From Celeribacter ethanolicus (GTDB lineage: Bacteria; Pseudomonadota; Alphaproteobacteria; Rhodobacterales; Rhodobacteraceae), in assembly GCF_001550095.1 (NCBI RefSeq), contig NZ_LRUC01000020.1, positions 62,001 to 126,000 of the forward strand: 64,000 bases of DNA. The letters are read 5' to 3'. Shown here one piece after another: positions 1 to 64,000 of the stretch (the stretch's first letter is position 1; every line of letters starts with the position of its first letter). A program made the position numbers and the translations under genes. The notes beneath the pieces were generated by a model. That model made no database searches. It was not told the DNA's origin and was given only the letters and a program-made list of their open reading frames with translations.

Positions 1-175
1 GGCTGACAAAGCGAGAGGGAATACGGCCGCAGAGAAAGCCCAGGGCCACCGCCCCGACAGGACGGAAACGGCTCGAAGATTCGCCCGCTTTCTCGGATCA
101 AACGGTCAAGAAATAGCAAGGAAACCCGAATTGCCTTCCTCGCGGATTGGTAGGGCCAATCCCAAAGGAAAAACG
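1..175. other. left-edge stretch with no supported gene
   Basis: No reading frame here has both a start codon and a ribosome binding site. One minus-strand frame ending at the edge translates to a basic stretch followed by a hydrophobic alanine/leucine run that resembles a signal peptide, but it follows a stop codon and has no usable start before the edge. Confidence 0.4.
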
Positions 176-886
176 TCAGCCTTCCTGGAGCAACAGCCGC
201 TGATCCTCGATCAGGGCAAGCTTCATGAATTCGCTGGCCTCTTCGATGTCCCGCGCCGCAATGGCGTTGAACAACCCGTTGTAGCCCTGCTGATAGATCG
301 CAATCCGGGTCGGCGTCAGGTGACGCCGGTACATCGCGGTGCGGAACGACTGCCGCCGGGCATCGAGCACGAGATTGTAGCAGGCGATCACAAGCGGGTT
401 GCCCGTACCCTCCGCGAGCAGCCGGTGGAACTCTTCCTCAAGCCGCACGAAGGCCGCTGCATCGGTCTGTACCGCTTCCATTTTCGACAAGACGACGGAG
501 AGCGCCTCGATCTGTCGCGGCGACATGTTGACGATCGCGAGCCGCACCATTTCCGGCTCGATGATCCCCCGCATCACCTGCAATTGCAGCGGTCCGGTCT
601 CTGCGGCAACCGGCGACAGCGCCTCCCCCTGTCCGTCAGGATCATAGGTCACGAAAGAGCCAGACCCTGCCCGCCGGCGGATCATGCCGCGCGCTTCGAG
701 CTGATCCAGAGCCTCGCGCACCGTGTTGCGCGCCACCCCCAGTTCCTGCGCCAGTTGCCGCTCCGACGGCAGGCGTTCTTCGGTCGCGTATTCCTGCGTC
801 ACGATCCGCGTCGACAGCGTCTCGATCACATATTTCACCGTCGCCCCGGGAAGCGAGGTCGTGGGAGGCAGGGCAGAATTGGGCAC
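176..886 (-). CDS. GntR family regulator, FCD subfamily
   Basis: A DNA-binding regulator with an N-terminal winged helix (LPSERQLAQ, then NTVREALDQLEARG) and a C-terminal all-helical FCD ligand domain. The start chosen is the GTG at 886, which has AAAGGA eight bases upstream; an in-frame ATG at 961 would add a basic, low-complexity leader and would swallow an inverted repeat that looks like an operator. FCD domains usually bind a metal through several histidines. Here only the one in EFHRLL is obvious, and the two C-terminal histidine positions read as YNGLF and MKLAL, so the effector site may be metal-independent. It lies downstream of purU on the same strand, separated by hairpins. Control of methylamine genes is inferred from location and from a similar dyad before tmm. 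Confidence 0.85.
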   Translation of the reverse strand: MPNSALPPTTSLPGATVKYVIETLSTRIVTQEYATEERLPSERQLAQELGVARNTVREALDQLEARGMIRRRAGSGSFVTYDPDGQGEALSPVAAETGPLQLQVMRGIIEPEMVRLAIVNMSPRQIEALSVVLSKMEAVQTDAAAFVRLEEEFHRLLAEGTGNPLVIACYNLVLDARRQSFRTAMYRRHLTPTRIAIYQQGYNGLFNAIAARDIEEASEFMKLALIEDQRLLLQEG

Positions 887-917
887 GCGGTCAGTCCTTT
901 GCGGTTTCCGACTATTA

Positions 918-940
918 GACCAATTTTTTACAACTGGTCC
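918..940. promoter_or_regulatory. candidate GntR operator (inverted repeat)
   Basis: GACCAAT and ACTGGTCC half-sites face each other across an AT-rich spacer immediately upstream of the preferred GntR start. A near-identical dyad occurs upstream of tmm at 15815-15837. Autoregulation is inferred. Confidence 0.45.
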
Positions 941-975
941 AGAGAGAGCGTGCTGGTTCAATCGCCCAGAATGCG

Positions 976-1003
976 AAAGAGGCGCGGAAAACCGCGCCTC
1001 TTT
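976..1003 (-). terminator. hairpin terminator downstream of purU
   Basis: A perfect 12-bp stem (976-987 with 992-1003) encloses a four-base loop. On the minus strand it would end the mgd-folD-purU transcript before the GntR gene. The stem ends in a run of T, but no long T tract follows. Confidence 0.6.
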
Positions 1004-1046
1004 GGGGAAGTTCTAGGGGGTTTGGTCTTTGACGAGAGTTTGCCCG

Positions 1047-1121
1047 GCGCCCGCAGGGGTGCGGGCGCGTTCGGCGCTTCTATCGCTCCACCGGAGCGAT
1101 GGATCGGCCCCTTAGGGCCGA
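1047..1121. repeat. three further perfect hairpins after purU
   Basis: Three more perfect stems lie between the terminator-like hairpin and the purU stop: GCGCCCGC (1047-1054) with 1061-1068, ATCGCTCC (1082-1089) with 1093-1100, and TCGGCCC (1104-1110) with 1115-1121. With the first they form four consecutive stem-loops in about 146 bases. They may stabilise the 3' end of the transcript or provide several termination steps. Confidence 0.6.
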
Positions 1122-1128
1122 CCGCGCC

Positions 1129-2013
1129 TCACCCCATCCGCTCACTGGAATAGGACCCCGGCGAGGCCTGGAACACTACCGTTTTGTTGCCGTTCAGGAA
1201 GACCCGATGGTTGGCATGCGCATGGATCGCACGGGCCAGAACCTGGCTTTCCACGTCACGGCCCAGAGACACGAAATCGTCCGGACTCTGCGCGTGGGTG
1301 ATCCGCACGACGTCCTGCTCGATGATCGGCCCCTCGTCGAGATCGGCGGTCACATAGTGCGAGGTCGCCCCGATCAGCTTCACGCCGCGCGCATAAGCCT
1401 GTTTGTACGGGTTAGCGCCCTTGAACGACGGCAGGAAAGAGTGGTGGATGTTGATGATCCGACCCGACATCACCTTGCACATCTGATCAGACAGGATCTG
1501 CATGTAGCGGGCCAGAACGATCAGCTCGGCGCCCGAATCCTCGACCACTTTCATGATCGCACCCTCGGCCTCCGGTTTGTTCTCCTTGGTCACACGAATA
1601 TAGTGGAACGGAATATCGTTGTTCACGACAACCTTTTGATAATCCATGTGGTTCGAGATCACCGCAACGATTTCCACCGGCAGCGCACCGATGCGCACAC
1701 GGTAGAGCAAATCGTTCAGACAATGGCCGAAACGGCTCACCATGATCACGACTTTCATCTTCACGCTCTCGTCATGGAAGGCATAGGTCATGGCGAAATC
1801 TTCAGCGATCTTGGCGAAGTCCTTTTCAAGCGACGCCTGCGCCACGCCCTCTTCCGAATTGAAACTCACGCGCATGAAGAACTGGCCGGTTTCGGTGTCG
1901 TCGAATTGCGAACTGTCGGTGATGTTGCAGCCGTGCTCCGCGAGGAAGGTGGCGATGGCGGCGACGATCCCGCGCGTCGTGGCGCAGGTCACGGTGAGGC
2001 AGTATTTCGTCAT
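1129..2013 (-). CDS. purU: formyltetrahydrofolate deformylase
   Basis: Hydrolyses 10-formyl-tetrahydrofolate to formate and free tetrahydrofolate in the cytoplasm. The protein has an N-terminal ACT-like domain (about residues 1-85) and a C-terminal formyltransferase-fold domain with the catalytic asparagine and histidine in NIHHSFLPSF and the aspartate in DLDEGPII. I place the start at the ATG at 2013, preceded by GGAG at a good distance; a codon six residues upstream has no such site. The 294-residue product is close to the usual length of about 285. It is the last gene of the operon that runs from mgdA through folD, where it converts oxidised methyl groups into formate for the formate dehydrogenase encoded at 20-25 kb. 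Confidence 0.95.
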   Translation of the reverse strand: MTKYCLTVTCATTRGIVAAIATFLAEHGCNITDSSQFDDTETGQFFMRVSFNSEEGVAQASLEKDFAKIAEDFAMTYAFHDESVKMKVVIMVSRFGHCLNDLLYRVRIGALPVEIVAVISNHMDYQKVVVNNDIPFHYIRVTKENKPEAEGAIMKVVEDSGAELIVLARYMQILSDQMCKVMSGRIINIHHSFLPSFKGANPYKQAYARGVKLIGATSHYVTADLDEGPIIEQDVVRITHAQSPDDFVSLGRDVESQVLARAIHAHANHRVFLNGNKTVVFQASPGSYSSERMG

Positions 2014-2094
2014 CTTTTTCTCCAGATGCAAGGCGCTCCCCTGATGCGCGCCCTCGATGTTGGTGTGTTGTTTTTGTTATGTTTTATTATTGAT

Positions 2095-3012
2095 TTAGGC
2101 GGTAAGCCCGTCGGGCTCGGGAAGCTCATGGGCGCGGCAGGCCGCCGTCACGGTATTGGCCAAGAGGCAGGCGATGGTCATCGGACCCACCCCACCCGGA
2201 ACCGGCGTGATCGCCCCGGCAACCTCGACCGCCGTATCGAATTCGACATCGCCGACAAGCTTGGTCTTGACGGTCCCGTCTTCGCGCAGACCTTTTTCCG
2301 GCGCCTCGACCCGGTTGATGCCCACGTCGATCACGGTCGCACCGGGTTTCACCCAGCTGCCCTTGATCATCTCCGGACGCCCGACAGCCGCCACGAGAAT
2401 GTCGGCGCGGCGGCAGACCTCTTCGATGTCCTTGGTGCGCGAATGCGCGATGGTCACGGTGCAGCTGTCGCGCAGCAACAGTTGCGCCATCGGTTTGCCC
2501 ACAATGTTCGAGCGCCCGACGACCACGGCATTGAGGCCCGACAGGCTGCCAAGCTGATCGCGCAGCATCATCAGACAGCCGAGCGGCGTGCAAGGCACCA
2601 TGCTCTTTTGTCCGGTGCCCAGAAGACCCACGTTCGAAATATGGAACCCGTCCACATCCTTTGCCGGGTCAATCGAGTTGATCACCAGATCGCTGTCGAG
2701 ATGGTCCGGCAGCGGCAATTGCACGAGGATGCCATGCACCGCCGGATCGGCGTTGAGCTGCTCGATGAGCGCCAGAAGATCGGCCTCCGACGTGTCCGCC
2801 GAGAGTTTGTGCTCATAGGAATTCATCCCGCATTCCACGGTCTGCTTGCCCTTGTTGCGCACGTAAACCTGGCTTGCCGGGTCTTCGCCGACCAGCACCA
2901 CGGCCAGACCGGGCGTGATGTTGTGAACCTCTTTGAGGCGCGCCACATGGGCGGCCACTTTCTCGCGGACGGTCTCGGCAAAGGCCTTCCCGTCGATGAT
3001 CTGTGCAGTCAT
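2095..3012 (-). CDS. folD: methylenetetrahydrofolate dehydrogenase/cyclohydrolase
   Basis: Bifunctional enzyme that oxidises 5,10-methylene-tetrahydrofolate with NADP and hydrolyses the product to 10-formyl-tetrahydrofolate. The family signatures are visible: YVRNKGK with the catalytic lysine, QLPLPDHL, the nucleotide-binding [12 protein letters not shown] and the C-terminal [10 protein letters not shown]. At 305 residues it has the usual length. It sits 42 bases after mgdD and 81 bases before purU. Linking FolD to N-methylglutamate dehydrogenase explains its place here: it takes the methylene-tetrahydrofolate that MgdABCD makes. A second housekeeping folD may exist elsewhere; that cannot be seen here. 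Confidence 0.95.
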
Positions 3013-3054
3013 TGGTTATCCTCCAATCGGTTCCGAGAACCTCAGTCCGAAAAC

Positions 3055-3612
3055 TCAGTCCTCAAGGCGGCGGGCGGCCACGGCCAGTGCGTGCCAGAGC
3101 GACCCCGCCAGGGTACGCATCCCGATCACCGCGAGCCGGTCCTCGGCCCGACGGATCAGGAAAACCGTCATATGTTCAAGCCCCGTGCGCGTCGCCTGCC
3201 CCGGCCCGAAGGCCTTCGGGTCGATGTTGACGAGCTTGGCCATCAGCGCCTCGATCGGCCTCGCGCCCTGCGTCGAGGCGATCTCGAACGCGGTGAACCC
3301 GTCCGTTTGCTCGGTGACGGAACACTCCGGCACCTCGGATTTCAACATCGCGGCGAAATCCACCTCGGCCTTGCCCGCAGCTTCGATCATCCATTGTCCG
3401 CGCCCGGTCCAGAAGGCGGCATAATCGCCCATGGACACGGCTTTGCCGACTCCCGGAAGCATCAGGCCAAAGGGCTGAGGCACCTCCTGCCCGGCCCGCA
3501 GGCTCAGGGAGGCCAGACCGAGATCGGCGTTTTCCGTGGTGGTCAGCGCGCCGAATACCTCGGTCCGCGCCACCGTGCCGCCCAGGGCGGTGATGGGGGT
3601 CAGATCAGTCAC
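3055..3612 (-). CDS. mgdD: N-methylglutamate dehydrogenase, gamma subunit
   Basis: A 185-residue homologue of the sarcosine oxidase gamma subunit (SoxG), which packs against the alpha subunit in the four-subunit flavoenzyme. It has no cofactor motif of its own. Its start overlaps the 3' end of mgdC by eight bases, so translation is probably coupled. The gene order beta-delta-alpha-gamma is shared by sarcosine oxidase and N-methylglutamate dehydrogenase operons; the nearby gmaS and mgsABC favour the latter. Confidence 0.8.
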   Translation of the reverse strand: MTDLTPITALGGTVARTEVFGALTTTENADLGLASLSLRAGQEVPQPFGLMLPGVGKAVSMGDYAAFWTGRGQWMIEAAGKAEVDFAAMLKSEVPECSVTEQTDGFTAFEIASTQGARPIEALMAKLVNIDPKAFGPGQATRTGLEHMTVFLIRRAEDRLAVIGMRTLAGSLWHALAVAARRLED

Positions 3613-6550
3613 GGAGACGTCCTCCTTCAGGGTCCACGAAATGGGCAGAGACCACTTCGACCTTCAATTCCTTGCCTTCCAGCGGGTTGGCCGCGATCAG
3701 CACCTCGCCCATCCGTTCTGCGCCGTTCTTAAGGAACCCGAGCGCGATATAGCTTTCGAGATGCGGCGAGTAACAGGACGAGGTGACCCAACCCTGATCG
3801 CTGGTCATCGTCTGCGCCTCACCTTGGGTGAAAAGATGCGACCCGGCCATGACCTGCGTTTGCGCCTCGAGCGGTTTGAAACCGACAAGTCGACGTTTTT
3901 CCGCAGCCATGCCTTCGCGCCGCGACATCACGGCGCCGATGCTGTCTTTCTTCGCCGACACCATCTTGCCCAGCCCCAGCATCTGCGCCGTGGTCTGACC
4001 GTTGAGTTCGGCCCCCGCCGCGTGACCTTTTTCGATCCTGAGAACCGCCAGTGCTTCGGTGCCGTAGGGCGTCGCGCCAAGGTCCGCGCCCTGCTCCATC
4101 AGCCGCTGCATCAGAGCATGGCCGTAGCGGGCAGGCACCGCGATCTCATAGGCCAACTCGCCAGAGAAGGAGATGCGGAACAGACGCGCCCGCAAACCGT
4201 TGCAGATCGTCAGCTCAGAGCAGGCCATGAAGGGAAACGCCTCGTTCGAAAGGTCGAACCCATCGACGATCCGGGTAAGAAGCTCGCGCGATTTCGGCCC
4301 CACCACGGCGATCTGCGCCCAGGCGTCGGTGGTCGAGATGAGCTGCACATCCAGCTCCGGCCAGAGGCATTGATGCGCGAATTCCATCTGGCGATACACC
4401 AGCCCTGCGTTGGCGGTCGTCGTCGTGACCACATAGTGATCCTCCGCCATCTGCGCACAGGTGCCGTCATCATAGGCGTGCCCATCTTCGCGCAGCATCA
4501 GACCGTAACGCACCATGCCGACCTTCAGCGCGCCCATCATGTTGGAATACATGCGGTTGAGGAACTCACCTGCATCCGCACCCTGCACATCGACCTTACC
4601 AAGCGTGGTCACATCACAGAGGCCCACCCCGGAGCGCACGGCCAGAACCTCGCGGTCCACGGTCTGCCGCCAAGTGGTTTCGCCAGTGCGCGGGAAATAT
4701 TGCGCCCGCATCCATTGGCCCACTTCGACGAACGCGGCGCCTTGGGCTTCGGCCCAGTGATGAGTCGGCGTCAGGCGGCGCGGACGGAACAGCGGCCCGG
4801 TGTCACCGCCGCCCAAGACGGCGAGAGACACGCCGGTATAGGGCGGGCGGAAGATTGTGGTGCCGGTTTCGGGGATCGACTTGCCGGTCAGCTCGGCCAT
4901 CACCGCCAGAGCCGAGATGTTCGAGGTCTTGCCCTGATCGGTCGCCATGCCCAGCGTGGTCCAGCGTTTCAGATGCTCGACCGGCTTCATATTTTCCTTA
5001 TGCGCCAAGGCAATATCTTTGACGGTCACGTCGTTCTGGAAATCGACCCAAGCGCGCTTCGTACCGGGAACGTGCCAGAAGGCAGCCTGCTCGGACGGCA
5101 TATTCTCCGCCTTCGGAAGCGCAATTTCAGAGGCCGCAACACCGATCTCGGAAAGCGCCGTGATCGCGGCTTTCATACCATCCGTCAGCGCCTCTGCGGT
5201 GCCACCCTTGCCTGCCGCAGCGCCTGCCGGGATCAGGCCTTTCGGCCCATCCGGGCTCGGAACGAAGGCCAAAAGATCGTCATTCCAGACCGGACGCCCG
5301 CGGTGGTGCGAGGCCAGATGCACGTTCGGGTTCCAACCGCCCGCGACACCAAGCGCGCCGACGGAGTGCCATTCGGACCGCCCGTTGCGGGTGACCTCAA
5401 TCGACGTGAGGCCCAGACGCCCTTTCGTCCCGGTCACAGTAGACCCAGCAAAGACCTCATAGTCGCCAAACCGCGGCGCCGCCTCACGGGCGTCGATCAC
5501 GCCCAGAACCTTCGCGCCCCTGGCGATCAGATCCATCGCCGTGCGGTGCCCGTCGTCGCCATTGGTGAAAATCGCAATCGCGTCCCCGTCCCGCTTCACC
5601 GGGCTGACGGCCCAGCGGTTGGCATAGGCGCGCATCGCCCCCGCCAGCATCACACCCGGACGGTCGTTGTCGGCAAAGGGGATATGCCGCTCCGTCGCGC
5701 CCGCCGCCAGAACCGTGCGCTTCGCGGTGATCCGCCAAAGCGTCTGGCGCACCTTGTCGCCCGGAACGGCCAAGTGATCCGACACCCGCTCCACTGCACC
5801 GAAGATGCCGTGATCGTAGACGCCGAACACCGTGGTGCGGGTCATGATGCGGACATTCGGCAGGCTTTCAAGTTCGGCCTTCGCGCTTGCGACCCAGTCC
5901 ATCGCATTTGCGCCATCAAGCGCGTCGCTCTCCGACATGAGACGCCCACCAAGGGCGAAATCTTCATCGGCAAGGATCACATCCGCGCCCGCACGCCCCG
6001 CCGTCAAAGCCGCCGCAAGCCCGGCCGCACCGGCTCCTACGATCAGAAGATCGCAATGCAGGAAACCTTTATCGTAGTCGTCCGGGTCCGGCAGCATCGA
6101 AAGCGATCCAAGCCCTGCCGCCTTGCGGATCATCGGCTCGTAGAGCTTTTCCCAGAACGCTTTCGGCCACATGAAGGTCTTGTAATAGAATCCCGCTGCA
6201 AAGAACGGCGACAGCAAATCGTTCACCGCCAAAAAATCGCGGTGGAGCGGTCCTATGTGGTTTTGCGAGCGTGCCGTCAGCCCGTCGAACAGTTCCGCCA
6301 CTGTGGCGCGCGTGTTCGGCTCCTGCCGCGCGCCGGTGCGCAGTTCGACCATGGCATTAGGTTCCTCGGAACCTGCCGCCACAACGCCGCGCGGTCGGTG
6401 ATATTTGAAACTCCGGCCCATGAGTTGGACGCCATTGCCCAGAAGGGCGGAGGCCAATGTGTCGCCTTGGAAGCCTTTGTAAGCCTTGCCGTTGAAGGTG
6501 AAATTCAGCGGCGCGTTGCGGTCGATCAGACCACCAGTCAGACGGGTCAT
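3605..6550 (-). CDS. mgdC: N-methylglutamate dehydrogenase, alpha subunit
   Basis: The large subunit, 981 residues, of a heterotetrameric flavoenzyme that demethylates N-methylglutamate and passes the methyl carbon to tetrahydrofolate. The N-terminus has a ferredoxin-like fold region without iron-sulfur cysteines (FNGKAYKGFQGDTLASALL), then a dinucleotide-binding domain with VGAGAAGLAAAL near residue 175. The C-terminal third, roughly residues 600-970, is a GcvT-like folate-binding domain (LCDVTTLGKVDVQG, FSGELAYEIAVP). The family cannot be separated from sarcosine oxidase SoxA by motif alone. The methylamine genes beside it, and the delta subunit's divergence, support the N-methylglutamate assignment. 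The mgdB stop overlaps its start by four bases. Confidence 0.85.
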   Translation of the reverse strand: MTRLTGGLIDRNAPLNFTFNGKAYKGFQGDTLASALLGNGVQLMGRSFKYHRPRGVVAAGSEEPNAMVELRTGARQEPNTRATVAELFDGLTARSQNHIGPLHRDFLAVNDLLSPFFAAGFYYKTFMWPKAFWEKLYEPMIRKAAGLGSLSMLPDPDDYDKGFLHCDLLIVGAGAAGLAAALTAGRAGADVILADEDFALGGRLMSESDALDGANAMDWVASAKAELESLPNVRIMTRTTVFGVYDHGIFGAVERVSDHLAVPGDKVRQTLWRITAKRTVLAAGATERHIPFADNDRPGVMLAGAMRAYANRWAVSPVKRDGDAIAIFTNGDDGHRTAMDLIARGAKVLGVIDAREAAPRFGDYEVFAGSTVTGTKGRLGLTSIEVTRNGRSEWHSVGALGVAGGWNPNVHLASHHRGRPVWNDDLLAFVPSPDGPKGLIPAGAAAGKGGTAEALTDGMKAAITALSEIGVAASEIALPKAENMPSEQAAFWHVPGTKRAWVDFQNDVTVKDIALAHKENMKPVEHLKRWTTLGMATDQGKTSNISALAVMAELTGKSIPETGTTIFRPPYTGVSLAVLGGGDTGPLFRPRRLTPTHHWAEAQGAAFVEVGQWMRAQYFPRTGETTWRQTVDREVLAVRSGVGLCDVTTLGKVDVQGADAGEFLNRMYSNMMGALKVGMVRYGLMLREDGHAYDDGTCAQMAEDHYVVTTTTANAGLVYRQMEFAHQCLWPELDVQLISTTDAWAQIAVVGPKSRELLTRIVDGFDLSNEAFPFMACSELTICNGLRARLFRISFSGELAYEIAVPARYGHALMQRLMEQGADLGATPYGTEALAVLRIEKGHAAGAELNGQTTAQMLGLGKMVSAKKDSIGAVMSRREGMAAEKRRLVGFKPLEAQTQVMAGSHLFTQGEAQTMTSDQGWVTSSCYSPHLESYIALGFLKNGAERMGEVLIAANPLEGKELKVEVVSAHFVDPEGGRLRD

Positions 6551-6828
6551 TCTGCCGCTCCCAGTTTCACGTTCGAGGCCAGTTCCGCCCCGAGAATTTC
6601 ATGCGTGGTGGTGTCGCGCGTCACGACAAGCCAGCTTCGGTCGCCCTGTTCGTGGAACCAAAGTTCGCGGTGCACGCCCGCCGGGTTCTCGCGCTGGAAC
6701 ACATAGTCGCAGAATTGCGCTTCGGCATTTTCCGCCGTCGCATCGGGCCGGTGCATCAGATTGGCGTCGCCCAGATAGGTGAATTCCTGACTGTCGCGCA
6801 GGCCGAGAAGGGGATGAGGGATCAGCAT
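6547..6828 (-). CDS. mgdB: N-methylglutamate dehydrogenase, delta subunit
   Basis: A 93-residue homologue of the small sarcosine oxidase delta subunit (SoxD). In heterotetrameric sarcosine oxidase this subunit carries a zinc site made by an N-terminal cysteine pair (CPxCG) plus a later histidine and cysteine. Here the N-terminal motif reads IPHPLLGLRD, and the later HRELWFHEQGD keeps the histidines but not the cysteine. The only cysteine is in AQFCDYV. The zinc site is therefore probably lost or rebuilt. It overlaps mgdC by four bases and follows mgdA by nine bases. Confidence 0.8.
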   Translation of the reverse strand: MLIPHPLLGLRDSQEFTYLGDANLMHRPDATAENAEAQFCDYVFQRENPAGVHRELWFHEQGDRSWLVVTRDTTTHEILGAELASNVKLGAAE

Positions 6829-6837
6829 CTTTTCACC

Positions 6838-8088
6838 TCAATGCAGGTTGGGTTGGGCGCCAACGCCCTTTTCGTCGATGACATAACCGCGCTCGAACCG
6901 GTCGAGCCGATAGGCGGCGGCGGTCTCATGCGGACGGCCGGTCGCAAGCAAATGCGCAAAGGCATAACCGGAGGCGGGCGTCGCCTTGAAGCCCCCGTAA
7001 CACCAGCCGGCGTTGAGATAGAGCCCGTCGATATGGGTCTGGTCGATGATCGGCGAGCCGTCCATGGACATATCCATGATCCCGCCCCAGCTGCGCAAAA
7101 GCCGCGCGCGCCCGATCATCGGCATGAGCGCCATGCCGCCTTCGAGCACATCTTCGACCACCGGCAGGTTGCCGCGTTGCGCATAGGAATTGTAACCGTC
7201 GATGTCGCCACCGAACACCAGCCCGCCCTTGTCGGACTGGCTCACATAGAAGTGCCCCGCGCCAAAGGTGATGACGCCCGGAATGGTCGGCTTGAGCCCT
7301 TCGGAGACGAAGGCCTGCAACACATGGCTTTCGATCGGCAGGCGCATTCCGGCCTTGGCCATGACCCGCCCCGAGGACCCGGCGACAGCCACGCCGACCT
7401 TCTTGGCCCCGATAAAGCCGCGCGAGGTTTCGACACCCAAAACCTTGCCACCTTCGATCTTGAACCCGGTGACTTCGCAATTCTGAATGATGTCGACGCC
7501 GCGCATATCGGCACCGCGGGCATAGCCCCAGACCACCCCATCGTGGCGCGCCGTGCCCGCGCGTTCCTGCATCAAGCCGCCCTTGATCGGGAAGCGCGCA
7601 TTGTCGAAATTCAGGAAGGGCACCATCCCTTTCAACTCGTCACGCGACAACAGCCGCGCGCCCGCACCGACCAGCATCATCGCATTGCCGCGACGGCGAT
7701 AGGCATCGCGCTGAGCGTCGGTGTGGATCAGGTTGATGATCCCGCGCTGCGACACCATCGAGTTGAAATTGGTTTCCTGCTCCAGATTTTCCCAAAGCTT
7801 CATCGAGAATTCATAGAACGGCTCGTTACCCGGCAGGAGATAGTTCGACCGGATGATCGTCGTGTTCCGCCCGATATTGCCGGAGCCGAGCCAGCCCTTT
7901 TCCAGCACCGCAACCTTCAGCTCACCAAAGGTTTTCGCCAGATAAAAGGCCGTCGCAAGCCCATGTCCGCCTCCGCCGACAATCACGATGTCATAGGCGG
8001 GTTTCGGCTCCGGGTTGCGCCACAATGGCGTCCACCCTTTGTGCCCGGTCAGGGCCTCTTTCACGACTTTGAAACCAGAGAATTTCAT
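6838..8088 (-). CDS. mgdA: N-methylglutamate dehydrogenase, beta subunit
   Basis: Flavoprotein subunit of 416 residues, the catalytic subunit that oxidises the N-methyl amine. An FAD-binding motif (VGGGGHGLATAF) begins near residue 37, and ARHDGVVWGYARGAD contains His182, the position that in sarcosine oxidase beta carries covalently bound FMN. The start at 8088 (MKFSGFKV) matches family N-termini; an in-frame ATG at 8187 would extend the protein through the divergent promoter. It is the first gene of mgdABCD-folD-purU and is divergent from a GlxA-type activator, with a tandem repeat between them that looks like that activator's binding site. SoxB of sarcosine oxidase is the alternative name. 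Confidence 0.87.
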   Translation of the reverse strand: MKFSGFKVVKEALTGHKGWTPLWRNPEPKPAYDIVIVGGGGHGLATAFYLAKTFGELKVAVLEKGWLGSGNIGRNTTIIRSNYLLPGNEPFYEFSMKLWENLEQETNFNSMVSQRGIINLIHTDAQRDAYRRRGNAMMLVGAGARLLSRDELKGMVPFLNFDNARFPIKGGLMQERAGTARHDGVVWGYARGADMRGVDIIQNCEVTGFKIEGGKVLGVETSRGFIGAKKVGVAVAGSSGRVMAKAGMRLPIESHVLQAFVSEGLKPTIPGVITFGAGHFYVSQSDKGGLVFGGDIDGYNSYAQRGNLPVVEDVLEGGMALMPMIGRARLLRSWGGIMDMSMDGSPIIDQTHIDGLYLNAGWCYGGFKATPASGYAFAHLLATGRPHETAAAYRLDRFERGYVIDEKGVGAQPNLH

Positions 8089-8148
8089 GCAGGTGCGCTC
8101 CTTCGTCTGATCCTGTTCTAGCGGGGATTTTCGCCCTGTACATCCATA

Positions 8149-8181
8149 TTCAAGTCGTATATTTTCAAATTCAGGACGTAT
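8149..8181. promoter_or_regulatory. tandem operator between mgdA and its AraC regulator
   Basis: TTCAAGTCGTAT (8149-8160) and TTCAGGACGTAT (8170-8181) are direct repeats set exactly 21 bases apart, two turns of the helix, each followed by a TTTTCA run. They lie in the intergenic region of divergent genes, one of which encodes an AraC protein, a family that often binds direct repeats with this spacing. Confidence 0.6.
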
Positions 8182-8208
8182 TTTCATATTTCTCGACAGG
8201 CCCTGAAC

Positions 8209-9168
8209 ATGAAGAGAATCGCCTTTCTGCTGGTCGATGGATTCGCCCTTTTGTCGACCGCATCCGCGCTCGAACCGCTGCGTGCGGCAAACCTGTTTTC
8301 GCCCACCTTGCGCTATGAGGTGACCCTGCTTTCAAGCTCCGGCGGCATGGTCAAATCCTCCGTCGGCGGCGCGTTTGAGACCCGCTCTTTTCGGGATCTT
8401 TTCCCCCGTTTCGATCTGGTTTTCGTCGTTGCGGGTGGCGATCCTGCGCGCGTCAACGACCCAGCACTTTTTGCCTGGCTGAGACAGGCCGACCGGTCCG
8501 GCGTGGCGCTCGGCGGCATCTCCGGCGGGGCGGTCATTCTGGCCAAGGCCGGACTTCTGGCGAACCGTCGTTTCACTGTCCACTGGCACCATTACAACGA
8601 TTTCGACAAGCTCCCCGGCGACTGGCTTTTGGAGCGGCGATTGTTCGTGATCGACCGCGACCGCTACACCTGCGCCGGTGGCTCCGCGCCGCTCGACATG
8701 ATGCATGCCATCATCGCCCGTGACCACGGAACCGCCTTCGCCCAACGCATTTCCGACTGGTTCATCCAGACCGAAGTGCGCGGAGCGGATGCGCCGCAAC
8801 GGTCCTCGATCACCGGGCGCTATGGCGTCATCCCGCTCCCGGTCGAGGCCGCTTTGGAACTGATGGAAAGCCATATCGCCGACCCTCTCGGTCAGGATCA
8901 GATCGCCACGCTCGCAGGCCTTTCGACCCGGCAATTGCAACGCCAGTTTCGCGAGACGACGGGCCGGTCGATCATGGAAGAATATCGCCGTATCCGTTTG
9001 GAAACAGGGAAAGATTTGATCACCTCGACCCGCATTCCATTGACCGAGATCGCCCAGATGACCGGGTTCTCCTCGCAGGCGCATTTCTCCGATGCCTTCC
9101 GCAAACTCTACGGCACTGCCCCCTCCACCCTGCGAAAACGGGAGGCCATAAAAAAAGGCCCGGCATAA
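8209..9168 (+). CDS. GlxA family AraC-type regulator
   Basis: A transcription regulator of 319 residues. Residues 1-190 are a DJ-1/PfpI-like amidotransferase-fold ligand domain (FLLVDGFALLS, VVAGGDPAR, GGISGGAVILAKAG), with no obvious catalytic cysteine at the nucleophile elbow, so it is likely a sensor only. Residues 215-315 form two AraC helix-turn-helix motifs (LAGLSTRQLQRQFRETTG and IPLTEIAQMTGFSSQAHFSDAFRK). It lies between the mgd operon and the gmaS gene, divergent from the first and convergent with the second. Regulators of this subfamily control glycine betaine, carnitine and dimethylglycine catabolism in other bacteria; activation of mgdABCD is inferred here. Confidence 0.9.
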   Translation: MKRIAFLLVDGFALLSTASALEPLRAANLFSPTLRYEVTLLSSSGGMVKSSVGGAFETRSFRDLFPRFDLVFVVAGGDPARVNDPALFAWLRQADRSGVALGGISGGAVILAKAGLLANRRFTVHWHHYNDFDKLPGDWLLERRLFVIDRDRYTCAGGSAPLDMMHAIIARDHGTAFAQRISDWFIQTEVRGADAPQRSSITGRYGVIPLPVEAALELMESHIADPLGQDQIATLAGLSTRQLQRQFRETTGRSIMEEYRRIRLETGKDLITSTRIPLTEIAQMTGFSSQAHFSDAFRKLYGTAPSTLRKREAIKKGPA

Positions 9169-9178
9169 GCCGGGCCTT
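9150..9178 (-). terminator. gmaS terminator overlapping the AraC gene end
   Basis: A 10-bp GC-rich stem (9155-9164 with 9169-9178) lies next to a run of seven A from 9150, which is a T tract on the minus strand. It ends the gmaS transcript and includes the stop codon of the convergent AraC gene. A second hairpin (9186-9193 with 9202-9209) lies nearer the gmaS stop. Confidence 0.8.
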
Positions 9179-9225
9179 GGGGAACAGTGGCGGTTCTGGG
9201 GCCGCCACTCAGGGAAGTTCTTGGA

Positions 9226-10542
9226 TCAGATGTCCAGCGTGTTGTCTTTTTCCCAGCGCGAGAAATGCGACACGAAGGAATTCCACTCGCGGTGCTTCAT
9301 CTTGATGTAAGAGGCCGAGAAATCGTTGCCCAGCATGGCTTTCAACTCCGGATCGGCGTCATAGGCGCGGATCGCGTCCAGCATGTTGAGCGGCAGTTTC
9401 GGCGCGCCTTCGATCTTGTGACCTTCGGCATACATGTCGATGTCGTAACGCGGGCCGGGGTTGGCTTTGGAGCGGATCCCCGAGAGACCGGCAGCGATGA
9501 TCACGGCCTGCAAGAGATAGGGGTTCACCGCCCCGTCCGGCAGGCGCAACTCGAACCTTCCGGGGCCCGGCACGCGGACCATGTGGGTGCGGTTGTTGCC
9601 GGTCCAGGTGACGGTATTGGGCGCCCAGGTCGCGCCCGACATGGTGCGCGGCGCGTTGATGCGTTTGTAGGAGTTCACCGTCGGGTTGGTGATCGCCGCC
9701 AAGGCTTCGGCATGTTTCATGATCCCGCCGAGGAAGTAACCGCCCTGCTCGGAAAGCCCCACTTCACCGACCTGCCCACCGGCATTGCCCGCGAATGCGT
9801 TGGTCTTGCCGTCGAGGTCCCACACGGAAATATGCGCGTGGCAACCGTTGCCGGTCAGGCCCTGAATGGGCTTCGGCATGAAGGTGGCGCGCAGACCGTG
9901 TTTCTCGGCGATGGATTTCACCATGAACTTGAAGAAACTGTGACGGTCGGCGGTGATCAGCGCGTCGTCGAAATCCCAGTTCATCTCGAACTGGCCGTTG
10001 GCGTCCTCGTGGTCGTTCTGATACGGACCCCAGCCCAGCTCCAGCATGTAATCGCAGATCTCGGCGATCACGTCATAGCGGCGCATCACGGCCTGCTGGT
10101 CATAACAGGGTTTCTCCGCCGTATCGAACGGGTCGGAAATCTGATCGCCCTCGGGGGTGAGGATAAAGAATTCGGCCTCGATCCCGGTCTTGACGCGCAG
10201 ACCTTCTTCAGCGGCTTCCTTGATCAGTTTCTTCAGCACGTTGCGCGGCGCCTGTTCGACCGGCTGATCTTCCATGATGCAATCGGCGGGCACCCAGGCC
10301 ACTTCCGGCTTCCACGGCAATTGGATGACCGCATCCGGGTCCGGCACGGCCAGCATGTCGGGATGCGCCGGCGTCAGGTCGAGCCAGGTCGCAAAGCCCG
10401 CAAAGCCAGCCCCGTCTTCCTCCATACCCGCGATCGCGGAGGCCGGCACGAGTTTGGCGCGCTGGCCACCGAACAGATCGGTGTAGGAGATCATGAAATA
10501 TTTCACGCCGTTCTCTTCGGCGAATTTGGCAAGTTTGCTCAT
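9226..10542 (-). CDS. gmaS: gamma-glutamylmethylamide synthetase
   Basis: A glutamine synthetase-superfamily enzyme of 438 residues that uses ATP to join methylamine to glutamate, giving gamma-glutamylmethylamide, the first step of the indirect methylamine pathway. Visible motifs are the catalytic-domain GNGCHAHISVWDL, NRTHMVRVPGPGRFELRLPDG and the N-terminal beta-grasp region with YFMISYTDLFGG. The start at 10542 (MSKLAKFAEENG) fits family N-termini; the longer open frame upstream overlaps mgsC. It follows mgsC by 59 bases that contain a hairpin. The adjacent glutamate synthase-like mgsABC genes, whose products use this enzyme's product, separate it from ordinary glutamine synthetases. Confidence 0.92.
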   Translation of the reverse strand: MSKLAKFAEENGVKYFMISYTDLFGGQRAKLVPASAIAGMEEDGAGFAGFATWLDLTPAHPDMLAVPDPDAVIQLPWKPEVAWVPADCIMEDQPVEQAPRNVLKKLIKEAAEEGLRVKTGIEAEFFILTPEGDQISDPFDTAEKPCYDQQAVMRRYDVIAEICDYMLELGWGPYQNDHEDANGQFEMNWDFDDALITADRHSFFKFMVKSIAEKHGLRATFMPKPIQGLTGNGCHAHISVWDLDGKTNAFAGNAGGQVGEVGLSEQGGYFLGGIMKHAEALAAITNPTVNSYKRINAPRTMSGATWAPNTVTWTGNNRTHMVRVPGPGRFELRLPDGAVNPYLLQAVIIAAGLSGIRSKANPGPRYDIDMYAEGHKIEGAPKLPLNMLDAIRAYDADPELKAMLGNDFSASYIKMKHREWNSFVSHFSRWEKDNTLDI

Positions 10543-10570
10543 CTGTATTTTTCCTGTTCCCTGTCGGAGA

Positions 10571-10593
10571 AAGAGGGGCGCTTGGCCCCTCTT
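10571..10593. repeat. hairpin between mgsC and gmaS
   Basis: AAGAGGGG (10571-10578) pairs perfectly with CCCCTCTT (10586-10593). No T run follows on the minus strand, so it is more likely an mRNA processing or stability element that sets the ratio of gmaS to mgsABC than a full terminator. Confidence 0.5.
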
Positions 10594-10601
10594 CGTGGGC
10601 C

Positions 10602-11927
10602 TCAGAAGCCCGGTTTCCCCGGGTACCAATTGGTCCCGGCGAGCGGAATTTGCGCCATGGCAGCGGCTTCCATGGTCAGCGCACACAGATCCTCGGGTTC
10701 GAGGTTGTGCACGTGGTTGTGACCACAGGCCCGTGCGATGGTCTGGCATTCCAGCGTCATCACGTTGAGGTAGTTGCGCAGCATCCGCGCCGCTTCCACC
10801 GGGTTCACGCGCTTCATCAGCTCGGGGTCCTGCGTGGTGATACCTGCCGGGTCTTTGCCCTCATGCCAGTCATCGTAAGCGTCGGCAGTGGTGCCCAGAG
10901 CCGCGTATTCCGCGCCCCATTTCGGGTCCTGCTCACCGATGGCAATGAGAGCCGCCGTGCCGATGGAAACCGCATCGGCCCCAAGTGCCAGCGCCTTGGC
11001 CATATCCGCGCCGTTGCGGATGCCGCCAGAGACCACAAGCTGAACCTTGCGGTGCATGCCCAGATCCTGAAGCGCCTGAACGGCGGGGCGGATACAGGCG
11101 AGGATCGGCTGGCCGACATGCTCGATGAACACATCCTGCGTCGCCGCCGTACCGCCCTGCATCCCGTCGAGCACGACCACGTCCGCGCCCGCTTTCACGG
11201 CCAGAGCGGTGTCGTAATAGGGGCGTGCGCCGCCGACCTTGATGTAGATCGGTTTTTCCCAGTTGGTGATCTCTCGCAGCTCAAGGATCTTGATCTCGAG
11301 ATCGTCCGGGCCGGTCCAGTCCGGGTGACGACAGGCGGAGCGTTGGTCGATGCCGACCGGAAGGTCGCGCATCCCGGCGACGCGCTCGGTGATCTTTTGA
11401 CCCAGCAGCATGCCGCCGCCGCCCGGTTTCGCGCCTTGGCCGACCACGATCTCGATGGCGTCAGCACGACGCAGATCGTCCGGGTTCATGCCGTAGCGCG
11501 ACGGCAGGTATTGGTAAACGAGCTTCTCGGAATGTCCGCGCTCTTCCTCGGTCATGCCGCCGTCACCGGTGGTCGTCGAGGTGCCCGCCATGGTCGCGCC
11601 GCGACCCAGAGCCTCTTTCGCCGGACCGGAGAGCGCGCCAAAGGACATGCCCGCGATGGTCACCGGGATTTTCAGCTCGATCGGCTTTTTCGCAAACCGC
11701 GTGCCGAGGGTCACGGAGGTGTCGCATTTCTCGCGATAACCTTCGAGCGGGTACCGCGACATCGACGCGCCGAGGAACAGCAGGTCATCGAAATGCGGCA
11801 GGTGGCGTTTGGTGCCGCCGCCACGAATATCGTAGATGCCGGTGGCCGCCGCGCGGCGGATCTCGGCGTTGGCGGCGTTGCTGAACGTGTAGCTGTCGCG
11901 CGGCGGGGTGTGGGGTGTCTTTTCCAT
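10602..11927 (-). CDS. mgsC: N-methylglutamate synthase subunit C
   Basis: A 441-residue protein matching the FMN-binding synthase domain of glutamate synthase. It has the barrel motifs GMSFGALSGPAKEALGRGA, GDGGMTEEERGHS, KVGGARPYYDTALAVKAGAD and GMQGGTAATQDVFIEHVG, and a cysteine cluster near the C-terminus (ECQTIARACG and EDLCAL). With MgsA and MgsB it rebuilds, as three polypeptides, the domains of the glutamate synthase large subunit. The complex transfers the methylamino group of gamma-glutamylmethylamide to form N-methylglutamate. It lies 11 bases after mgsB. Confidence 0.9.
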   Translation of the reverse strand: MEKTPHTPPRDSYTFSNAANAEIRRAAATGIYDIRGGGTKRHLPHFDDLLFLGASMSRYPLEGYREKCDTSVTLGTRFAKKPIELKIPVTIAGMSFGALSGPAKEALGRGATMAGTSTTTGDGGMTEEERGHSEKLVYQYLPSRYGMNPDDLRRADAIEIVVGQGAKPGGGGMLLGQKITERVAGMRDLPVGIDQRSACRHPDWTGPDDLEIKILELREITNWEKPIYIKVGGARPYYDTALAVKAGADVVVLDGMQGGTAATQDVFIEHVGQPILACIRPAVQALQDLGMHRKVQLVVSGGIRNGADMAKALALGADAVSIGTAALIAIGEQDPKWGAEYAALGTTADAYDDWHEGKDPAGITTQDPELMKRVNPVEAARMLRNYLNVMTLECQTIARACGHNHVHNLEPEDLCALTMEAAAMAQIPLAGTNWYPGKPGF

Positions 11928-11938
11928 CGGTGCGCTCC

Positions 11939-12625
11939 TCAGTATTCGCCAGCGTGGTCGATGTTGAAATTGTAGAGTTTGCGCGACGAACCGTAGCGTT
12001 TGAACTCTTCCGGTTTGGCATCCGCCCCGGCTTTCTCAAGAAGGTCCTTGAGGATCTCGATATGCTCCGGGCGCAGTTCCTTCTCGACGCAGTCGGCGCC
12101 CAGCGATTTCACGGAACCGCGCACGAACAGGCGCGCTTCATAAAGCGAGTCGCCCAGCGCATCGCCCGCATCGCCCAGAACAACGAGGTTGCCCTTTTGC
12201 GCCATGAAGGCGCACATATGGCCGATGTTGCCGTGCACGACGATGTCGATGCCCTTCATCGAGATGCCGCAGCGCGAGGACGCATTGCCCTTGATGTTCA
12301 AAAGACCGCCGTGCCCGGTGGCGCCCGCATATTGCGAGGCGTCGCCTTCGATGGTCACAACGCCGGACATCATGTTTTCCGCAACACCGGGGCCGGTGGA
12401 GCCTTTGACCGTGATGGTGGCTTCCTTGTTCATCCCGGCGCAGTAGTAGCCCGTGGACCCGTTGATGGTCACGGAAATCGGACCGTCGAGACCGACAGCC
12501 ACGGCATGCGCGCCGCGCGGGTTGGTCAGTTCGAAATCTTCATTCGCCTTGCCCTTGGCAGCGGCCTGAAGCGTGGTGTTGACCTCACGGAGTTCCGTTG
12601 TGGCCAGATCGAGCGTGGTGGTCAT
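11939..12625 (-). CDS. mgsB: N-methylglutamate synthase subunit B
   Basis: A 228-residue GXGXG beta-helix protein, the counterpart of the C-terminal domain of glutamate synthase large subunits. Repeated glycine-rich turns are visible (GSTGYYCAGM, GDASQYAGATGHGG, GNASSRCGISMKG, GNIGHMCAFMAQKGN). The start at 12625 (MTTTLDLATTELREV) is four bases after the mgsA stop; a longer open frame to 12796 would overlap mgsA. It has no catalytic residues and probably holds the amidotransferase and synthase subunits together. Confidence 0.9.
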   Translation of the reverse strand: MTTTLDLATTELREVNTTLQAAAKGKANEDFELTNPRGAHAVAVGLDGPISVTINGSTGYYCAGMNKEATITVKGSTGPGVAENMMSGVVTIEGDASQYAGATGHGGLLNIKGNASSRCGISMKGIDIVVHGNIGHMCAFMAQKGNLVVLGDAGDALGDSLYEARLFVRGSVKSLGADCVEKELRPEHIEILKDLLEKAGADAKPEEFKRYGSSRKLYNFNIDHAGEY

Positions 12626-12629
12626 TGGA

Positions 12630-13520
12630 TCAGCGCTCCCAGAAGTAAACAGTTGCAGGTTCCGGTTCCCAGACGCGGGCATTGTCGATGCCCGGCAGGT
12701 CGGCGAAGGCGCGGTACTCAGACGCGAAGGCGACGTAATCCTCGGTTTCCGCCATGATCGCCGGTTTGCAGGCGATTGGATCGCGCACGACGCCAAAGCC
12801 GTTCTTGGTACCGGTCACGAAGGTGAAGAACCCGTCGAGATCTTCGATGGTGCCTTCGAGCGCTTCACCCAGCGTTGCGCCATCGGCGATGCGCGACGAG
12901 ATGTAGGCCGCGCCCACTTCGGTGTCGTTTTCCGAGCGGGTAAACACGCCTTTTTTGGCAAGCGTGCGGCGCATCTGGTTGTGGTTCGACAGCGAGCCGT
13001 TGTGCACGAGGCACTGGTCGTCGGCGGTCGAAAACGGGTGCGCACCCATCGTGGTCACAGCGGACTCAGTCGCCATGCGGGTGTGGCCGATGCCGTGGGA
13101 GCCGCCCATCGCGCGCAGACCGAACCGCGCCGCGACGTCTTTCGGCAGGCCGACTTCCTTGTAGATTTCCATGGAGGCGCCGGAACCCATGATGCGAAGA
13201 CCCTTGTCTTCGAGCACCGCGATGGCCTCTTTCGCCTTCGCTTCCGGCAGTGTCAGAACCGCATGGGTGTCGACCACTTTGATCGTCACCGGCGCATCGA
13301 CCACCGCACACACGGCGGCGTCGAGATCGGCAAACGCCTCGGCGGGCGTGTCCGATTGAACGGTGATTTTTACCATGCCGTCCGTCTCATCGCCATAGAT
13401 CGCGATCCCGGCGCTATCGGGGCCGCGTTCGGTCATGGTGATGAGCATATCGGTCAGCATATCGCCCAGTTGCGGGCGCAGTTCATCCTTTTTCAGGAAG
13501 AGGCCAACAATGCCACACAT
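12630..13520 (-). CDS. mgsA: N-methylglutamate synthase subunit A (amidotransferase)
   Basis: A class II glutamine amidotransferase domain of 296 residues. The start is set at 13520 because processing must expose the cysteine at position 2 (MCGIVGLF) as the N-terminal nucleophile; the open frame goes nine codons further. Other motifs are TRMATESAV, HNGSLSNHNQMRR and the NDTEVGAAYI region. In the complex it releases methylamine from gamma-glutamylmethylamide and channels it to the MgsC synthase site. It is the first gene of mgsABC-gmaS and follows the XRE-cupin regulator on the same strand by about 200 bases. Confidence 0.92.
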   Translation of the reverse strand: MCGIVGLFLKKDELRPQLGDMLTDMLITMTERGPDSAGIAIYGDETDGMVKITVQSDTPAEAFADLDAAVCAVVDAPVTIKVVDTHAVLTLPEAKAKEAIAVLEDKGLRIMGSGASMEIYKEVGLPKDVAARFGLRAMGGSHGIGHTRMATESAVTTMGAHPFSTADDQCLVHNGSLSNHNQMRRTLAKKGVFTRSENDTEVGAAYISSRIADGATLGEALEGTIEDLDGFFTFVTGTKNGFGVVRDPIACKPAIMAETEDYVAFASEYRAFADLPGIDNARVWEPEPATVYFWER

Positions 13521-13576
13521 AGGTTCCTCCATTGTGGGTGAGTTCATCAGGCGTCCAGCGCCGTCACAACCTCACT

Positions 13577-13620
13577 AATGGGAAACCTATTTTCTCTTCA
13601 AGAAAGTTTTTATCCCCATT
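13577..13620. promoter_or_regulatory. nested inverted repeats upstream of mgsA
   Basis: An inner dyad TTTCT-CTTCA-AGAAA (13591-13605) lies inside an outer one, AATGGG (13577-13582) with CCCATT (13615-13620). The location 57-100 bases before the mgsA start fits an operator, possibly for the neighbouring XRE-cupin protein. This link is a guess. Confidence 0.35.
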
Positions 13621-13660
13621 GGAAGAAAATCTCACCGACAGGAAAATTGCTCTGTTTTTA

Positions 13661-13694
13661 TGCAAACAGGCGGCCGATCCGCATCAGCCGCCTG
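13661..13694 (-). terminator. hairpin after the XRE-cupin gene
   Basis: CAGGCGGC (13667-13674) pairs with GCCGCCTG (13687-13694), followed on the minus strand by TTTGC and an A/T-rich stretch. It could end the regulator transcript before mgsA. Confidence 0.5.
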
Positions 13695-13725
13695 AGAATT
13701 GTGCGAAATAGAAAATACAGGACAC

Positions 13726-14409
13726 TCAGCGTGCCTGCGGATAGGTGATGATCGACAGATATTTCGCCGGAAGCTCGACGATCTCCTCCGGCCCGTGCGG
13801 CGCATCCGAATCGAACAGAAGCGAATCCCCCGGCTCCAGATCGTAGATCTGATCGCCATGGCGATAGTTGACCCGCCCCTCCAGCATATACAGAAGCTCG
13901 ATGCCCTCATGCTGGAACGCCGGGAACCGGTCGGAGGCGCTGTCGAGCGTGATCAGATAGGGTTCGACCACGACGCCCGAGTTGTTCGACCCGATATGAC
14001 CCAAGAGATTGTATTGATGCCCCGCCCGCGTCCCCGCACGCTCGATCTCGACACCCTCGCCCGCTTTGACATGCATGCAGCCGCGCTCTTCCTCATAACC
14101 GGAAAAAAGCTGCACCAAAGGCACGCGCAACGCATGGGCCAGCGCAGAAATCGTATTCAGAGACGGCGAAATCACCCCGTTCTCGATCTTCGACAGCATG
14201 CCGACCGACAACCCGGTCTGCGCCGCCAGGTCCGCCCCGGTCATCCGCGCCCGCTTGCGCAGCTCGCGCACCTGCCGTCCGATCGCCACTTCGAGGTTCT
14301 TTTCCCGCTGCTCCTTCACCGCATGCGGGTTCTGCTGCAATGCATTGTCCTTGGCTTTCAAATCCAACTCCTGTCGTCCCATATGCTCTCTCTTCTCTAT
14401 CTCGCTCAT
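13726..14409 (-). CDS. XRE family regulator with cupin sensor domain
   Basis: A 227-residue regulator with an XRE helix-turn-helix at about residues 45-100 (RARMTGADLAAQTGLSVGMLSKIENG) and a C-terminal single cupin domain (EGIELLYMLEGRVNYRHGDQIYDLEPGDSLLFDSDAPHGPEE, read as overlapping motifs). The first residues are charged and probably disordered. The gene overlaps the 3' end of the AmiC-like gene by four bases, so the two are co-translated. XRE-cupin proteins such as PuuR regulate amine or amino-acid catabolism; control of tmm-tdm or mgs-gma is inferred from position. Confidence 0.88.
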   Translation of the reverse strand: MSEIEKREHMGRQELDLKAKDNALQQNPHAVKEQREKNLEVAIGRQVRELRKRARMTGADLAAQTGLSVGMLSKIENGVISPSLNTISALAHALRVPLVQLFSGYEEERGCMHVKAGEGVEIERAGTRAGHQYNLLGHIGSNNSGVVVEPYLITLDSASDRFPAFQHEGIELLYMLEGRVNYRHGDQIYDLEPGDSLLFDSDAPHGPEEIVELPAKYLSIITYPQAR

Positions 14410-15692
14410 TCATCCGCCAGCGCGCGCGCCAGATCCGGCTTGCCGCGCTGGTGCCAAAGCTGGCCGACGGCCCCGAGTTCGGTCATCAGCTCTTCGCCAT
14501 AGGTTTCCAGCCATTTCAGCACCGACCCGAATTCCTGAATGCGCGCCCGCCCCTCGCGGATCGCCACCACCGGCCAGTCGCCCACCAGCGCATTGTCGAT
14601 GCCGTAGACCTCCATGCCCCACCAATTCGCCAGCCCGAACACATGCGGCATGCGCCGCCCGCGCTTCAGGGCCGCCAACACGGAGGCGCTGACAAGGCTG
14701 TCCGCCGTCTCGACCGCCTCATGCCAGAGATCGAGGATCGACGCATATTCCCAGCTCACCGCCGCCCACTCTTCTGGAAAGCGCTCATTATAAGAGTCGA
14801 AAAACGCCTTCGGCCGGTGAAAGAAAAACGCCGTATCCGCTAGTTCCGGATCGTCGAAATCCGGGAACTGGAAGGTGAAACGCTCCATGAAAGCGTCCGA
14901 GGTGCGCGTGATCAGGCTTTGGTAATTGTCGCAGGTACAGGCAAGAATCTCGCCCCGGAACCCCGCCTCATAGGCCGCGACGGTCAGCGCCTCGATCATC
15001 GGCGGTGCGGAGGAACACCAGCACAGCACATCCGGCGTCTCGGCCAGCATCTCCGCCACGATCTCGCGCGCGTCCCCGGCCTCCGCATCATAAAGCACTT
15101 CACTGACGATCTCCCGCCCGGCGACATCGAAGGCCGCGCGATAGGTCGCAAGCGACGGCAGCCCCATGAGATCGGTTTGGGAGCAGAGCGCCACGCGTTT
15201 GGCCTCGGGCCGGGTGCGCGCGAGCCAGTCGACCCCGGTGACGTTGAAAAACGGGTGCACCTCCGCGGGCGCGATGAGATAGGGGTGATCCGGCGACAGG
15301 TCCGACGGCAGAAGCGTCGCGGTCAGCACCCGACGCTCCATCAGATAGGCCAGCGCCAGCCCCAGATCGCCGCCCCCGAGCGTCAGCACAAGCCGCACGC
15401 GTTGCGCCTCCACCATCTGCCGCGCCGCCTCGAGTGTCGCCGCCGCGCCCTGCGCGCTGTCCTGCACGATCAGTTCCACAAGATGCCGCCGGCCGCCAAC
15501 CATCATGCCGCCATGGGCGTTGATCCAGTCGACCCAGAGGCGACAACCATCTATGCCGGGCCGCCCCCAACGCTCCTCCGCCCCGGACATCGGCACCAGC
15601 GCTCCAACCCGGATCGGCGCGCGGTCCTGTACGCTCAATCGCGGCAGGCTGCCTGCGACGGCCAGTCTCTGTGCCAGCGAAGCGCTGCTCAT
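14406..15692 (-). CDS. AmiC/UrtA-like type 1 binding protein, no signal peptide
   Basis: A 428-residue protein with the two-lobed type 1 periplasmic binding fold found in amide, urea and branched amino-acid receptors (GALVPMSGAEERWGRPGIDG at the start of the fold, VRLVLTLGGGD, AALCSQTDLMG-like region, WCSSAPPMIEAL). The N-terminus lacks a signal peptide and no transporter genes adjoin it. AmiC, a cytoplasmic amide sensor, has this fold and no signal peptide. It is co-translated with the XRE-cupin regulator and divergent from tmm, so a cytoplasmic sensor of a methylated amine or glutamylmethylamide is a reasonable inference. A binding protein for a distant ABC transporter is the alternative. 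Confidence 0.75.
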   Translation of the reverse strand: MSSASLAQRLAVAGSLPRLSVQDRAPIRVGALVPMSGAEERWGRPGIDGCRLWVDWINAHGGMMVGGRRHLVELIVQDSAQGAAATLEAARQMVEAQRVRLVLTLGGGDLGLALAYLMERRVLTATLLPSDLSPDHPYLIAPAEVHPFFNVTGVDWLARTRPEAKRVALCSQTDLMGLPSLATYRAAFDVAGREIVSEVLYDAEAGDAREIVAEMLAETPDVLCWCSSAPPMIEALTVAAYEAGFRGEILACTCDNYQSLITRTSDAFMERFTFQFPDFDDPELADTAFFFHRPKAFFDSYNERFPEEWAAVSWEYASILDLWHEAVETADSLVSASVLAALKRGRRMPHVFGLANWWGMEVYGIDNALVGDWPVVAIREGRARIQEFGSVLKWLETYGEELMTELGAVGQLWHQRGKPDLARALADE

Positions 15693-15770
15693 TTTTTCAC
15701 CTCCCGCTCAAAAATAGGTCAAAAGACCGAGAGAATTCCCGATTCGCATATTCCTCTAAGGAAAATTCAT

Positions 15771-15837
15771 TGACCAGTAGAAAATTTTTGGACCAAACCG
15801 GAGTCAATCCAAAAGAACCAATCTTGATTATTGGTCC
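15771..15837. promoter_or_regulatory. tmm control region with GACCA half-sites
   Basis: Three GACCA-like half-sites begin at 15772, 15791 and 15816 (the last as AACCA), and the third forms a dyad with ATTGGTCC ending at 15837. The region lies between the divergent AmiC-like gene and tmm. The dyad resembles the one upstream of the GntR gene at 918-940. Confidence 0.5.
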
Positions 15838-15873
15838 ATACCAACACACGCTCAACCAACGGGAGTTTTCAAT

Positions 15874-17217
15874 ATGACCAAACGAGTCGCCGTCATCGGC
15901 GCGGGCCCCTCCGGCCTCGCTCAACTGCGTGCCTTCCAATCCGCCGCCCAAAAGGGCGCCGAGATCCCGGAAGTCGTCTGTTTTGAGAAGCAATCGAACT
16001 GGGGCGGGCTGTGGAACTACACCTGGCGCACCGGCGTCGATGAGAATGGCGAACCTGTGCACGGGTCTATGTACCGCTACCTCTGGTCGAACGGCCCGAA
16101 AGAAGGTCTGGAATTCGCCGACTATTCCTTCGAGGAACATTTCGGCAAGCAAATCGCCTCCTACCCGCCCCGCGCCGTGCTCTTCGACTATATCGAAGGC
16201 CGCGTGATCAAGGCCGACGTGCGCAAATGGATTCGCTTCTCCTCCGTCATCCGCTTCGTCGAATATGACGAAGACAAAGGCGATTTCGTCGTCACCGTGC
16301 ACGACATGGTCGAGGACCGCGTCTACAAGGAGCGCTTCGACAATGTGATCGTCGCCTCCGGTCATTTCTCCTCGCCGAACGTGCCCGAATACCCCGGCTT
16401 CGAACAGTTCAATGGCCGCATCGTCCACGCCCACGATTTCCGCGACGCCCGCGAATTCGAAGGCAAGGACGTGCTCCTCGTCGGCGCCTCCTACTCCGCC
16501 GAAGACATCGGGTCTCAGTGCTGGAAATACGGCGCCAACTCGATCACCACCTGCTACCGCTCCGCCCCCATGGGCTTCAAATGGCCGGACAACTGGGAAG
16601 AAAAACCCGCCCTGCAAAAGGTCGAAGGCAAGACCGTCTTCTTCGCCGATGGCACCACGAAAGACGTCGATGCGATCATTCTCTGCACCGGCTACAAGCA
16701 CTATTTCCCGTTCCTGCCCGACGATCTGCGCCTCAAAACCAAGAACCGTCTGGCGACCGCCGATCTCTACAAAGGTGTCGTCTACGTCCACAATCCGAAG
16801 ATGTTCTACCTCGGCATGCAGGACCAGTGGTTCACCTTCAACATGTTCGACGCGCAGGCGTGGTATGTGCGGGACATCATTCTTGGCCGCATCGAGGTTC
16901 CGACCGACAAAGCCGTTTTGGAGGCCGACGTTGTGGAACGTGTGGAGCGCGAAGACGCCGATGACGATGTGAAATACGCGATCAAATATCAGGCCGATTA
17001 CGTCAAGGAACTGGTGGCCGACACCGACTACCCGTCCTTCGACATCGACGGCGCCTGCGAGGCCTTCTTCGAGTGGAAGAAACACAAGGCGAAAGACATC
17101 ATGGACTTCCGCAACAACTCCTACCGCTCGGTGATCACCGGCACCATGGCGCCCGTCCACCACACGCCCTGGAAAGACGCGCTGGACGACAGCATGGAAG
17201 CCTATTTGCAGAACTAA
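15874..17217 (+). CDS. tmm: trimethylamine monooxygenase
   Basis: A bacterial flavin-containing monooxygenase of 447 residues that oxidises trimethylamine to trimethylamine N-oxide with NADPH and O2. The FAD motif GAGPSG is at residues 9-14, the FMO fingerprint FxGxxxHxxxF at 179-189 ([11 protein letters not shown]), followed by an NADPH-binding [11 protein letters not shown] and the late [10 protein letters not shown]. Length and motifs match the Tmm family. A ribosome binding site (GGGAG) precedes the start. The next gene, tdm, consumes its product, which makes the assignment strong. A terminator lies between the two. Confidence 0.95.
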
Positions 17218-17262
17218 CCGGTCTTCGCGTCCGGGTGACCGGGCGCGCACCTCCCTCCCCTG

Positions 17263-17300
17263 ATCCGGGGGCAAGCCTCCCCGCACCCCCGGATTTTTTT
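17263..17300 (+). terminator. terminator between tmm and tdm
   Basis: ATCCGGGGG (17263-17271) pairs with CCCCCGGAT (17286-17294), followed by seven T. This is a well-formed intrinsic terminator only about ten bases before the tdm start, so tdm transcription depends on read-through or an unseen internal promoter. Confidence 0.8.
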
Positions 17301-17310
17301 ATTCTGACCG

Positions 17311-19695
17311 ATGGAGACCCCGTTGATCCTCGATCCTTCCGGCCTTCCCTTTCGTTCTGGCCCGCCAACGGCCTCTCTCCCGCGTCGTGCCGGTGCCTAC
17401 CGGCTCGCCTCCAACGAGGAACGCCACACCGTCCAGGGCGGTGGGGCGTCTTTGCTTGAGCTGAAGCCCGGTGATCGGATCACCGTCACCAACACCGAGG
17501 GCGGCCAGCGCTGTGAAATGCTCGCAGCGCACACGGACGGCAGCGTTGACGCGAGCGTCTTGGGCTGGTCCGCTGACGCCTCCGGCGACGATCTGCGCAC
17601 CACCGTCAACAGCGCCCTGCCCGGCATGGCGCGTCTCCGTTTGGGCCTTGCGAAACGTCAGATCGATCTGGCAGGCGCCAAGACCATCGGCCTCTTTTCC
17701 ACCAACAGCCCGGCGGGCGAAGGCGTCAGCTTCACCGCGCAGGAACCGGGCTGGCTGTTGATCACCGCCCCCGCACCGGAACCCGATTTCGAGGCGCAAA
17801 ACACCGCCACGCCTTTGACCGTGACACTCACCCGAGCCGAGGCCCGCCATGAGGGCAGTTTCGTCCTCCCCGACCCGCTCGCCGACACTTTGCAAGACAT
17901 CCGCATCGCCTCCGCCACGGCCAAGGCCTATACGGTCAAAAAGGGTGAATTCATCCAGATCATGGATGTAGACGGCCGCCAATGTACCGATTTCCAATGT
18001 TTCGACGCGCGCAAGGTCGACAAGGGCATTTTCCACCCGCTCGACGTCACCACCACCCGCACAATTCAGGGCCATGCCTACCCGATGCCCGGTCTGCATT
18101 CGAAATATTTCGACCACGATCTGACGCCCTTGGTCGAAGTCGTCCAAGACACCTGCGGCCGACACGACGCCTTTGGACTGGCGTGCAACGCAAAATATTA
18201 CGACGATATCGGCTACCCCGGTCACACCAACTGTTCCGACAATTTCAACGCCGTTCTCGACCCTTACGGCATTCCCGCCCGCCCAGGCTGGATGGCCGCG
18301 AACTTCTTCTTCAACACTGCGATCGACGAACATGGCGTGATGCTGGCCGACGAACCGTGGTCCCGCCCCGGCGACTATGTGCTGCTCCGCGCCCTGACCG
18401 ATCTCGTGTGCGTGTCCTCCTCATGTCCCGATGACACCTCCGCCGCCAACGGCTGGCACCTGACCGACATTCATGTGCGCACCTATGCCGCCGAAGAACG
18501 CTTTTCCCGCGCCACCGCCTGGCGCCCGACCCCTGACGAGGACCCGATCATGACGCGTGAAAGCGGTTTTTACGATTCCTTTGCCACGATGACCCGCGAC
18601 TTTGCCGACTACAACGGGTTCTGGCTGCCTAACTCTTTCCCGGAATGCGACCCCGTGGAGAGCTACTGGGCCTGCCGCGAAGGCGTGGTGGTCATGGACC
18701 TCTCCGCGCTCAGAAAATTCGAGGTCACCGGCCCCGACGCCGAGGCGCTGATGAACTGGGTTCTGACCCGCAACGTCGAAAAACTCGCCATCGGCCAAGT
18801 CGTCTATTCCGCCATGTGCTACCCGCACGGCGGCATGATCGACGACGGCACGCTCTTCCGTCTGGGCGAACATAATTTCCGCTGGATCGGTGGCTCGGAT
18901 GAGGGCGGTGTCTGGATGCGCGAAGAGGCCAAACGCCTTGGCCTCAACGTCATGATCCGGTCTTCCACCGATCAGATGCACAACCTTGCCGTCCAAGGGC
19001 CAAAATCGCGTGATTTGATCCATGAGCTGTTCTGGACCGCACCACATCATCCTGATTTGATGGAAATGGGTTGGTTCCGCTTCACGCCCGCGCGTCTTGG
19101 TGACCACGAAGGCATTCCCGTCGTGATCTCCCGCACCGGCTACACCGGCGAGCTGGGCTATGAGATTTTCTGTCATCCGAAACACGGTGCCGAAATTTTC
19201 AAAGCGGTCTGGGAGGCCGGACAAAAAGTGGGCATGAAACCCATGGGTCTCGCCGCTCTGGACCTCGTCCGGATCGAGGCCGGGCTGGTCTTTGCCGGCT
19301 ACGATTTCTCCGATCAGACCGACCCCTTCGAGGCCGGTGTCGGCTTTACGGTGCCGCTCAAATCCAAGACTGCGGATTTCGTCGGACGTGATGCCCTGTT
19401 GCGCCGCAAGGAAACGCCCTCGCGCAAATTCGTCGGCCTTGAGATCGACGGGCAAAATGCCGTCGCGCACGGTGATTGCATCCGTATCGGCCGTGCACAG
19501 GTGGGCGAGATTTGCTCCGCCATGCGCAGCCCGCGCACGGGTCAATGGATTGCACTTGCGCGCATCGACGTGGCCCATGCCGAAGAGGGCACAGAGGTCG
19601 AGGTTGGCCAACTCGACGGCCACCTGAAACGCTACTCGGCGCGCGTCTCGCCCTTCCCCCATTATGATCCAAAAAAGGAACGCCCCCGCTCCTAA
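17311..19695 (+). CDS. tdm: trimethylamine N-oxide demethylase
   Basis: Converts trimethylamine N-oxide to dimethylamine and formaldehyde, the formaldehyde being able to pass to tetrahydrofolate. The 794-residue protein has the diagnostic fusion: an N-terminal DUF1989 domain (roughly residues 20-380) and a C-terminal GcvT folate-binding domain (roughly 410-790). The first domain holds the cysteine-rich segments GRQCTDFQCFD, DTCGRHDAF, GHTNCSDNFN and VCVSSSCPDDTS, candidates for the zinc site of this family. The second has KFEVTGPDAEALMN, YTGELGYEIFC and FAGYDFSDQTDPFEAG. No good ribosome binding site precedes the ATG at 17311, so the exact start is uncertain. It follows tmm across an intrinsic terminator. 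Confidence 0.93.
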   Translation: METPLILDPSGLPFRSGPPTASLPRRAGAYRLASNEERHTVQGGGASLLELKPGDRITVTNTEGGQRCEMLAAHTDGSVDASVLGWSADASGDDLRTTVNSALPGMARLRLGLAKRQIDLAGAKTIGLFSTNSPAGEGVSFTAQEPGWLLITAPAPEPDFEAQNTATPLTVTLTRAEARHEGSFVLPDPLADTLQDIRIASATAKAYTVKKGEFIQIMDVDGRQCTDFQCFDARKVDKGIFHPLDVTTTRTIQGHAYPMPGLHSKYFDHDLTPLVEVVQDTCGRHDAFGLACNAKYYDDIGYPGHTNCSDNFNAVLDPYGIPARPGWMAANFFFNTAIDEHGVMLADEPWSRPGDYVLLRALTDLVCVSSSCPDDTSAANGWHLTDIHVRTYAAEERFSRATAWRPTPDEDPIMTRESGFYDSFATMTRDFADYNGFWLPNSFPECDPVESYWACREGVVVMDLSALRKFEVTGPDAEALMNWVLTRNVEKLAIGQVVYSAMCYPHGGMIDDGTLFRLGEHNFRWIGGSDEGGVWMREEAKRLGLNVMIRSSTDQMHNLAVQGPKSRDLIHELFWTAPHHPDLMEMGWFRFTPARLGDHEGIPVVISRTGYTGELGYEIFCHPKHGAEIFKAVWEAGQKVGMKPMGLAALDLVRIEAGLVFAGYDFSDQTDPFEAGVGFTVPLKSKTADFVGRDALLRRKETPSRKFVGLEIDGQNAVAHGDCIRIGRAQVGEICSAMRSPRTGQWIALARIDVAHAEEGTEVEVGQLDGHLKRYSARVSPFPHYDPKKERPRS

Positions 19696-19709
19696 GCCTC
19701 AAAAACAAC

Positions 19710-19736
19710 AAACCCCGCCATATAGGCGGGGTTTTT
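19710..19736. terminator. bidirectional terminator between tdm and fdsD
   Basis: AAACCCCGCC (19710-19719) pairs with GGCGGGGTTT (19725-19734) around a five-base loop, with A-rich sequence on one side and a T run on the other. It can serve both convergent operons. Confidence 0.85.
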
Positions 19737-19766
19737 AAATGGCATTTTGATCTTTCGGTCGATCCC

Positions 19767-19970
19767 TTAGAGCGTCTGACCGGCCTCAATCACCAGAGCA
19801 TGCAAGCCTTCGCCACCCTGCCCCAGATAGGTTTTGAGCTGATTGAGCATCCGCGGCTCCCAAAAATCCTTGAGATGCGCGGCCACACCGGCGGCCTGAT
19901 CCCCGCCTGGCTGGGTCGCAAAAAAGCTCGCGATCTGATTGGCCATCAGCACCATTTTCGCATCGGTCAT
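19767..19970 (-). CDS. fdsD: formate dehydrogenase delta subunit
   Basis: A 67-residue protein of the FdsD family, found at the end of NAD-dependent molybdenum formate dehydrogenase operons (VLMANQIASFFATQPGG and HLKDFWEPRMLNQL are typical). FdsD is associated with assembly or stability of the complex. Its start overlaps the fdhD stop by four bases. Confidence 0.9.
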   Translation of the reverse strand: MTDAKMVLMANQIASFFATQPGGDQAAGVAAHLKDFWEPRMLNQLKTYLGQGGEGLHALVIEAGQTL

Positions 19971-20698
19971 GCGCAGTGTTCCTTTTCATCCGTATAGGCC
20001 ACCACCGCCTCGCGGCGCAGCACCATCAAAGTCAGTCCTGTGTCTTGTGCCAGCTCCACCGCCGCGCGTGTCGGCGAGGACAGAGCGAAGAGCCCGGAAA
20101 TCCCGGCACGCACGCATTTTTGCACCAGATCGACGGAAAGCCGCGAGGTGATGATCACCGCGCCTTGGCTCACATCCGTTCCGGCAAGTGTGCCAATCAA
20201 CTTGTCGAGCGCATTGTGCCGCCCGACGTCTTCGCGCAAGGCAATGAGCCCGTCGGAGGTAAAGAACCCGGCGGCGTGCATCGCGCCCACCTGATCACGA
20301 CGCTTTTGTCCAGCATTCAGCGCATCCAACGCGGCGCGGGCATGGGTTTCCAACCCCGACGCCATCGGCGTCACCGTCCCCGGAAAGGCGGTCGCTTCAT
20401 CCAGGCTCTCAATCCCGCACAACCCACAGCCCATCGGTCCGACAGAAGCCCGCCGCCGCGCATCCATCGCCGCCGAGCGGTCCTCGGGAATGCGCCCGCG
20501 CACCTCATAGCCGTGAGCATGTTTGATCGCCGATATTTCGGTGACATCTGAGGCCACGGAGACGATTCCCTCGGACACAGCAAACCCGGTCAAAAACTCA
20601 GGTAAATCAAAGGGCGACGCCATCATGACAGCCGCCGTCGAGCCGTTATACACGAGCGCGACGGGGGCTTCTTCAGGGAGGGCGTCGACCGTGGTCAT
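19967..20698 (-). CDS. fdhD: formate dehydrogenase accessory sulfurtransferase
   Basis: FdhD (FdsC) brings sulfur from a cysteine desulfurase to the bis-MGD molybdenum cofactor of FdsA, without which formate dehydrogenase is inactive. The paired cysteines are in GPMGCGLCGIESL and the cofactor-binding loop is visible at REDVGRHNALDKLIG. At 243 residues it is slightly shorter than the usual 260-280. It overlaps fdsA and fdsD by four bases each, so it is made in step with its client. Confidence 0.93.
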   Translation of the reverse strand: MTTVDALPEEAPVALVYNGSTAAVMMASPFDLPEFLTGFAVSEGIVSVASDVTEISAIKHAHGYEVRGRIPEDRSAAMDARRRASVGPMGCGLCGIESLDEATAFPGTVTPMASGLETHARAALDALNAGQKRRDQVGAMHAAGFFTSDGLIALREDVGRHNALDKLIGTLAGTDVSQGAVIITSRLSVDLVQKCVRAGISGLFALSSPTRAAVELAQDTGLTLMVLRREAVVAYTDEKEHCA

Positions 20699-23619
20699 TC
20701 AGCGGCCTCGATCCGGCGCGATTGCTCGGCCTGCGCGTTGTAGCGCTCCTGCCATTCGCTTGGTCCATTGGAAGGCGACACCTGCACTGCCGTCACCTTG
20801 TATTCCGGGCAGTTCGTTGCCCAGTCGGAGTAATCCGTGGTGATGACATTGGCCTGCGTGTCCGGGTGGTGGAAGGTGGTGTAGACCACGCCGGGGCTGA
20901 CCCGATCAGTGATCTTGACCCGCAGAGACGTCTCGCCAGAGCGCGACGCCAGCCGCACCCAGTCGCCATCGCGCAGGCCGCGATTTTCGGCGTCATGCGG
21001 GTGGATTTCCAACACGTCCTGATCGTGCCAGACGGAGTTCTCCGTCCGCCGCGTCTGGGCACCCACGTTATACTGGCTGAGGATGCGACCCGTGGTGAGC
21101 AAGAGCGGGAAACGCGGCCCGGATTTCTCGTCCGTGGCGATATACTCGGTGACGATGAACCGCCCCTTGCCGCGCACGAAACCGTCGACATGCATCAACG
21201 GCGTGCCGTCCGGGTGGTCCTCGTTACAGGGCCATTGCACGGAGCCTTTCTCTTCGAGCACCGTGTAATCGACGCCCGCGAAGGAAGGCGTGGTCGCGGC
21301 GATCTCCGCCATGATTTCCGCAGGATGCGCGTAGGACCAGGGCTTGCCAACGGTCTCTTTGAGAACCGCATTGGCGAGCAGTTGGGTGACTTCCCAATCC
21401 TCATAGCCGTTCTTCGGCGCCATCACTTTACGCACGCGGTTGATGCGGCGCTCGGCGTTGGTGAATGTGCCTTCTTTTTCCAAAAAGCTCGATCCGGGCA
21501 GGAAAACATGTGCGTAATTTGCAGTCTCGTTTAGGAACAGATCATGCACGATGACGCATTCCATGGCGGCAAGACCGGCGGCTACATGTTTGGTGTCCGG
21601 GTCGGATTGCAGGATGTCTTCGCCCTGACAATAGAGTCCTTTGAAGGTACCGTCGACCGCCGCGTCCAACATATTCGGGATGCGCAGACCGGGTTCTGCG
21701 TCCAGTTCGACGCCCCAGGTGTCTTCGAAAATCTTGCGCACTTCCGGCTGTTTCACATGGCGATAACCCGGCAGTTCGTGCGGGAAAGAGCCCATGTCGC
21801 AGGAGCCCTGCACGTTGTTCTGACCGCGCAGCGGGTTCACACCGACGCCTTCGCGGCCGATGTTGCCGGTCATCATCGCGAGGTTGGCGATGGCCATGAC
21901 CGTGGTCGAGCCTTGCGAATGTTCCGTCACGCCGAGGCCGTAATAGATCGCGCCGTTGCCGCCCTGCGCATAGGCGCGCGCGGCTTCGCGGAGTTTGGCG
22001 GCAGGCACGCCGGTGAGCGCTTCGGTCGCCTCCGGCGAATGACGCTCGTCGGAGATGAAAGCCTTGTAATCTTCCCAGGCGTCGACGTCACAGCGTTCCG
22101 CGATGAAGGTCTCATCATAGAGCCCTTCGGTCACGATCACATGACCCAGCGCAGAGACCACAGCGACGTTGGTGCCGGGCTTGAGCGGCAAGTGATGCGA
22201 CTCGTTCAGGTGCGGGGTTTCCAAGAGATCGATGCGACGCGGGTCGATCACGATCAGCTTGGCCCCTTCGCGCAGACGTTTGCGCAGGCGTGAGGCAAAG
22301 ACCGGGTGCCCATCCGTCGGATTCGCCCCGATCACCACGACGACGTCGGACTTTTCAACCGAGTCGAAATCCTGCGTGCCCGCCGAGGTGCCGAAGGTCT
22401 GGCCAAGACCATAACCGGTCGGCGAATGGCACACGCGCGCGCAAGTGTCGGTGTTGTTGTTGCCAAAGACAGCGCGGGTGAGTTTCTGAACGAGGTAGGT
22501 TTCCTCGTTGGTGCAACGCGACGAGGTGATGACGCCGATGCTCTTCTGACCGTATTTCTGTTGCAGGCCGACGAGTTTCTTCGCCGCGAAAGACAGCGCC
22601 TCGTTCCAGGACACTTCGCGCCACGGCTGATCGACGCTCTCGCGCACCATCGGGCTCAAAATACGGTCCTTATGGGTGGCATATCCGTAAGCAAATCTGC
22701 CTTTCACACAGGAATGACCCCGGTTCGCCTTGCCGTGTTTATAGGGCACCATGCGCACCAATTGATCGCCCTGCATCTCCGCTTTGAAGCTACAGCCCAC
22801 GCCACAATAGGCACAGGTGGTCACGACGGAACGGTCCGGCGTGCCCATCTCGATCACGGATTTTTCTTGCAAAGTCGCGGTCGGGCAGGCCTGAACACAG
22901 GCGCCACAGGACACACAGTCGGAAGCCAAGAAATTCTCCGCGCCCACGGCCACGCGGCTGTCAAAGCCACGGCCCTCGATGGTCAGAGCAAAGGTCCCCT
23001 GCACCTCTTCGCAGGCCCGCACACAGCGGTTGCAGACGATGCATTTCGACGGATCGTAGGAGAAATAGGGGTTGCTATCGTCTTTGGACAACCATTCGGG
23101 ATTGGCCTCGCCCGACGTATTGCGCGCTTCGAAATGGTTCGCGAGCGGCGCGTTTTTCGGCGCCTCATAGCGCACATCGCGCAGGCCGACGGCGCCCGCC
23201 ATATCCTGCAATTCGCAATCGCCATTCGCCGAACAGGTCAGGCAATCGAGCGGGTGATCGGAGATATAAAGCTCCATTACGCCCTTGCGAATGCGGCGCA
23301 GTTTGTCGGTCTGGGTGTGGACTTTCATCCCGGCATGCACGGGCGTCGTACAGGACGCAGGAGTGCCACGGCGGCCTTCGATTTCGACCGCGCAGAGACG
23401 GCAGGAGCCGAAAGCCTCAAGGCTGTCGGTGGCGCAAAGCTTCGGCACCTGAATGCCCAGTTCAGAGGCCGCGCGCATCACGGAGGTCCCCTCCGGCACG
23501 GTGATCTCCATACCGTCGATGGTCAGCGTGACCGGCTTGCCCATCTTGGCGGGGGTGCCGCGGTCTATGTCGTCCTGAATGCCGGTCCCATTTTCCCAGG
23601 GAATGATGAAATCTTTCAT
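20695..23619 (-). CDS. fdsA: NAD-dependent formate dehydrogenase alpha subunit
   Basis: The 974-residue molybdenum subunit that oxidises formate to CO2. N-terminal to C-terminal it shows a 2Fe-2S domain (CATDSLEAFGSCRLCAVEIEG region), a His-Cys3 cluster region, two ferredoxin-type 4Fe-4S motifs (CIVCNRCVRACEEV and CVSCGACVQACPTATL), the 4Fe-4S motif before the molybdopterin domain (CAYCGVGCSF), and the catalytic molybdenum-ligand cysteine in DTCARVCHSPT. The last domain is a molydopterin dinucleotide-binding fold. Electrons pass to FdsB. All five fds genes overlap by four bases, which indicates strict translational coupling. Confidence 0.95.
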   Translation of the reverse strand: MKDFIIPWENGTGIQDDIDRGTPAKMGKPVTLTIDGMEITVPEGTSVMRAASELGIQVPKLCATDSLEAFGSCRLCAVEIEGRRGTPASCTTPVHAGMKVHTQTDKLRRIRKGVMELYISDHPLDCLTCSANGDCELQDMAGAVGLRDVRYEAPKNAPLANHFEARNTSGEANPEWLSKDDSNPYFSYDPSKCIVCNRCVRACEEVQGTFALTIEGRGFDSRVAVGAENFLASDCVSCGACVQACPTATLQEKSVIEMGTPDRSVVTTCAYCGVGCSFKAEMQGDQLVRMVPYKHGKANRGHSCVKGRFAYGYATHKDRILSPMVRESVDQPWREVSWNEALSFAAKKLVGLQQKYGQKSIGVITSSRCTNEETYLVQKLTRAVFGNNNTDTCARVCHSPTGYGLGQTFGTSAGTQDFDSVEKSDVVVVIGANPTDGHPVFASRLRKRLREGAKLIVIDPRRIDLLETPHLNESHHLPLKPGTNVAVVSALGHVIVTEGLYDETFIAERCDVDAWEDYKAFISDERHSPEATEALTGVPAAKLREAARAYAQGGNGAIYYGLGVTEHSQGSTTVMAIANLAMMTGNIGREGVGVNPLRGQNNVQGSCDMGSFPHELPGYRHVKQPEVRKIFEDTWGVELDAEPGLRIPNMLDAAVDGTFKGLYCQGEDILQSDPDTKHVAAGLAAMECVIVHDLFLNETANYAHVFLPGSSFLEKEGTFTNAERRINRVRKVMAPKNGYEDWEVTQLLANAVLKETVGKPWSYAHPAEIMAEIAATTPSFAGVDYTVLEEKGSVQWPCNEDHPDGTPLMHVDGFVRGKGRFIVTEYIATDEKSGPRFPLLLTTGRILSQYNVGAQTRRTENSVWHDQDVLEIHPHDAENRGLRDGDWVRLASRSGETSLRVKITDRVSPGVVYTTFHHPDTQANVITTDYSDWATNCPEYKVTAVQVSPSNGPSEWQERYNAQAEQSRRIEAAE

Positions 23620-25142
23620 TCTGCGGCCTCCTTCTGAGCGGTGTTGGGCGCGAATTCTTCGGGGAAATGGCGCAGTGCGGAGAGCACCGGATAGGGCGTG
23701 AAGCCGCCCAGCGCGCAGAGCGAGCCGTCGGTCATAACTTCGCAGAGGTCTTCGAGCAGAGGAATGGCGCTGGCGTCGCCCTCTTTGATGCGGTCAATCG
23801 TTTCCACACCACGCACCGCGCCGATGCGGCAAGGCGTGCATTTGCCACAGCTCTCCACCGCGCAGAATTCCATCGCGAACCGCGCCATGGCAAGCATGTC
23901 CGCCGTGTCGTCAAACACCACGATGCCAGCATGTCCAATCAGCGCCTTTTGCCCATCGAACTCTTCGTAGCCAAAGGGCGTATCGAATTGATCCGTATGC
24001 AGATAGGCCCCCAAAGGCCCGCCAACCTGCACCGCCTTGACCGGACGCCCGGAGGCAGTGCCGCCCGCGACCTCGTTGACCAGCGTGCCGAGCGGCATGC
24101 CGAATGCGGTCTCGAACAGCCCGCCGAATTTCACATTGCCCGCGATCTGGATCGGCATGGTGCCTTTCGAGCGACCGAGGCCGAAATTGGCGTAATGTTC
24201 GGCGCCCTTGGCGAAAATCACCGGAACGGTCGCCAGAGAGATCACGTTGTTCACCACAGTCGGACGCCCCAAGAAACCCTCGAGCGCCGGAAGCGGCGGC
24301 TTGGCGCGGACCACGCCGCGTTTGCCTTCGAGCGAGTTGAGAAGCGAGGTTTCCTCGCCACAAACATAGGCGCCCGCACCGACGCGGACCTCCATGTCAA
24401 AGGCGCGACCACAGCCCAGCACATTGGGGCCCAGCACTCCTGCGGCCCGTGCAATTTCAATCGCCTGCCGCATCACGGCGACCGCATCCGGGTATTCGGA
24501 GCGGGTGTAGACGTAGCCTTTGGTGGCGCCACATCCCAAACCCGCGATGGCCATGCCTTCGATCAGTGTGAAGGGATCGCCCTCCATGATCATCCGGTCG
24601 GCAAAAGTGCCGCTGTCGCCCTCGTCGGCGTTGCAGACGATGTATTTCTGCGGCGCATGGGCAAGGCGCACCGTGTCCCATTTGATGCCGGTCGGGAACC
24701 CCGCACCGCCACGGCCACGCAAGCCAGAGGTTTTCACCTCGTCAATGATCGCGTCTTGGCTCATGCCAATCGCACGCTTCAGACCTTCGAGACCGCCATG
24801 CGCCTCATAATCATCCAAAGACAGCGGGTCGATCACACCGCAGCGCTCAAAGGTCAGGCGGGTCTGACGGGCAAAGAACGGGATGTCCTCGACCGTGCCC
24901 AGCGTCTCAATCTGACCGTCCAGAAGGGCGGCGACATCTTCCTCGGCAATCGGCCCATAAGCCAGACGCTCTCCGTCTTTTTCGATCTCGACCAGCGGCT
25001 CCAGCCAGATCATGCCACGGGTGCCGTTGCGCACGATCTCCGCTTCGAGCCCGCGCGCGGCGATCTCTTGCGTCAGTTTTGCGGCCACCTCATCGGCGCC
25101 GAGCGCCTTGGCGGCGCTGTCCATGGGGACGTAAATCTTCAT
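23616..25142 (-). CDS. fdsB: NAD-dependent formate dehydrogenase beta subunit
   Basis: The diaphorase subunit, 508 residues, that passes electrons from FdsA to NAD. It resembles complex I NuoF with an N-terminal thioredoxin-like extension. Motifs are the NAD/FMN-binding GRGGAGFPTGIKWD, NADEGDSGTFADR and GAGAYVCGEETSLLNSLEG, and the C-terminal 4Fe-4S motif SCGKCTPCRIG. It lies between fdsG and fdsA with four-base overlaps. Confidence 0.95.
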   Translation of the reverse strand: MKIYVPMDSAAKALGADEVAAKLTQEIAARGLEAEIVRNGTRGMIWLEPLVEIEKDGERLAYGPIAEEDVAALLDGQIETLGTVEDIPFFARQTRLTFERCGVIDPLSLDDYEAHGGLEGLKRAIGMSQDAIIDEVKTSGLRGRGGAGFPTGIKWDTVRLAHAPQKYIVCNADEGDSGTFADRMIMEGDPFTLIEGMAIAGLGCGATKGYVYTRSEYPDAVAVMRQAIEIARAAGVLGPNVLGCGRAFDMEVRVGAGAYVCGEETSLLNSLEGKRGVVRAKPPLPALEGFLGRPTVVNNVISLATVPVIFAKGAEHYANFGLGRSKGTMPIQIAGNVKFGGLFETAFGMPLGTLVNEVAGGTASGRPVKAVQVGGPLGAYLHTDQFDTPFGYEEFDGQKALIGHAGIVVFDDTADMLAMARFAMEFCAVESCGKCTPCRIGAVRGVETIDRIKEGDASAIPLLEDLCEVMTDGSLCALGGFTPYPVLSALRHFPEEFAPNTAQKEAAE

Positions 25143-25639
25143 GCCGACACTCCAATATTCTTGGCCGACAGAGCTTTTTCAACGCGGACTTCATCAGCGC
25201 GTGCGATCAGTTTTTCGTCCACCATCGCGGCGGGGGCACAGGCGCAGAGGCCCAAACAATAGACCGGCTCCACCGTCAGCTTGCCGTCCGGCGTGGTGCC
25301 ATGCCAGTCCAGACCGAGTTTCTCCAAAAGCCGCTCCGCCAGAGCCGTGCCGCCCATCGACTGACAGGCCTCCGCCCGGCAGATTTTCAGCACATGCTTG
25401 CCAGCGGGCTTTTCGCGGAAATCGTGATAGAAGGAAATCACGCCCTTGAGCTCAGCCCGCGTGATCGTCAGCGCTTTGCAGAGCGGGGCATGCGCCGCCT
25501 CGTGAATCACCCCGAACTCCTCCTGCAACGCGTGCAGCATGGGCAAAAGCGGTCCTTCGAGATGGGCGTGCCCCTCAATAATTTGCGAGATGATCTCCGC
25601 AATAGCCCCGTCATCTTGCGGGGAGCTGGCTGGCGTCAT
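25139..25639 (-). CDS. fdsG: NAD-dependent formate dehydrogenase gamma subunit
   Basis: A 166-residue NuoE-like protein with a thioredoxin-fold 2Fe-2S site formed by cysteines in CRAEACQSMGG and CLGLCACAPA. It shuttles electrons in the Fds complex. The start at 25639 (MTPASSPQDDG) has AGAGG upstream; the frame extends 20 codons further into the promoter region. It is the first gene of fdsGBA-fdhD-fdsD. Confidence 0.92.
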   Translation of the reverse strand: MTPASSPQDDGAIAEIISQIIEGHAHLEGPLLPMLHALQEEFGVIHEAAHAPLCKALTITRAELKGVISFYHDFREKPAGKHVLKICRAEACQSMGGTALAERLLEKLGLDWHGTTPDGKLTVEPVYCLGLCACAPAAMVDEKLIARADEVRVEKALSAKNIGVSA

Positions 25640-25726
25640 GGCTGACCTCTTCGGATACGACCGTATACATTTTCCCCATGAGAGCACGGCATACATCACG
25701 AAATCAATATCGCTAAACCGTCAAAC

Positions 25727-25743
25727 GATAGTCAAATCCTATC
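25727..25743. promoter_or_regulatory. LysR-type operator before the fds operon
   Basis: GATAG-N7-CTATC, an exact ATAG-N7-CTAT LysR box, lies about 90 bases upstream of fdsG and overlaps the stop codon of the LysR gene. A related dyad, CGATA...TATCG, sits at 26659-26677 before that LysR gene. Confidence 0.55.
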
Positions 25744-26629
25744 AAACAAGATCCGACACGCGCCCCGCTTCGGCCAGCAAAGCGGCCAAAACCGGTGTAT
25801 TGGGATCACGGTGCGGCGCAATCAGGCCAACACGGTGCCCGACCTCGCCGCCAGAGAGCGGAATGAGGTCCAGAGGCTTGCCTTCCGTCAAAAACCGCGC
25901 GATGCCTTCTGGCAGGACAGTGACCCAGCCGCCGCTCTGTACATGGGCGATCAGCACCACGGTGGAATTCGATTCGGCGCCCACCTGCGGCACCACGCCA
26001 GAGGCGCTCAGGTTTCGGTCGATGATGCGCCGGTTCTGCATCTCCGGCGACAAAAGGCACATCGGCACCCCGTCGAGATCGCTCCAATCCACCGACCTGC
26101 GCCCCGCAAACACGCCGCCCTCGGCACTCACCACCATGTAGCGCTCCTCGTACAGAGGCACGGCACTGACCCGACCCAGAGGTTCGTTGTCGAGATAGGT
26201 GAGCCCGGCGTCCGTCTCGAGATCGTCCAGCATGGTGAGGATTTGCGACGAAGGGCGCGACAGGATCGTCAGTTTGACATTGGGATGCGCCGCGCTGAAC
26301 ACCGCCGAAATCCGCGCGGCCCAGGTGAGCGCCGTCGGGATCGCGGCGAGACGCAGCTGGCCCGACAACCCGTGTCGCGTTGCCCGCATTTCATCGCGAA
26401 GCTGGCGACTGTCGGCGACGATCTTGCGCGCCCACACGAGCGCGCGTTGCCCCTCCGGCGTCAATCCGCCGAAACGCGTACCGCGAAAGATGAGTTGCAC
26501 GCCTAATTGGTCCTCAAGCTGCTTGATCCCCGCCGAAAGGCTCGGCTGGGTGATCCCAAGCGAGAGCGCCGCACGGCCGAAATGGCCCTCCTTGGCGACG
26601 GCGATGAACATTTCGAGCTTGTTGAGCAT
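25742..26629 (-). CDS. LysR family regulator, probably of fds
   Basis: A 295-residue LysR protein with an N-terminal winged helix (FIAVAKEGHFGRAALSLGITQPSLSAGIKQLEDQLG) and a periplasmic-binding-like effector domain. The start at 26629 is preferred because AGG lies nine bases upstream and because a longer start at 26668 would place coding sequence across an inverted repeat that looks like its own operator. It lies directly upstream of the fds operon on the same strand and is divergent from tex. Several bacteria have a LysR regulator at this place in fds operons; control by formate or molybdate state is inferred. Confidence 0.87.
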   Translation of the reverse strand: MLNKLEMFIAVAKEGHFGRAALSLGITQPSLSAGIKQLEDQLGVQLIFRGTRFGGLTPEGQRALVWARKIVADSRQLRDEMRATRHGLSGQLRLAAIPTALTWAARISAVFSAAHPNVKLTILSRPSSQILTMLDDLETDAGLTYLDNEPLGRVSAVPLYEERYMVVSAEGGVFAGRRSVDWSDLDGVPMCLLSPEMQNRRIIDRNLSASGVVPQVGAESNSTVVLIAHVQSGGWVTVLPEGIARFLTEGKPLDLIPLSGGEVGHRVGLIAPHRDPNTPVLAALLAEAGRVSDLV

Positions 26630-26658
26630 GGCGAAAACCTGATCGAAGAGGTGCATTA

Positions 26659-26677
26659 CGATAGGCATATCATATCG
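26659..26677. promoter_or_regulatory. candidate LysR autoregulatory site
   Basis: CGATA (26659-26663) and TATCG (26673-26677) form a dyad with an ATAG-N7-ATAT core in the divergent LysR-tex promoter region. It resembles the ATAG-N7-CTAT site before fdsG. Confidence 0.45.
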
Positions 26678-26768
26678 ACTGTGGAGAGGTCACGTTTCCG
26701 CTCGATCTCTCCTCTTGGCGAGGCTCACGGGGCGGGCTAAGACTGACCTCCCGACAGGAGGACCAGAT

Positions 26769-29129
26769 TTGAGCACGCCCACCGATCCGCAAACATCTGC
26801 GCGCATTTCGCGCACCATCGCCACAGACATTGCCGCCTCGACGGCGCAGGTCACCGCCGCCATCGGGCTTTTGGACGAGGGCGCGACCGTGCCCTTCATC
26901 GCGCGCTACCGCAAAGAGGTGACAGGCGGTTTGGACGACACGCAGTTGCGCCTGCTCAACGACCGGCTGTCCTATTTGCGCGAACTCGAAGCCCGGCGGG
27001 TGACCATCCTCAAATCCATCGAAGATCAGGGCAAGCTGACCGACGATCTCAAACGCGCCATCGCAGGCGCCGAGAGCAAATCGACGCTCGAAGACATTTA
27101 TCTGCCCTATAAGCCCAAGCGCCGCACCAAGGCGATGATCGCGCGTGAGAACGGGCTGGAACCGTTGCTGGAAGCGATCAAAGCGGACCGTTCCGCCGAT
27201 CCCGAAACGCTGGCCGAAGGGTTCATCTCTGAGGCCGTGCCGACCGTGAAAGACGCCCTCAATGGCGCGCGCGACATCGCCACCGAAGAGCTGTCGGAAA
27301 GCGCCGATCTCCTGGGCAAGCTGCGCGATTTCATGCGGCGCGAGGCGCTTGTGACGGCGAAGGTCATCGCGGGCAAGGAACAGGAGGGCGCGAAGTTTTC
27401 CGACTATTTCGACCATTCGGAGAAATGGTCCGACATCGCGTCGCACCGCGCCTTGGCGATCCTGCGCGCCGCCAAGGAAGAGATCGTCACTATGGAGATC
27501 GCACCCGAGCCTGAGGCCGGTGCCGACCGCGCCATTGCCATGGTCGCGTCTTATCTGGGCACTTCGACCGAACAACCGGGCGATCTGTGGCTGCGCACCG
27601 TGGCACGCTGGGCGTGGCGGGTGAAATTCGCGATTTCGCTGCATATCGACCTGTTGGGCGAGCTGCGCCAACGCGCGCATGAGGATGCGATCACCGTGTT
27701 CTCCAGGAACCTCAAGGACCTTTTGCTGGCGGCCCCTGCGGGCGCAAAAGCCACCCTCGGCCTCGATCCGGGCATTCGTACCGGCGTCAAAGCCGCCGTG
27801 GTCGACGCCACGGGTAAACTTTTGGAGACCGCGACGCTCTACCCGTTCCAACCGAAAATGGATGTGCGCGGCGCGGAGGCGAAGATCATCGACTTGGTAA
27901 CCCGTCACGGCGTCGGCTTCATCGCCATCGGCAACGGCACGGCGAGCCGGGAGACCGAAAAACTGGTGGGCGAGACTCTGAAACTCCTGCCGCCAGGGGT
28001 GAAAGCCCCAACCAAGGTTGTGGTCTCCGAGGCCGGCGCCTCGGTCTATTCCGCCTCTGAACTCGCGGCTCAGGAATTCCCCGATCTCGACGTCTCCCTG
28101 CGCGGCGCGGTGTCGATTGCCCGCCGTCTGCAAGACCCTCTCGCGGAGCTGGTGAAAATCACGCCCGAAAGCATCGGCGTCGGCCAGTATCAGCACGACG
28201 TCGACCAGCGCCGCCTGTCGCAAGCGCTCGAAGCGGTGGTCGAAGATGCGGTAAACGCCGTGGGTGTGGACCTCAACATGGCCTCAGCGCCTTTGCTCGC
28301 ACAGGTCGCGGGTCTCGGCCCGTCTCTGGCACAGAGCATCGTCACCCATCGCGACATTCACGGCGCGTTCCCGTCGCGCAAGGCGCTTTTGAAAGTGTCT
28401 GGTTTGGGCCCGAAAGCCTTTGAACAATGTGCGGGGTTCTTGCGCATCCGCGAGGGAGATGAGCCACTCGACGCCTCCTCCGTGCACCCCGAAGCCTATG
28501 ACGTGGCGCGCGAAATCGTCAAAGCCTGTGGCCGCGACATGCGCGAGATCATGGGCAATCCGACGGCGCTCAAAGGGCTGCGGGCCGAGCAATTCGTCAC
28601 CGGCGACTTCGGCCTGCCCACCGTGCGCGACATTTTCACCGAGTTGGAAAAACCGGGCCGCGACCCGCGACCCGAGTTCAAGACCGCGACGTTTACCGAC
28701 GGGGTCGAGGACATCAAGGATCTGAAACCCGGCATGCGGCTTGAGGGCACGGTCACCAACGTTGCCGCCTTCGGCGCCTTCGTCGACATCGGCGTGCATC
28801 AGGACGGCTTGGTGCATGTGAGCCAATTGGCCGATCGCTTTGTGAAAGACCCGCATGAGGTGGTGAAGGCAGGGGACATCGTGTCGGTGCGCGTCACCGA
28901 AGTGGACATCCCGCGCAAACGCATCGGCTTGTCGATGCGCAAGGACGGTGGCGCCACACAAGACCGGGGCAAACAGGACCGCGGCGCACAACAGCCGCGC
29001 GGGAGTGCAGGCGGCAAAGGTGGATACGGTGTCAAACCCCGTGGCGGCAACGCGTCCAAACCCCGAGCCTCCGAGAGCCAGGGTGCCTTTGGTGCGGCGC
29101 TTCTCGATGCGATGAAGAAGAAGCGTTAA
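26769..29129 (+). CDS. tex: Tex RNA-binding transcription accessory protein
   Basis: A 786-residue protein with Tex architecture: N-terminal helical region, YqgF RNase H-like domain (ATLGLDPGIRTGVKAAVVD), helix-hairpin-helix domain (LLKVSGLGPKAFEQCAGFLRI) and an S1 RNA-binding domain at about 635-710 (GMRLEGTVTNVAAFGAFVDIGVHQDGLVHVSQL), followed by a basic, glycine-rich tail. It acts in transcription and RNA handling. The start chosen is TTG at 26769, because a perfect AGGAGG ends seven bases upstream; the open frame reaches 26715. It is a housekeeping gene not linked to its neighbours, and a strong terminator follows. Confidence 0.92.
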   Translation: MSTPTDPQTSARISRTIATDIAASTAQVTAAIGLLDEGATVPFIARYRKEVTGGLDDTQLRLLNDRLSYLRELEARRVTILKSIEDQGKLTDDLKRAIAGAESKSTLEDIYLPYKPKRRTKAMIARENGLEPLLEAIKADRSADPETLAEGFISEAVPTVKDALNGARDIATEELSESADLLGKLRDFMRREALVTAKVIAGKEQEGAKFSDYFDHSEKWSDIASHRALAILRAAKEEIVTMEIAPEPEAGADRAIAMVASYLGTSTEQPGDLWLRTVARWAWRVKFAISLHIDLLGELRQRAHEDAITVFSRNLKDLLLAAPAGAKATLGLDPGIRTGVKAAVVDATGKLLETATLYPFQPKMDVRGAEAKIIDLVTRHGVGFIAIGNGTASRETEKLVGETLKLLPPGVKAPTKVVVSEAGASVYSASELAAQEFPDLDVSLRGAVSIARRLQDPLAELVKITPESIGVGQYQHDVDQRRLSQALEAVVEDAVNAVGVDLNMASAPLLAQVAGLGPSLAQSIVTHRDIHGAFPSRKALLKVSGLGPKAFEQCAGFLRIREGDEPLDASSVHPEAYDVAREIVKACGRDMREIMGNPTALKGLRAEQFVTGDFGLPTVRDIFTELEKPGRDPRPEFKTATFTDGVEDIKDLKPGMRLEGTVTNVAAFGAFVDIGVHQDGLVHVSQLADRFVKDPHEVVKAGDIVSVRVTEVDIPRKRIGLSMRKDGGATQDRGKQDRGAQQPRGSAGGKGGYGVKPRGGNASKPRASESQGAFGAALLDAMKKKR

Positions 29130-29159
29130 ACGCCCTTCCGCAACGTGACGATACCAAAG

Positions 29160-29201
29160 AACTGGCCGGAGAATCTTGACTTCTCCGGCCAGTTCGCTTT
29201 T
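29160..29201 (+). terminator. tex terminator
   Basis: A perfect 14-bp stem (29160-29173 with 29181-29194) with a seven-base loop is followed by CGCTTTTC. It separates tex from the B12 operon leader. Confidence 0.85.
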
Positions 29202-29392
29202 CTGCACCCGTTCAAGTTCCGGCCCAGCCGGATGAAAAGGGAACACGGAACGGTCCGGCACAATCGCGCGCGTCCGAAGCCGTGGCTGCCCCCGCAACTG
29301 TGAGCGGTGAGCGAAGCCAACCAGAGCCACTGGGATTTCCCCCGGGAAGGCTGGCTGTCGCTGCGATCCGCGAGCCAGGAGACCTGCTTGGA
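29200..29392 (+). ncRNA. cobalamin riboswitch
   Basis: The leader of the btu operon carries the conserved cobalamin aptamer elements in order: AAAAGGGAACACGG near 29234, the core GGCTGCCCCCGCAACTGTGA near 29284, and the B12 box GAGCCAGGAGACCTGC at 29372-29387. Bound adenosylcobalamin is expected to lower expression of the downstream genes. Between the aptamer and btuB is a small hairpin, ACGGGG (29498-29503) with CCCCGT (29508-29513), just before the ribosome binding site, which could be the expression platform. Confidence 0.93.
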
Positions 29393-29531
29393 TGATCACC
29401 CTTTCCCGGACGCGGGGCGCGTCACGGAAGCGGCATATCCGCAGCGGTGACGCTCTCACTGTCTGCGGAGATCTCCTCCGATGGACGCGTTTCAACCGAC
29501 GGGGCATCCCCCGTTCCACGAGGATTGACAT

Positions 29532-31388
29532 ATGTCTGTCAAACACAGCCTGCGCGTGTCGCTTCTGACCACCGTAGCACTCACCCTGCCGCTTTCGGCG
29601 CTCGCCCAAAGCTTCGAAGAGACCCCCTACCAACTCGACGAGATCATCATCTCCGGCAGCCTCACCCCCGTCCCCGCCAGCAAGACCGGCGCGACGGTGG
29701 AAAAACTCGACGCCGCAGCCATCCCGGACGCCGCAGTCCCGGCACTCACCCTGCTCGACAGGCTTCCCGGTCTTTCTTACTCCAGCAACGGCGGCATCGG
29801 GTCCTCCTCCTCGCTGCGCATTCGCGGCCTGCCCTCCGCCTATGTTGCCACACGCATCAACGGCATTGATGTCACCGACATGACCGGCAACAAAATCGCC
29901 TATGACTTCGGCGGGCTGACCGGGTTCGGCATCTCCTCCATCGAGGTTGTCAAAGGCTCGCAATCGGCGCTTTACGGCTCCGAGGCCGTCGCGGGCCTCA
30001 TCGACATCCGCACCGACAATGCTGTCGCACCGGGTTATAACACCACCGTCGAACTCACCGCAGGCAGCGACAACACATATGCCGCGGGCCTTTCCACCAA
30101 AATGGAAAGCGACAGCGGCATGCTCTATTTCAACCTGTCGCATATGAAAACCGACGGGTTCACCAACCGTCCGGGCAATGACGAAAAGGACGGGTTCGAG
30201 GGCACCAACCTCACCTTCGGTCTGGAACAGGATCTCAGCGATGTCGTGACCGTGGGTCTGACCGGCCTCTACACGACGTCCGAGGCGGATTTTGACCGCT
30301 CCGCAACGGACCCCAGCGGCTACACCACCAACGACAGCAAGGGGCTGCGCGCCTACACCCGGTTCGACACCGGTATGGTTCAGCACGAAATCGGCGTCTC
30401 CCTGTTCGACATCGACCGCTCCGACCCGCTCGCCCCGGTCGGTTACACCCGGGACTTCTACGGCAAACGGCGCTCCGTCGACTATCTTGGCAGTGCCGAA
30501 CTGTCCGCCGCCTCCACCCTGTCCTTCGGTCTCGAATACACCGAAGAGGACTTCACCCTGAACGACCTGCAAGCCGGCGGCTCGCTCACGGAAACCAAGG
30601 GGGGCGATGACACCTTCTCCGCCAAGGCCGAATGGCTCTTGGCGCCGATGGACACGCTCGATCTCTCCGTGGCGCTGCGCTATGACGATCACTCCGATTT
30701 CGGCGATCACATCTCCGGCCGTCTTGCCGCCGCCTGGGAAGTCGCGCCCGACTGGACCCTGCGCGCCGTACTCGGCACCGGTTTCCGCGCGCCCTCTCTC
30801 TATGAACGCTACAGCTCCTACGGCAAGGAAGACCTGAAAGAGGAAACCAGCCAAAGCGCCGAACTCGGCCTCGAACGTCGGTTCAGTGACACGGATTTCC
30901 TCAAAGGTACGCTGTTCTACACCGAGATCGAGGACCGGATCGACTACGATTTCGCGACCTCGACCTACAATCAGGTCAAGGGCACCACGACCTCCAAAGG
31001 CGTCGAGCTTTCCGGCCAGTATGCCTTCTCCGATCGCATCTCCCTTTTCGGCAATTACACCTATACCGATGCGAAAACCGCCGGGGCCCGCGCCGAACGC
31101 GTCCCGCGTCACGATCTGGTCGTCGGCATCGACGCCCTGCTGAACGACCGCATCAGCGGCCAGTTCACCGTACAATATGTCGCCGATGTCGTGCCGAGCG
31201 CCTATGCCCCCGCCGATCACAAGGTGGGCGATTACACGCTGGTCAACGCCGGCATGACCTACAAGCTCAACGATGCGACCGCGCTGTCGCTGCGGATCGA
31301 GAACCTCACCGACGAGGATTACGAGACCGCCGGCGGCTACAACACGCCGGGGCGTTCCGCCTATCTCGGTCTCAAAGCGTCCTTCTGA
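29532..31388 (+). CDS. btuB: TonB-dependent vitamin B12 receptor
   Basis: An outer-membrane barrel receptor of 618 residues. It has a signal peptide ending near LPLSALAQ, a TonB-box-like segment (DEIIISGS), a plug domain (LLDRLPGLSY, SSSLRIRGLPSAYVATRINGI, VVKGSQSALYGSEAVAGLI) and a beta-barrel ending in the aromatic-terminated strand YLGLKASF. A cobalamin riboswitch lies upstream and btuFCD and cbiZ follow, which identifies a cobamide substrate; length matches E. coli BtuB. Confidence 0.92.
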   Translation: MSVKHSLRVSLLTTVALTLPLSALAQSFEETPYQLDEIIISGSLTPVPASKTGATVEKLDAAAIPDAAVPALTLLDRLPGLSYSSNGGIGSSSSLRIRGLPSAYVATRINGIDVTDMTGNKIAYDFGGLTGFGISSIEVVKGSQSALYGSEAVAGLIDIRTDNAVAPGYNTTVELTAGSDNTYAAGLSTKMESDSGMLYFNLSHMKTDGFTNRPGNDEKDGFEGTNLTFGLEQDLSDVVTVGLTGLYTTSEADFDRSATDPSGYTTNDSKGLRAYTRFDTGMVQHEIGVSLFDIDRSDPLAPVGYTRDFYGKRRSVDYLGSAELSAASTLSFGLEYTEEDFTLNDLQAGGSLTETKGGDDTFSAKAEWLLAPMDTLDLSVALRYDDHSDFGDHISGRLAAAWEVAPDWTLRAVLGTGFRAPSLYERYSSYGKEDLKEETSQSAELGLERRFSDTDFLKGTLFYTEIEDRIDYDFATSTYNQVKGTTTSKGVELSGQYAFSDRISLFGNYTYTDAKTAGARAERVPRHDLVVGIDALLNDRISGQFTVQYVADVVPSAYAPADHKVGDYTLVNAGMTYKLNDATALSLRIENLTDEDYETAGGYNTPGRSAYLGLKASF

Positions 31389-32237
31389 GTGCGTTTTTCC
31401 GGGATCATAACCTTGACCGTCGCCCTCTTATCGGGGGCGGCGGGTTTTGCCGGGGAGAGCGCAACAGCACCCGCGCGTGTCGTCTCGGTCAATCTCTGCA
31501 CCGATCAGCTCGCCATGATGCTCGCGGCTCCCGGCCAGCTCGTCTCGATCACCGCCTATTCCCGCGACCCGAACTCGTCGGTGATGGTCGCAGAGGCGGA
31601 AAGCTATCCGGTCAATCACGGTCAGGCCGAAGAAATTTACCTCTTGAACCCCGATCTGGTCGTCGCCGGTCAGTACACTGCGCGGGCCACCGTCTCCATG
31701 CTGCGGCGTCTCGGCATCGAGGTCGTCGAATTCGCCCCCGCGCGCTCCCTCGATGACATCGAAGCCAACGTCCTGAAGATGGGCGCAGCCCTCGGGCGCG
31801 AAGAGGAAGCACGCGAGATCGCCGACGATTTTGCCCGACGCTTGTCCGACATAAGTCCGACGCAAATCCGCCCCACCGAAGAGCGCCCCACAGCCGCCAC
31901 CTATGCCGCCAATGGCTACAGCACCGGCGCCGAAAGTCTCGCAGGAGAGATCATCGACGCCGCCGGGTTCCATACCCTGGCCACGGAGCTCGGCCTGCCC
32001 CATGGCGGCTTTCTGCCCCTTGAGGCGTTGATCATGGCCGATCCCGATCTGGTGATCTCGGGCCGGGGTCAGGCTGGCTATGCCCGCGCCGAGGAGGTGC
32101 TGCATCACCCGGCCCTGACGCAACTGACCGGCGGTCACATGGCGATGCAGGATCGCGACTGGGTCTGTGGCCTGCCCGCCGTGATCGGGGCCGTCGAGCG
32201 GCTGCGCGAGGAGCGCGAGAGGTTGGAAACCCAATGA
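31389..32237 (+). CDS. btuF: cobalamin ABC transporter binding protein
   Basis: A 282-residue helical-backbone periplasmic binding protein of the BtuF/FecB class. It starts at a GTG directly after the btuB stop and has a signal peptide (LTVALLSGAAGFAGES). VVSVNLCTDQLAMML opens the binding fold. It carries cobamide from BtuB to BtuCD. It overlaps btuC by four bases. Class members also carry siderophores; the riboswitch and cbiZ decide for B12. Confidence 0.88.
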   Translation: MRFSGIITLTVALLSGAAGFAGESATAPARVVSVNLCTDQLAMMLAAPGQLVSITAYSRDPNSSVMVAEAESYPVNHGQAEEIYLLNPDLVVAGQYTARATVSMLRRLGIEVVEFAPARSLDDIEANVLKMGAALGREEEAREIADDFARRLSDISPTQIRPTEERPTAATYAANGYSTGAESLAGEIIDAAGFHTLATELGLPHGGFLPLEALIMADPDLVISGRGQAGYARAEEVLHHPALTQLTGGHMAMQDRDWVCGLPAVIGAVERLREERERLETQ

Positions 32238-33220
32238 AATATCCCGTTCTGATCACAGCTCTGAGCCTGCTTGTCGCCCTGCTTTTCGCGCTGTCCCTGG
32301 TTGTCGGGGTGATCGAAGTCGGCCCTCTGGAAAGCCTCGCAGCACTCGTGCGCGACAGCGACGGGCCGCTCAGCATGGTGATGCGCGAAATCCGTTTGCC
32401 GCGTGCGTTTCTGGGCATCATGGTCGGCGTGAGCCTCGGCCTGTCGGGCGCGGCGATGCAGGGCTATCTGCGCAATCCGCTGGCCGAACCGGGCGTGATC
32501 GGCATCTCCGCCTCCGCCGCCCTCGGCGCCGTCATCGCGCTGCAAAGCGGCTTTTCCGCCCTCTTCGCCCTCGCCCTGCCGCTCTCCGCCCTCGCGGGGG
32601 CTGCGGCTTGCGTGCTCCTCATCCTGCTCCTCGCCGGACGCGGTGGCGGCACGCTGTCGCTCATTCTCGCGGGCATCGCGGTCTCGGCCCTCGCTTCCGC
32701 ACTTACGGCCCTCGTGCTCAACCTCTCGCCCAACCCGTTTGCCGCCAACGAGATCGTCTTCTGGATGATGGGCTCGCTCGCAGACCGCTCCTTCCTGCAT
32801 GTCTGGACCGCCCTGCCGGTGATGACCGTGGGCTGGCTGCTGCTATCGCTCACCGGTCGCGGGCTCGACCGGCTGACCCTCGGCGAGGAAGCCGCCGCCT
32901 CCATGGGCGTCAACCTCAGACGTCTGCGCCTCATTCTCGTTGCGGGCGTCGCCGCCTCCGTCGGAGCCGCCACCGCCGTCGCAGGCGCCGTGGGCTTTGT
33001 CGGCCTGGTCATCCCGCATATTCTGCGCCCTCTTGTCGGAGCCCGACCGGCGCGGCTTTTGCTCGCCTCCGCTCTGGGCGGCGCCGCTCTCGTTCTGGCT
33101 GCCGATGTTGCGGTGCGGCTGATCCTGCCGGGGCGCGATCTGAAACTCGGCGTCCTGATGGCACTGGTCGGCGCACCGGTGTTCTTCCACCTGATCTGGC
33201 GCATGCGGGGGCAGCCATGA
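32234..33220 (+). CDS. btuC: cobalamin ABC transporter permease
   Basis: A FecCD-family inner-membrane permease of 328 residues with about ten hydrophobic segments. Family motifs include IRLPRAFLGIMVGVSLGLSGAAMQGYLRNPLAEPGVIG near the N-terminus, read as overlapping short motifs, and GFVGLVIPHILRPLVG near the end. It forms the translocation channel and overlaps btuF and btuD by four bases each. Confidence 0.9.
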   Translation: MKYPVLITALSLLVALLFALSLVVGVIEVGPLESLAALVRDSDGPLSMVMREIRLPRAFLGIMVGVSLGLSGAAMQGYLRNPLAEPGVIGISASAALGAVIALQSGFSALFALALPLSALAGAAACVLLILLLAGRGGGTLSLILAGIAVSALASALTALVLNLSPNPFAANEIVFWMMGSLADRSFLHVWTALPVMTVGWLLLSLTGRGLDRLTLGEEAAASMGVNLRRLRLILVAGVAASVGAATAVAGAVGFVGLVIPHILRPLVGARPARLLLASALGGAALVLAADVAVRLILPGRDLKLGVLMALVGAPVFFHLIWRMRGQP

Positions 33221-33954
33221 GCCTTTTGACCGTCCAAGACCTCACCGTCCGGCGCGGTTCCCGTGCCACGCTCGATCAGGCGTCTTTCTCGATCGCACCG
33301 GGCGAATTCGTCGGCCTCATCGGCCCCAATGGCGCGGGCAAATCGACGCTCCTGCGGGCCGCTCTCGGGTTGATCCCGGCTGCGGGACGGAGCTCTCTGG
33401 CCCGCCTTTCCCCCGCCGCGCGCCCCAAGGCCGCAGCCTGGCTGCCACAGGCGCGCGAGATCGCCTGGCCGGTCAGCGTCGCGCATCTGGTTTCTCTGGC
33501 GCAGAACGAAAACCAGAACGCCCCCGAGGTCATCGCCGCCCTCAACCGCATGGACCTCATGGCCTATGCCCAGCGCCCCGCCACCGGCCTGTCGGGCGGC
33601 GAACAGGCCCGTGTGCTGATCGCCCGCGCGTTGGCGCAGGACACCCCGCTTTTGCTCGCCGACGAACCCACCGCCGGGCTCGATCCAGCGCATCAGATCG
33701 GCACGATGCAAACCTTTGCCACCCTCGCGTCTGAGGGCCGGGGCGTCATCGCCTCGCTGCACGATCTGGGGCTTGCCGCGCGCCATTGCACCCGGTTGAT
33801 CGTGATCTCCGAGGGCCGGATCGTCGCCGATGGCGCGCCGCGCAATGTACTGACCGAGACGCTTCTGGCCGAGGTGTTTGCGATCCGCTGCCTGCTCTCG
33901 GACACGCCCGAGGGGCTTGTGGTGCAACCGCTCGCCCAGCTATCAAAGCCCTGA
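33217..33954 (+). CDS. btuD: cobalamin ABC transporter ATPase
   Basis: A 245-residue ABC ATPase with Walker A (GPNGAGKST), signature (LSGGEQARVLIARALA), Walker B with catalytic glutamate (LLLADEPTAGLD) and switch histidine (SLHDLGLAAR). It powers BtuC. The start at 33217 overlaps the btuC stop; the same frame stays open far upstream but that part is antisense to no protein signal and out of frame with btuC. Confidence 0.92.
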   Translation: MSLLTVQDLTVRRGSRATLDQASFSIAPGEFVGLIGPNGAGKSTLLRAALGLIPAAGRSSLARLSPAARPKAAAWLPQAREIAWPVSVAHLVSLAQNENQNAPEVIAALNRMDLMAYAQRPATGLSGGEQARVLIARALAQDTPLLLADEPTAGLDPAHQIGTMQTFATLASEGRGVIASLHDLGLAARHCTRLIVISEGRIVADGAPRNVLTETLLAEVFAIRCLLSDTPEGLVVQPLAQLSKP

Positions 33955-33955
33955 C

Positions 33956-34645
33956 ATGGCTGACATCTTCCTCACCCCGCATCTCACCCGCCCCTGGCTG
34001 ATCGCCGATCTCGGCGCGCCGATGCGGGTCTTGAGCTTTGCGCCCTACCGCCCCGGCTTCGTCACCGCGCGACACATCGTCTGGCGCGAGTTGAAGAATG
34101 CCGATCTGCCGGTCGGGCTCGAGGTAGATGACTGGATCGCTGCCGAGATGACGCGCAACGGACATGCCGATGCCATCGGTCTTCTGACCTCGCGCAACAT
34201 CACACGTTTCAAACGCACCGAAGCGACGGTCGAGGACGTGCGGGTCGCCGCTCTTGCGACCGTGGGCCTCGGCAATGCCGAACGCATCGGCGCGCGTACG
34301 CCCCGTGACTGGGCGGTCGAAAGCTACGGCACGATCAATGTCGCCATCCAGACCAACACCCCGCTGCGCGAAACCGCCCAGATCGAAGCGCTGACCATCG
34401 CGGCGGAGGCCCGCACCGCGGCGGTGATGGACGCGGGCCTGCGTTTGGCGGGCGGGCCGGTGACCGGCACGGGAACCGATTGCCTTGCGCTTGCCGCCCC
34501 GGCCGGACAGGGCGCCTATGCCGGGTTGCATACCGCCTTGGGCGAAGCAATCGGCCAGGCCGTTTACAGCGCCGTGTCGGAAGGCGCCGCCGAATGGGTG
34601 CGGGAAAATCCTCTGATGATGCGCAAGGTGTTCAGTGGCGCATGA
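33956..34645 (+). CDS. cbiZ: adenosylcobinamide amidohydrolase
   Basis: A 229-residue CbiZ-family enzyme, which cuts the amide that holds the aminopropanol and nucleotide loop to the corrin ring, giving adenosylcobyric acid. This lets the cell rebuild imported cobamides with its own lower ligand. Conserved segments include APYRPGFVTARHIVWREL, GLLTSRNI, TVGLGNAERIGAR, GTINVAIQTN and GGPVTGTGTDCLALAAP. It begins one base after btuD, so it is part of the B12 operon. Fused or adjacent cbiZ and btu genes are known in Rhodobacteraceae. Confidence 0.92.
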   Translation: MADIFLTPHLTRPWLIADLGAPMRVLSFAPYRPGFVTARHIVWRELKNADLPVGLEVDDWIAAEMTRNGHADAIGLLTSRNITRFKRTEATVEDVRVAALATVGLGNAERIGARTPRDWAVESYGTINVAIQTNTPLRETAQIEALTIAAEARTAAVMDAGLRLAGGPVTGTGTDCLALAAPAGQGAYAGLHTALGEAIGQAVYSAVSEGAAEWVRENPLMMRKVFSGA

Positions 34646-34654
34646 AGGCCCCGC

Positions 34655-35719
34655 TTAACCCCGCCCTCCCCTGAACCACGACAGGAGCGGCACATGCAAC
34701 CGCTGCATTCGTGTTTCGAGAAGGTGCAAACGCGCCTCGTCCAGCTCGAACAGATCGGCAATCCGTTCCAATGACCCTACGTTAAGCGGGCGTTCCGCGA
34801 TCCGCTCATAAGCCAGCCCCGCGAAGATCACGCCATAGCGGTCGCGCAACCAGAGCAGATCGGTCGAGCTTTCATCCAGATCGGCCGCAACCTCCGGCAG
34901 GAGCTTCGGCCTCTGCGCCCCGGGCACGCGTTTATCAGCGGTCAGAAGGCGTTTGCGATAGCGGTTTCTCGCACGCAGCACGACATTGTCCTGACCGGCG
35001 AACCGCACGCGCTGCACCTGCTGCATCAGATGCGCGGCCTCGGCGCCCATGCTCTCGTTGACGCGCGCGCCTGTCTCGCCCCCCTGCCCACTCAGAGCAA
35101 GTTGCGTGGTCAGGAAATCGGTCACGACATCGCCCTGCACAAGCGCGTCCCGATCATAAGCGCGCACCGAAACACGACCGGGAAAGGCCGCCTCCCAAGT
35201 CTCGAGCGTCTCCCGAACCCGCATCGGGGCAAGCGGTGGAAGTATTGCCGAATGCCGGACACGTTGCAGCGCGAATGAGGCATAATGTTTCGAAGGCTGG
35301 CGCAGATAGGCCACGACCTGCACCTCGGAAAAGGTCTCCCCTAATCGCGCCAAAAGGGTCTCGCGCCCCTTGAGGCCAAGGCGCACAAAAAGATATTCGG
35401 TCGAGAGCACGACGGTCTCGGGTGCGGTTGCGGCGATTTCCGCCTCGAGGGCCTGCCATTCCGTCTCGAACAGCCGATCGGCCTCGGCCTGCACGCGCCC
35501 GATCCGGTCGATCAAAAGACGCGGCCCGTGGTTCGCGAAATCGAGCGGCAGGACGAGGAAACCGTGCGACGTGCCCTTGCCGGGATAGAGCACCCCCTGC
35601 GCCCGCAGAGAAGACCGGGACGCCGCAAGCCAGCTCTGAAGCGCGGTCGAACCCGTCTTCGGCATTCCGACATGCAACACCAGTTTCGGCTTCGGCTTTG
35701 AAGGAGACGTCATGGGCAT
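34655..35719 (-). CDS. sulfotransferase-family protein
   Basis: A 354-residue protein that begins LVLHVGMPKTGSTALQSWLAAS, the PAPS 5'-phosphosulfate-binding loop of cytosolic-type sulfotransferases. A downstream VVAYLRQPSKHYASFALQR resembles the 3'-phosphate-binding segment. The acceptor cannot be predicted. It follows the TRAP permease by 33 bases on the same strand and is probably the last gene of that operon. A second, unrelated-length sulfotransferase lies at 41652-42296. No PAPS synthesis gene is in the window. Confidence 0.75.
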   Translation of the reverse strand: MPMTSPSKPKPKLVLHVGMPKTGSTALQSWLAASRSSLRAQGVLYPGKGTSHGFLVLPLDFANHGPRLLIDRIGRVQAEADRLFETEWQALEAEIAATAPETVVLSTEYLFVRLGLKGRETLLARLGETFSEVQVVAYLRQPSKHYASFALQRVRHSAILPPLAPMRVRETLETWEAAFPGRVSVRAYDRDALVQGDVVTDFLTTQLALSGQGGETGARVNESMGAEAAHLMQQVQRVRFAGQDNVVLRARNRYRKRLLTADKRVPGAQRPKLLPEVAADLDESSTDLLWLRDRYGVIFAGLAYERIAERPLNVGSLERIADLFELDEARLHLLETRMQRLHVPLLSWFRGGRG

Positions 35720-35752
35720 ACCCTGAACGGAACGTCGGACATCTGACCCGCC

Positions 35753-37666
35753 TCAGACCTTGCCGAGCCGCGCCGCCCAGCCTTTCAGGACCAGCAGACC
35801 GCAGAGCGCGAGGATCGCTGCCGCAACGGCGACGGACACAGCCCCAAGAGGATCGAACACGGCACAGACCGCCAGAGCCAGAGAGACGGCAGCCAGACCC
35901 GTGGTCAGTCGGCTCTCCCCGGCCAGAAGCGCATCCACCGCCAGAATCGCGACGAAGGCACCGACGAGGCTGGCAGCCACGGTCCAGAGATCGCCTACGA
36001 GCAGGAGACCCGGCGCATAGACGAAGAGGAACGGCAGGACATAGATGATCCAGCCGAACCGCATCGCCGCAAAGGCGGTTTTCGTGAAGGACTCGCCGGA
36101 GATGCCGCTGGCCGCAAGCGCCGCGAAGGCCACGGGCGGGGTGATCATCGAGACCACGCCGAAATAGAGCACGAACAGATGTGCCGCCATCAAGGGCACG
36201 CCAAGCGCCACCAGCCCCGGTGCCAGAAGTGTGCCGACGATGATATAGACCCCCGTCGTCGCCATCCCCGCGCCCAGCACCATGGCGGACAATGCCGTCA
36301 GGATCAGGGACAGCAGGAGGCTGGTTTCGCCGATCTCCCGAATGCCGAGCGTCAGGCTGACATCGAGCCCGGTCATCCCCAACACACCGAGCACCACCCC
36401 AAGGGCCGAACCCGCGATCACCAGCGAAGCGGTGGTCTTATAGGCGCCCTGGGCGGAGGACCTGATCCGGCGCCAAAGCTCGGCAGGCCCATGCAGAATC
36501 CACCCCGAGAGCAGCGCCGCCGCGATGCCTGCGATGCCCGCGAGTTCCGTCATCCTGTCGCCCTTGAACATCACCGTCACGATGGCGATCACCGGCAGAA
36601 GATGCCAGAGATCGCGCCAGGTCAGGTCCGGCATCTCGTCCTGTGCGGTCGTGGCGGACGGTTCGGCCCCCTCGGGCAGAGGCGCGCCCTCGATCCGCGC
36701 GGCCATCCAGCTCGCCTGCACGAACATCACCGTGTAACAGAGGATCGCCGGAACCGTTGCCGCAAGCGCGATGCTGCCATATGACAGCCCGGTCAGATCG
36801 GCCATGAGAAAGGCGGCGGCCCCCATCACCGGCGGGGTGATCTGACCCATGGTCGAGGACACCGCCTCGATCCCGCCCGCCTTGGTGCCCGGAAGGCCGA
36901 AGCGGCGCATGGCCTGAATGGTAAAGGCGCCGGAGGTCAGCACATTGGAGCTGGCGCTGCCGGAGACCATGCCGAAAAGACCCGAGGAGACAATGGTCGC
37001 CTTGATCGCCATACCCTTGCCGCGCCGCGACATCTTACGGGCAAGCGCGTCGATCGCCGCCGTGCCGCCGGAGATCTCATACACCGCACCGAAGAGAATA
37101 TAGATGGTCACCGTGCCTGCGATCACCCCGAGCGTGCGACCGAGAAAGCCGTTGCCGCCGAACACCAGATAGACCGTGTAACGTTTCAGATCGACGGGCG
37201 CGGCGTCGAACGGCGCAGGGAAGAACTGCGCCAGATAGCCGACACCGAACACGCCGAACAACAAGAGCCCCATCATCGGGCCGCTGGCCAGGAACGAGGC
37301 CAGCAGGGTGACTGCGATCAACAGCACCGAGACGGTGAGCAGCCTTGGCGTCGGCATGATGAACAGCGCCGCCTCGCCCGCGAAATGGCGAAACAGGAAG
37401 AGCCCGACACCAAGTGCGGCGCAACCGGCGAGGAAGAACCCCGAACGCGGCAGAGCGGCGGACAGGTTGCGCGCCCGGAGCCACAGGGTGAACCCGAGCG
37501 CGAGCGCAAGCTCGACCGCAAGAAACTGGTCGACGACAAGATTGGACCGCAGCCAGTCGAACGGGTCAATCGCCCAGAGACATGGCAACAGCACAACAGC
37601 GAGACCGGACAGGGAAGTCAGCCCCCGAAGCCCCCTGTCCGAAAGTGTCCTGCGATCGGTCGCCAT
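35753..37666 (-). CDS. TRAP transporter fused permease (TAXI type)
   Basis: A 637-residue fused membrane protein combining the small and large TRAP permease subunits: about four N-terminal membrane segments followed by the 12-segment DctM-like part (VFGGNGFLGRTLGVIAGT, GLFGMVSGSASSNVLTSGAFTI, GQITPPVMGAAAFLMADLTG, VSMITPPVAFAALAASGI). The fused form pairs with TAXI-type binding proteins, one of which is encoded five bases upstream. It imports an organic anion driven by an ion gradient. The substrate is unknown. Confidence 0.92.
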   Translation of the reverse strand: MATDRRTLSDRGLRGLTSLSGLAVVLLPCLWAIDPFDWLRSNLVVDQFLAVELALALGFTLWLRARNLSAALPRSGFFLAGCAALGVGLFLFRHFAGEAALFIMPTPRLLTVSVLLIAVTLLASFLASGPMMGLLLFGVFGVGYLAQFFPAPFDAAPVDLKRYTVYLVFGGNGFLGRTLGVIAGTVTIYILFGAVYEISGGTAAIDALARKMSRRGKGMAIKATIVSSGLFGMVSGSASSNVLTSGAFTIQAMRRFGLPGTKAGGIEAVSSTMGQITPPVMGAAAFLMADLTGLSYGSIALAATVPAILCYTVMFVQASWMAARIEGAPLPEGAEPSATTAQDEMPDLTWRDLWHLLPVIAIVTVMFKGDRMTELAGIAGIAAALLSGWILHGPAELWRRIRSSAQGAYKTTASLVIAGSALGVVLGVLGMTGLDVSLTLGIREIGETSLLLSLILTALSAMVLGAGMATTGVYIIVGTLLAPGLVALGVPLMAAHLFVLYFGVVSMITPPVAFAALAASGISGESFTKTAFAAMRFGWIIYVLPFLFVYAPGLLLVGDLWTVAASLVGAFVAILAVDALLAGESRLTTGLAAVSLALAVCAVFDPLGAVSVAVAAAILALCGLLVLKGWAARLGKV

Positions 37667-37671
37667 CTCGC

Positions 37672-38625
37672 TTACTTGATCTGGCCGTGTTCTTGATAAA
37701 AGGCCATCGCCGCCGGGTGATAGTCGAGACCGATGTCGACATACATCGCCTCGGGATCGAACCAGTCGAGGCTGGCCACGGACTCGACCATCGTCGCCTT
37801 GCCCTCGTAGAGCCCCTTGAGCAGCGCCGTCACCGTCGCATCGTCCTCATCGGCATGGGTGTAGATGAAATAATCGTACTGAAGGATCTGGGTCGGTGCC
37901 TTGATCGTCGTCAGCGCGGGCTGCGGATCGAGCATCTGAAGACTCGCCACCGGCATGATTTCCCTGATCTTCACGGCGGCATCCTCGCCCCCCCCGAGTT
38001 GCAACGCCCGCAGACCGCCCACGTCACGCGACACCTGTTCGTCGCGCGGCGTGCCGATCACATGGATCAGAACATCGGTATCTCCCGCCACGAACGCCTC
38101 CGCCATGGCGGTGAAATTCGCGACCTGCACCCGTTCGACATCGTCATAGCTGAGCCCGCCCGAGGCCAGCAGCGCCGTGATCAGCGCCTCGCCGGTCACG
38201 GCCTGAACGAAGCCTGCGGGCACTCGTTTGCCTTTCAAATCGGCGACCGAGGCAATGCCGCTGTCTTCGCGCACGCCGAGCGTCATACGCATCGGCAGAA
38301 GCCGCGCCACAAGCCGCAGGTTGTCCATCTTGTGGTCCTTGAACCGGCCTTCGCCGAGCATCGCCTGACGCACCGCGATGGCGTTCTCGAGACCGAAATC
38401 GACCTCGCCCGCGTTGATGAACGGGCTAGCCTGGCTGGTGCTGTCATAGGGCTGCGGCCGCAGATCCATGTCGCTGTCTTCATTGGCCGCCTTGCTGATC
38501 GCGAGCGCGTAATTGTAGGTGCTCGATCCCTGGCCAGCGGACGCAATGGTGCTGGGTTCTGCGGTGGCAGCCATGGGAACGCAAATCCCCAATGCCATCA
38601 GCGCGGTGACGACTTTCCTGAACAT
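37672..38625 (-). CDS. TAXI family TRAP binding protein
   Basis: A 317-residue periplasmic solute receptor. It has a signal peptide (LMALGICVPMAATA) and then the family start SAGQGSSTYNYALAISKAAN. Other segments typical of TAXI proteins are GEVDFGLENAIA and VADLKGKRVPAGFV. TAXI proteins take up glutamate or other carboxylates, but family membership alone does not name the substrate. It is the first gene of the transporter operon, divergent from the carrier-thioesterase gene. Confidence 0.9.
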   Translation of the reverse strand: MFRKVVTALMALGICVPMAATAEPSTIASAGQGSSTYNYALAISKAANEDSDMDLRPQPYDSTSQASPFINAGEVDFGLENAIAVRQAMLGEGRFKDHKMDNLRLVARLLPMRMTLGVREDSGIASVADLKGKRVPAGFVQAVTGEALITALLASGGLSYDDVERVQVANFTAMAEAFVAGDTDVLIHVIGTPRDEQVSRDVGGLRALQLGGGEDAAVKIREIMPVASLQMLDPQPALTTIKAPTQILQYDYFIYTHADEDDATVTALLKGLYEGKATMVESVASLDWFDPEAMYVDIGLDYHPAAMAFYQEHGQIK

Positions 38626-38784
38626 CTGAATCCTCCCCTGAGAGGTCTGTTGTTGACGTTAGGGAAGATGCAACAGGCCGTACAAACAAATCAACGACAA
38701 TATCCCCCGTTCCGAACTTGCCTGCGAATTTGACATCCGTTAGCCTCCGAAACCATCAGAACAGGCCAGAGGCGGGGGGTCGCA

Positions 38785-38817
38785 ATGGCGAAACGGTTTG
38801 GCGCAGGACATGCTTGA
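38785..38817 (+). CDS. possible 10-codon upstream open reading frame
   Basis: An ATG with a GGCGGGGGG sequence five bases upstream opens a 10-codon frame, MAKRFGAGHA, whose stop codon overlaps the ATG of the next gene by eight bases. The larger gene has no good ribosome binding site of its own, so translational coupling is plausible. This is an inference from spacing only. Confidence 0.3.
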   Translation: MAKRFGAGHA

Positions 38818-39904
38818 TACGACCGCGCGCGATGCGCTCCGGCTCGCTTATGACTTCGCTCCGCCTGAAACGGAGCGCGAACGTCTGGTCTGTGGCATTT
38901 TCTCCGATGTCATGAAGGTCGCTCCCGTCGGTCTCGACGACGATTTCTACGATCTCGGCGGCGATTCCCTCATGGGCGAACAGATCAGCCTGATGATTCA
39001 GGAAAAGACCGGCAAGGATTTTGCCGTCTCCGCCCTCTTCGACTACCCCACGCCCCGCCTCATCTCCGAATTTCTGCAAGACGGCAAGGCCGAGATCGCT
39101 CCGAACTCGCATCCGATTTTCGTCGTGCATGGCAAGGGCGGCTACACCGCGCCGCGTCCCGAATTCTATGCCGGTCTTTCGCAGGGCACGAAGCTCGTGA
39201 TGTTCGAGCTTCCCGGCATCCGGACGCGCACGGACTATCCGCGCGACATTCCCGCCGTCGCCGCGGCCTATGTCACGCAGATCATGCGTGACTACCCAAC
39301 CGGGCCGGTGCTGCTCTCCGCCTTCTGCGCTGGTGGCCTGATCGCCATCGAGATGATGGCCCAGCTCAAAGCCGCCGGGCGCGAGGTGCCCGGTCTCGTG
39401 CTGCTCGACCCCAGCGCGCCGCGCCGCGTGCTCGACCGGCACAGGCTTCAGTCGAAGATCGAGACCGGCAACGCCAATACGCTCGACCGGCTGCGGCATC
39501 GGCTGCGCTATACGCCCCGCACGCCGAACGCATTCGACCGTCTTCGGGACCGGATCGAACGTGGCCTGCGCCTGCTCGCCACTCTGGACGATGCGCGCAA
39601 GGCCTCGCGGAAAAAGCAGGGCGCGTTCTGGAAATACCGGGACGCCGGGTTTCGCATCCTGCCGCGTGCCAGCCTGATCGTTGCCTATCGTTTCGCATGG
39701 CCCGCCCCCTACACCGGCAAGGTGACGATCATCGCCTCGCAGCAACGCGCCAAGGCCTTGGCCTCCGAAACCTCGGTCTGGCAGCGCTTCATCCCGAACC
39801 GCACCGTCGAGGTGCTGTCGGAAACCCATGGCGACATCGGTCAGGCCAATGCGGGCGCCGTGGCCGCGCGGATGGAACAGCTTCTGCTGGAACCGCTGGC
39901 CTGA
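38810..39904 (+). CDS. carrier-domain/thioesterase protein with Cys nucleophile
   Basis: A two-domain protein of about 364 residues. Residues 10-85 are a peptidyl/acyl carrier domain with the phosphopantetheine serine in LGGDSLMG (Ser53). Residues 100-360 are an alpha/beta hydrolase thioesterase of the NRPS type (PIFVVHGKGG, then VLLSAFCAGGLIAIEM). The nucleophile position that is normally serine in GxSxG is cysteine (Cys173); an aspartate in LLDPSAP and a histidine in SETHGDIGQ could finish a triad. Cysteine at this place occurs in some NRPS thioesterases that make strained or amide products. The start is uncertain: ATG 38810 is used, with TTG 38798 as an alternative. The facing gene encodes an adenylate-forming ligase that could load the carrier. 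Confidence 0.82.
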   Translation: MLDTTARDALRLAYDFAPPETERERLVCGIFSDVMKVAPVGLDDDFYDLGGDSLMGEQISLMIQEKTGKDFAVSALFDYPTPRLISEFLQDGKAEIAPNSHPIFVVHGKGGYTAPRPEFYAGLSQGTKLVMFELPGIRTRTDYPRDIPAVAAAYVTQIMRDYPTGPVLLSAFCAGGLIAIEMMAQLKAAGREVPGLVLLDPSAPRRVLDRHRLQSKIETGNANTLDRLRHRLRYTPRTPNAFDRLRDRIERGLRLLATLDDARKASRKKQGAFWKYRDAGFRILPRASLIVAYRFAWPAPYTGKVTIIASQQRAKALASETSVWQRFIPNRTVEVLSETHGDIGQANAGAVAARMEQLLLEPLA

Positions 39905-39914
39905 AACTCCCGCC

Positions 39915-41408
39915 TCAGCTTTCGAGCGAGGCGCGCAGTTCCCGGCGCAGCACCTTCCCGTTGGTGTTGCGCGGCAGGCTGTCAAGGAAGATGAATTTTC
40001 GCGGCCGCTTGTCGGGCGCAAGCTGCACCCGGCACTCCGCAGCGAGATCGCCCTCCGTCACGCCGGATTTGGCCACGACGAAAGCGGCGATTTCTTCGCC
40101 GAACTCGACGCTGGCAAAGCCGGTGACGGCGACATCCGCAACACCCGGGACGGCCTGAAGCACCGTTTCGATCTCCGCCGGATAGACATTGGCACCGCCG
40201 CGAATGATCATGTCGGAGCTGCGCCCGACCACGGTCAGGAAACCGTCCGTCGAGACTTTCGCAAGATCCCCGGTATAGGCCCAGCCGTCGCGGATCTTGT
40301 CGCCGGTGTCGCGCGCACGGTTCTTGTACATGCCCTCGGCCATGCCATGGCTGCGGACCCGCAGCGCGCCGACCTCGCCCGCAGGCAGCGGGGTGTGGTC
40401 CTCATCGACAATCTCGAGCCGCACGGTCGGCAGGACCCGCCCGTCGGTGTGGCTGTGGCTGGCGACATCCGCCCCGGCGAGCACCGAACAGGTGCCGGAC
40501 ACGGAGGAGGAAAAGCAATGCAGGAACCCCGGCGTCAACTCCTGCCAGGCCCGCAGCTTGTCATGCGCCTCCATGCCGGAGCCGCCGCAATAGAGCATTT
40601 TCAGATCGGGCATCAGCGGCTTTCCGGTCCCGTTCGACAGGCCGAGCATGGCCTTGACCGTGGCGGGAACCGCGAAGAGGAAGGTGATGCCCTGGGAGTT
40701 CACCTTTTCGATCAGTTCGTCGGCCGCGAAGATCGGCGGATGGAAACACACGGTCGCCCCGCGCATCAACTGCCCGATGGTATGGTTGCGCGAGGCGGAG
40801 AAGGACAGCGGATAGGCGTTGAGGAATTTGCCTTCGAAAGGATAATGCGCCTCGAACCCGTATCCGAAGGAACGCAACTGGATGGTCCGGTGACTTGCGA
40901 CGATGCCCAGAGGCCGCCCTGTCGTCCCGGAAGTCAGGGAGATGAGCGCCGGGTGGCTTTCGGTCCCTTTGCGTTCGACAGGAGCATCCGAATGGCGGGC
41001 GGCGGTGTCTTTCCACCCCGCATCGCAGGCGATCGACCGATAGGCACCATTCGACAGGTCCCGATCTTCAAGAAGAGCTGCCAGGTCGAACTCTTCGCTC
41101 AGACGCCCCCGCTCATCGGCCCGGTTGCGGAAATCTATCGGCACGGCCACCGCATCGAGCATCCAAATCGCCACCATCGCGAGCACCGTATCGACACTGT
41201 CACGCAGCACCAGCCCGACCTGATCGCCCGCTTTCAGCCCTTCGGCCTGAAACTGCCGCGCCCATTGCGCGGAGGTGGCCACGAGCCCGGCGAAGGACAC
41301 GCTGCGCGCACCGGAAACGAGGGCGGGACGTGCTCCGTACCGCGCCCCGAGGGCATGAAACGTGTCGGCGAGATTGCTGTGGTTTTGCTGTGACATATGA
41401 GGGTCCAT
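39915..41408 (-). CDS. adenylate-forming ligase (acyl-CoA synthetase/A-domain type)
   Basis: A 497-residue ANL-superfamily enzyme. The AMP-binding P-loop ALISLTSGTTGRPLG, the RSHGMAEGMYKN region, the hinge and aspartate in YTGDLAKVSTDGFLTVVGRSSDMI and the C-terminal catalytic lysine in NTNGKVLRREL are present. It activates a carboxylate as adenylate and passes it to CoA or a carrier thiol. It is convergent with the carrier-thioesterase gene with only ten bases between stops. Loading of that carrier is an inference from neighbourhood. The start could be the ATG four codons further in. Confidence 0.87.
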   Translation of the reverse strand: MDPHMSQQNHSNLADTFHALGARYGARPALVSGARSVSFAGLVATSAQWARQFQAEGLKAGDQVGLVLRDSVDTVLAMVAIWMLDAVAVPIDFRNRADERGRLSEEFDLAALLEDRDLSNGAYRSIACDAGWKDTAARHSDAPVERKGTESHPALISLTSGTTGRPLGIVASHRTIQLRSFGYGFEAHYPFEGKFLNAYPLSFSASRNHTIGQLMRGATVCFHPPIFAADELIEKVNSQGITFLFAVPATVKAMLGLSNGTGKPLMPDLKMLYCGGSGMEAHDKLRAWQELTPGFLHCFSSSVSGTCSVLAGADVASHSHTDGRVLPTVRLEIVDEDHTPLPAGEVGALRVRSHGMAEGMYKNRARDTGDKIRDGWAYTGDLAKVSTDGFLTVVGRSSDMIIRGGANVYPAEIETVLQAVPGVADVAVTGFASVEFGEEIAAFVVAKSGVTEGDLAAECRVQLAPDKRPRKFIFLDSLPRNTNGKVLRRELRASLES

Positions 41409-41651
41409 CTGGCGAGGTGTCGAGGCTTGGCATCGGAACGGGTGACTTCGGGGAAGCCTGCATCAGAAAACACAGCTCTCCCTGCCGGGGAAACAGATTT
41501 TCGCAAAATGCACAGATTTTCCGGACTTCCTGCGCCAGCCGGTCAAGACCCGGGCACGAAACGGCTCCGGAAACGCCGTGACAAGCCTTCGGGCGCACGG
41601 TATCCTGCGCAGTGAAATCTCCAGGAAGCACCTAGGAAAGCACCCGGCGGC

Positions 41652-42296
41652 ATGCCCTTATATCACATTAACGGCAAGCTGATCCTGTTCATGCACATTC
41701 CGAAAACCGGCGGAACATCGGTCGATCACTGGCTGCGCAGTCTCGGCACCCCCATCCTCGGCTCCATTGGCGCAGAAATCGACTGGCTGCCCTGTGTGCC
41801 GCAACATCTGCACGCCGAAGCTCTTGCGAAACTCGTGCCGCATGGCGCCCCCGATTTCGCCTTTGCCATCGTGCGGCATCCGGAAAAGCGGATGGTCAGC
41901 GAGTTCTTTCATCGTCACAAGGACAAGCGCACCCGACAGATCGGCCCCTATCTGCGCAGGCGGTCTTTCGATGAGATGACGACGGGGCAGATGAGCCGCT
42001 ATTTCGAAACCTGGCAGGACCGCGCCTTCGCCAAGTTTCGCAAATACCCGTTCTGGGACGACAACCATGTCCGCCCGCAAAGCGCCTTCACGAACTGGCC
42101 GGGCCTGCATGTCTTCCGTTTCGAAGACGGGCTGCAAAGCGTCTACGACCGGGTCACCGGGGAGCTTGGCCTGCCCCGTGTCGGCGAGGTGCCGCGCCTG
42201 AACACCGGCCGCAAACATGCCCTCGTGCTGACCGAAAGGGCCAGGACCCGCATCCGCGCGGTCTATGCCCAAGATTTCGACACCTGGTACAGTTGA
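41652..42296 (+). CDS. sulfotransferase family 2-like protein
   Basis: A 214-residue protein with the PAPS-binding loop FMHIPKTGGTSVDHWLRSLG near its N-terminus and AIVRHPEKRMVSEFFHRHKD as the likely 3'-phosphate-binding strand and helix. Proteins of this type often sulfate surface glycans. It is shorter than many relatives. It lies between an adenylate-forming ligase and a glycosyltransferase, so a sulfated glycoconjugate is a possible product. No membrane anchor is visible. Confidence 0.8.
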   Translation: MPLYHINGKLILFMHIPKTGGTSVDHWLRSLGTPILGSIGAEIDWLPCVPQHLHAEALAKLVPHGAPDFAFAIVRHPEKRMVSEFFHRHKDKRTRQIGPYLRRRSFDEMTTGQMSRYFETWQDRAFAKFRKYPFWDDNHVRPQSAFTNWPGLHVFRFEDGLQSVYDRVTGELGLPRVGEVPRLNTGRKHALVLTERARTRIRAVYAQDFDTWYS

Positions 42297-42380
42297 GTCC
42301 GCGACGCCCAACGGCTTTCCACCAGACTGCAAAACACACTTGCCAAACGCCTGTGTGACGTTCTAATTGCATAAGATTGC

Positions 42381-42393
42381 TGACGTAACGTCA
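42381..42393. promoter_or_regulatory. perfect palindrome upstream of the GT4 gene
   Basis: TGACGTAACGTCA is a perfect 13-base palindrome in the 198-base gap between the sulfotransferase and the glycosyltransferase genes, about 100 bases before the latter. The regulator is unknown. Confidence 0.4.
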
Positions 42394-42494
42394 ATCTCTT
42401 CAGGTCCATTGAGACGCACAGCTCGTCAAAACCTGCCGGACGGTCGTCATACTATTTCGCGACGACACGACCAAACCCGTGGGGACACCGGGAC

Positions 42495-43622
42495 ATGAAA
42501 GCCTGCATCGCAACCGGCACCTATCATGCGGCCGGGGAGACCTTCGTCAATCGGCATATCGCGGAGCTGTTCGGCGGCAATACCTGTGTGCTGTTCAACA
42601 CCGCCAAAGGCGACAACCCGTTGCAAAAGCCTAACATGTCCCGGCGCAACCGGTTCGAGGCCTCGCCACGCAAACTCTGGCAAACGCTGCGAGAGCTGCC
42701 GCGCTATGGCACCACCTCTTTGCCGCACGGCAAGGCGCGGTCCCGTGTCGAAGCCTTTCTTCGCGATCAGAAACCCGATCTCATTCTCGCCGAATTCGGC
42801 CCCGAAGCCGTCGCCTTGACCCCTCTCGCCCGTGCGCTCGACCTGCCCCTTTTCGGGTATTTCCGCGGCTACGACGCCTCGAAACTGCTGCGCGATCCGG
42901 GCAAACGGCGCGCCTATCGCAAATGCATGCCCCACTGGCACGGCGTCTTCGCAGTTTCGCAATTCCTGCTCGACAATCTCGCGGCCCATGACATCGCCCA
43001 TCCGAGAAGCGCGGTCATCCCAAGCGGCGTCAACACCGAGCTGTTTCATCCCGCCGAGAAACGATCCGCGAGCTTTCTCTACGTCGGACGGCTGATCGAA
43101 AAAAAAGCTCCCGACCTGGTGCTGCGGGCCTTCCTCGACGCCGCCACACGCGTTACGGACGCCCATTTGACGATCATCGGAGACGGCACGCTTTCCGCCC
43201 CCTGCCAGGCTCTGGTCGCAGCGCGCGGCATGCAAGATCGCGTCACCTTCACCGGGGCCCTGCCCCATTCGGAGGTCTGTACCCTGATGTCCCGCACAGC
43301 CATTTTGCTGCAACATTCCGTGACCGCGCGAAACGGCAACACCGAGGGCCTGCCGACTTCGATCCAGGAAGCCATGGCCTCGGGCATGGCCGTGCTCTCG
43401 ACCCGCCACGCGGGCATCCCCGAAGCGGTGGTCGAGGGGGAAAACGGTCTCCTGGTGACGGAACATGACGAAGCAGGCTTTCGCGACGGCATCGTCGCGC
43501 TGGCCAACGCCCCCGAGACGGTCGCCCGCATGGGGGCAGACGGACGCAGACGGGCGGTTGCACAATTCGACAACCGAACTCTTCTGGCAGCGCTGGAGGC
43601 ACGGCTCACCGGCTGGTTGTAG
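42495..43622 (+). CDS. GT4 family glycosyltransferase
   Basis: A 375-residue GT-B-fold retaining glycosyltransferase of family 4. The C-terminal nucleotide-sugar domain has FLYVGRLIEKKAPDLVLRAF, LTIIGDGTL, VTFTGALPHSEV and the ExxxxxxxE region EGLPTSIQEAMASGMAVLSTRHAGIPEAV, read as overlapping motifs. It is cytosolic or membrane-associated. Sugar and acceptor cannot be read from sequence. The neighbours suggest a role in the same pathway as the sulfotransferase and acyl genes, but they do not overlap. Confidence 0.9.
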   Translation: MKACIATGTYHAAGETFVNRHIAELFGGNTCVLFNTAKGDNPLQKPNMSRRNRFEASPRKLWQTLRELPRYGTTSLPHGKARSRVEAFLRDQKPDLILAEFGPEAVALTPLARALDLPLFGYFRGYDASKLLRDPGKRRAYRKCMPHWHGVFAVSQFLLDNLAAHDIAHPRSAVIPSGVNTELFHPAEKRSASFLYVGRLIEKKAPDLVLRAFLDAATRVTDAHLTIIGDGTLSAPCQALVAARGMQDRVTFTGALPHSEVCTLMSRTAILLQHSVTARNGNTEGLPTSIQEAMASGMAVLSTRHAGIPEAVVEGENGLLVTEHDEAGFRDGIVALANAPETVARMGADGRRRAVAQFDNRTLLAALEARLTGWL

Positions 43623-43760
43623 ATCGCAGCGGCCAGCACACAGAACTTGACGGATGTGGCGGGCTTCGCAAAGCTGCCGTGACATCACCGACTAGGACGC
43701 CCGCATCCCGCCCTGCACGTACCTTTTCGCCATGTTTTACGATCACGCAGGAGACCCCAT

Positions 43761-44006
43761 ATGGATGACACCCAGATCAGAACCGCCATTCTCGACGCCG
43801 TGGCCAAGGCCGCGCAAGTCGACCAGGCAACCCTGACCGACACGACGCCTCTGGGCGCAGGCGGGCTTGGCCTCGACTCCATCGCCATGCTGGACCTCGT
43901 GCTGGACCTCGAGGACGTCACCGGCCTGCAATTGCGCAGCGAAGCGCTGGGGGGTGACGATCTGGCAACGCTGGGAGGGCTGGTCCGATATATGTGCTCT
44001 CTCTGA
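43761..44006 (+). CDS. acyl carrier protein
   Basis: A free-standing 81-residue carrier protein with the phosphopantetheine serine in GLGLDSIAML, and the usual four-helix profile. AGGAG precedes the ATG. It is not the housekeeping AcpP, which is more acidic and is encoded with fab genes. The next gene begins inside its last codons (13-base overlap), which indicates coupled translation with the acyltransferase-like protein. Confidence 0.88.
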   Translation: MDDTQIRTAILDAVAKAAQVDQATLTDTTPLGAGGLGLDSIAMLDLVLDLEDVTGLQLRSEALGGDDLATLGGLVRYMCSL

Positions 44007-44848
44007 TCCACCGGCCCAAGCGCTACCTCGCGGCGGAGCACGCTCGCGCCCCCGGCACGCTCGCCGACAAGCTCACCCAGTTGCGCGAGATGGCCAAGGA
44101 GCGCCCGCCGCATCCCAGGCTTTGGAAACGCGCGAAACATTTCTGCCCGGGGACCCGGTCCGAGCGGCGCGACTGGTGCGCCCGGGTCTGGTGGGGGATC
44201 GCGGCGGGCGAATTGCTCCGCGTCCACCTCTATGACCGCGCCAGCCGTGCCCAGGCGATGGATCTCGTTCTCCCGCCGGACCTCTCCGCGCTCGATCCCG
44301 CCAGAACCGGGCGCGGTGCCATTCTGGCCGCCGCGCATCTCGGCCCGCCGAAATTCGCGATGAATCTGGTGCTCGACCGCTTTGCCAAGCCCCTGATCGT
44401 GACCAACACACAGGACATGCCGGACTGGCAGCGCGCCGAAGAGGGGGGATTTCTCAACCCCCGCGACCCTCAGGCCCGGGCACAAATCCTGCTCCGGGGC
44501 GCCGTGCAACTGCGTCGCGGCGGCGTGTTCTTTGCCGCCCCCGATGGCAAGCAGACCCGGGACACACTCGGCGTCGAAGGCTTCGGTCAACACTGGGAGT
44601 TCTCCGTCGGCCTGCCCGCGCTCGCCCGGAAGCTCAAGGCCGACAGCTTCGTGTTCCTGGCGCTTTGGGAGGGGGAGCGGATCGCCCTGCGCTGCACCCC
44701 GATCACAGTACCGGCGGAGCTTGCCCCTGAAGACCATCACCGGGCCTGGATCGAGGCGTACTGGCGCAGCCTGTCTTCCGTGATTGCAAGCTCCCCCGAA
44801 AATCTCCGCTTCCTCGCCCCGCCGCTTCGCAAGGAGTTCACCCGATGA
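43994..44848 (+). CDS. LpxL-like acyltransferase with altered active site
   Basis: A 284-residue protein resembling lysophospholipid/lipid A acyltransferases (LpxL/HtrB fold), starting at GTG within the ACP gene. The expected catalytic motif is H-x4-E or H-x4-D; here it reads AAHLGPPKF with His115 and lysine at position 120 where the acid should be. A later segment, GGVFFAAPDGKQTRDTLGVEGFG, fits the second conserved block of the family. It lacks the N-terminal membrane helix of LpxL. Co-translation with an ACP and a ligase suggests it moves an acyl group from that ACP, but the altered motif leaves activity in doubt. Confidence 0.7.
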   Translation: MLSLIHRPKRYLAAEHARAPGTLADKLTQLREMAKERPPHPRLWKRAKHFCPGTRSERRDWCARVWWGIAAGELLRVHLYDRASRAQAMDLVLPPDLSALDPARTGRGAILAAAHLGPPKFAMNLVLDRFAKPLIVTNTQDMPDWQRAEEGGFLNPRDPQARAQILLRGAVQLRRGGVFFAAPDGKQTRDTLGVEGFGQHWEFSVGLPALARKLKADSFVFLALWEGERIALRCTPITVPAELAPEDHHRAWIEAYWRSLSSVIASSPENLRFLAPPLRKEFTR

Positions 44849-46236
44849 TCTGGCAGCGTTTTCTCGACACCGCCGCACGCCATGCCACGGCCCCCGCCCT
44901 GATCGGCGATCAGGGCACCTTGAGCTACGCGGAGCTTGTCGCCCAGGCAAAGGCCGAAGCACACAAACTGCCGGACCGTCCCACCGGCGCAGCGCCTGCC
45001 CGTGTGCTTCTCGTGTCGGCGGAGCCGGTCACACTTCTGGTGCGGGTGCTGGCCTGCTGGAGCAAGGGGCTGGTCCCCGTCCTGCTGCGCGACGGGCAAA
45101 CCCCCGAGAGCCTTGCGCGCATCCGCGAGATCGCCACCCCCGTCGCGATCCTCTCCGACGAGACGCCCGCAACCCGCCTCCCGGACAGCCCGCAGGACCG
45201 TCCCCCTTTCGGTCCGCGCGACGAGGCGCTCGTGATCTGCACCTCCGGGACCACCGGGATCCCCAAACTCGTCGCGCTTTGCGCCGAAGGGGTGGCGACC
45301 ACGGCCCGGGCCATCGTCGAAGACCTCGGATTTGCCGAGGGGGACATCATCGCGGTCGCCACGCCGCTGACCTATATGTACGGGCTGATGGGGGCCTCGG
45401 TGAGCGCCCTGCTGTCCGGGGCTGCGCTGCGCATGTTCCTGCCCGGTCAGCCGCTGACCATCGTGCAGGCGGCGATCCGGCGCGAAAACATCACGGTTTT
45501 GCAGGGTCCGCCCTCGCTGATGCGCCTGTTTCTGGCCTATTGGAACGGCACGCCCTTCCCCTCCGTGCGCCTCGTGACCACCGGCGGCGAATACATGAAC
45601 GCGGATCTGGTCGACAAGCTCTCGCAAGCCTTTCCCCAAAGCGCCTTCCGGCTGGTCTATGGCATGACCGAGGCCGGACCGCGCATCTCGCACATGCGCA
45701 CCGTCACCCATCACGGCGCGGGCCTGCTGGTCGGGCGTCCGTTCGATCATTTCGACTGGCGCATCGACCCGGTGGCGCAGGAGGGGCTGCCGGATGGGGC
45801 CGGCCGTCTTGCGCTGCGCGGGCCGAGCGTCTGTCTGGGCTATATTCAGCCCGGCAACCAGTATGAGGGCGTCGGACCCGACGGTTTCTTCCGCTCCACC
45901 GATCTGGTCTGCGACCGCGATGGCCAGTTGGTGTTCCTCGGCCGCTACGACCGGCTGTTCAAGACCGGCGGCAAGCTCGTCAACCCGCTCGAGATCGAGG
46001 ACCTGCTGATGCGGCATCCGGCGGTGCATGACGCCGCCTGCCACGCACAGGAGCACCGCCTGCTGGGGCTGGTCCCGGTGGCGGAAGTGGTGCTGGAAAG
46101 CGGGGCAGACACCGATCTTGCGGCGCTGAAGCTGCATTGTTCCACCCTCGAACACCATGCCAGGCCGCATCGCATCGACATCGTCCCCGCGCTCGAAATG
46201 GCCGCGTCCGGGAAAAGGGCCGGTCGCAAGCCATGA
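44845..46236 (+). CDS. adenylate-forming ligase for the neighbouring ACP
   Basis: A 463-residue ANL-family enzyme, short for the family. It has ALVICTSGTTGIPKLVAL, the TTGGEYMNADLV region, LVYGMTEAGPR, RSTDLVCDRDGQLVFLGRYDRLFKTGGKLVNPLEIEDLL (overlapping motifs) and a C-terminal SGKRAGRKP with the likely catalytic lysine. It overlaps the acyltransferase-like gene by four bases, so ACP, acyltransferase and ligase form one translational unit. Loading of a fatty or aryl acid onto the ACP is the simplest role. Confidence 0.85.
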   Translation: MIWQRFLDTAARHATAPALIGDQGTLSYAELVAQAKAEAHKLPDRPTGAAPARVLLVSAEPVTLLVRVLACWSKGLVPVLLRDGQTPESLARIREIATPVAILSDETPATRLPDSPQDRPPFGPRDEALVICTSGTTGIPKLVALCAEGVATTARAIVEDLGFAEGDIIAVATPLTYMYGLMGASVSALLSGAALRMFLPGQPLTIVQAAIRRENITVLQGPPSLMRLFLAYWNGTPFPSVRLVTTGGEYMNADLVDKLSQAFPQSAFRLVYGMTEAGPRISHMRTVTHHGAGLLVGRPFDHFDWRIDPVAQEGLPDGAGRLALRGPSVCLGYIQPGNQYEGVGPDGFFRSTDLVCDRDGQLVFLGRYDRLFKTGGKLVNPLEIEDLLMRHPAVHDAACHAQEHRLLGLVPVAEVVLESGADTDLAALKLHCSTLEHHARPHRIDIVPALEMAASGKRAGRKP

Positions 46237-46537
46237 ACCGTGTCGTCACGCGTAGCTCCTCGTCGCGCCTCTCAAGACGCACAACGCTCCCCGGCTGGCA
46301 CTCAATCCGGCTCCAGACAAGGTTCATGCGCCGCCCATGCCGACGGCCATAAGGTGACTGTGGGCACATCGTTCACGCCCAGCCGTCGTTCCTCGCGCAG
46401 AACGACACATCTGGTTCCACCGGGGTCACAGACCGAGCTGAGCTTCGCGATGCCCCGCACACCCTCATTGACAGAAGAACCCTTCCTGGAAGACAGGCGC
46501 TTTCCTTCCCGGACATGGACCTTCTTCGTGAGCGAGA
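46237..46537. other. convergent intergenic region without a supported gene
   Basis: The 301 bases between the ligase and the histidine kinase hold no convincing gene or T-tailed terminator. A 79-codon minus-strand frame starts with TTG in a four-base overlap with the kinase stop, but its sequence lacks recognisable structure. Confidence 0.5.
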
Positions 46538-47644
46538 TCAAAAGGACGGCAGGCAGACACAGAATGTCGTGCCCTCACCGCTTTGCGTCTCAAACGAAAT
46601 CGTGCCGTTCATCTGTTCGACCAGCGTGCGCACGATGTTCAGCCCCAGACCGGAACTGCTGGCACGTTTGTTGTTGTCCCAGCTCGCCTTGGTGAAGCGT
46701 TCGAAAAGCGTGTCGCGCAATGCCATGGGAATGCCATCCCCATGGTCGCGGACGAACACCGCAATCTGCGCATCGGCTTTCTGCGCCCAGATTTCAACGG
46801 ACTGACCGCGTTCGGAGGCCTTGACCGCGTTCGAAAGCAGGTTGGACAGAATCTTGGTCAGTTGCGCCGGCACGGCCCGAACCTGAAGCGCGGCATCGGT
46901 CGGGCGCATTTTCACATCGACTCCGTGATAGGCGCCATAACCCTGATGGGTCGCCACCAGCCCCTCGAGCAGACTTGCGACCCCGATGTCCTCGCTCTCG
47001 GGTTTCGGCCCCGCCTGAGCGCTTTCATTGAGATCGAGGATTTCCTGAATGAGTGCAAGCATCCGGTCGCTGTTGGCCCCCGCGATGTTCAAAAGCGATT
47101 GCGCCTTGTCCGACAGCGGCCCGACCAGCCCGGATTTCATCAGGTCCAACGCCCCCTTGATGCTGGTCAGAGGGGTGCGCAATTCATGGGTGATGACGGA
47201 ATTCACTTCCCTGCGCAGACAGTCCGCGCTTTCCTGTTCGGTTTCGAAATGGAACATCGCAACGAAATATCGGTTGCCCTGCTCATCCGATGTCGCCATC
47301 ACGCGTCCGTTCAACCGTTTGTCGCCGAAGGACGGATGGGTGCGGAAGGCCGCACTTCCGGTGGTTTGCGCCTGATCCAGAGGACCGCCCTCGGCCATCA
47401 GATCGTGAAAAAAACCGCCTTCGCAGAGATGTTCGGCCGCCCGTGCCGCCGATCCATCGCCCAGCATGTCGCGGGCTGCGGCGTTCATGTAATGCGGCGC
47501 CTCCATCGTGCGCTCGAACACGAGCACGGCATCGGACATCCCGTCCCATAGCGCCCTGTTCAGCTCGGAGCCGGCCTGTGCGAAGCACGCCGCATCCTCG
47601 CCGAACGCATAGCCAGCCATACCGTATTTGAGCTTACATGTCAT
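46538..47644 (-). CDS. soluble PAS histidine kinase
   Basis: A 368-residue sensor kinase without membrane segments. The N-terminal 140 residues form a PAS-like domain (SDAVLVFERTMEAPHYMNAAARDMLGD). The dimerisation helix has the phospho-accepting His153 in VITHELRTPLTS, and the ATPase domain shows LSNLLSNAVKA, FVRDHGDGIP and SSGLGLNIVRTLVEQM. It has no receiver domain. With the larger kinase, the Hpt protein and the two receiver proteins that follow, it forms a signalling locus. Confidence 0.9.
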   Translation of the reverse strand: MTCKLKYGMAGYAFGEDAACFAQAGSELNRALWDGMSDAVLVFERTMEAPHYMNAAARDMLGDGSAARAAEHLCEGGFFHDLMAEGGPLDQAQTTGSAAFRTHPSFGDKRLNGRVMATSDEQGNRYFVAMFHFETEQESADCLRREVNSVITHELRTPLTSIKGALDLMKSGLVGPLSDKAQSLLNIAGANSDRMLALIQEILDLNESAQAGPKPESEDIGVASLLEGLVATHQGYGAYHGVDVKMRPTDAALQVRAVPAQLTKILSNLLSNAVKASERGQSVEIWAQKADAQIAVFVRDHGDGIPMALRDTLFERFTKASWDNNKRASSSGLGLNIVRTLVEQMNGTISFETQSGEGTTFCVCLPSF

Positions 47645-47819
47645 ACGATTACACCCGAACTGTTCAAAACCGCTGGTTCAGGATGACCCGTTACCGCACG
47701 CTTTTTAGAATGCCCTTCACACAAAGATAATCCTGCAGGTGAATTTAAACCTGGCTATGGTTAATTTGTGATAAAAATGTGTCCCGCGAAAAATAATTAC
47801 AATCCAGACGTGTAATTCC

Positions 47820-50660
47820 TTAGTTCGCGTCGCACCACAGCGGCAGAGCGAATGTCATCGTCGAGCCGACGCCGAGTTCGCTTTCCGCCTTGATCCAGCC
47901 GTCTTGCAACGCAACGAGATCCTTGCAAATCGCAAGACCGAGGCCGACGCCGGGGTTTTTCCGGTTGGTCCCGGAAGCGGCCTGGGCAAAGCGATCGAAG
48001 ATGATGCCGATGCGATCCTCGGCGATCCCGACACCGGTGTCCCGGATCTCGAAAATCGCCATGTCGCCCTGCACCCGGCTGCGCACCGTGATCTCCCCCG
48101 CGTCAGTGAACTTGAACGCATTCCCCAGAAGATTGGTCAAAATCTGCCGGAAGCGGATTTCATCCGCCCGGATATCCGCCCCGACCAGATCCAGCGTGAT
48201 CGACAGACCTTTCTCCTCGGCCAGAGCGTGCATCTGGTCGACCACGGATTCGACGATCCTGGTGCTGTTCACCTTGTCGTGGTTGACGCGCATGGTGTTG
48301 GCCTCGATACGCGCGATGTCGAGCATATCGTCGATCAGCGCTTTCAATTGCGTCCCGGAGGCCTGAATCCGCGTGGTGAACCGGGCGATATCCGCTTCAA
48401 AGCCCTTGAGCGCGGTCGAGATGCTTTCATCTCCCCCTTCAGAGAGCGCCGTGCGCAGGGCGGCATAGCTCGGCAGTTTCTCGAAATTCGCAACGAAGCT
48501 GTTGAAGCCCAGAACCGCCGACAGCGGCGTGCGCAACTCGTGACTGATCACATTGAGGAATTGCGTCTTGGATTCGTCGGCCTGTTCCGCTTCCCGCAGG
48601 GCGGCATAGAATTTCGTCACATCCTCGGCAATGCCGATATAGCCGGTAAACACGCCCTGCTCGTCGAAGCGCGGCTTGCCGCTGATCCGAATCCAACTGA
48701 GGCGATCCGGGCGGAAATGATAGCTGTAGACGACGTCCAGAAAAGGCTCATGCGCCTGCATCTTGGCGACGAGTTTCTGGAGCGTGTCTTCACTGCCGTG
48801 TGCGGATTTTACGAAATAGCTGCGCGGCTTTCCGATGTAATCCGCCGGATCGACGCCGATCATTCGGGCGAACCCCTCCGAGACATAGGTCATCCGCATG
48901 TCGGCATCCTGTTCCCAGAACCACTCCGCACTCAGATCGGCCACATCCTGAAGACGGGCCTCCGCCTCGTCACGTTTGCGCAGTGCAGCGCGCAATTCAC
49001 AGTTCGACGTTTCAAGCTCCCGCTGATGGCGGCGCAGATCCGAAATCTCCACCCGGAACATGACCAACCCGCCCTCGGATGTGCGTCGGGTAAAGTATTT
49101 GAACCAGCGGTCTCCGTTATAGCGCACTTCAAGCTCGGAGGTTTCTCCAGTCAAAGCCGAGAGAATCTCTGTCTCGTCTCCGGTCCGAACCCCATTGAGG
49201 AGCACCTCGTCGGAAATTTCCAGCCGCCGGTGGATCAGGTCCGTCAGAGGCCGCCCGACCATCAGGTTGCGCTTCATCCCGTCGAGCCGGTCCCCGGCGA
49301 CGGTGTTGAACATGATCAGCCTGTCGTCGCTGTCGAACAGCCAGAACCCGACAGGCAGCGCATCAATGGCATCGTTCAGCCGCTGTTCGGCAAGCGTGGC
49401 ACGCTCGCGACTGCACAGGACTTCGGTGATATCGTTGAGAATGGCGACACGCCCGCCCTCGGGAGTCTGATGTTCGAGAAGCTGCATCCATGTGCCGTCG
49501 CTCAGCGCCACGGTAAAGCCGGAGCCCTTTTGCGGGCCCCGCAAAAGCTGCCGTGCCAGCCACTCCTCTTCGTTGCCGATGGCATCCGTGTAAAGGCCGA
49601 CTTCGAGCCCTGCACGCAAGATGCTTTCGAGAGAGGCGCCGGTCACGATGGCATCGGAGGCCGCGCCATGCAGATCGCGATACCGGCGATTGCACAACTC
49701 AAGATTGTCATCCTTGTCGAACATCACAAAACCCGACGGGGCGACATTCAGCGCCGTGCGCAACTGAGTGGCGATGCGCCAGTTTCGACGTCTGAGGCTA
49801 TGAAGATACCGTGCGAAAATCAGCGTCAGCGCCCCGCCGATCACCGCGCTCAGTCGGATGAAGCTCAGCTTAGCCGGGGCGATTTGCGCCTTTTCCTTCG
49901 GGGCCATTGAAACCGTCCATGTGCTGCCGGGAAACGGAAACTCATAGACGGCCTTGGCATTTTGCGGCGTCGTCTCATCGCCCACGATGAGCGCCTGCTT
50001 GCCGAGCGAAGTCTCGGCCTCAATCGCGATATCGTAAAGGGAGGCGTATCGGGAAAGGCCGATTTCCTCCATGAAAGGCTCTGCCGCGAACACGATCGAG
50101 GCCACCCCGATCATGCCCTGCGCCCCCTGCCGTCCGCCGCGGACGAAAACCGGTTCGCGGATGATGAAGCCCTGATAGCCCTGAAACAGGCGCGTCGGCC
50201 CCTCCACGAAGGTTTCGCCGGTGCGTTCGATCAGTTGCAGAACCTCATATTGTTCCGGCAGAGCCGCCAGGTCGCGCCCGATGAAGGTGCTGTTGTCCGA
50301 GTAGGGATGGACATGTGTGATGGTGGTGCCCTGCACCAGAGCCATATTCACGACCGATGCATCCTCGGTCTTGATGAACGTGCAGAGTTCCGAAAATTCC
50401 CTCGCCGAGATGTCCGGAGAGAGCGACAGGGCACCGGCAAGGCCACGCGCAAACAACAGCTTCTTGTTGACCGATTGCTGGATCTGTGTGGCGATGACCG
50501 ACTGGTCGCGATACATGAGATCGGTCTGCTCTTCGGTCGCCTCAATCGAAGCCGTTCGGATCGCTCCGAGATAGATCAGCACACAAATCCCGATAATCGC
50601 GGCGTAGGAGGCACCCTCGATCAACAGGTTCATGTATTTGACGCGGTTCTTATCCGGCAT
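47820..50660 (-). CDS. membrane CHASE-PAS histidine kinase
   Basis: A 946-residue sensor kinase. A membrane helix near residues 15-32 and another near 265-285 enclose a periplasmic CHASE domain (SPDISAREFSELCTFIKTED, VFVRGGRQGAQGMIGVASIVF). Three PAS domains follow (ALNVAPSGFVMFDKDDN, AIDALPVGFWLFDSDDR, WEQDADMRMTYVSEGFARMIG), then HisKA with the phospho-accepting histidine in ISHELRTPLSAVLGF near residue 706 and an ATPase domain (LLGNAFKFTDAG, RDTGVGIAEDRIG, GVGLGLAICKDL). There is no receiver domain, so phosphate must go to a separate partner. The ligand is unknown. Confidence 0.92.
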   Translation of the reverse strand: MPDKNRVKYMNLLIEGASYAAIIGICVLIYLGAIRTASIEATEEQTDLMYRDQSVIATQIQQSVNKKLLFARGLAGALSLSPDISAREFSELCTFIKTEDASVVNMALVQGTTITHVHPYSDNSTFIGRDLAALPEQYEVLQLIERTGETFVEGPTRLFQGYQGFIIREPVFVRGGRQGAQGMIGVASIVFAAEPFMEEIGLSRYASLYDIAIEAETSLGKQALIVGDETTPQNAKAVYEFPFPGSTWTVSMAPKEKAQIAPAKLSFIRLSAVIGGALTLIFARYLHSLRRRNWRIATQLRTALNVAPSGFVMFDKDDNLELCNRRYRDLHGAASDAIVTGASLESILRAGLEVGLYTDAIGNEEEWLARQLLRGPQKGSGFTVALSDGTWMQLLEHQTPEGGRVAILNDITEVLCSRERATLAEQRLNDAIDALPVGFWLFDSDDRLIMFNTVAGDRLDGMKRNLMVGRPLTDLIHRRLEISDEVLLNGVRTGDETEILSALTGETSELEVRYNGDRWFKYFTRRTSEGGLVMFRVEISDLRRHQRELETSNCELRAALRKRDEAEARLQDVADLSAEWFWEQDADMRMTYVSEGFARMIGVDPADYIGKPRSYFVKSAHGSEDTLQKLVAKMQAHEPFLDVVYSYHFRPDRLSWIRISGKPRFDEQGVFTGYIGIAEDVTKFYAALREAEQADESKTQFLNVISHELRTPLSAVLGFNSFVANFEKLPSYAALRTALSEGGDESISTALKGFEADIARFTTRIQASGTQLKALIDDMLDIARIEANTMRVNHDKVNSTRIVESVVDQMHALAEEKGLSITLDLVGADIRADEIRFRQILTNLLGNAFKFTDAGEITVRSRVQGDMAIFEIRDTGVGIAEDRIGIIFDRFAQAASGTNRKNPGVGLGLAICKDLVALQDGWIKAESELGVGSTMTFALPLWCDAN

Positions 50661-50956
50661 TTTGCGCCATTTTATTTGTCATATGCAATTTTCTGCTCGT
50701 TTCAGCTCTTTTGCGACCGATTATAGGCTGCTCTTTTTCATTTTAGTAAAGAACAACTCGCGCTTAACGTGCATTACCGAGCGTTAAGCAGGATGACAAA
50801 TGTTTTTCTGTCAGCAACTGTGACATGGAAGACAACATCCGCGCGACCACGCGGCGGCGCAGCCCCTCGCCCTTCCCCCGAAACAGCTCTGGCCCCCACA
50901 GGGGTCATCTTCGGGGTCATCTTGCCGGGAACGTCAGATTCGGAGGAAAGCCTGTG
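50661..50956. other. upstream region of the large kinase, with a dyad
   Basis: These 296 bases hold no gene. An 8-bp inverted repeat, GCTTAACG (50762-50769) with CGTTAAGC (50782-50789), lies about 100 bases before the kinase start and may be a control site. Confidence 0.4.
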
Positions 50957-51316
50957 TCACATTTCGTCGACGACGGCGTCTTCCATCAGATCGAGCAGGG
51001 TCTCGATCTCGCGTGACAGGATGGTCTGATGCCGGTCGGACCGCTCGAAACTGGACACCAGATCATGGATCGCTCCGGCCCGTTTCCCGATCTCGGGAAA
51101 TCCGACGGTTGCCGCGATACCGCTCATGCGGTGGGTCAGGAAAGCGAGTCGATCCAACGCGTCCCGGTCGCCCGGACATGCGCCGATCCGGGCCTGAAGC
51201 CCTTCGATCTCCGGCATATTCACGATCAGATCGTCAATGAAATTCTGCCGCGTACGCCCGATGGCCTCGGCCAATCTTTGTCTGATTGCCGCGTCAGAAA
51301 GCGATTTGTTTGGCAT
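50957..51316 (-). CDS. histidine phosphotransfer (Hpt) protein
   Basis: A small 119-residue helical protein with the Hpt signature around His62 (FLTHRMSGIAATVGFPEIG), where the usual motif is H-x-L-K-G. It would carry phosphate between the receiver proteins. It sits between the large kinase and the receiver/GGDEF-like gene on the same strand. Confidence 0.8.
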   Translation of the reverse strand: MPNKSLSDAAIRQRLAEAIGRTRQNFIDDLIVNMPEIEGLQARIGACPGDRDALDRLAFLTHRMSGIAATVGFPEIGKRAGAIHDLVSSFERSDRHQTILSREIETLLDLMEDAVVDEM

Positions 51317-51374
51317 GCAATCCCCCCGAGCCCTTCCAGTCTTCCACCTTGCCCGGTTCCGAGAGTGGCCTCAA

Positions 51375-52349
51375 TCACGCGACAAGGAAAGTGCTTTTGA
51401 ACTTGCTGCCCGACGTTCTATCGGCATCGACCTGAGCCAAGGCGCGCGCAATCATGTGCTGCGGATCGGTTTTGAACATCGACATCTTGGTCGGTGTCCC
51501 CACCTTCACGCGCAGTTCCATCGGAACGGTATCGCCTTCGACCAGGCCGAACTCCCGCAGCTTCATGGCCAGATCCAGTTCGATCTGCTCCACGTCGAAA
51601 TGCAGGGCGCGCGGCAGAAGCGCCACGAATTCACCGTTGCCCAGATAGGAAATGATGACGTCGAAACTGCGCAGCGTCTCAAAGATCGCCTCGGCGACAT
51701 CGGTCAGGATGCCGTGGAATTCCAGCGGCGTCGTGAGCGTGAAAAGACTTTCAGGTTTGTCGATGCGAAATCCGATGGCCCCGAACATGAAGCGCTTGAT
51801 CCGCGACAGACGGTGCAGATAGTTCTCGAGTTCGAGGCTGCCGATCACCCGCGGCACATCGTAGATGGCGATCGGATCGGCGAGATCGAACCGCATCTCT
51901 GCATCGGCGATGCTGTTCATGCCGAGCCGCAGAATCTGCTCACGTCGCGTTGCGTCCATGGAGCGTTGCTGTTCAGCGAACAGCAACTGGGCCACGCGCA
52001 GCCGCGCCCCGAGTTCCGTCGTGTCGATCGGCTTGGTGAGATAATCCGTCGCCCCGCGCAGGAAGGCCGCGTCGACATGCGCCTTGTCCTTCATCGCGGT
52101 GAGCATGATGACAGGCGTATTGCGGTGCTCCAGCGTGGCACGAATGCGACCGCAAAGTTCAATCCCGTCCATACCCGGCATCTGGATGTCGAGGAAGAAG
52201 GTGGAAAACTGATGCCGCCCCTCCCGGATCAGGCTCAGCGCTTCTTCGCCACTTTCGGCACAGAGGAAATCTTCATACCCGAGAGAGGGCAGGATGGCGC
52301 TCATCACCTCCAGGATATTGCGATCATCGTCCACGACCAAAAGTGTCAT
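51375..52349 (-). CDS. response regulator with degenerate GGDEF-like domain
   Basis: A 324-residue protein. Residues 1-120 are a receiver domain with Asp54 in FFLDIQMPGMDG, preceded by the acidic pocket VVDDDRN and followed by MLTAMKDK and the lysine in YLTKPID. Residues 160-315 resemble a diguanylate cyclase domain in length and pattern (FETLRSFDVIISYLGNGEFVALLP, residues 223-246), but the GGDEF signature reads GNGEF at 237-241 and the metal- and GTP-binding parts upstream are poor. It is probably inactive as a cyclase and may bind a nucleotide or a protein partner. Confidence 0.82.
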   Translation of the reverse strand: MTLLVVDDDRNILEVMSAILPSLGYEDFLCAESGEEALSLIREGRHQFSTFFLDIQMPGMDGIELCGRIRATLEHRNTPVIMLTAMKDKAHVDAAFLRGATDYLTKPIDTTELGARLRVAQLLFAEQQRSMDATRREQILRLGMNSIADAEMRFDLADPIAIYDVPRVIGSLELENYLHRLSRIKRFMFGAIGFRIDKPESLFTLTTPLEFHGILTDVAEAIFETLRSFDVIISYLGNGEFVALLPRALHFDVEQIELDLAMKLREFGLVEGDTVPMELRVKVGTPTKMSMFKTDPQHMIARALAQVDADRTSGSKFKSTFLVA

Positions 52350-52616
52350 TTGTCTCTCCAGCGAAGCGAAACCGTCAGCCTTGTCGCGATTGTCCCCAGG
52401 GACGCAACAGCCTCGGCGTTGAAAACAACCTTAGGAAGAGATTTGTCGCCAATTTGGGTCAAATTGTGTCAAAAGTGAGAATTCGCACCCTGACCTGCAC
52501 TTTCCGCTATGGCCCCGGTCGCTTTCCAGAACATCGTTTGCCGAATTGCCGTTTCGGGAGCATTCCAGCGGCGTGAATTCGCTTGTCTGGCCTTCGGCAC
52601 CCGATATACTCCGCGC

Positions 52617-53006
52617 ATGAAGGAATTACACCGCATCATGCACGTGGAAGACGATCCGGACATTCGGGAAATCACCCGCATGTCGCTCGAACTCGTCGGA
52701 GGCTTCGACGTGATCCAGTTCAAATGCGGCAAGGACGCGGTGGAAAATCTCCCCACCGAGGCGCCCGACCTGATTCTGCTGGATGTCATGATGCCCGTCA
52801 TGGACGGGGTGGAAACCCTGAAAAGACTGCGCGAGGTTGCTGCATATGCCAAGGTGCCGGTCATTTTCGTAACCGCCAAAACATCGCGTGCCGATTTTGG
52901 TCATCTCAAGGCCGTTGGCGCCCAGGACATCATCCTCAAGCCGTTCGAACCGATGGAATTGCCGGGCCAATTGCTGAAAATCTGGGAAAGCTGTCAGGCC
53001 GCATAG
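52617..53006 (+). CDS. CheY-like single-domain response regulator
   Basis: A 129-residue receiver domain with acidic pocket HVEDDPD, phospho-acceptor Asp56 in LILLDVMMPVMDG, threonine in FVTAKTS and lysine in LKPFEP. It has no output domain and most likely interacts with a protein or the Hpt. The start at 52617 is taken from family N-termini; the open frame begins 36 codons upstream. It is divergent from the GGDEF-like response regulator. Confidence 0.92.
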   Translation: MKELHRIMHVEDDPDIREITRMSLELVGGFDVIQFKCGKDAVENLPTEAPDLILLDVMMPVMDGVETLKRLREVAAYAKVPVIFVTAKTSRADFGHLKAVGAQDIILKPFEPMELPGQLLKIWESCQAA

Positions 53007-53026
53007 GCTGAGACCGACTCCGCGCC

Positions 53027-53593
53027 TCAGGTCTGCACGATCATCTTGGCGACAAGCTCGGCGGCGTTCTGCACCCCCAGCTTCTTCATCACCGCACTAC
53101 GATGCACCTCGACCGTCCGCGGCGAGATGCCCATCGCCAGCCCGGTTTCCTTGCTTGTGTAACCGTTGACGATATAGCGCGCGACTTCGCGTTCCCGCGG
53201 TGTCAGCGTGGCCGAGTTCGGCGGGCGATGCTCAAGATGCTCAAAGGTCCAGACCATGAGGCGGAAAGGATCCGTCGGCGTCAGGGTGCGACCCGAAGCC
53301 CGTGTCCAGATGATCTCGCCGCTGCGGCACTGCATGAAACGCTCATCCGTATAACGCGGACGCCCGTCGAGCCAGCGGCGCCAGCGGGTGCCGGTCTTCT
53401 CGTAATCCACACTCGAGGGATAGAGCACCCGGATCGACTGGCCCTCGAGCGCATCGCGGGTCCAGCCGAAAATCCGTTCGATCTCCGTGTTGACCCGCTG
53501 AATCACCCGGTTGGACAGCACCATGAGACCGATGGGCGCATCCATGAAGCCGGTAAAATTGAGATCCGCCTCTGAAATCTTGTCATAAGTCAT
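53027..53593 (-). CDS. PAS-LuxR transcription regulator
   Basis: A 188-residue regulator with an N-terminal PAS domain (APIGLMVLSNRVIQRVNTEIERIFGWTRDALEG, overlapping segments) and a C-terminal LuxR helix-turn-helix (LTPREREVARYIVNGYTSKETGLAMGISPRTVEVHRS). It has no receiver domain. The start at 53593 has a GGGCAGG site; the frame continues nine codons upstream. It is divergent from the thiolase operon with a palindromic TACGTA region between, so it is probably that operon's activator. Confidence 0.88.
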   Translation of the reverse strand: MTYDKISEADLNFTGFMDAPIGLMVLSNRVIQRVNTEIERIFGWTRDALEGQSIRVLYPSSVDYEKTGTRWRRWLDGRPRYTDERFMQCRSGEIIWTRASGRTLTPTDPFRLMVWTFEHLEHRPPNSATLTPREREVARYIVNGYTSKETGLAMGISPRTVEVHRSAVMKKLGVQNAAELVAKMIVQT

Positions 53594-53630
53594 CGACCTG
53601 CCCTTTCGCTGCACCTGCATCTACGTAACT

Positions 53631-53663
53631 CATACGTATATTTATACGTAGTTACACGGATAC
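53631..53663. promoter_or_regulatory. TACGTA palindromes in the LuxR-thiolase promoter
   Basis: Three TACGTA hexamers occur in about 27 bases (from 53632, 53643 and 53654), and ATACGTATA faces TATACGTAG across two bases. The array lies midway between divergent genes, as expected for a LuxR-type dimer site. Confidence 0.55.
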
Positions 53664-53708
53664 CTGCCATGTGTTTTTTGCATCACGCTTGAGATCGGAG
53701 GACGACAC

Positions 53709-54884
53709 ATGACCCAGGACATCTTTATCACCGGCTCCGGCCACACCCGTTTCGGACGGCTCGAGGACACGCTCGAGGCGCTCATCGTCGCAGCGGCCCG
53801 CGAAGCTCTGGAAGAGGCACAAATTTCGCCGGCGGATATCGACGCCGTCTTTCTCGGCCATTTCAACTCCGGGCTGGTGCCCGATGGCTTCGCCTCGTCA
53901 CTGATCCTTCAGGCCCATCCGGACCTGCGCTTCAAACCCGCGACCCGGTGTGAAAACGCCTGCGCGTCCGGCGCCGCCGCGATTCATGCCGGGCTGAACG
54001 CCATTCGCGCCGGGCGTGCCCGCAACGTGCTTGTCGTCGGCGCCGAGAAGATGACCCATCGTCCCACCGCCGATGTCACCACCGCACTGGCGGGAGCAGG
54101 CTATCAGAACGATGCCGCCGAGGCAGCCCTGAGCTTTCCGCAGGTTTTCGCCATCGCCGCCGGGCAATATGCCGACCGCTATGGCGACCCGATGGATGCC
54201 ATGGCCCGGATTGCCGCGAAGAACCACGAGAACGCGATGAAAAACCCGCTGGCGCAGATGCACAAGCCGCTGTCCTATGAGGCCTGTCGCGAGGTCAGCG
54301 ACAAGAACCCGCTGATCGCACCGCCCTTGCGGCTGAGCGATTGCTCCCTGGTGACGGACGGCGCCGCCGCCATCGTCCTGAGCGCCTCGGAGGCCCATGC
54401 TCAGGATGCCACCGCCCGCGTGCGGATCGCCGCCGCCGAACATGTCTCCGACTACCTGCCGATGAGCCGTCGCGACTTCGTCGCCTTCGAGGGACCGGAG
54501 CGCGCCATCCGCACCGCCTATAAAACCGCGGGCATCACCGTCGACGATCTCGACTTCGCGGAGGTGCACGACTGTTTCACCCCGGCGGAACTGCTGATCT
54601 ACGAGGCCATGGGTCTCGCCCCCAAGGGCCAAGGCGCGCGCGCGCTCGAGGCAGGCACGGTTTACGCCGGGGGACGCACCCCTGTGAACCTGTCTGGCGG
54701 CCTGAAGGCCAAGGGCCATCCTGTCGGCGCCACCGGCGTGTCGATGCATGCGCTCGGGTTCCGGCAATTGACCGGGCGCGCGGGCGAAATGCAGCGCAAG
54801 GGGGCGGAATGGGGGCTGGCCTTCAACATGGGCGGCGCCGCCGTCGCCAATTACGCCACGATTTTGCAGGCCGACCGCGCCTGA
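53709..54884 (+). CDS. thiolase-family acetyl-CoA acyltransferase
   Basis: A 391-residue thiolase of the SCP2-like branch. The acylated cysteine is in TRCENACASGAAAIHAG, the histidine in KAKGHPVGATG and a family VHDCFTPAELLIYEAMG near residue 280. The C-terminal CxG of classical thiolases is replaced by NMGGAAVANY, as in SCP2-type enzymes. GGAGG precedes the ATG. It heads an operon with an acyl-CoA ligase and a TRAP transporter, so it likely performs the cleavage step of an acid's side-chain degradation. Confidence 0.88.
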   Translation: MTQDIFITGSGHTRFGRLEDTLEALIVAAAREALEEAQISPADIDAVFLGHFNSGLVPDGFASSLILQAHPDLRFKPATRCENACASGAAAIHAGLNAIRAGRARNVLVVGAEKMTHRPTADVTTALAGAGYQNDAAEAALSFPQVFAIAAGQYADRYGDPMDAMARIAAKNHENAMKNPLAQMHKPLSYEACREVSDKNPLIAPPLRLSDCSLVTDGAAAIVLSASEAHAQDATARVRIAAAEHVSDYLPMSRRDFVAFEGPERAIRTAYKTAGITVDDLDFAEVHDCFTPAELLIYEAMGLAPKGQGARALEAGTVYAGGRTPVNLSGGLKAKGHPVGATGVSMHALGFRQLTGRAGEMQRKGAEWGLAFNMGGAAVANYATILQADRA

Positions 54885-54909
54885 GCATGATCTGCGGAGT
54901 GTGACGACA

Positions 54910-56421
54910 ATGAATATCGCGAACTGGCTGTATCAGACGGCCCTGTCATGGCCTTCCCGCCCGGCGCTCTACGAAGGCGACAGCCTGCGCCAGACCTACC
55001 ACGCGCTGTTGCAGGCGACCTGCAACCGGGCCGCATGGCTGCAATCGGTGCATGGCATCCGCAAGGGGGACCGGATTGCGGTCTTTGCCAAGAATGCCCC
55101 CGAATATATCGAGGCGCTGCATGCCTGCTGGTGGCTCGGTGCCGTGGTCGTGCCGGTCAATTGCAAGCTGCACCCGCGGGAGGCGGAATGGATCGTCCGC
55201 GACGCCGGAGCGGCCCTCACCCTGACCGAAAGCGGCACGGTGTTTGCGGAACAGCCGGACATCCGTGAGGCCGCGCTCGGCGCTCCCGTTCCCGGGCCGC
55301 ACAAGATCACGCCCCCCGCACGCGTTGAGGATCGCGATCTCGCCTGGCTGTTCTACACCTCGGGCACGACAGGCACCCCCAAGGGCGTCATGCTCAGCCA
55401 TGACAACCTGCGGCACATGACCCTGTGCTATGCGCTCGATGTCGATGCGGCCCGGGCGGAGGACCACATGCTCTATGCCGCCCCGATGTCCCACGGCGCA
55501 GGGCTCTATATGTTCGCACAGATTCGGGCAGGGGGCGCGCATCTCGTCCCCGCCTCCCACGGGTTCGACAGCGACGAGATCATCGCGCTCGCCAAGACCC
55601 GCGGCAATCTCGTGTTCTTTGCTGCCCCCACGATGGTCAAGCGCCTGATCGCGACAGCAAAGCAACAGGGCTACGACGGCACGGGCATTCGCACGATCAT
55701 CTATGGCGGCGGGCCGATGTATGCCCATGACATCGACGAGGCGCTCGCCTGTTTCGGTCCGCGTTTCGTGCAGATCTACGGTCAGGGCGAAACGCCGATG
55801 ACCATCTCGGTGCTGCCGCGCGATCTGGTCGCCGATCAGAGCCATCCCCGCTGGCAGGCCCGGCGTGCCTCCGTAGGCATCGCGCAAGGGGCGGTGACGC
55901 TGGCTGTGCTTGGAACCGACGGAGAGCCCCTACCCGCCGGTCACACCGGAGAAATCTGTGTTCAGGGGCCGACAGTGATGACCGGCTACTGGCAGAATCC
56001 AACCGCCAGTGCCGCCGCGCTCACAGGCGGCTGGCTGCACACCGGCGATCTCGGCCATCTGGATGAAGACGGCTTTCTCTACCTCACCGACCGCTCGAAG
56101 GATGTGATCATTTCCGGCGGCACAAACATCTACCCGCGCGAGGTCGAAGAGGCGCTTCTGGCCCACCCGGCCGTGTTCGAGATCGCCGTGATCGGCGAAC
56201 CGGAACCGGATTGGGGAGAGCAGGTCGTGGCCTATGTCGTGTTCGAACCCGGCAAGAGCGCCAGCGTGTCCGAACTCGACAGCTGGTGCCGCCAGCAGAT
56301 TGCCGCTTTCAAACGTCCGAAACGCTACCAGTTCGTCCACGAGCTGCCGAAGAACAGCTACGGCAAGGTTCTGAAAACCGCGCTGAGAACGCGCACAGGA
56401 CATGAGCCGACACCGGCATAA
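54910..56421 (+). CDS. acyl-CoA synthetase
   Basis: A 503-residue AMP-forming ligase. It has LFYTSGTTGTPKGVMLSHDN, IYGQGETPMTISVLP, HTGDLGHLDEDGFLYLTDRSKDVIISGGTNIYPREVEEALL (overlapping motifs) and the lysine in KNSYGKVLKTAL. The start at 54910 is preferred over the GTG at 54901 because GGAG lies ten bases upstream of the ATG. It probably activates the acid imported by the DctPQM transporter encoded next. Substrate class (short-chain, cyclic or aromatic) is open. Confidence 0.9.
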   Translation: MNIANWLYQTALSWPSRPALYEGDSLRQTYHALLQATCNRAAWLQSVHGIRKGDRIAVFAKNAPEYIEALHACWWLGAVVVPVNCKLHPREAEWIVRDAGAALTLTESGTVFAEQPDIREAALGAPVPGPHKITPPARVEDRDLAWLFYTSGTTGTPKGVMLSHDNLRHMTLCYALDVDAARAEDHMLYAAPMSHGAGLYMFAQIRAGGAHLVPASHGFDSDEIIALAKTRGNLVFFAAPTMVKRLIATAKQQGYDGTGIRTIIYGGGPMYAHDIDEALACFGPRFVQIYGQGETPMTISVLPRDLVADQSHPRWQARRASVGIAQGAVTLAVLGTDGEPLPAGHTGEICVQGPTVMTGYWQNPTASAAALTGGWLHTGDLGHLDEDGFLYLTDRSKDVIISGGTNIYPREVEEALLAHPAVFEIAVIGEPEPDWGEQVVAYVVFEPGKSASVSELDSWCRQQIAAFKRPKRYQFVHELPKNSYGKVLKTALRTRTGHEPTPA

Positions 56422-56473
56422 TTACACAACATCTCCGGGCAGGAGGAGCCCGGCACCAACGGAGGAGATACCC

Positions 56474-57559
56474 ATGAGAAGACGTGACTTTCTGAAATCC
56501 ACAGGAGCATTCGCAGGCGCGGGGCTGATCTCGGGTCTGCCCGGTCTTGCCCATGCTGCAACCTCGCTGAAATTCGACAGCTATGTGAGTGAAACGGCTG
56601 GACCGTCCTGGGTCGACCGCTGGTTCCTCGAAGAACTGGCAAATCGCAGCAATGGCGAGATCGGCGTCAAATATTACTGGGCCGGAAGCCTCAACAAGGT
56701 CGGCGAACATCTCGGCGCGGTGCGCGACGGCACCAGCGAAATGACCCTGATCGCGCCGGGCTATTATCAGGCCGAACTGCCGGTCACACGCGGTCTTGAA
56801 TGGTATTTCCGCATGGAGCGCGCCGATGAGCTGCAACTCGTGTGCCGCGACGTCTACGAGAATTTCGCGCCGTTGCGGCAGGAATGGGAAGAGCGTCACC
56901 GCAGCAAGGTGCTCTACTGGACCAACTGGAATTATGCGCCTCTGGTGATGCGCGATCCGATCACCTCGATCGACGACATCAAGGGCAAGAAAATCCGCGG
57001 CTACGGCGTCGCCACCGATGTGATCGAAAGCCTCGGCGGCATTGCCGTACCGATGGCGGCGGGCGAGGTTTATCAGGCGCTCGAACGCGGGGTTCTCGAT
57101 GGGGTCTACGGCTTCGATTTCGTCACCGCCGTCGCCTACAAGCTGCATGAGATCGCGCCGAATTTCTACGACATCGGCGATGGCCCGCACGCCCCCGCCG
57201 TCACGATCATGAACCGCCGCGTCTGGGAAGGCCTCCCTGTAGAACACCAACAGATCTGCACCGATCTGGCCGATGAGCTCTATGGTGGGAAATTTGCCGA
57301 GATCTACAACAAGGTGCTGGCCGATTACGTACAGAAGGCGCAGGCCGAAGGCGTGGTGCTCTCCTCGCTCTCGGATGCGGAAAAGGCCCGGACCAAGGCG
57401 CTTGTTCAACCCGCACAGGTCAACAAGTGGATCGAAACCGTGGCCAAGCCCAACGGCATCGACGGGGCGGCCATGCAGGCGGTGGTCGAAGAGGCGATCG
57501 CGCGCCACGCAGGCACCGGGACGATGAAACGCCCGGTCGAAATCGCGGCGGGTCTGTAA
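56474..57559 (+). CDS. TRAP transporter binding protein, DctP family
   Basis: A 361-residue periplasmic binding protein with a twin-arginine signal (MRRRDFLKSTGAFAGAG), so it is exported folded. The family segments KKIRGYGVATDVIESLGG, PMAAGEVYQALERGVLDGVYG and the arginine region of the carboxylate site are present. GGAGGAG precedes the ATG; the open frame starts further upstream in the preceding gene. Tat export of DctP proteins is found in some TRAP systems. It delivers an organic acid to DctQM. Confidence 0.9.
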   Translation: MRRRDFLKSTGAFAGAGLISGLPGLAHAATSLKFDSYVSETAGPSWVDRWFLEELANRSNGEIGVKYYWAGSLNKVGEHLGAVRDGTSEMTLIAPGYYQAELPVTRGLEWYFRMERADELQLVCRDVYENFAPLRQEWEERHRSKVLYWTNWNYAPLVMRDPITSIDDIKGKKIRGYGVATDVIESLGGIAVPMAAGEVYQALERGVLDGVYGFDFVTAVAYKLHEIAPNFYDIGDGPHAPAVTIMNRRVWEGLPVEHQQICTDLADELYGGKFAEIYNKVLADYVQKAQAEGVVLSSLSDAEKARTKALVQPAQVNKWIETVAKPNGIDGAAMQAVVEEAIARHAGTGTMKRPVEIAAGL

Positions 57560-57563
57560 GCTG

Positions 57564-58106
57564 ATGCTGGCGTGGCTGAACCGCCTGCTCGACGGGATCG
57601 CCCGGATCACATCATGGCTGGCGCTGGGGTTCCTCGCCTTCATGATGGTGGCCATCACAGTGGATGTGGTGGCCCGCGCCGCCTTCGGGCGCGCCGTGCC
57701 CGGGCTGTTCGAGATGACGGAAATGTCCATGGTGATGGTGGTCTTCATGGGGCTGGGCGCGACCCTGCTCGATGACGGCCACATCCGGATCACCATGATG
57801 ACCGATGCGCTGCCCGGACCGTTTTCCCGTGGGTGCACGGCGCTTGCCTGGCTGTTTGCCGCGCTGACATTCCTGATGCTGGCCTGGCCCGCAACACAGG
57901 AGGCGGCCTATTCCTTCTCGATCCGGGAATTCCGCTGGGGCTATTTCCAGGTGCCGATCTGGTGGGCCAAGATCGCGGTGGCCGTAGGGCTCTGGTTTGC
58001 CGCGCTGCAAGCCGCCCTGCACAGCCTGCGCATTGCGCTCAAGCAGATCGAGCTGCCGCATATCGACAACGCGCCCTCCGCTGCGGGGGACACGGCCCAG
58101 CACTGA
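57564..58106 (+). CDS. TRAP transporter small permease, DctQ family
   Basis: A 180-residue membrane protein with four hydrophobic helices, the DctQ-type small subunit. It begins four bases after the DctP-like gene. EMTEMSMVMVVFMGLGATLLDDGHIRI, read as adjacent motifs, is typical for the family. Confidence 0.88.
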   Translation: MLAWLNRLLDGIARITSWLALGFLAFMMVAITVDVVARAAFGRAVPGLFEMTEMSMVMVVFMGLGATLLDDGHIRITMMTDALPGPFSRGCTALAWLFAALTFLMLAWPATQEAAYSFSIREFRWGYFQVPIWWAKIAVAVGLWFAALQAALHSLRIALKQIELPHIDNAPSAAGDTAQH

Positions 58107-58179
58107 GCCGGGCGTGCCCAGAAGAGGTCCCGGCGCATGCCGCCGGGACCGCGACATTGCATTTCACAGGACATCGACA

Positions 58180-59496
58180 ATGGATGTGACACTCATCACC
58201 CTGCTCGCCGTCGGGCTGATCTTTTTCCTCATGGCTCTGGGCACCCCGGTCTTTGCTGCTCTGGCCCTCTCCGGCGCCTTCGGCATTGTCATGGTGGAAA
58301 ACCTGGGCTTCCTTCTGGCGCGGCTGAAATCCTTTTCCTTCAGCCATACTGCCAGTTACGCGCTTACGGTCATCCCTCTTTTCATCCTCATGGGGGCTTT
58401 CGCGCATCATGCGCAGGTCGGAAAGCGCCTGTTCCATGTCGCCAATAAATGGGTCGGGCACCTTCCGGGCGGGCTGGCGATGGCGAGCATCCTGACCTCT
58501 GCAGGTTTCGCCGCGACCTCGGGGTCCTCGGTGGCGACGGCGGCCACGGTGGGGGCGGTCGCCATCCCGGAGATGAAGGAGAAGGGCTACGATCCGCGCC
58601 TCGCGGCCGGGGCCGTGGCCGCAGGTGGCGTGCTGGGCGTGCTGATCCCGCCATCCGTCCTGCTGATTTTCTATGCAGCCCTGACCGAGGTCTCCGCCGG
58701 AAAAATGTTGATCGCGGGCTTCGTTCCGGGCCTGATCACCACGGTCGCCTTCATGATCGGCGTCGCCCTGATCGGCCACCGGGTGCAGCATCACTCCACC
58801 CGCGCCCCCAAGGCGTCCTGGGGAGAGCGGCTGTCCTCGACGACGCAGGCCTGGCAGGTGCTCGTCCTGTTCGTGATCGTGCTGGGCGGGATTTACCTCG
58901 GCCTCGTCACCCCGACCGAAGCCGGGGCCATCGGTGCGCTTGCCGCCCTGCTGATGCTGGTCTTCGCGAAATCGGCGCGCGGGCGTCTAAGCACTGCGCT
59001 TTCCGAAAGCTTCCGTTCGACCGCCACCACCACGGTGATGATCCTTTTCACGATGATTGGCGCGGGCATTTTCAGCTTTTTCCTGACCCTCGTACAGGTG
59101 CCGCAGATGATCGCAGGCGCCATCACCGAAAGCGGCATTCCGCCTCATCTGATCGTTGCGGTGCTCCTTTTGCTCTATATCCCGCTCGGCATGTTTCTCG
59201 ATGCCTTCTCGATGATGGTGATCACCCTGCCCATCGTCTTTCCAACGGTCTCGGGACTTGGCTTCGATCCGATCTGGTTCGGTATCCTCTGTGTGAAAAT
59301 GTGCGAGATCGGGCTGATCACCCCGCCCGTAGGCCTCAATTGCTTCGTGATCGCGGGTATCGACCGCGACACGCCCCTGCCGGATGTGTTCCGGGGCGCG
59401 CTTTGGTTCGTGGCCATCGAGATGGTGACCATCGTCCTGCTCTTTGCCTTCCCGTCCATCATCACCTGGTTGCCCGACACCATGATGGCCCGATAA
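58180..59496 (+). CDS. TRAP transporter large permease, DctM family
   Basis: A 438-residue membrane protein of about 12 helices with DctM signatures (FILMGAFAHHAQVGKRLF, SAGFAATSGSSVATAATVG, GVLGVLIPPSVLLIFYAAL, MCEIGLITPPVGLNCFVI). The start at 58180 matches the family N-terminus; the frame is open upstream across the dctQ end. It forms the ion-coupled channel for the substrate caught by the DctP protein. The next gene, an SDR, follows by 15 bases. Confidence 0.93.
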   Translation: MDVTLITLLAVGLIFFLMALGTPVFAALALSGAFGIVMVENLGFLLARLKSFSFSHTASYALTVIPLFILMGAFAHHAQVGKRLFHVANKWVGHLPGGLAMASILTSAGFAATSGSSVATAATVGAVAIPEMKEKGYDPRLAAGAVAAGGVLGVLIPPSVLLIFYAALTEVSAGKMLIAGFVPGLITTVAFMIGVALIGHRVQHHSTRAPKASWGERLSSTTQAWQVLVLFVIVLGGIYLGLVTPTEAGAIGALAALLMLVFAKSARGRLSTALSESFRSTATTTVMILFTMIGAGIFSFFLTLVQVPQMIAGAITESGIPPHLIVAVLLLLYIPLGMFLDAFSMMVITLPIVFPTVSGLGFDPIWFGILCVKMCEIGLITPPVGLNCFVIAGIDRDTPLPDVFRGALWFVAIEMVTIVLLFAFPSIITWLPDTMMAR

Positions 59497-59511
59497 CTCA
59501 GGAGATTTCCC

Positions 59512-60294
59512 ATGACACAACGAACGGATTACGGCATTGCCTTCATCACCGGCGGCGGCTCAGGTATCGGGCGGGCAAGCGCTCTGCGGCTGGCAGCGTT
59601 GGGGGCCCGTGTGGCCGTCACCGACCTGCGCTTTGAGGCCGCCGAAGCTGTTGCCCGCGAGATCACCGCACAGGGCGGCACAGCCCTTGCTCTTGCCCTC
59701 GATGTCGCGGATGCCGCCGCACTTCCCGATACGGTTGCCAAAGCCGAAGACGAACTTGGTCCCATCGACATTCTGGTGAACAGCGCCGGGCTCATTCTCG
59801 TGGAGCCGCTGCTGGACTTCGCCCCCGAGACCTGGAGCAAGGTCATGGAGGTCAATGTCACCGGCACTTTCCGGGTCAGCCAACACATCGCCCGTGGCAT
59901 GGCGGCACGCGGCTATGGCCGGATCGTCAACATCGCCTCGATCTCCGGTCTGCGGGCCGGTGTCGGGCGCACCGCTTATGGCACCTCGAAAGCGGCCATT
60001 CTGGGTCTTACCCGGCAGTTTGCGCTGGAACTGGGCGCGCGTGGCATCACCACGAATGCCATCGCGCCGGGAGTGATCGAGACACCGATGACGCTTGAGG
60101 CCTATAGCGCGGAAACATGGCGCCGTGTGCTGGAAATGGTGCCCACGCGTCGTCGCGGCCAACCCGAGGACATTGCCGAAGCGGTCGCCTATCTCGCCAG
60201 CCCCGCCGCCTCCTATGTCAATGGCGAGGTGCTCACCGTCGATGGTGGCTACATGGCCTCGGGCATGACCCAGACCGGTTCTCTGCAAGCCTAG
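59512..60294 (+). CDS. short-chain dehydrogenase/reductase
   Basis: A 260-residue classical SDR. It has the cofactor glycine motif ITGGGSGIGRA, NSAG, the active-site serine in IASISGLRAG and the YxxxK motif in TAYGTSKAAI. AGGAG precedes the ATG. It probably oxidises a hydroxyacyl-CoA intermediate or an alcohol of the pathway that the thiolase and ligase serve. Its stop overlaps the convergent DeoR gene by four bases. FabG-like enzymes have broad substrates, so the name stays general. Confidence 0.88.
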   Translation: MTQRTDYGIAFITGGGSGIGRASALRLAALGARVAVTDLRFEAAEAVAREITAQGGTALALALDVADAAALPDTVAKAEDELGPIDILVNSAGLILVEPLLDFAPETWSKVMEVNVTGTFRVSQHIARGMAARGYGRIVNIASISGLRAGVGRTAYGTSKAAILGLTRQFALELGARGITTNAIAPGVIETPMTLEAYSAETWRRVLEMVPTRRRGQPEDIAEAVAYLASPAASYVNGEVLTVDGGYMASGMTQTGSLQA

Positions 60295-61058
60295 ACCAGC
60301 ACAATCCGGCTGCCCTCGCGCGCGCAAGCCCGCACGGTCTCCTGCGGCAGGTCGGCGCCCGTGACGATCATGTCGTACTCCCGCAGATGCCCGTGGCGGC
60401 AGGCCAGATCGAGCCCCGCCTTTTCGCTGTCGACAACCAGGATGGAGCTGCGCGCACAGCCCGCAATGGCCTTGCGCGCAGCAACCTCGTCGGAATTGTA
60501 ATCCATCACCTCACCTTCGGGCGACAGGCCACCACAACTGAAAACCGCGTAATCCACCCGGTATTTCGCGAAGAATTCCAGCGCCGCCGCGCCGATCAGG
60601 TCCAGATCGCGCATCCGCACGCTGCCGCCTGCCATCTCGACCACCGCCCCCGGCGCGTTTTGCAGGGCACAGACCGCGTGAATGCTGTTGGTCACCACGA
60701 ACAGATTGTCCCGCGCCGCCAACAGCCGTGCGCATTGTTCCACCGTGGTGCCCGTCCCCAGCGCCACCCGCGCGCCATCCGGGATCAGGTTCTTTACCGC
60801 AAGCGCGATGCGTTGTTTTTCCTGCCGCGCCAGACTTTCGCGCGGCAGATAGCCGATGTTCTCGCTTTGCTGCCGCAATCGCGCGGCACCGTTGCGGCGC
60901 TGCACAAGCGCCGCCGCGTCGAGATCGCGCAAATCGGTGCGGATGGTCTGGACCGACACGCAGAGGCGCGCCGACAGTTCCGCCGCAGAAAGCTCGCCGT
61001 TTTCCGACAAGAGCGCAATGATGCGGTCGCGCCGCTCAGACATGTCCAGTCGCATCAT
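60291..61058 (-). CDS. DeoR family regulator
   Basis: A 255-residue sugar-type regulator with an N-terminal helix-turn-helix (LSAAELSARLCVSVQTIRTDLRDLDAAALVQRRNG, overlapping segments) and a C-terminal ligand domain of isomerase fold (VALGTGTTVEQCARLL, DYAVFSCGGLSPEG, DYNSDEVAARKAI, VVDSEKAGL). The start is the ATG at 61058, with AAGGA upstream; the open frame goes much further but crosses the ABC transporter gene antisense. It is divergent from an ABC transporter and two palindromes lie between them. The effector is usually a phosphorylated sugar or polyol. Confidence 0.9.
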   Translation of the reverse strand: MMRLDMSERRDRIIALLSENGELSAAELSARLCVSVQTIRTDLRDLDAAALVQRRNGAARLRQQSENIGYLPRESLARQEKQRIALAVKNLIPDGARVALGTGTTVEQCARLLAARDNLFVVTNSIHAVCALQNAPGAVVEMAGGSVRMRDLDLIGAAALEFFAKYRVDYAVFSCGGLSPEGEVMDYNSDEVAARKAIAGCARSSILVVDSEKAGLDLACRHGHLREYDMIVTGADLPQETVRACAREGSRIVLV

Positions 61059-61076
61059 GGCTTTCCTTCGAAAAAA

Positions 61077-61092
61077 TTGTCGATTTCGACAA
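61077..61092. promoter_or_regulatory. DeoR-region palindrome 1
   Basis: TTGTCGATTTCGACAA is a perfect 16-base palindrome apart from its TT centre, 19 bases upstream of the DeoR start. It is placed to repress the regulator. Confidence 0.55.
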
Positions 61093-61190
61093 GGGTAGGA
61101 GCGAAGCCCATTTCGCGCAATATAATTAAAAAAGTTAAGAATACGTCGCAAAACTGTTACGCCGAAGGGAAATAAGGCCCTCGTGAATGA

Positions 61191-61204
61191 CTTTCGAACG
61201 AAAG
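61191..61204. promoter_or_regulatory. DeoR-region palindrome 2
   Basis: CTTTCGAACGAAAG pairs CTTTCG with CGAAAG around a two-base centre, 26 bases before the ABC binding-protein gene. TTTCG repeats are typical of DeoR/GlpR family operators. Confidence 0.6.
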
Positions 61205-61229
61205 CAACCCCGCCTTTCAGGAGAGCCCC

Positions 61230-62198
61230 ATGAAGACCTTCCTCACCACAACTGCCTTCGCCCTCATGGCCAGCACCGCCATGGCCGACACAATCACGCT
61301 TTACACCTCCCAGCCCAACGCCGATGCGCAACAGACCGTCGACGCCTTCATGGCCGCCAACCCCGGCACCGAGGTCGAATGGGTGCGTGACGGCACAACC
61401 CAGCTCATGGCCCGCCTGCGCGCCGAGATCGAGGCTGGCAACCCGCAGCCCGACGTGCTCCTGATCGCCGACACCGTGACGCTCGAAGGCATGGCGCAGG
61501 AGGGCCTGCTCGCCGCCTATCATTCGCCGGAAGCCGAAAACTACGACGCGGCACTCTCCTCGCCGGAGGGCTATTATTATTCCACCAAGCTGATCACCAC
61601 CGGCATCGTCTACAACACCGGTGTGGAAACGGCTCCGACCTCCTGGAAAGATCTCGAGGACGCGGCGCTCAAAGGCCAGATCGCCATGCCCTCGCCGCTC
61701 TACTCCGGTGCGGCCCTCATCCATCTTGCGACGCTGACCGGCGATGAAAGCCTGGGCTGGGACTATTACGGCAAACTCGCCGCCAACGAGGCCCGCGCCC
61801 AGGGCGGCAACGGCGGCACGTTCAAGGCCGTGGCCTCGGGCGAGAAACCCTATGGCATGGTTGTCGATTACCTTGCCATCCGCAGCAAGGCCGACGGTTC
61901 CCCGGTCGGCTTCGTCTTCCCGGAAGAGGGCGTCTCCTATGTCACGGAACCGGTGGCGATCATGGCCTCCGCGAAAAACCCCGAGGGCGCGCAGAAATTC
62001 GTCGACTTCGTGCTGAGCCAGGACGGTCAGGATCTCGTGCTCGACATGGGCTACATCCCGGCCCGGAACGGCATGGGCGTGCCCGCCGGCTTCCCGGCCC
62101 GCGCGGACATCAAGCTGATGAGCTTCGACCCGATCGAGGCGCTCGCGAACGCCGAGGCCAACAAGGCGAAATTCACCGAGCTCTTCGGCGCAGAATAA
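61230..62198 (+). CDS. ABC transporter substrate-binding protein (iron/phosphonate class)
   Basis: A 322-residue type 2 binding protein with a signal peptide (MKTFLTTTAFALMASTAMAD). The fold start TITLYTSQPNADAQQTVDAF and segments PQPDVLLIADTV and LITTGIVYNTG place it with the FbpA/PhnS/ThiB group. The paired C-terminal tyrosines that bind ferric iron in FbpA are not seen at their usual place, so iron is doubtful and a phosphonate, polyamine or sugar phosphate is possible. It is divergent from DeoR and overlaps the permease gene by one base. Confidence 0.85.
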   Translation: MKTFLTTTAFALMASTAMADTITLYTSQPNADAQQTVDAFMAANPGTEVEWVRDGTTQLMARLRAEIEAGNPQPDVLLIADTVTLEGMAQEGLLAAYHSPEAENYDAALSSPEGYYYSTKLITTGIVYNTGVETAPTSWKDLEDAALKGQIAMPSPLYSGAALIHLATLTGDESLGWDYYGKLAANEARAQGGNGGTFKAVASGEKPYGMVVDYLAIRSKADGSPVGFVFPEEGVSYVTEPVAIMASAKNPEGAQKFVDFVLSQDGQDLVLDMGYIPARNGMGVPAGFPARADIKLMSFDPIEALANAEANKAKFTELFGAE

Positions 62199-63901
62199 TG
62201 TCCCCGACGCTGCAAAAAGGAGGCAGCCGGTCCGAGACCCGGCTGCTTTCCACCATTCTCCTCCTCGCGATCTGCCTGACGCTGGCACCGGTGCTGCGCC
62301 TCCTCATCGAGGGCGTGACCGATCAGGGCGCGCCTTCGCTGTCGCGGATCGACACGGTGCTGGCACAGCCCGCGACGCTCAGCGCGCTCAGGCATTCGCT
62401 GATCACCGCCGGTCTCGGCACGCTGGTCTCGCTCGTGCTGGGCTCTGCCTTCGCCTTTCTCGTCGCACTCACGGATCTGCGCGCCAAGGCGGCGCTGGTG
62501 TTTTGCCTGATGATCCCGATGATGATCCCACCGCAAATCACCGCGCTGTCGTGGACGCAGATCATGGGCCCGTCTTCCGTTCTGCTGAAAACCCTTGGGA
62601 TCGCACCACCTCTCGGTGCGCCGCAGCCGCTCTATTCGCCCGAAGGCATCATCTTTCTGCTGGGCATTCAGCACATGTCGATCGTTTTCCTGACCCTGCG
62701 CGCAGGGCTGCGCGCCATCCCGCAGGACGTCGTCGAAGCCGCCCGGATCAGCGGCGCGCGCGGCCTGCGCACCTGGTGGCAGGTGATCATGCCGCTGACG
62801 CTCCCGAGCCTCGCTGCGGGCACCGCCATCACCTTTGTCACCGCCCTCGGAAATTTCGGCATCCCCGCGATGCTCGGCATCCCTGCGGGCTATGTGACGC
62901 TGCCGACGCTGGTCTACCAAAAACTCGCCGGGATGGGCACGGGCGTGCTGGCCGAGGTTTCCGTCCTCGCCATGCTGATCGGCGCCGTCGCGGTCACGGG
63001 CATTCTGATCCAGCGGTTTTTTCAAAGCCGCCAGAAAATCCATCTCGTCGGCTCCACTTCCCGCCCGCTCGCGATCCCCTTGGGTGCGGCGCGACTGCCG
63101 GTGGAAGCCCTGCTCTGGGCCGTGGTCTTTGCGATCCTCGTCCTGCCGATGTTCGGCCTTTTGGCGACCTCCCTGGTGCCTGCTTACGGCGTGCCGCTGC
63201 GCCTCGACACGGTGACGCTCGCCTCATGGAATGACGTGCTGTTCCGTCAGCCCGTCACCGCCCGCGCCTTCGTCAATTCCTTCAGCCTCGCCTCCGGGGC
63301 GGCGGTGGTTCTCATGCTGATCTGCCTGCCGCTGGCCTGGTTGATGGAGCGCCATCCCACCCGCCTCTCGCGCCTGTTCGACAGCCTGCTCGACCTGCCC
63401 TATGCGCTGCCGGGCGTCGTCCTCTCGATCTCGATGATCCTCCTGCTGATCAAGCTGCCCTTCACCGACGCCACGCTCTACGGCACGATCTGGATCATCT
63501 TCCTCGCCTATCTCGCGCGGTTCTTCGCCGTCATGTTCCGCCCGGTGCAGGCAAGCCTCAAGCAACTCGACCCTGCCATGGCCGAGGCCGCACAATCGGT
63601 CGGTGCGGGGCTGTTCCAGCGCCTGCGCGACGTGATCCTGCCGCTTTCAGCCCCTGCGGCGGCGGCGGGGGCGATCCTCGTCTTCCTCACCGCGTTCAAT
63701 GAGCTCACCGTCTCCGCGCTGCTGTGGTCCTCGGGCACCGAGACCCTCGGCGTGGTGATCTTCAACCTCGACGACAGCGGCGACACCGCCATGGCCAGCG
63801 CCCTCGCCATGACCATCGTCCTCGTGGTCATGGCACTCATGGGCCTGATCCAATTGGTCTCCCGCCGCTTCCCGAAAGGAGTCGTTCCATGGCAGACATA
63901 G
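62198..63901 (+). CDS. fused ABC transporter permease
   Basis: A 567-residue membrane protein with two BinD-type permease halves in one chain, as in FbpB/AfuB and related transporters. The EAA loops are at EAARISGARGLRTWWQVIMPL in the first half and EAAQSVGAGLFQRLRDVILPL in the second. About 12 membrane segments are visible. It pairs with the binding protein before it and the ATPase after it, with a 13-base overlap to the latter. Confidence 0.92.
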   Translation: MSPTLQKGGSRSETRLLSTILLLAICLTLAPVLRLLIEGVTDQGAPSLSRIDTVLAQPATLSALRHSLITAGLGTLVSLVLGSAFAFLVALTDLRAKAALVFCLMIPMMIPPQITALSWTQIMGPSSVLLKTLGIAPPLGAPQPLYSPEGIIFLLGIQHMSIVFLTLRAGLRAIPQDVVEAARISGARGLRTWWQVIMPLTLPSLAAGTAITFVTALGNFGIPAMLGIPAGYVTLPTLVYQKLAGMGTGVLAEVSVLAMLIGAVAVTGILIQRFFQSRQKIHLVGSTSRPLAIPLGAARLPVEALLWAVVFAILVLPMFGLLATSLVPAYGVPLRLDTVTLASWNDVLFRQPVTARAFVNSFSLASGAAVVLMLICLPLAWLMERHPTRLSRLFDSLLDLPYALPGVVLSISMILLLIKLPFTDATLYGTIWIIFLAYLARFFAVMFRPVQASLKQLDPAMAEAAQSVGAGLFQRLRDVILPLSAPAAAAGAILVFLTAFNELTVSALLWSSGTETLGVVIFNLDDSGDTAMASALAMTIVLVVMALMGLIQLVSRRFPKGVVPWQT

Positions 63902-64000
63902 AGATCGCCTCTCTCGGCAAACTCTTCGCCGGCACCCCCGCGCTTCAGGATATCACGACCCGTTTCGAAGACGGCGAGTTCATCGCCCTCCTCGGCCCTT
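63889..64000 (+). CDS. ABC transporter ATPase (5' part only)
   Basis: The first 37 codons of an ABC ATPase (IASLGKLFAGTPALQDITTR, then FIALLGP, the start of Walker A). The window ends inside Walker A. GAAAGGAG precedes the ATG. It is the energy-coupling subunit of the transporter encoded just upstream. Confidence 0.85.
   Translation, partial: MADIEIASLGKLFAGTPALQDITTRFEDGEFIALLGP

Follow-up and report, generated by a model that had tools for sequence, protein, structure and literature searches.

A rare block of ten genes in Celeribacter ethanolicus contains a cassette of three, which encode a free acyl carrier protein (ACP), an LPLAT acyltransferase and an adenylate-forming ligase (LigB). 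This cassette, in a gene order that recurs in a few distant bacteria, is what is new here. Its probable role is to load a fatty acid, or an acid like it, on its own carrier and then to attach it to a sulfated surface sugar. The block occupies positions 34655-46236 of the window, by which we mean the whole stretch of 64,000 nucleotides analysed. Our reading draws on the following observations: the gene content, the sequence motifs, the predicted fold of the LPLAT, the cassette order, the collinearity of the block in two species, and the sulfotransferase and GT4 domains near the cassette in two Planctomycetota MAGs. We consider the chances about even that the product of the block is a surface glycolipid or glycan carrying sulfate and acyl groups, and that the conserved core of the block is a cassette able to use free acids rather than fatty-acid-synthase intermediates.

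A ten-gene block shared by two species

ORF and family searches recovered, within 34655-46236, every gene class that the original prediction had named; the two ligases, carrier-thioesterase, ACP, GT4 enzyme and TRAP transporter were all confirmed in place. A second species, Celeribacter sp. PS-C1, has the whole set in collinear order at 54-81% identity, and the grouping is thus more than chance. As had been predicted, searches with the ten proteins matched neither a ketosynthase nor a condensation domain, and on this ground we rejected a cluster of the aryl polyene, type II PKS or complete NRPS kind. No glycan exporter or polymerase was recognised among the ten genes.

The cassette encodes a VexE-type acyltransferase with its own carrier and ligase

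The first cassette gene (43761..44006, plus strand) encodes the free ACP (PF00550, E 4.6e-8), whose phosphopantetheine serine, Ser40, is kept in 7/7 aligned rows. Its end overlaps the start of the second gene (43994..44848, plus strand), which encodes a VexE-type LPLAT acyltransferase (NF011721, the VexE model, E 3e-11; His115, Asp184, HxGPP). This protein had been called LpxL-like; all 14 PDB matches of its predicted model (pLDDT 87.4) at E<=0.001 were LpxM or PatA (Foldseek E 2.4e-8 to 1.7e-6, 14-19% identity). The 284 aa protein had no Pfam match at E<=1, TPR included, which led us to reject an ordinary lipid A acyltransferase, and it was identified through this fold and the NCBIfam VexE model. 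Residues 9-273 match positions 376-643 of the VexE model at 42 bits, far below its whole-protein cut-off of 1200. This C-terminal part of VexE was also the sole NCBIfam match (E<=0.01) of the window protein and of the 6/6 further TPR-less cassette LPLATs given. His115 and Asp184 are kept in 9/9 aligned LPLAT rows; the H(X)4D/E motif retains its His in all nine and its acid in none, the position being Lys or His throughout. Judged by sequence, the acyltransferase is a TPR-less relative of VexE.

The third gene (44845..46236, plus strand) encodes LigB, an adenylate-forming ligase (PF00501, E 5.4e-43) and presumed acyl-ACP synthetase. Lys141 and Lys457 are kept in 12/12 rows, and these twelve form one group in the tree (100/100). 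The best NCBIfam match of LigB was a model for CoA ligases, at 150 bits against a cut-off of 476; AmcH, a model for ACP ligases, gave 90 bits (cut-off 370).

In PMC9597891, VexE is described as the ACP-dependent UDP-GlcNAc acyltransferase of the Vi capsule, which transfers a beta-hydroxyacyl group to C-6 and has Tyr in place of the H(X)4D/E acid; PatA acylates the C-6 of mannose, and LpxM is a secondary lipid A acyltransferase. Like VexE so described, the window LPLAT, which is related to the VexE C-terminus, keeps the His and Asp and has lost the H(X)4D/E acid, and by analogy ACP-dependent transfer would be expected. Unlike VexE, it lacks the N-terminal TPR domain and has its own ACP and ligase alongside, and unlike the Vi capsule locus, the ten-gene block holds no capsule polymer or export genes. 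A Vi-type capsule locus was rejected because the TPR domain is missing and because the ten genes include neither a polymerase nor an exporter. With LpxM and PatA the LPLAT shares its predicted fold, but at the low identity given above and with the acid of the H(X)4D/E motif missing.

The cassette order is kept in other bacteria

The ACP, acyltransferase and LigB had been overlooked as a separate module in the original prediction. Our survey covered the best 80 of 342 LigB-related loci. An LPLAT was present at ten of these 80, and at nine of the ten an ACP was present too; without exception these two lie immediately upstream of the ligase, so that the gene order is ACP-LPLAT-LigB. The sequence of the tenth locus, L117, begins inside the LPLAT. 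This order is kept in Gemmobacter, Anderseniella and Planctomycetota-labelled MAGs. At L113, from another alphaproteobacterium, an ACP, a TPR-fused LPLAT and LigB are joined in this order. TPR was found only there among the cassette proteins tested with Pfam, and the fused protein had no match to the VexE model at E<=0.01.

In two Planctomycetota MAGs (L115 and L118) the cassette has Sulfotransfer_3-GT4 fusions nearby, together with another sulfotransferase-like gene, which in L118 scores under the cut-off (23.9 vs 27 bits). The fusion proteins showed no grouping with the ST2 or GT4 proteins of the window at E 1e-8. Scans of flanking ORFs at the other LigB loci, eight in L123, four in L122, nine in L119/L121, five in L117 and three in L116, found no sulfotransferase or glycosyltransferase, indicating that the link between the cassette and such genes is not obligatory.

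Could the cassette then acylate a non-sugar acceptor, for example a lysolipid or an amino lipid, with the sulfotransferase and GT4 neighbours being incidental? The scanned flanks of most cassette loci are indeed without a glycan gene, some members of the LPLAT superfamily have phospholipid precursors as substrates (PMC9597891), and Rhodobacteria use an ACP-synthetase pair for sphingolipids (PMC9386255). We nevertheless regard such an acceptor as very unlikely: VexE is the closest named family of the LPLAT, and its closest folds, PatA and LpxM, both act on glycolipids (functions as given in PMC9597891).

Sulfotransferases, glycosyltransferase and PAPS supply

Two sulfotransferases had been predicted, of which ST2 (41652..42296, plus strand) is over the PF03567 cut-off (E 2.3e-9; 38.2 bits, cut-off 22). 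Its PKTGGTS loop and VRHPEKRMVSEFF, which we take to be the 5' and 3' PAPS motifs, are both kept in its orthologue. The other, ST1 (34655..35719, minus strand), is only a probable PAPS sulfotransferase, because its PF13469 score is under the curated cut-off (E 0.014; 16.1 vs 27 bits) and the assignment relies on MPKTGS near the N-terminus, a PAPS-loop-like motif. ST1 is 54% identical to its counterpart in L070. It had no match among PDB sequences at E<=1, and its predicted structure (pLDDT 38) was unusable for fold assignment. In profile comparisons its match to ST2 was limited to 24 residues around the loop, and that to the L118/L115 sulfotransferases to 20 residues.

The GT4-type glycosyltransferase (42495..43622, plus strand; PF00534, E 2.5e-29; PF13439, E 9.7e-10) is 72% identical in L070. 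One plasmid region was examined for each of GT4, ST2 and ST1, and all three proved to be surface-polysaccharide neighbourhoods; the best plasmid relative of ST1 has a nucleotide-sugar dehydrogenase and glycosyltransferases nearby. The LPLAT had no match when searched against plasmids.

The absence of a PAPS gene, to which the original prediction had drawn attention, is correct for the locus but means little as an anomaly, since APS kinase is encoded outside the block (G000:C43:74516-74974). Indeed, APS kinase was present in 13/13 genomes examined, which rules out a missing PAPS supply. The acylated, sulfated glycolipid that had been suggested as a product gains support from the VexE kinship, the polysaccharide plasmid neighbourhoods and the two Planctomycetota MAGs, although the interpretation as a whole is only partly supported and a small amide or ester, the other product suggested, is still conceivable.

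A transporter, second ligase and carrier-thioesterase as a probable Celeribacter extension

The remaining genes encode a TRAP transporter fused permease (35753..37666, minus strand; TIGR02123, E 2.4e-107, over cut-off; 78% identical in L070), a TAXI solute-binding subunit (37672..38625, minus strand; TIGR02122, E 7.6e-36, over cut-off; 81%), the FadD/MenE-type adenylate-forming ligase LigA (39915..41408, minus strand; PF00501, E 2.5e-48; 80%) and CPTE, an NRPS-type carrier fused to a thioesterase (38798..39904, plus strand; PF00550, E 1.3e-13; PF00975, E 5.5e-13; 73%), the true start of which may be the ATG at 38810. The CPTE carrier has Ser57 within GGDS, and its thioesterase has Cys177, Asp204 and His344, all three kept in both aligned rows. 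We read LigA, CPTE and TRAP as a Celeribacter extension.

These genes could instead belong to a secondary metabolite pathway, with LigA and CPTE as a split A-T-TE NRPS-like module, LigB and ACP supplying acyl groups, and an ester, amide or lactone, both glycosylated and sulfated, as the product. The CPTE domains are of NRPS type, and of the plasmid thioesterases listed (20 of 105 matches), the one with the best E-value ends a Roseovarius NRPS and has the Cys. ObiF has a beta-lactone-forming Cys thioesterase (PMC6668435), which the CPTE nucleophile recalls; CPTE is like such enzymes in its carrier-thioesterase order and its Cys, Asp and His, but unlike ObiF-type NRPSs it is stand-alone, a chain with no condensation or adenylation domain. 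We think such a pathway unlikely, given that the block as a whole has no condensation domain and that the Cys is not rare, being found at this place in 6/12 thioesterases (13 loci given, L047 without a row), including the orthologue and two near-identical plasmid copies. Additionally, the Asp that is seen in the adenylation domain for amino acids of the Roseovarius NRPS, presumably the A4 Asp of such domains, is lacking from both ligases, with Ser in its place in LigA and Met in LigB. Nor was a CPTE orthologue found in ten other LigB genomes, some of them incomplete MAGs; five of the ten gave only weak matches, in NRPS-sized frames. The first scan of genome contigs with CPTE as query also returned no relative.

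The block is rare in Celeribacter and the Rhodobacteraceae

Conservation across the Rhodobacteraceae, a point raised by the original prediction, is not general. CPTE was present in 2/20 Celeribacter genomes searched, with CPTE and LigB orthologues not found in the other 18, and the LPLAT occurred in 1/394 Rhodobacteraceae genomes, that of the window itself; a second collection did, though, yield cassettes from Gemmobacter and from a MAG of Loktanella. The block is flanked by B12 uptake genes and a histidine-kinase pair. In G004, where these flanking genes were checked, they lie on separate contigs, so that no empty site for the block was found and a simple insertion into a conserved site is unsupported.

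Alternatively, two unrelated units could simply travel together, one for carboxylate uptake and activation (TRAP-TAXI, LigA, CPTE) and one for glycan acylation and sulfation (ST2-GT4-ACP-LPLAT-LigB). The block is divided by gene directions, distant taxa showed the cassette only, and the two LigA relatives examined (among 822 records) have amidohydrolase genes and transporter-binding genes in their operons. Against this, both species keep the ten genes as one block with the order unchanged, despite a differing linkage to CbiZ, which adjoins the block in the window and is on a separate contig from it in G016. We therefore consider two independent units improbable.

A model for the block

In the glycolipid pathway that we favour, LigB would adenylate a free carboxylic acid and load it on the cassette's own ACP. 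The acyl chain would then be transferred by the VexE-type LPLAT to a hydroxyl group of a sugar, His115 acting as the base with the aid of Asp184; extrapolating from VexE, the acceptor would probably be a UDP-hexosamine or the sugar of a glycolipid. GT4 would add a sugar, and ST2, probably with ST1, would sulfate the product using PAPS made elsewhere in the cell. In Celeribacter only, TRAP-TAXI may import a carboxylate that LigA would activate and the Cys-thioesterase carrier transfer or release, which is the least certain part of the model.

According to PMC9386255, a lipid pathway can be supplied by an ACP and its dedicated acyl-ACP synthetase, as AcpR/AasR shows, and the pair is proposed to channel free acids into one such pathway, rhodobacterial sphingolipid synthesis. 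The block is similar in encoding an ACP with an adenylate-forming ligase, but it has no serine palmitoyltransferase and its pair is coupled to an LPLAT; the likeness is one of gene arrangement and motifs. In the open-licence PMC literature we found no report of Celeribacter with a sulfotransferase and none of an acyl-ACP synthetase with a sulfotransferase, glycosyltransferase and glycolipid. Among the open-licence PMC matches listed, nothing on the block itself was evident by title or abstract start. None of this proves absence in print.

We tentatively suggest, as a speculative possibility, that ACP-LPLAT-LigB is a portable lipid-anchor cassette by which bacteria far apart from one another equip their surface glycans with acyl chains taken from free acids. 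It would then be the first system of VexE type to bring its own acyl-loading pair, and in Celeribacter a second acyl route via the stand-alone Cys-thioesterase would yield a glycolipid that is sulfated and doubly acylated. If the cassette acts as we propose, acylation of surface sugars by VexE-type enzymes would extend beyond Vi-like capsules, and a compact cassette could carry sugar acylation, with free acids replacing fatty-acid-synthase intermediates. The cassette would also offer a signature for searches, and may lead to sulfated glycolipids that have gone unreported in marine Rhodobacterales and Planctomycetota.

A ten-gene block shared by two Celeribacter genomes

ORF and family searches placed ten genes at 34655-46236, and these include every gene class named in the original prediction. 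On the minus strand are a weak sulfotransferase (ST1), a fused TRAP permease, a TAXI binding protein and the adenylate-forming ligase LigA; on the plus strand are a carrier-thioesterase (CPTE), a second sulfotransferase (ST2), a GT4 enzyme, an ACP, an LPLAT-like protein (LPLAT) and a second ligase, LigB. Gene directions suggest four transcription units: TAXI-TRAP-ST1, CPTE, LigA and ST2-GT4-ACP-LPLAT-LigB. Given the start codons adopted, ACP overlaps LPLAT and LPLAT overlaps LigB.

Conservation across Rhodobacteraceae, which the original prediction had proposed to check, is not general: of 394 family genomes only that of the window gave an LPLAT match, and CPTE orthologues (E<=1e-20) were found in 2 of 20 genus genomes, the window's own and Celeribacter sp. 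PS-C1. LigB orthologues were likewise confined to these two in a set of 61 relatives that takes in the same 20 genus genomes; the remaining matches listed had at most 36% identity. In PS-C1 (Scaffold23) the ten genes are collinear with the block at 54-81% identity. CbiZ adjoins the block in the window and lies on a separate contig from it in PS-C1, where the fetched stretch downstream of CbiZ gave no ST1, TRAP or TAXI matches. This separation, together with the patchy spread, suggests that the block is mobile; no empty site was found.

CbiZ belongs to a vitamin B12-type uptake set at 29532-34645 (TonB receptor, periplasmic binding protein, FecCD permease, ABC ATPase, CbiZ). CbiZ occurs in 13 of 20 genus genomes, and the set lay apart from the ten-gene block in all four neighbourhoods fetched. 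Also adjoining the block are two tandem histidine kinases (46538-50660), a pair kept in three genomes (G004, G010, G011), all without a CPTE orthologue. Elsewhere in the window's genome, an AMP-binding enzyme occurs in four identically scoring copies close to the ends of contigs C15, C47, C48 and C49 (L001-L004), which suggests that a repeated element sits where the assembly breaks.

The ACP-LPLAT-LigB cassette recurs in other genomes

A LigB alignment used to scan genome contigs picked up 342 related stretches, and we kept the best 80. LigB identity was 42-70% in ten of these, and 32% in L139, which shares its contig with L113. Among the 80, profiles detected LPLAT at ten loci and ACP at nine of those ten, directly upstream of the ligase at each cassette locus. 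The full cassette is present in L114 (the second Celeribacter), L115, L118-L123 and L139; in L117 the sequence is cut inside LPLAT. The other 70 had neither gene, including L116 despite its true LigB. Many of the loci tested also supplied rows for the profiles, and for those a match is built in; the rows did not include the LPLATs of L120 and L139, nor the ACPs of L115, L120 and L121. The near-identical L119-L121 were treated as a single lineage. Names of MAGs are those given by the depositors; the records called 'Kuenenia', whose G+C is 66-68%, may carry a wrong name. All 12 LigB rows fell into a single group (support 100/100) in a tree of 84 ligases; long branches leave the deeper placement unsure. 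Among 294 genomes of the phylum of L118, only its own matched strongly, three others giving 32-38 bits.

At L116 (285-5253), the LigB orthologue is preceded by a DegT aminotransferase and followed by an FGE-like PEP-CTERM protein. In L113 (14976-18821) and L117 (9665-11065), TRAP transporter genes are found no more than 10 kb from the cassette; since TRAPs are common, this could be chance.

A Sulfotransfer_3-GT4 fusion lies ~1.1 kb from ACP in L115 and ~4.5 kb in L118, both Planctomycetota-labelled MAGs. A second sulfotransferase is also near the cassette (above the family cut-off in L115, below it in L118), as is a GT2 in L118. Since the sulfotransferase-GT4 proteins were not joined to ST2 or GT4 at E 1e-8, this is a recurrence of the same enzyme classes, not an inherited set. 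At other LigB loci, no sulfotransferase or glycosyltransferase was seen in the flanking ORFs scanned (eight in L123, four in L122, nine in L119/L121, five in L117, three in L116). Polysaccharide genes were present in all three plasmid regions fetched (one each for GT4, ST2 and ST1); in both plasmid regions fetched for LigA relatives, the operon also holds an amidohydrolase gene and one for a transporter-binding protein.

No CPTE orthologue was found in the ten other LigB genomes. The CPTE nucleophile is Cys, a residue found in 6 of 12 thioesterases compared, its orthologue among them. A Cys-thioesterase resembling that of CPTE occurs in the NRPS of a similar plasmid stretch in Roseovarius pelagicus (L106, 7885-19922) and Pseudohalocynthiibacter (L107, 1-5938), annotated as NRPS in L106 only. 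Next to the NRPS are a flippase gene and one of acylneuraminate cytidylyltransferase type, and Tni transposition genes lie close by.

The cassette acyltransferase resembles VexE

VexE, the Vi capsule acyltransferase, was the sole NCBIfam match of the window LPLAT (3e-11) and of all six further TPR-less cassette LPLATs searched. The predicted model (pLDDT 87.4) matched only LpxM or PatA (14/14 at E<=0.001). His115, Asp184 and HxGPP are kept in 9/9 aligned rows, in which the acid position of the H(X)4D/E motif is Lys or His. VexE has Tyr at this position, so that it too lacks the acid, and uses H466 and D532 (PMC9597891). Because the spacing is alike (69 and 66 residues past the His, respectively), Asp184 may be the counterpart of D532. 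The cassette LPLAT of L113 shares TPR repeats with VexE, and gave no VexE match at E<=0.01.

With the two Celeribacter LPLAT rows as query, 3/385 class and 6/398 phylum genomes matched, the window's own included; matches beyond it were frames of 609-736 residues. Such frames in other Pseudomonadota (L109, L110, L112) hold a VexE-kind LPLAT, with TPR repeats in L109, the one tested for them; neither ACP nor LigB was matched next to these frames, apart from a ligase of weak similarity in L110.

A proposed pathway

Both ligases lack the Asp present in the Roseovarius amino-acid adenylation domain, as expected for enzymes that activate acyl or aryl acids. Among the matches listed, no report of this gene combination was found in the open-licence literature. 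Precedents are VexE for the acyltransferase (PMC9597891) and, for the ACP with its ligase, the AcpR/AasR pair of ACP and acyl-ACP synthetase in rhodobacterial sphingolipid synthesis (PMC9386255). The genes, motifs, predicted fold, gene order and proximity are directly supported, and from them we infer each reaction of what is the best reading. LigB would charge its own ACP and LPLAT would acylate a sugar, after which GT4 and the sulfotransferases would complete a sulfated glycolipid or glycan; in Celeribacter, LigA, CPTE and TRAP would additionally contribute a second acid.
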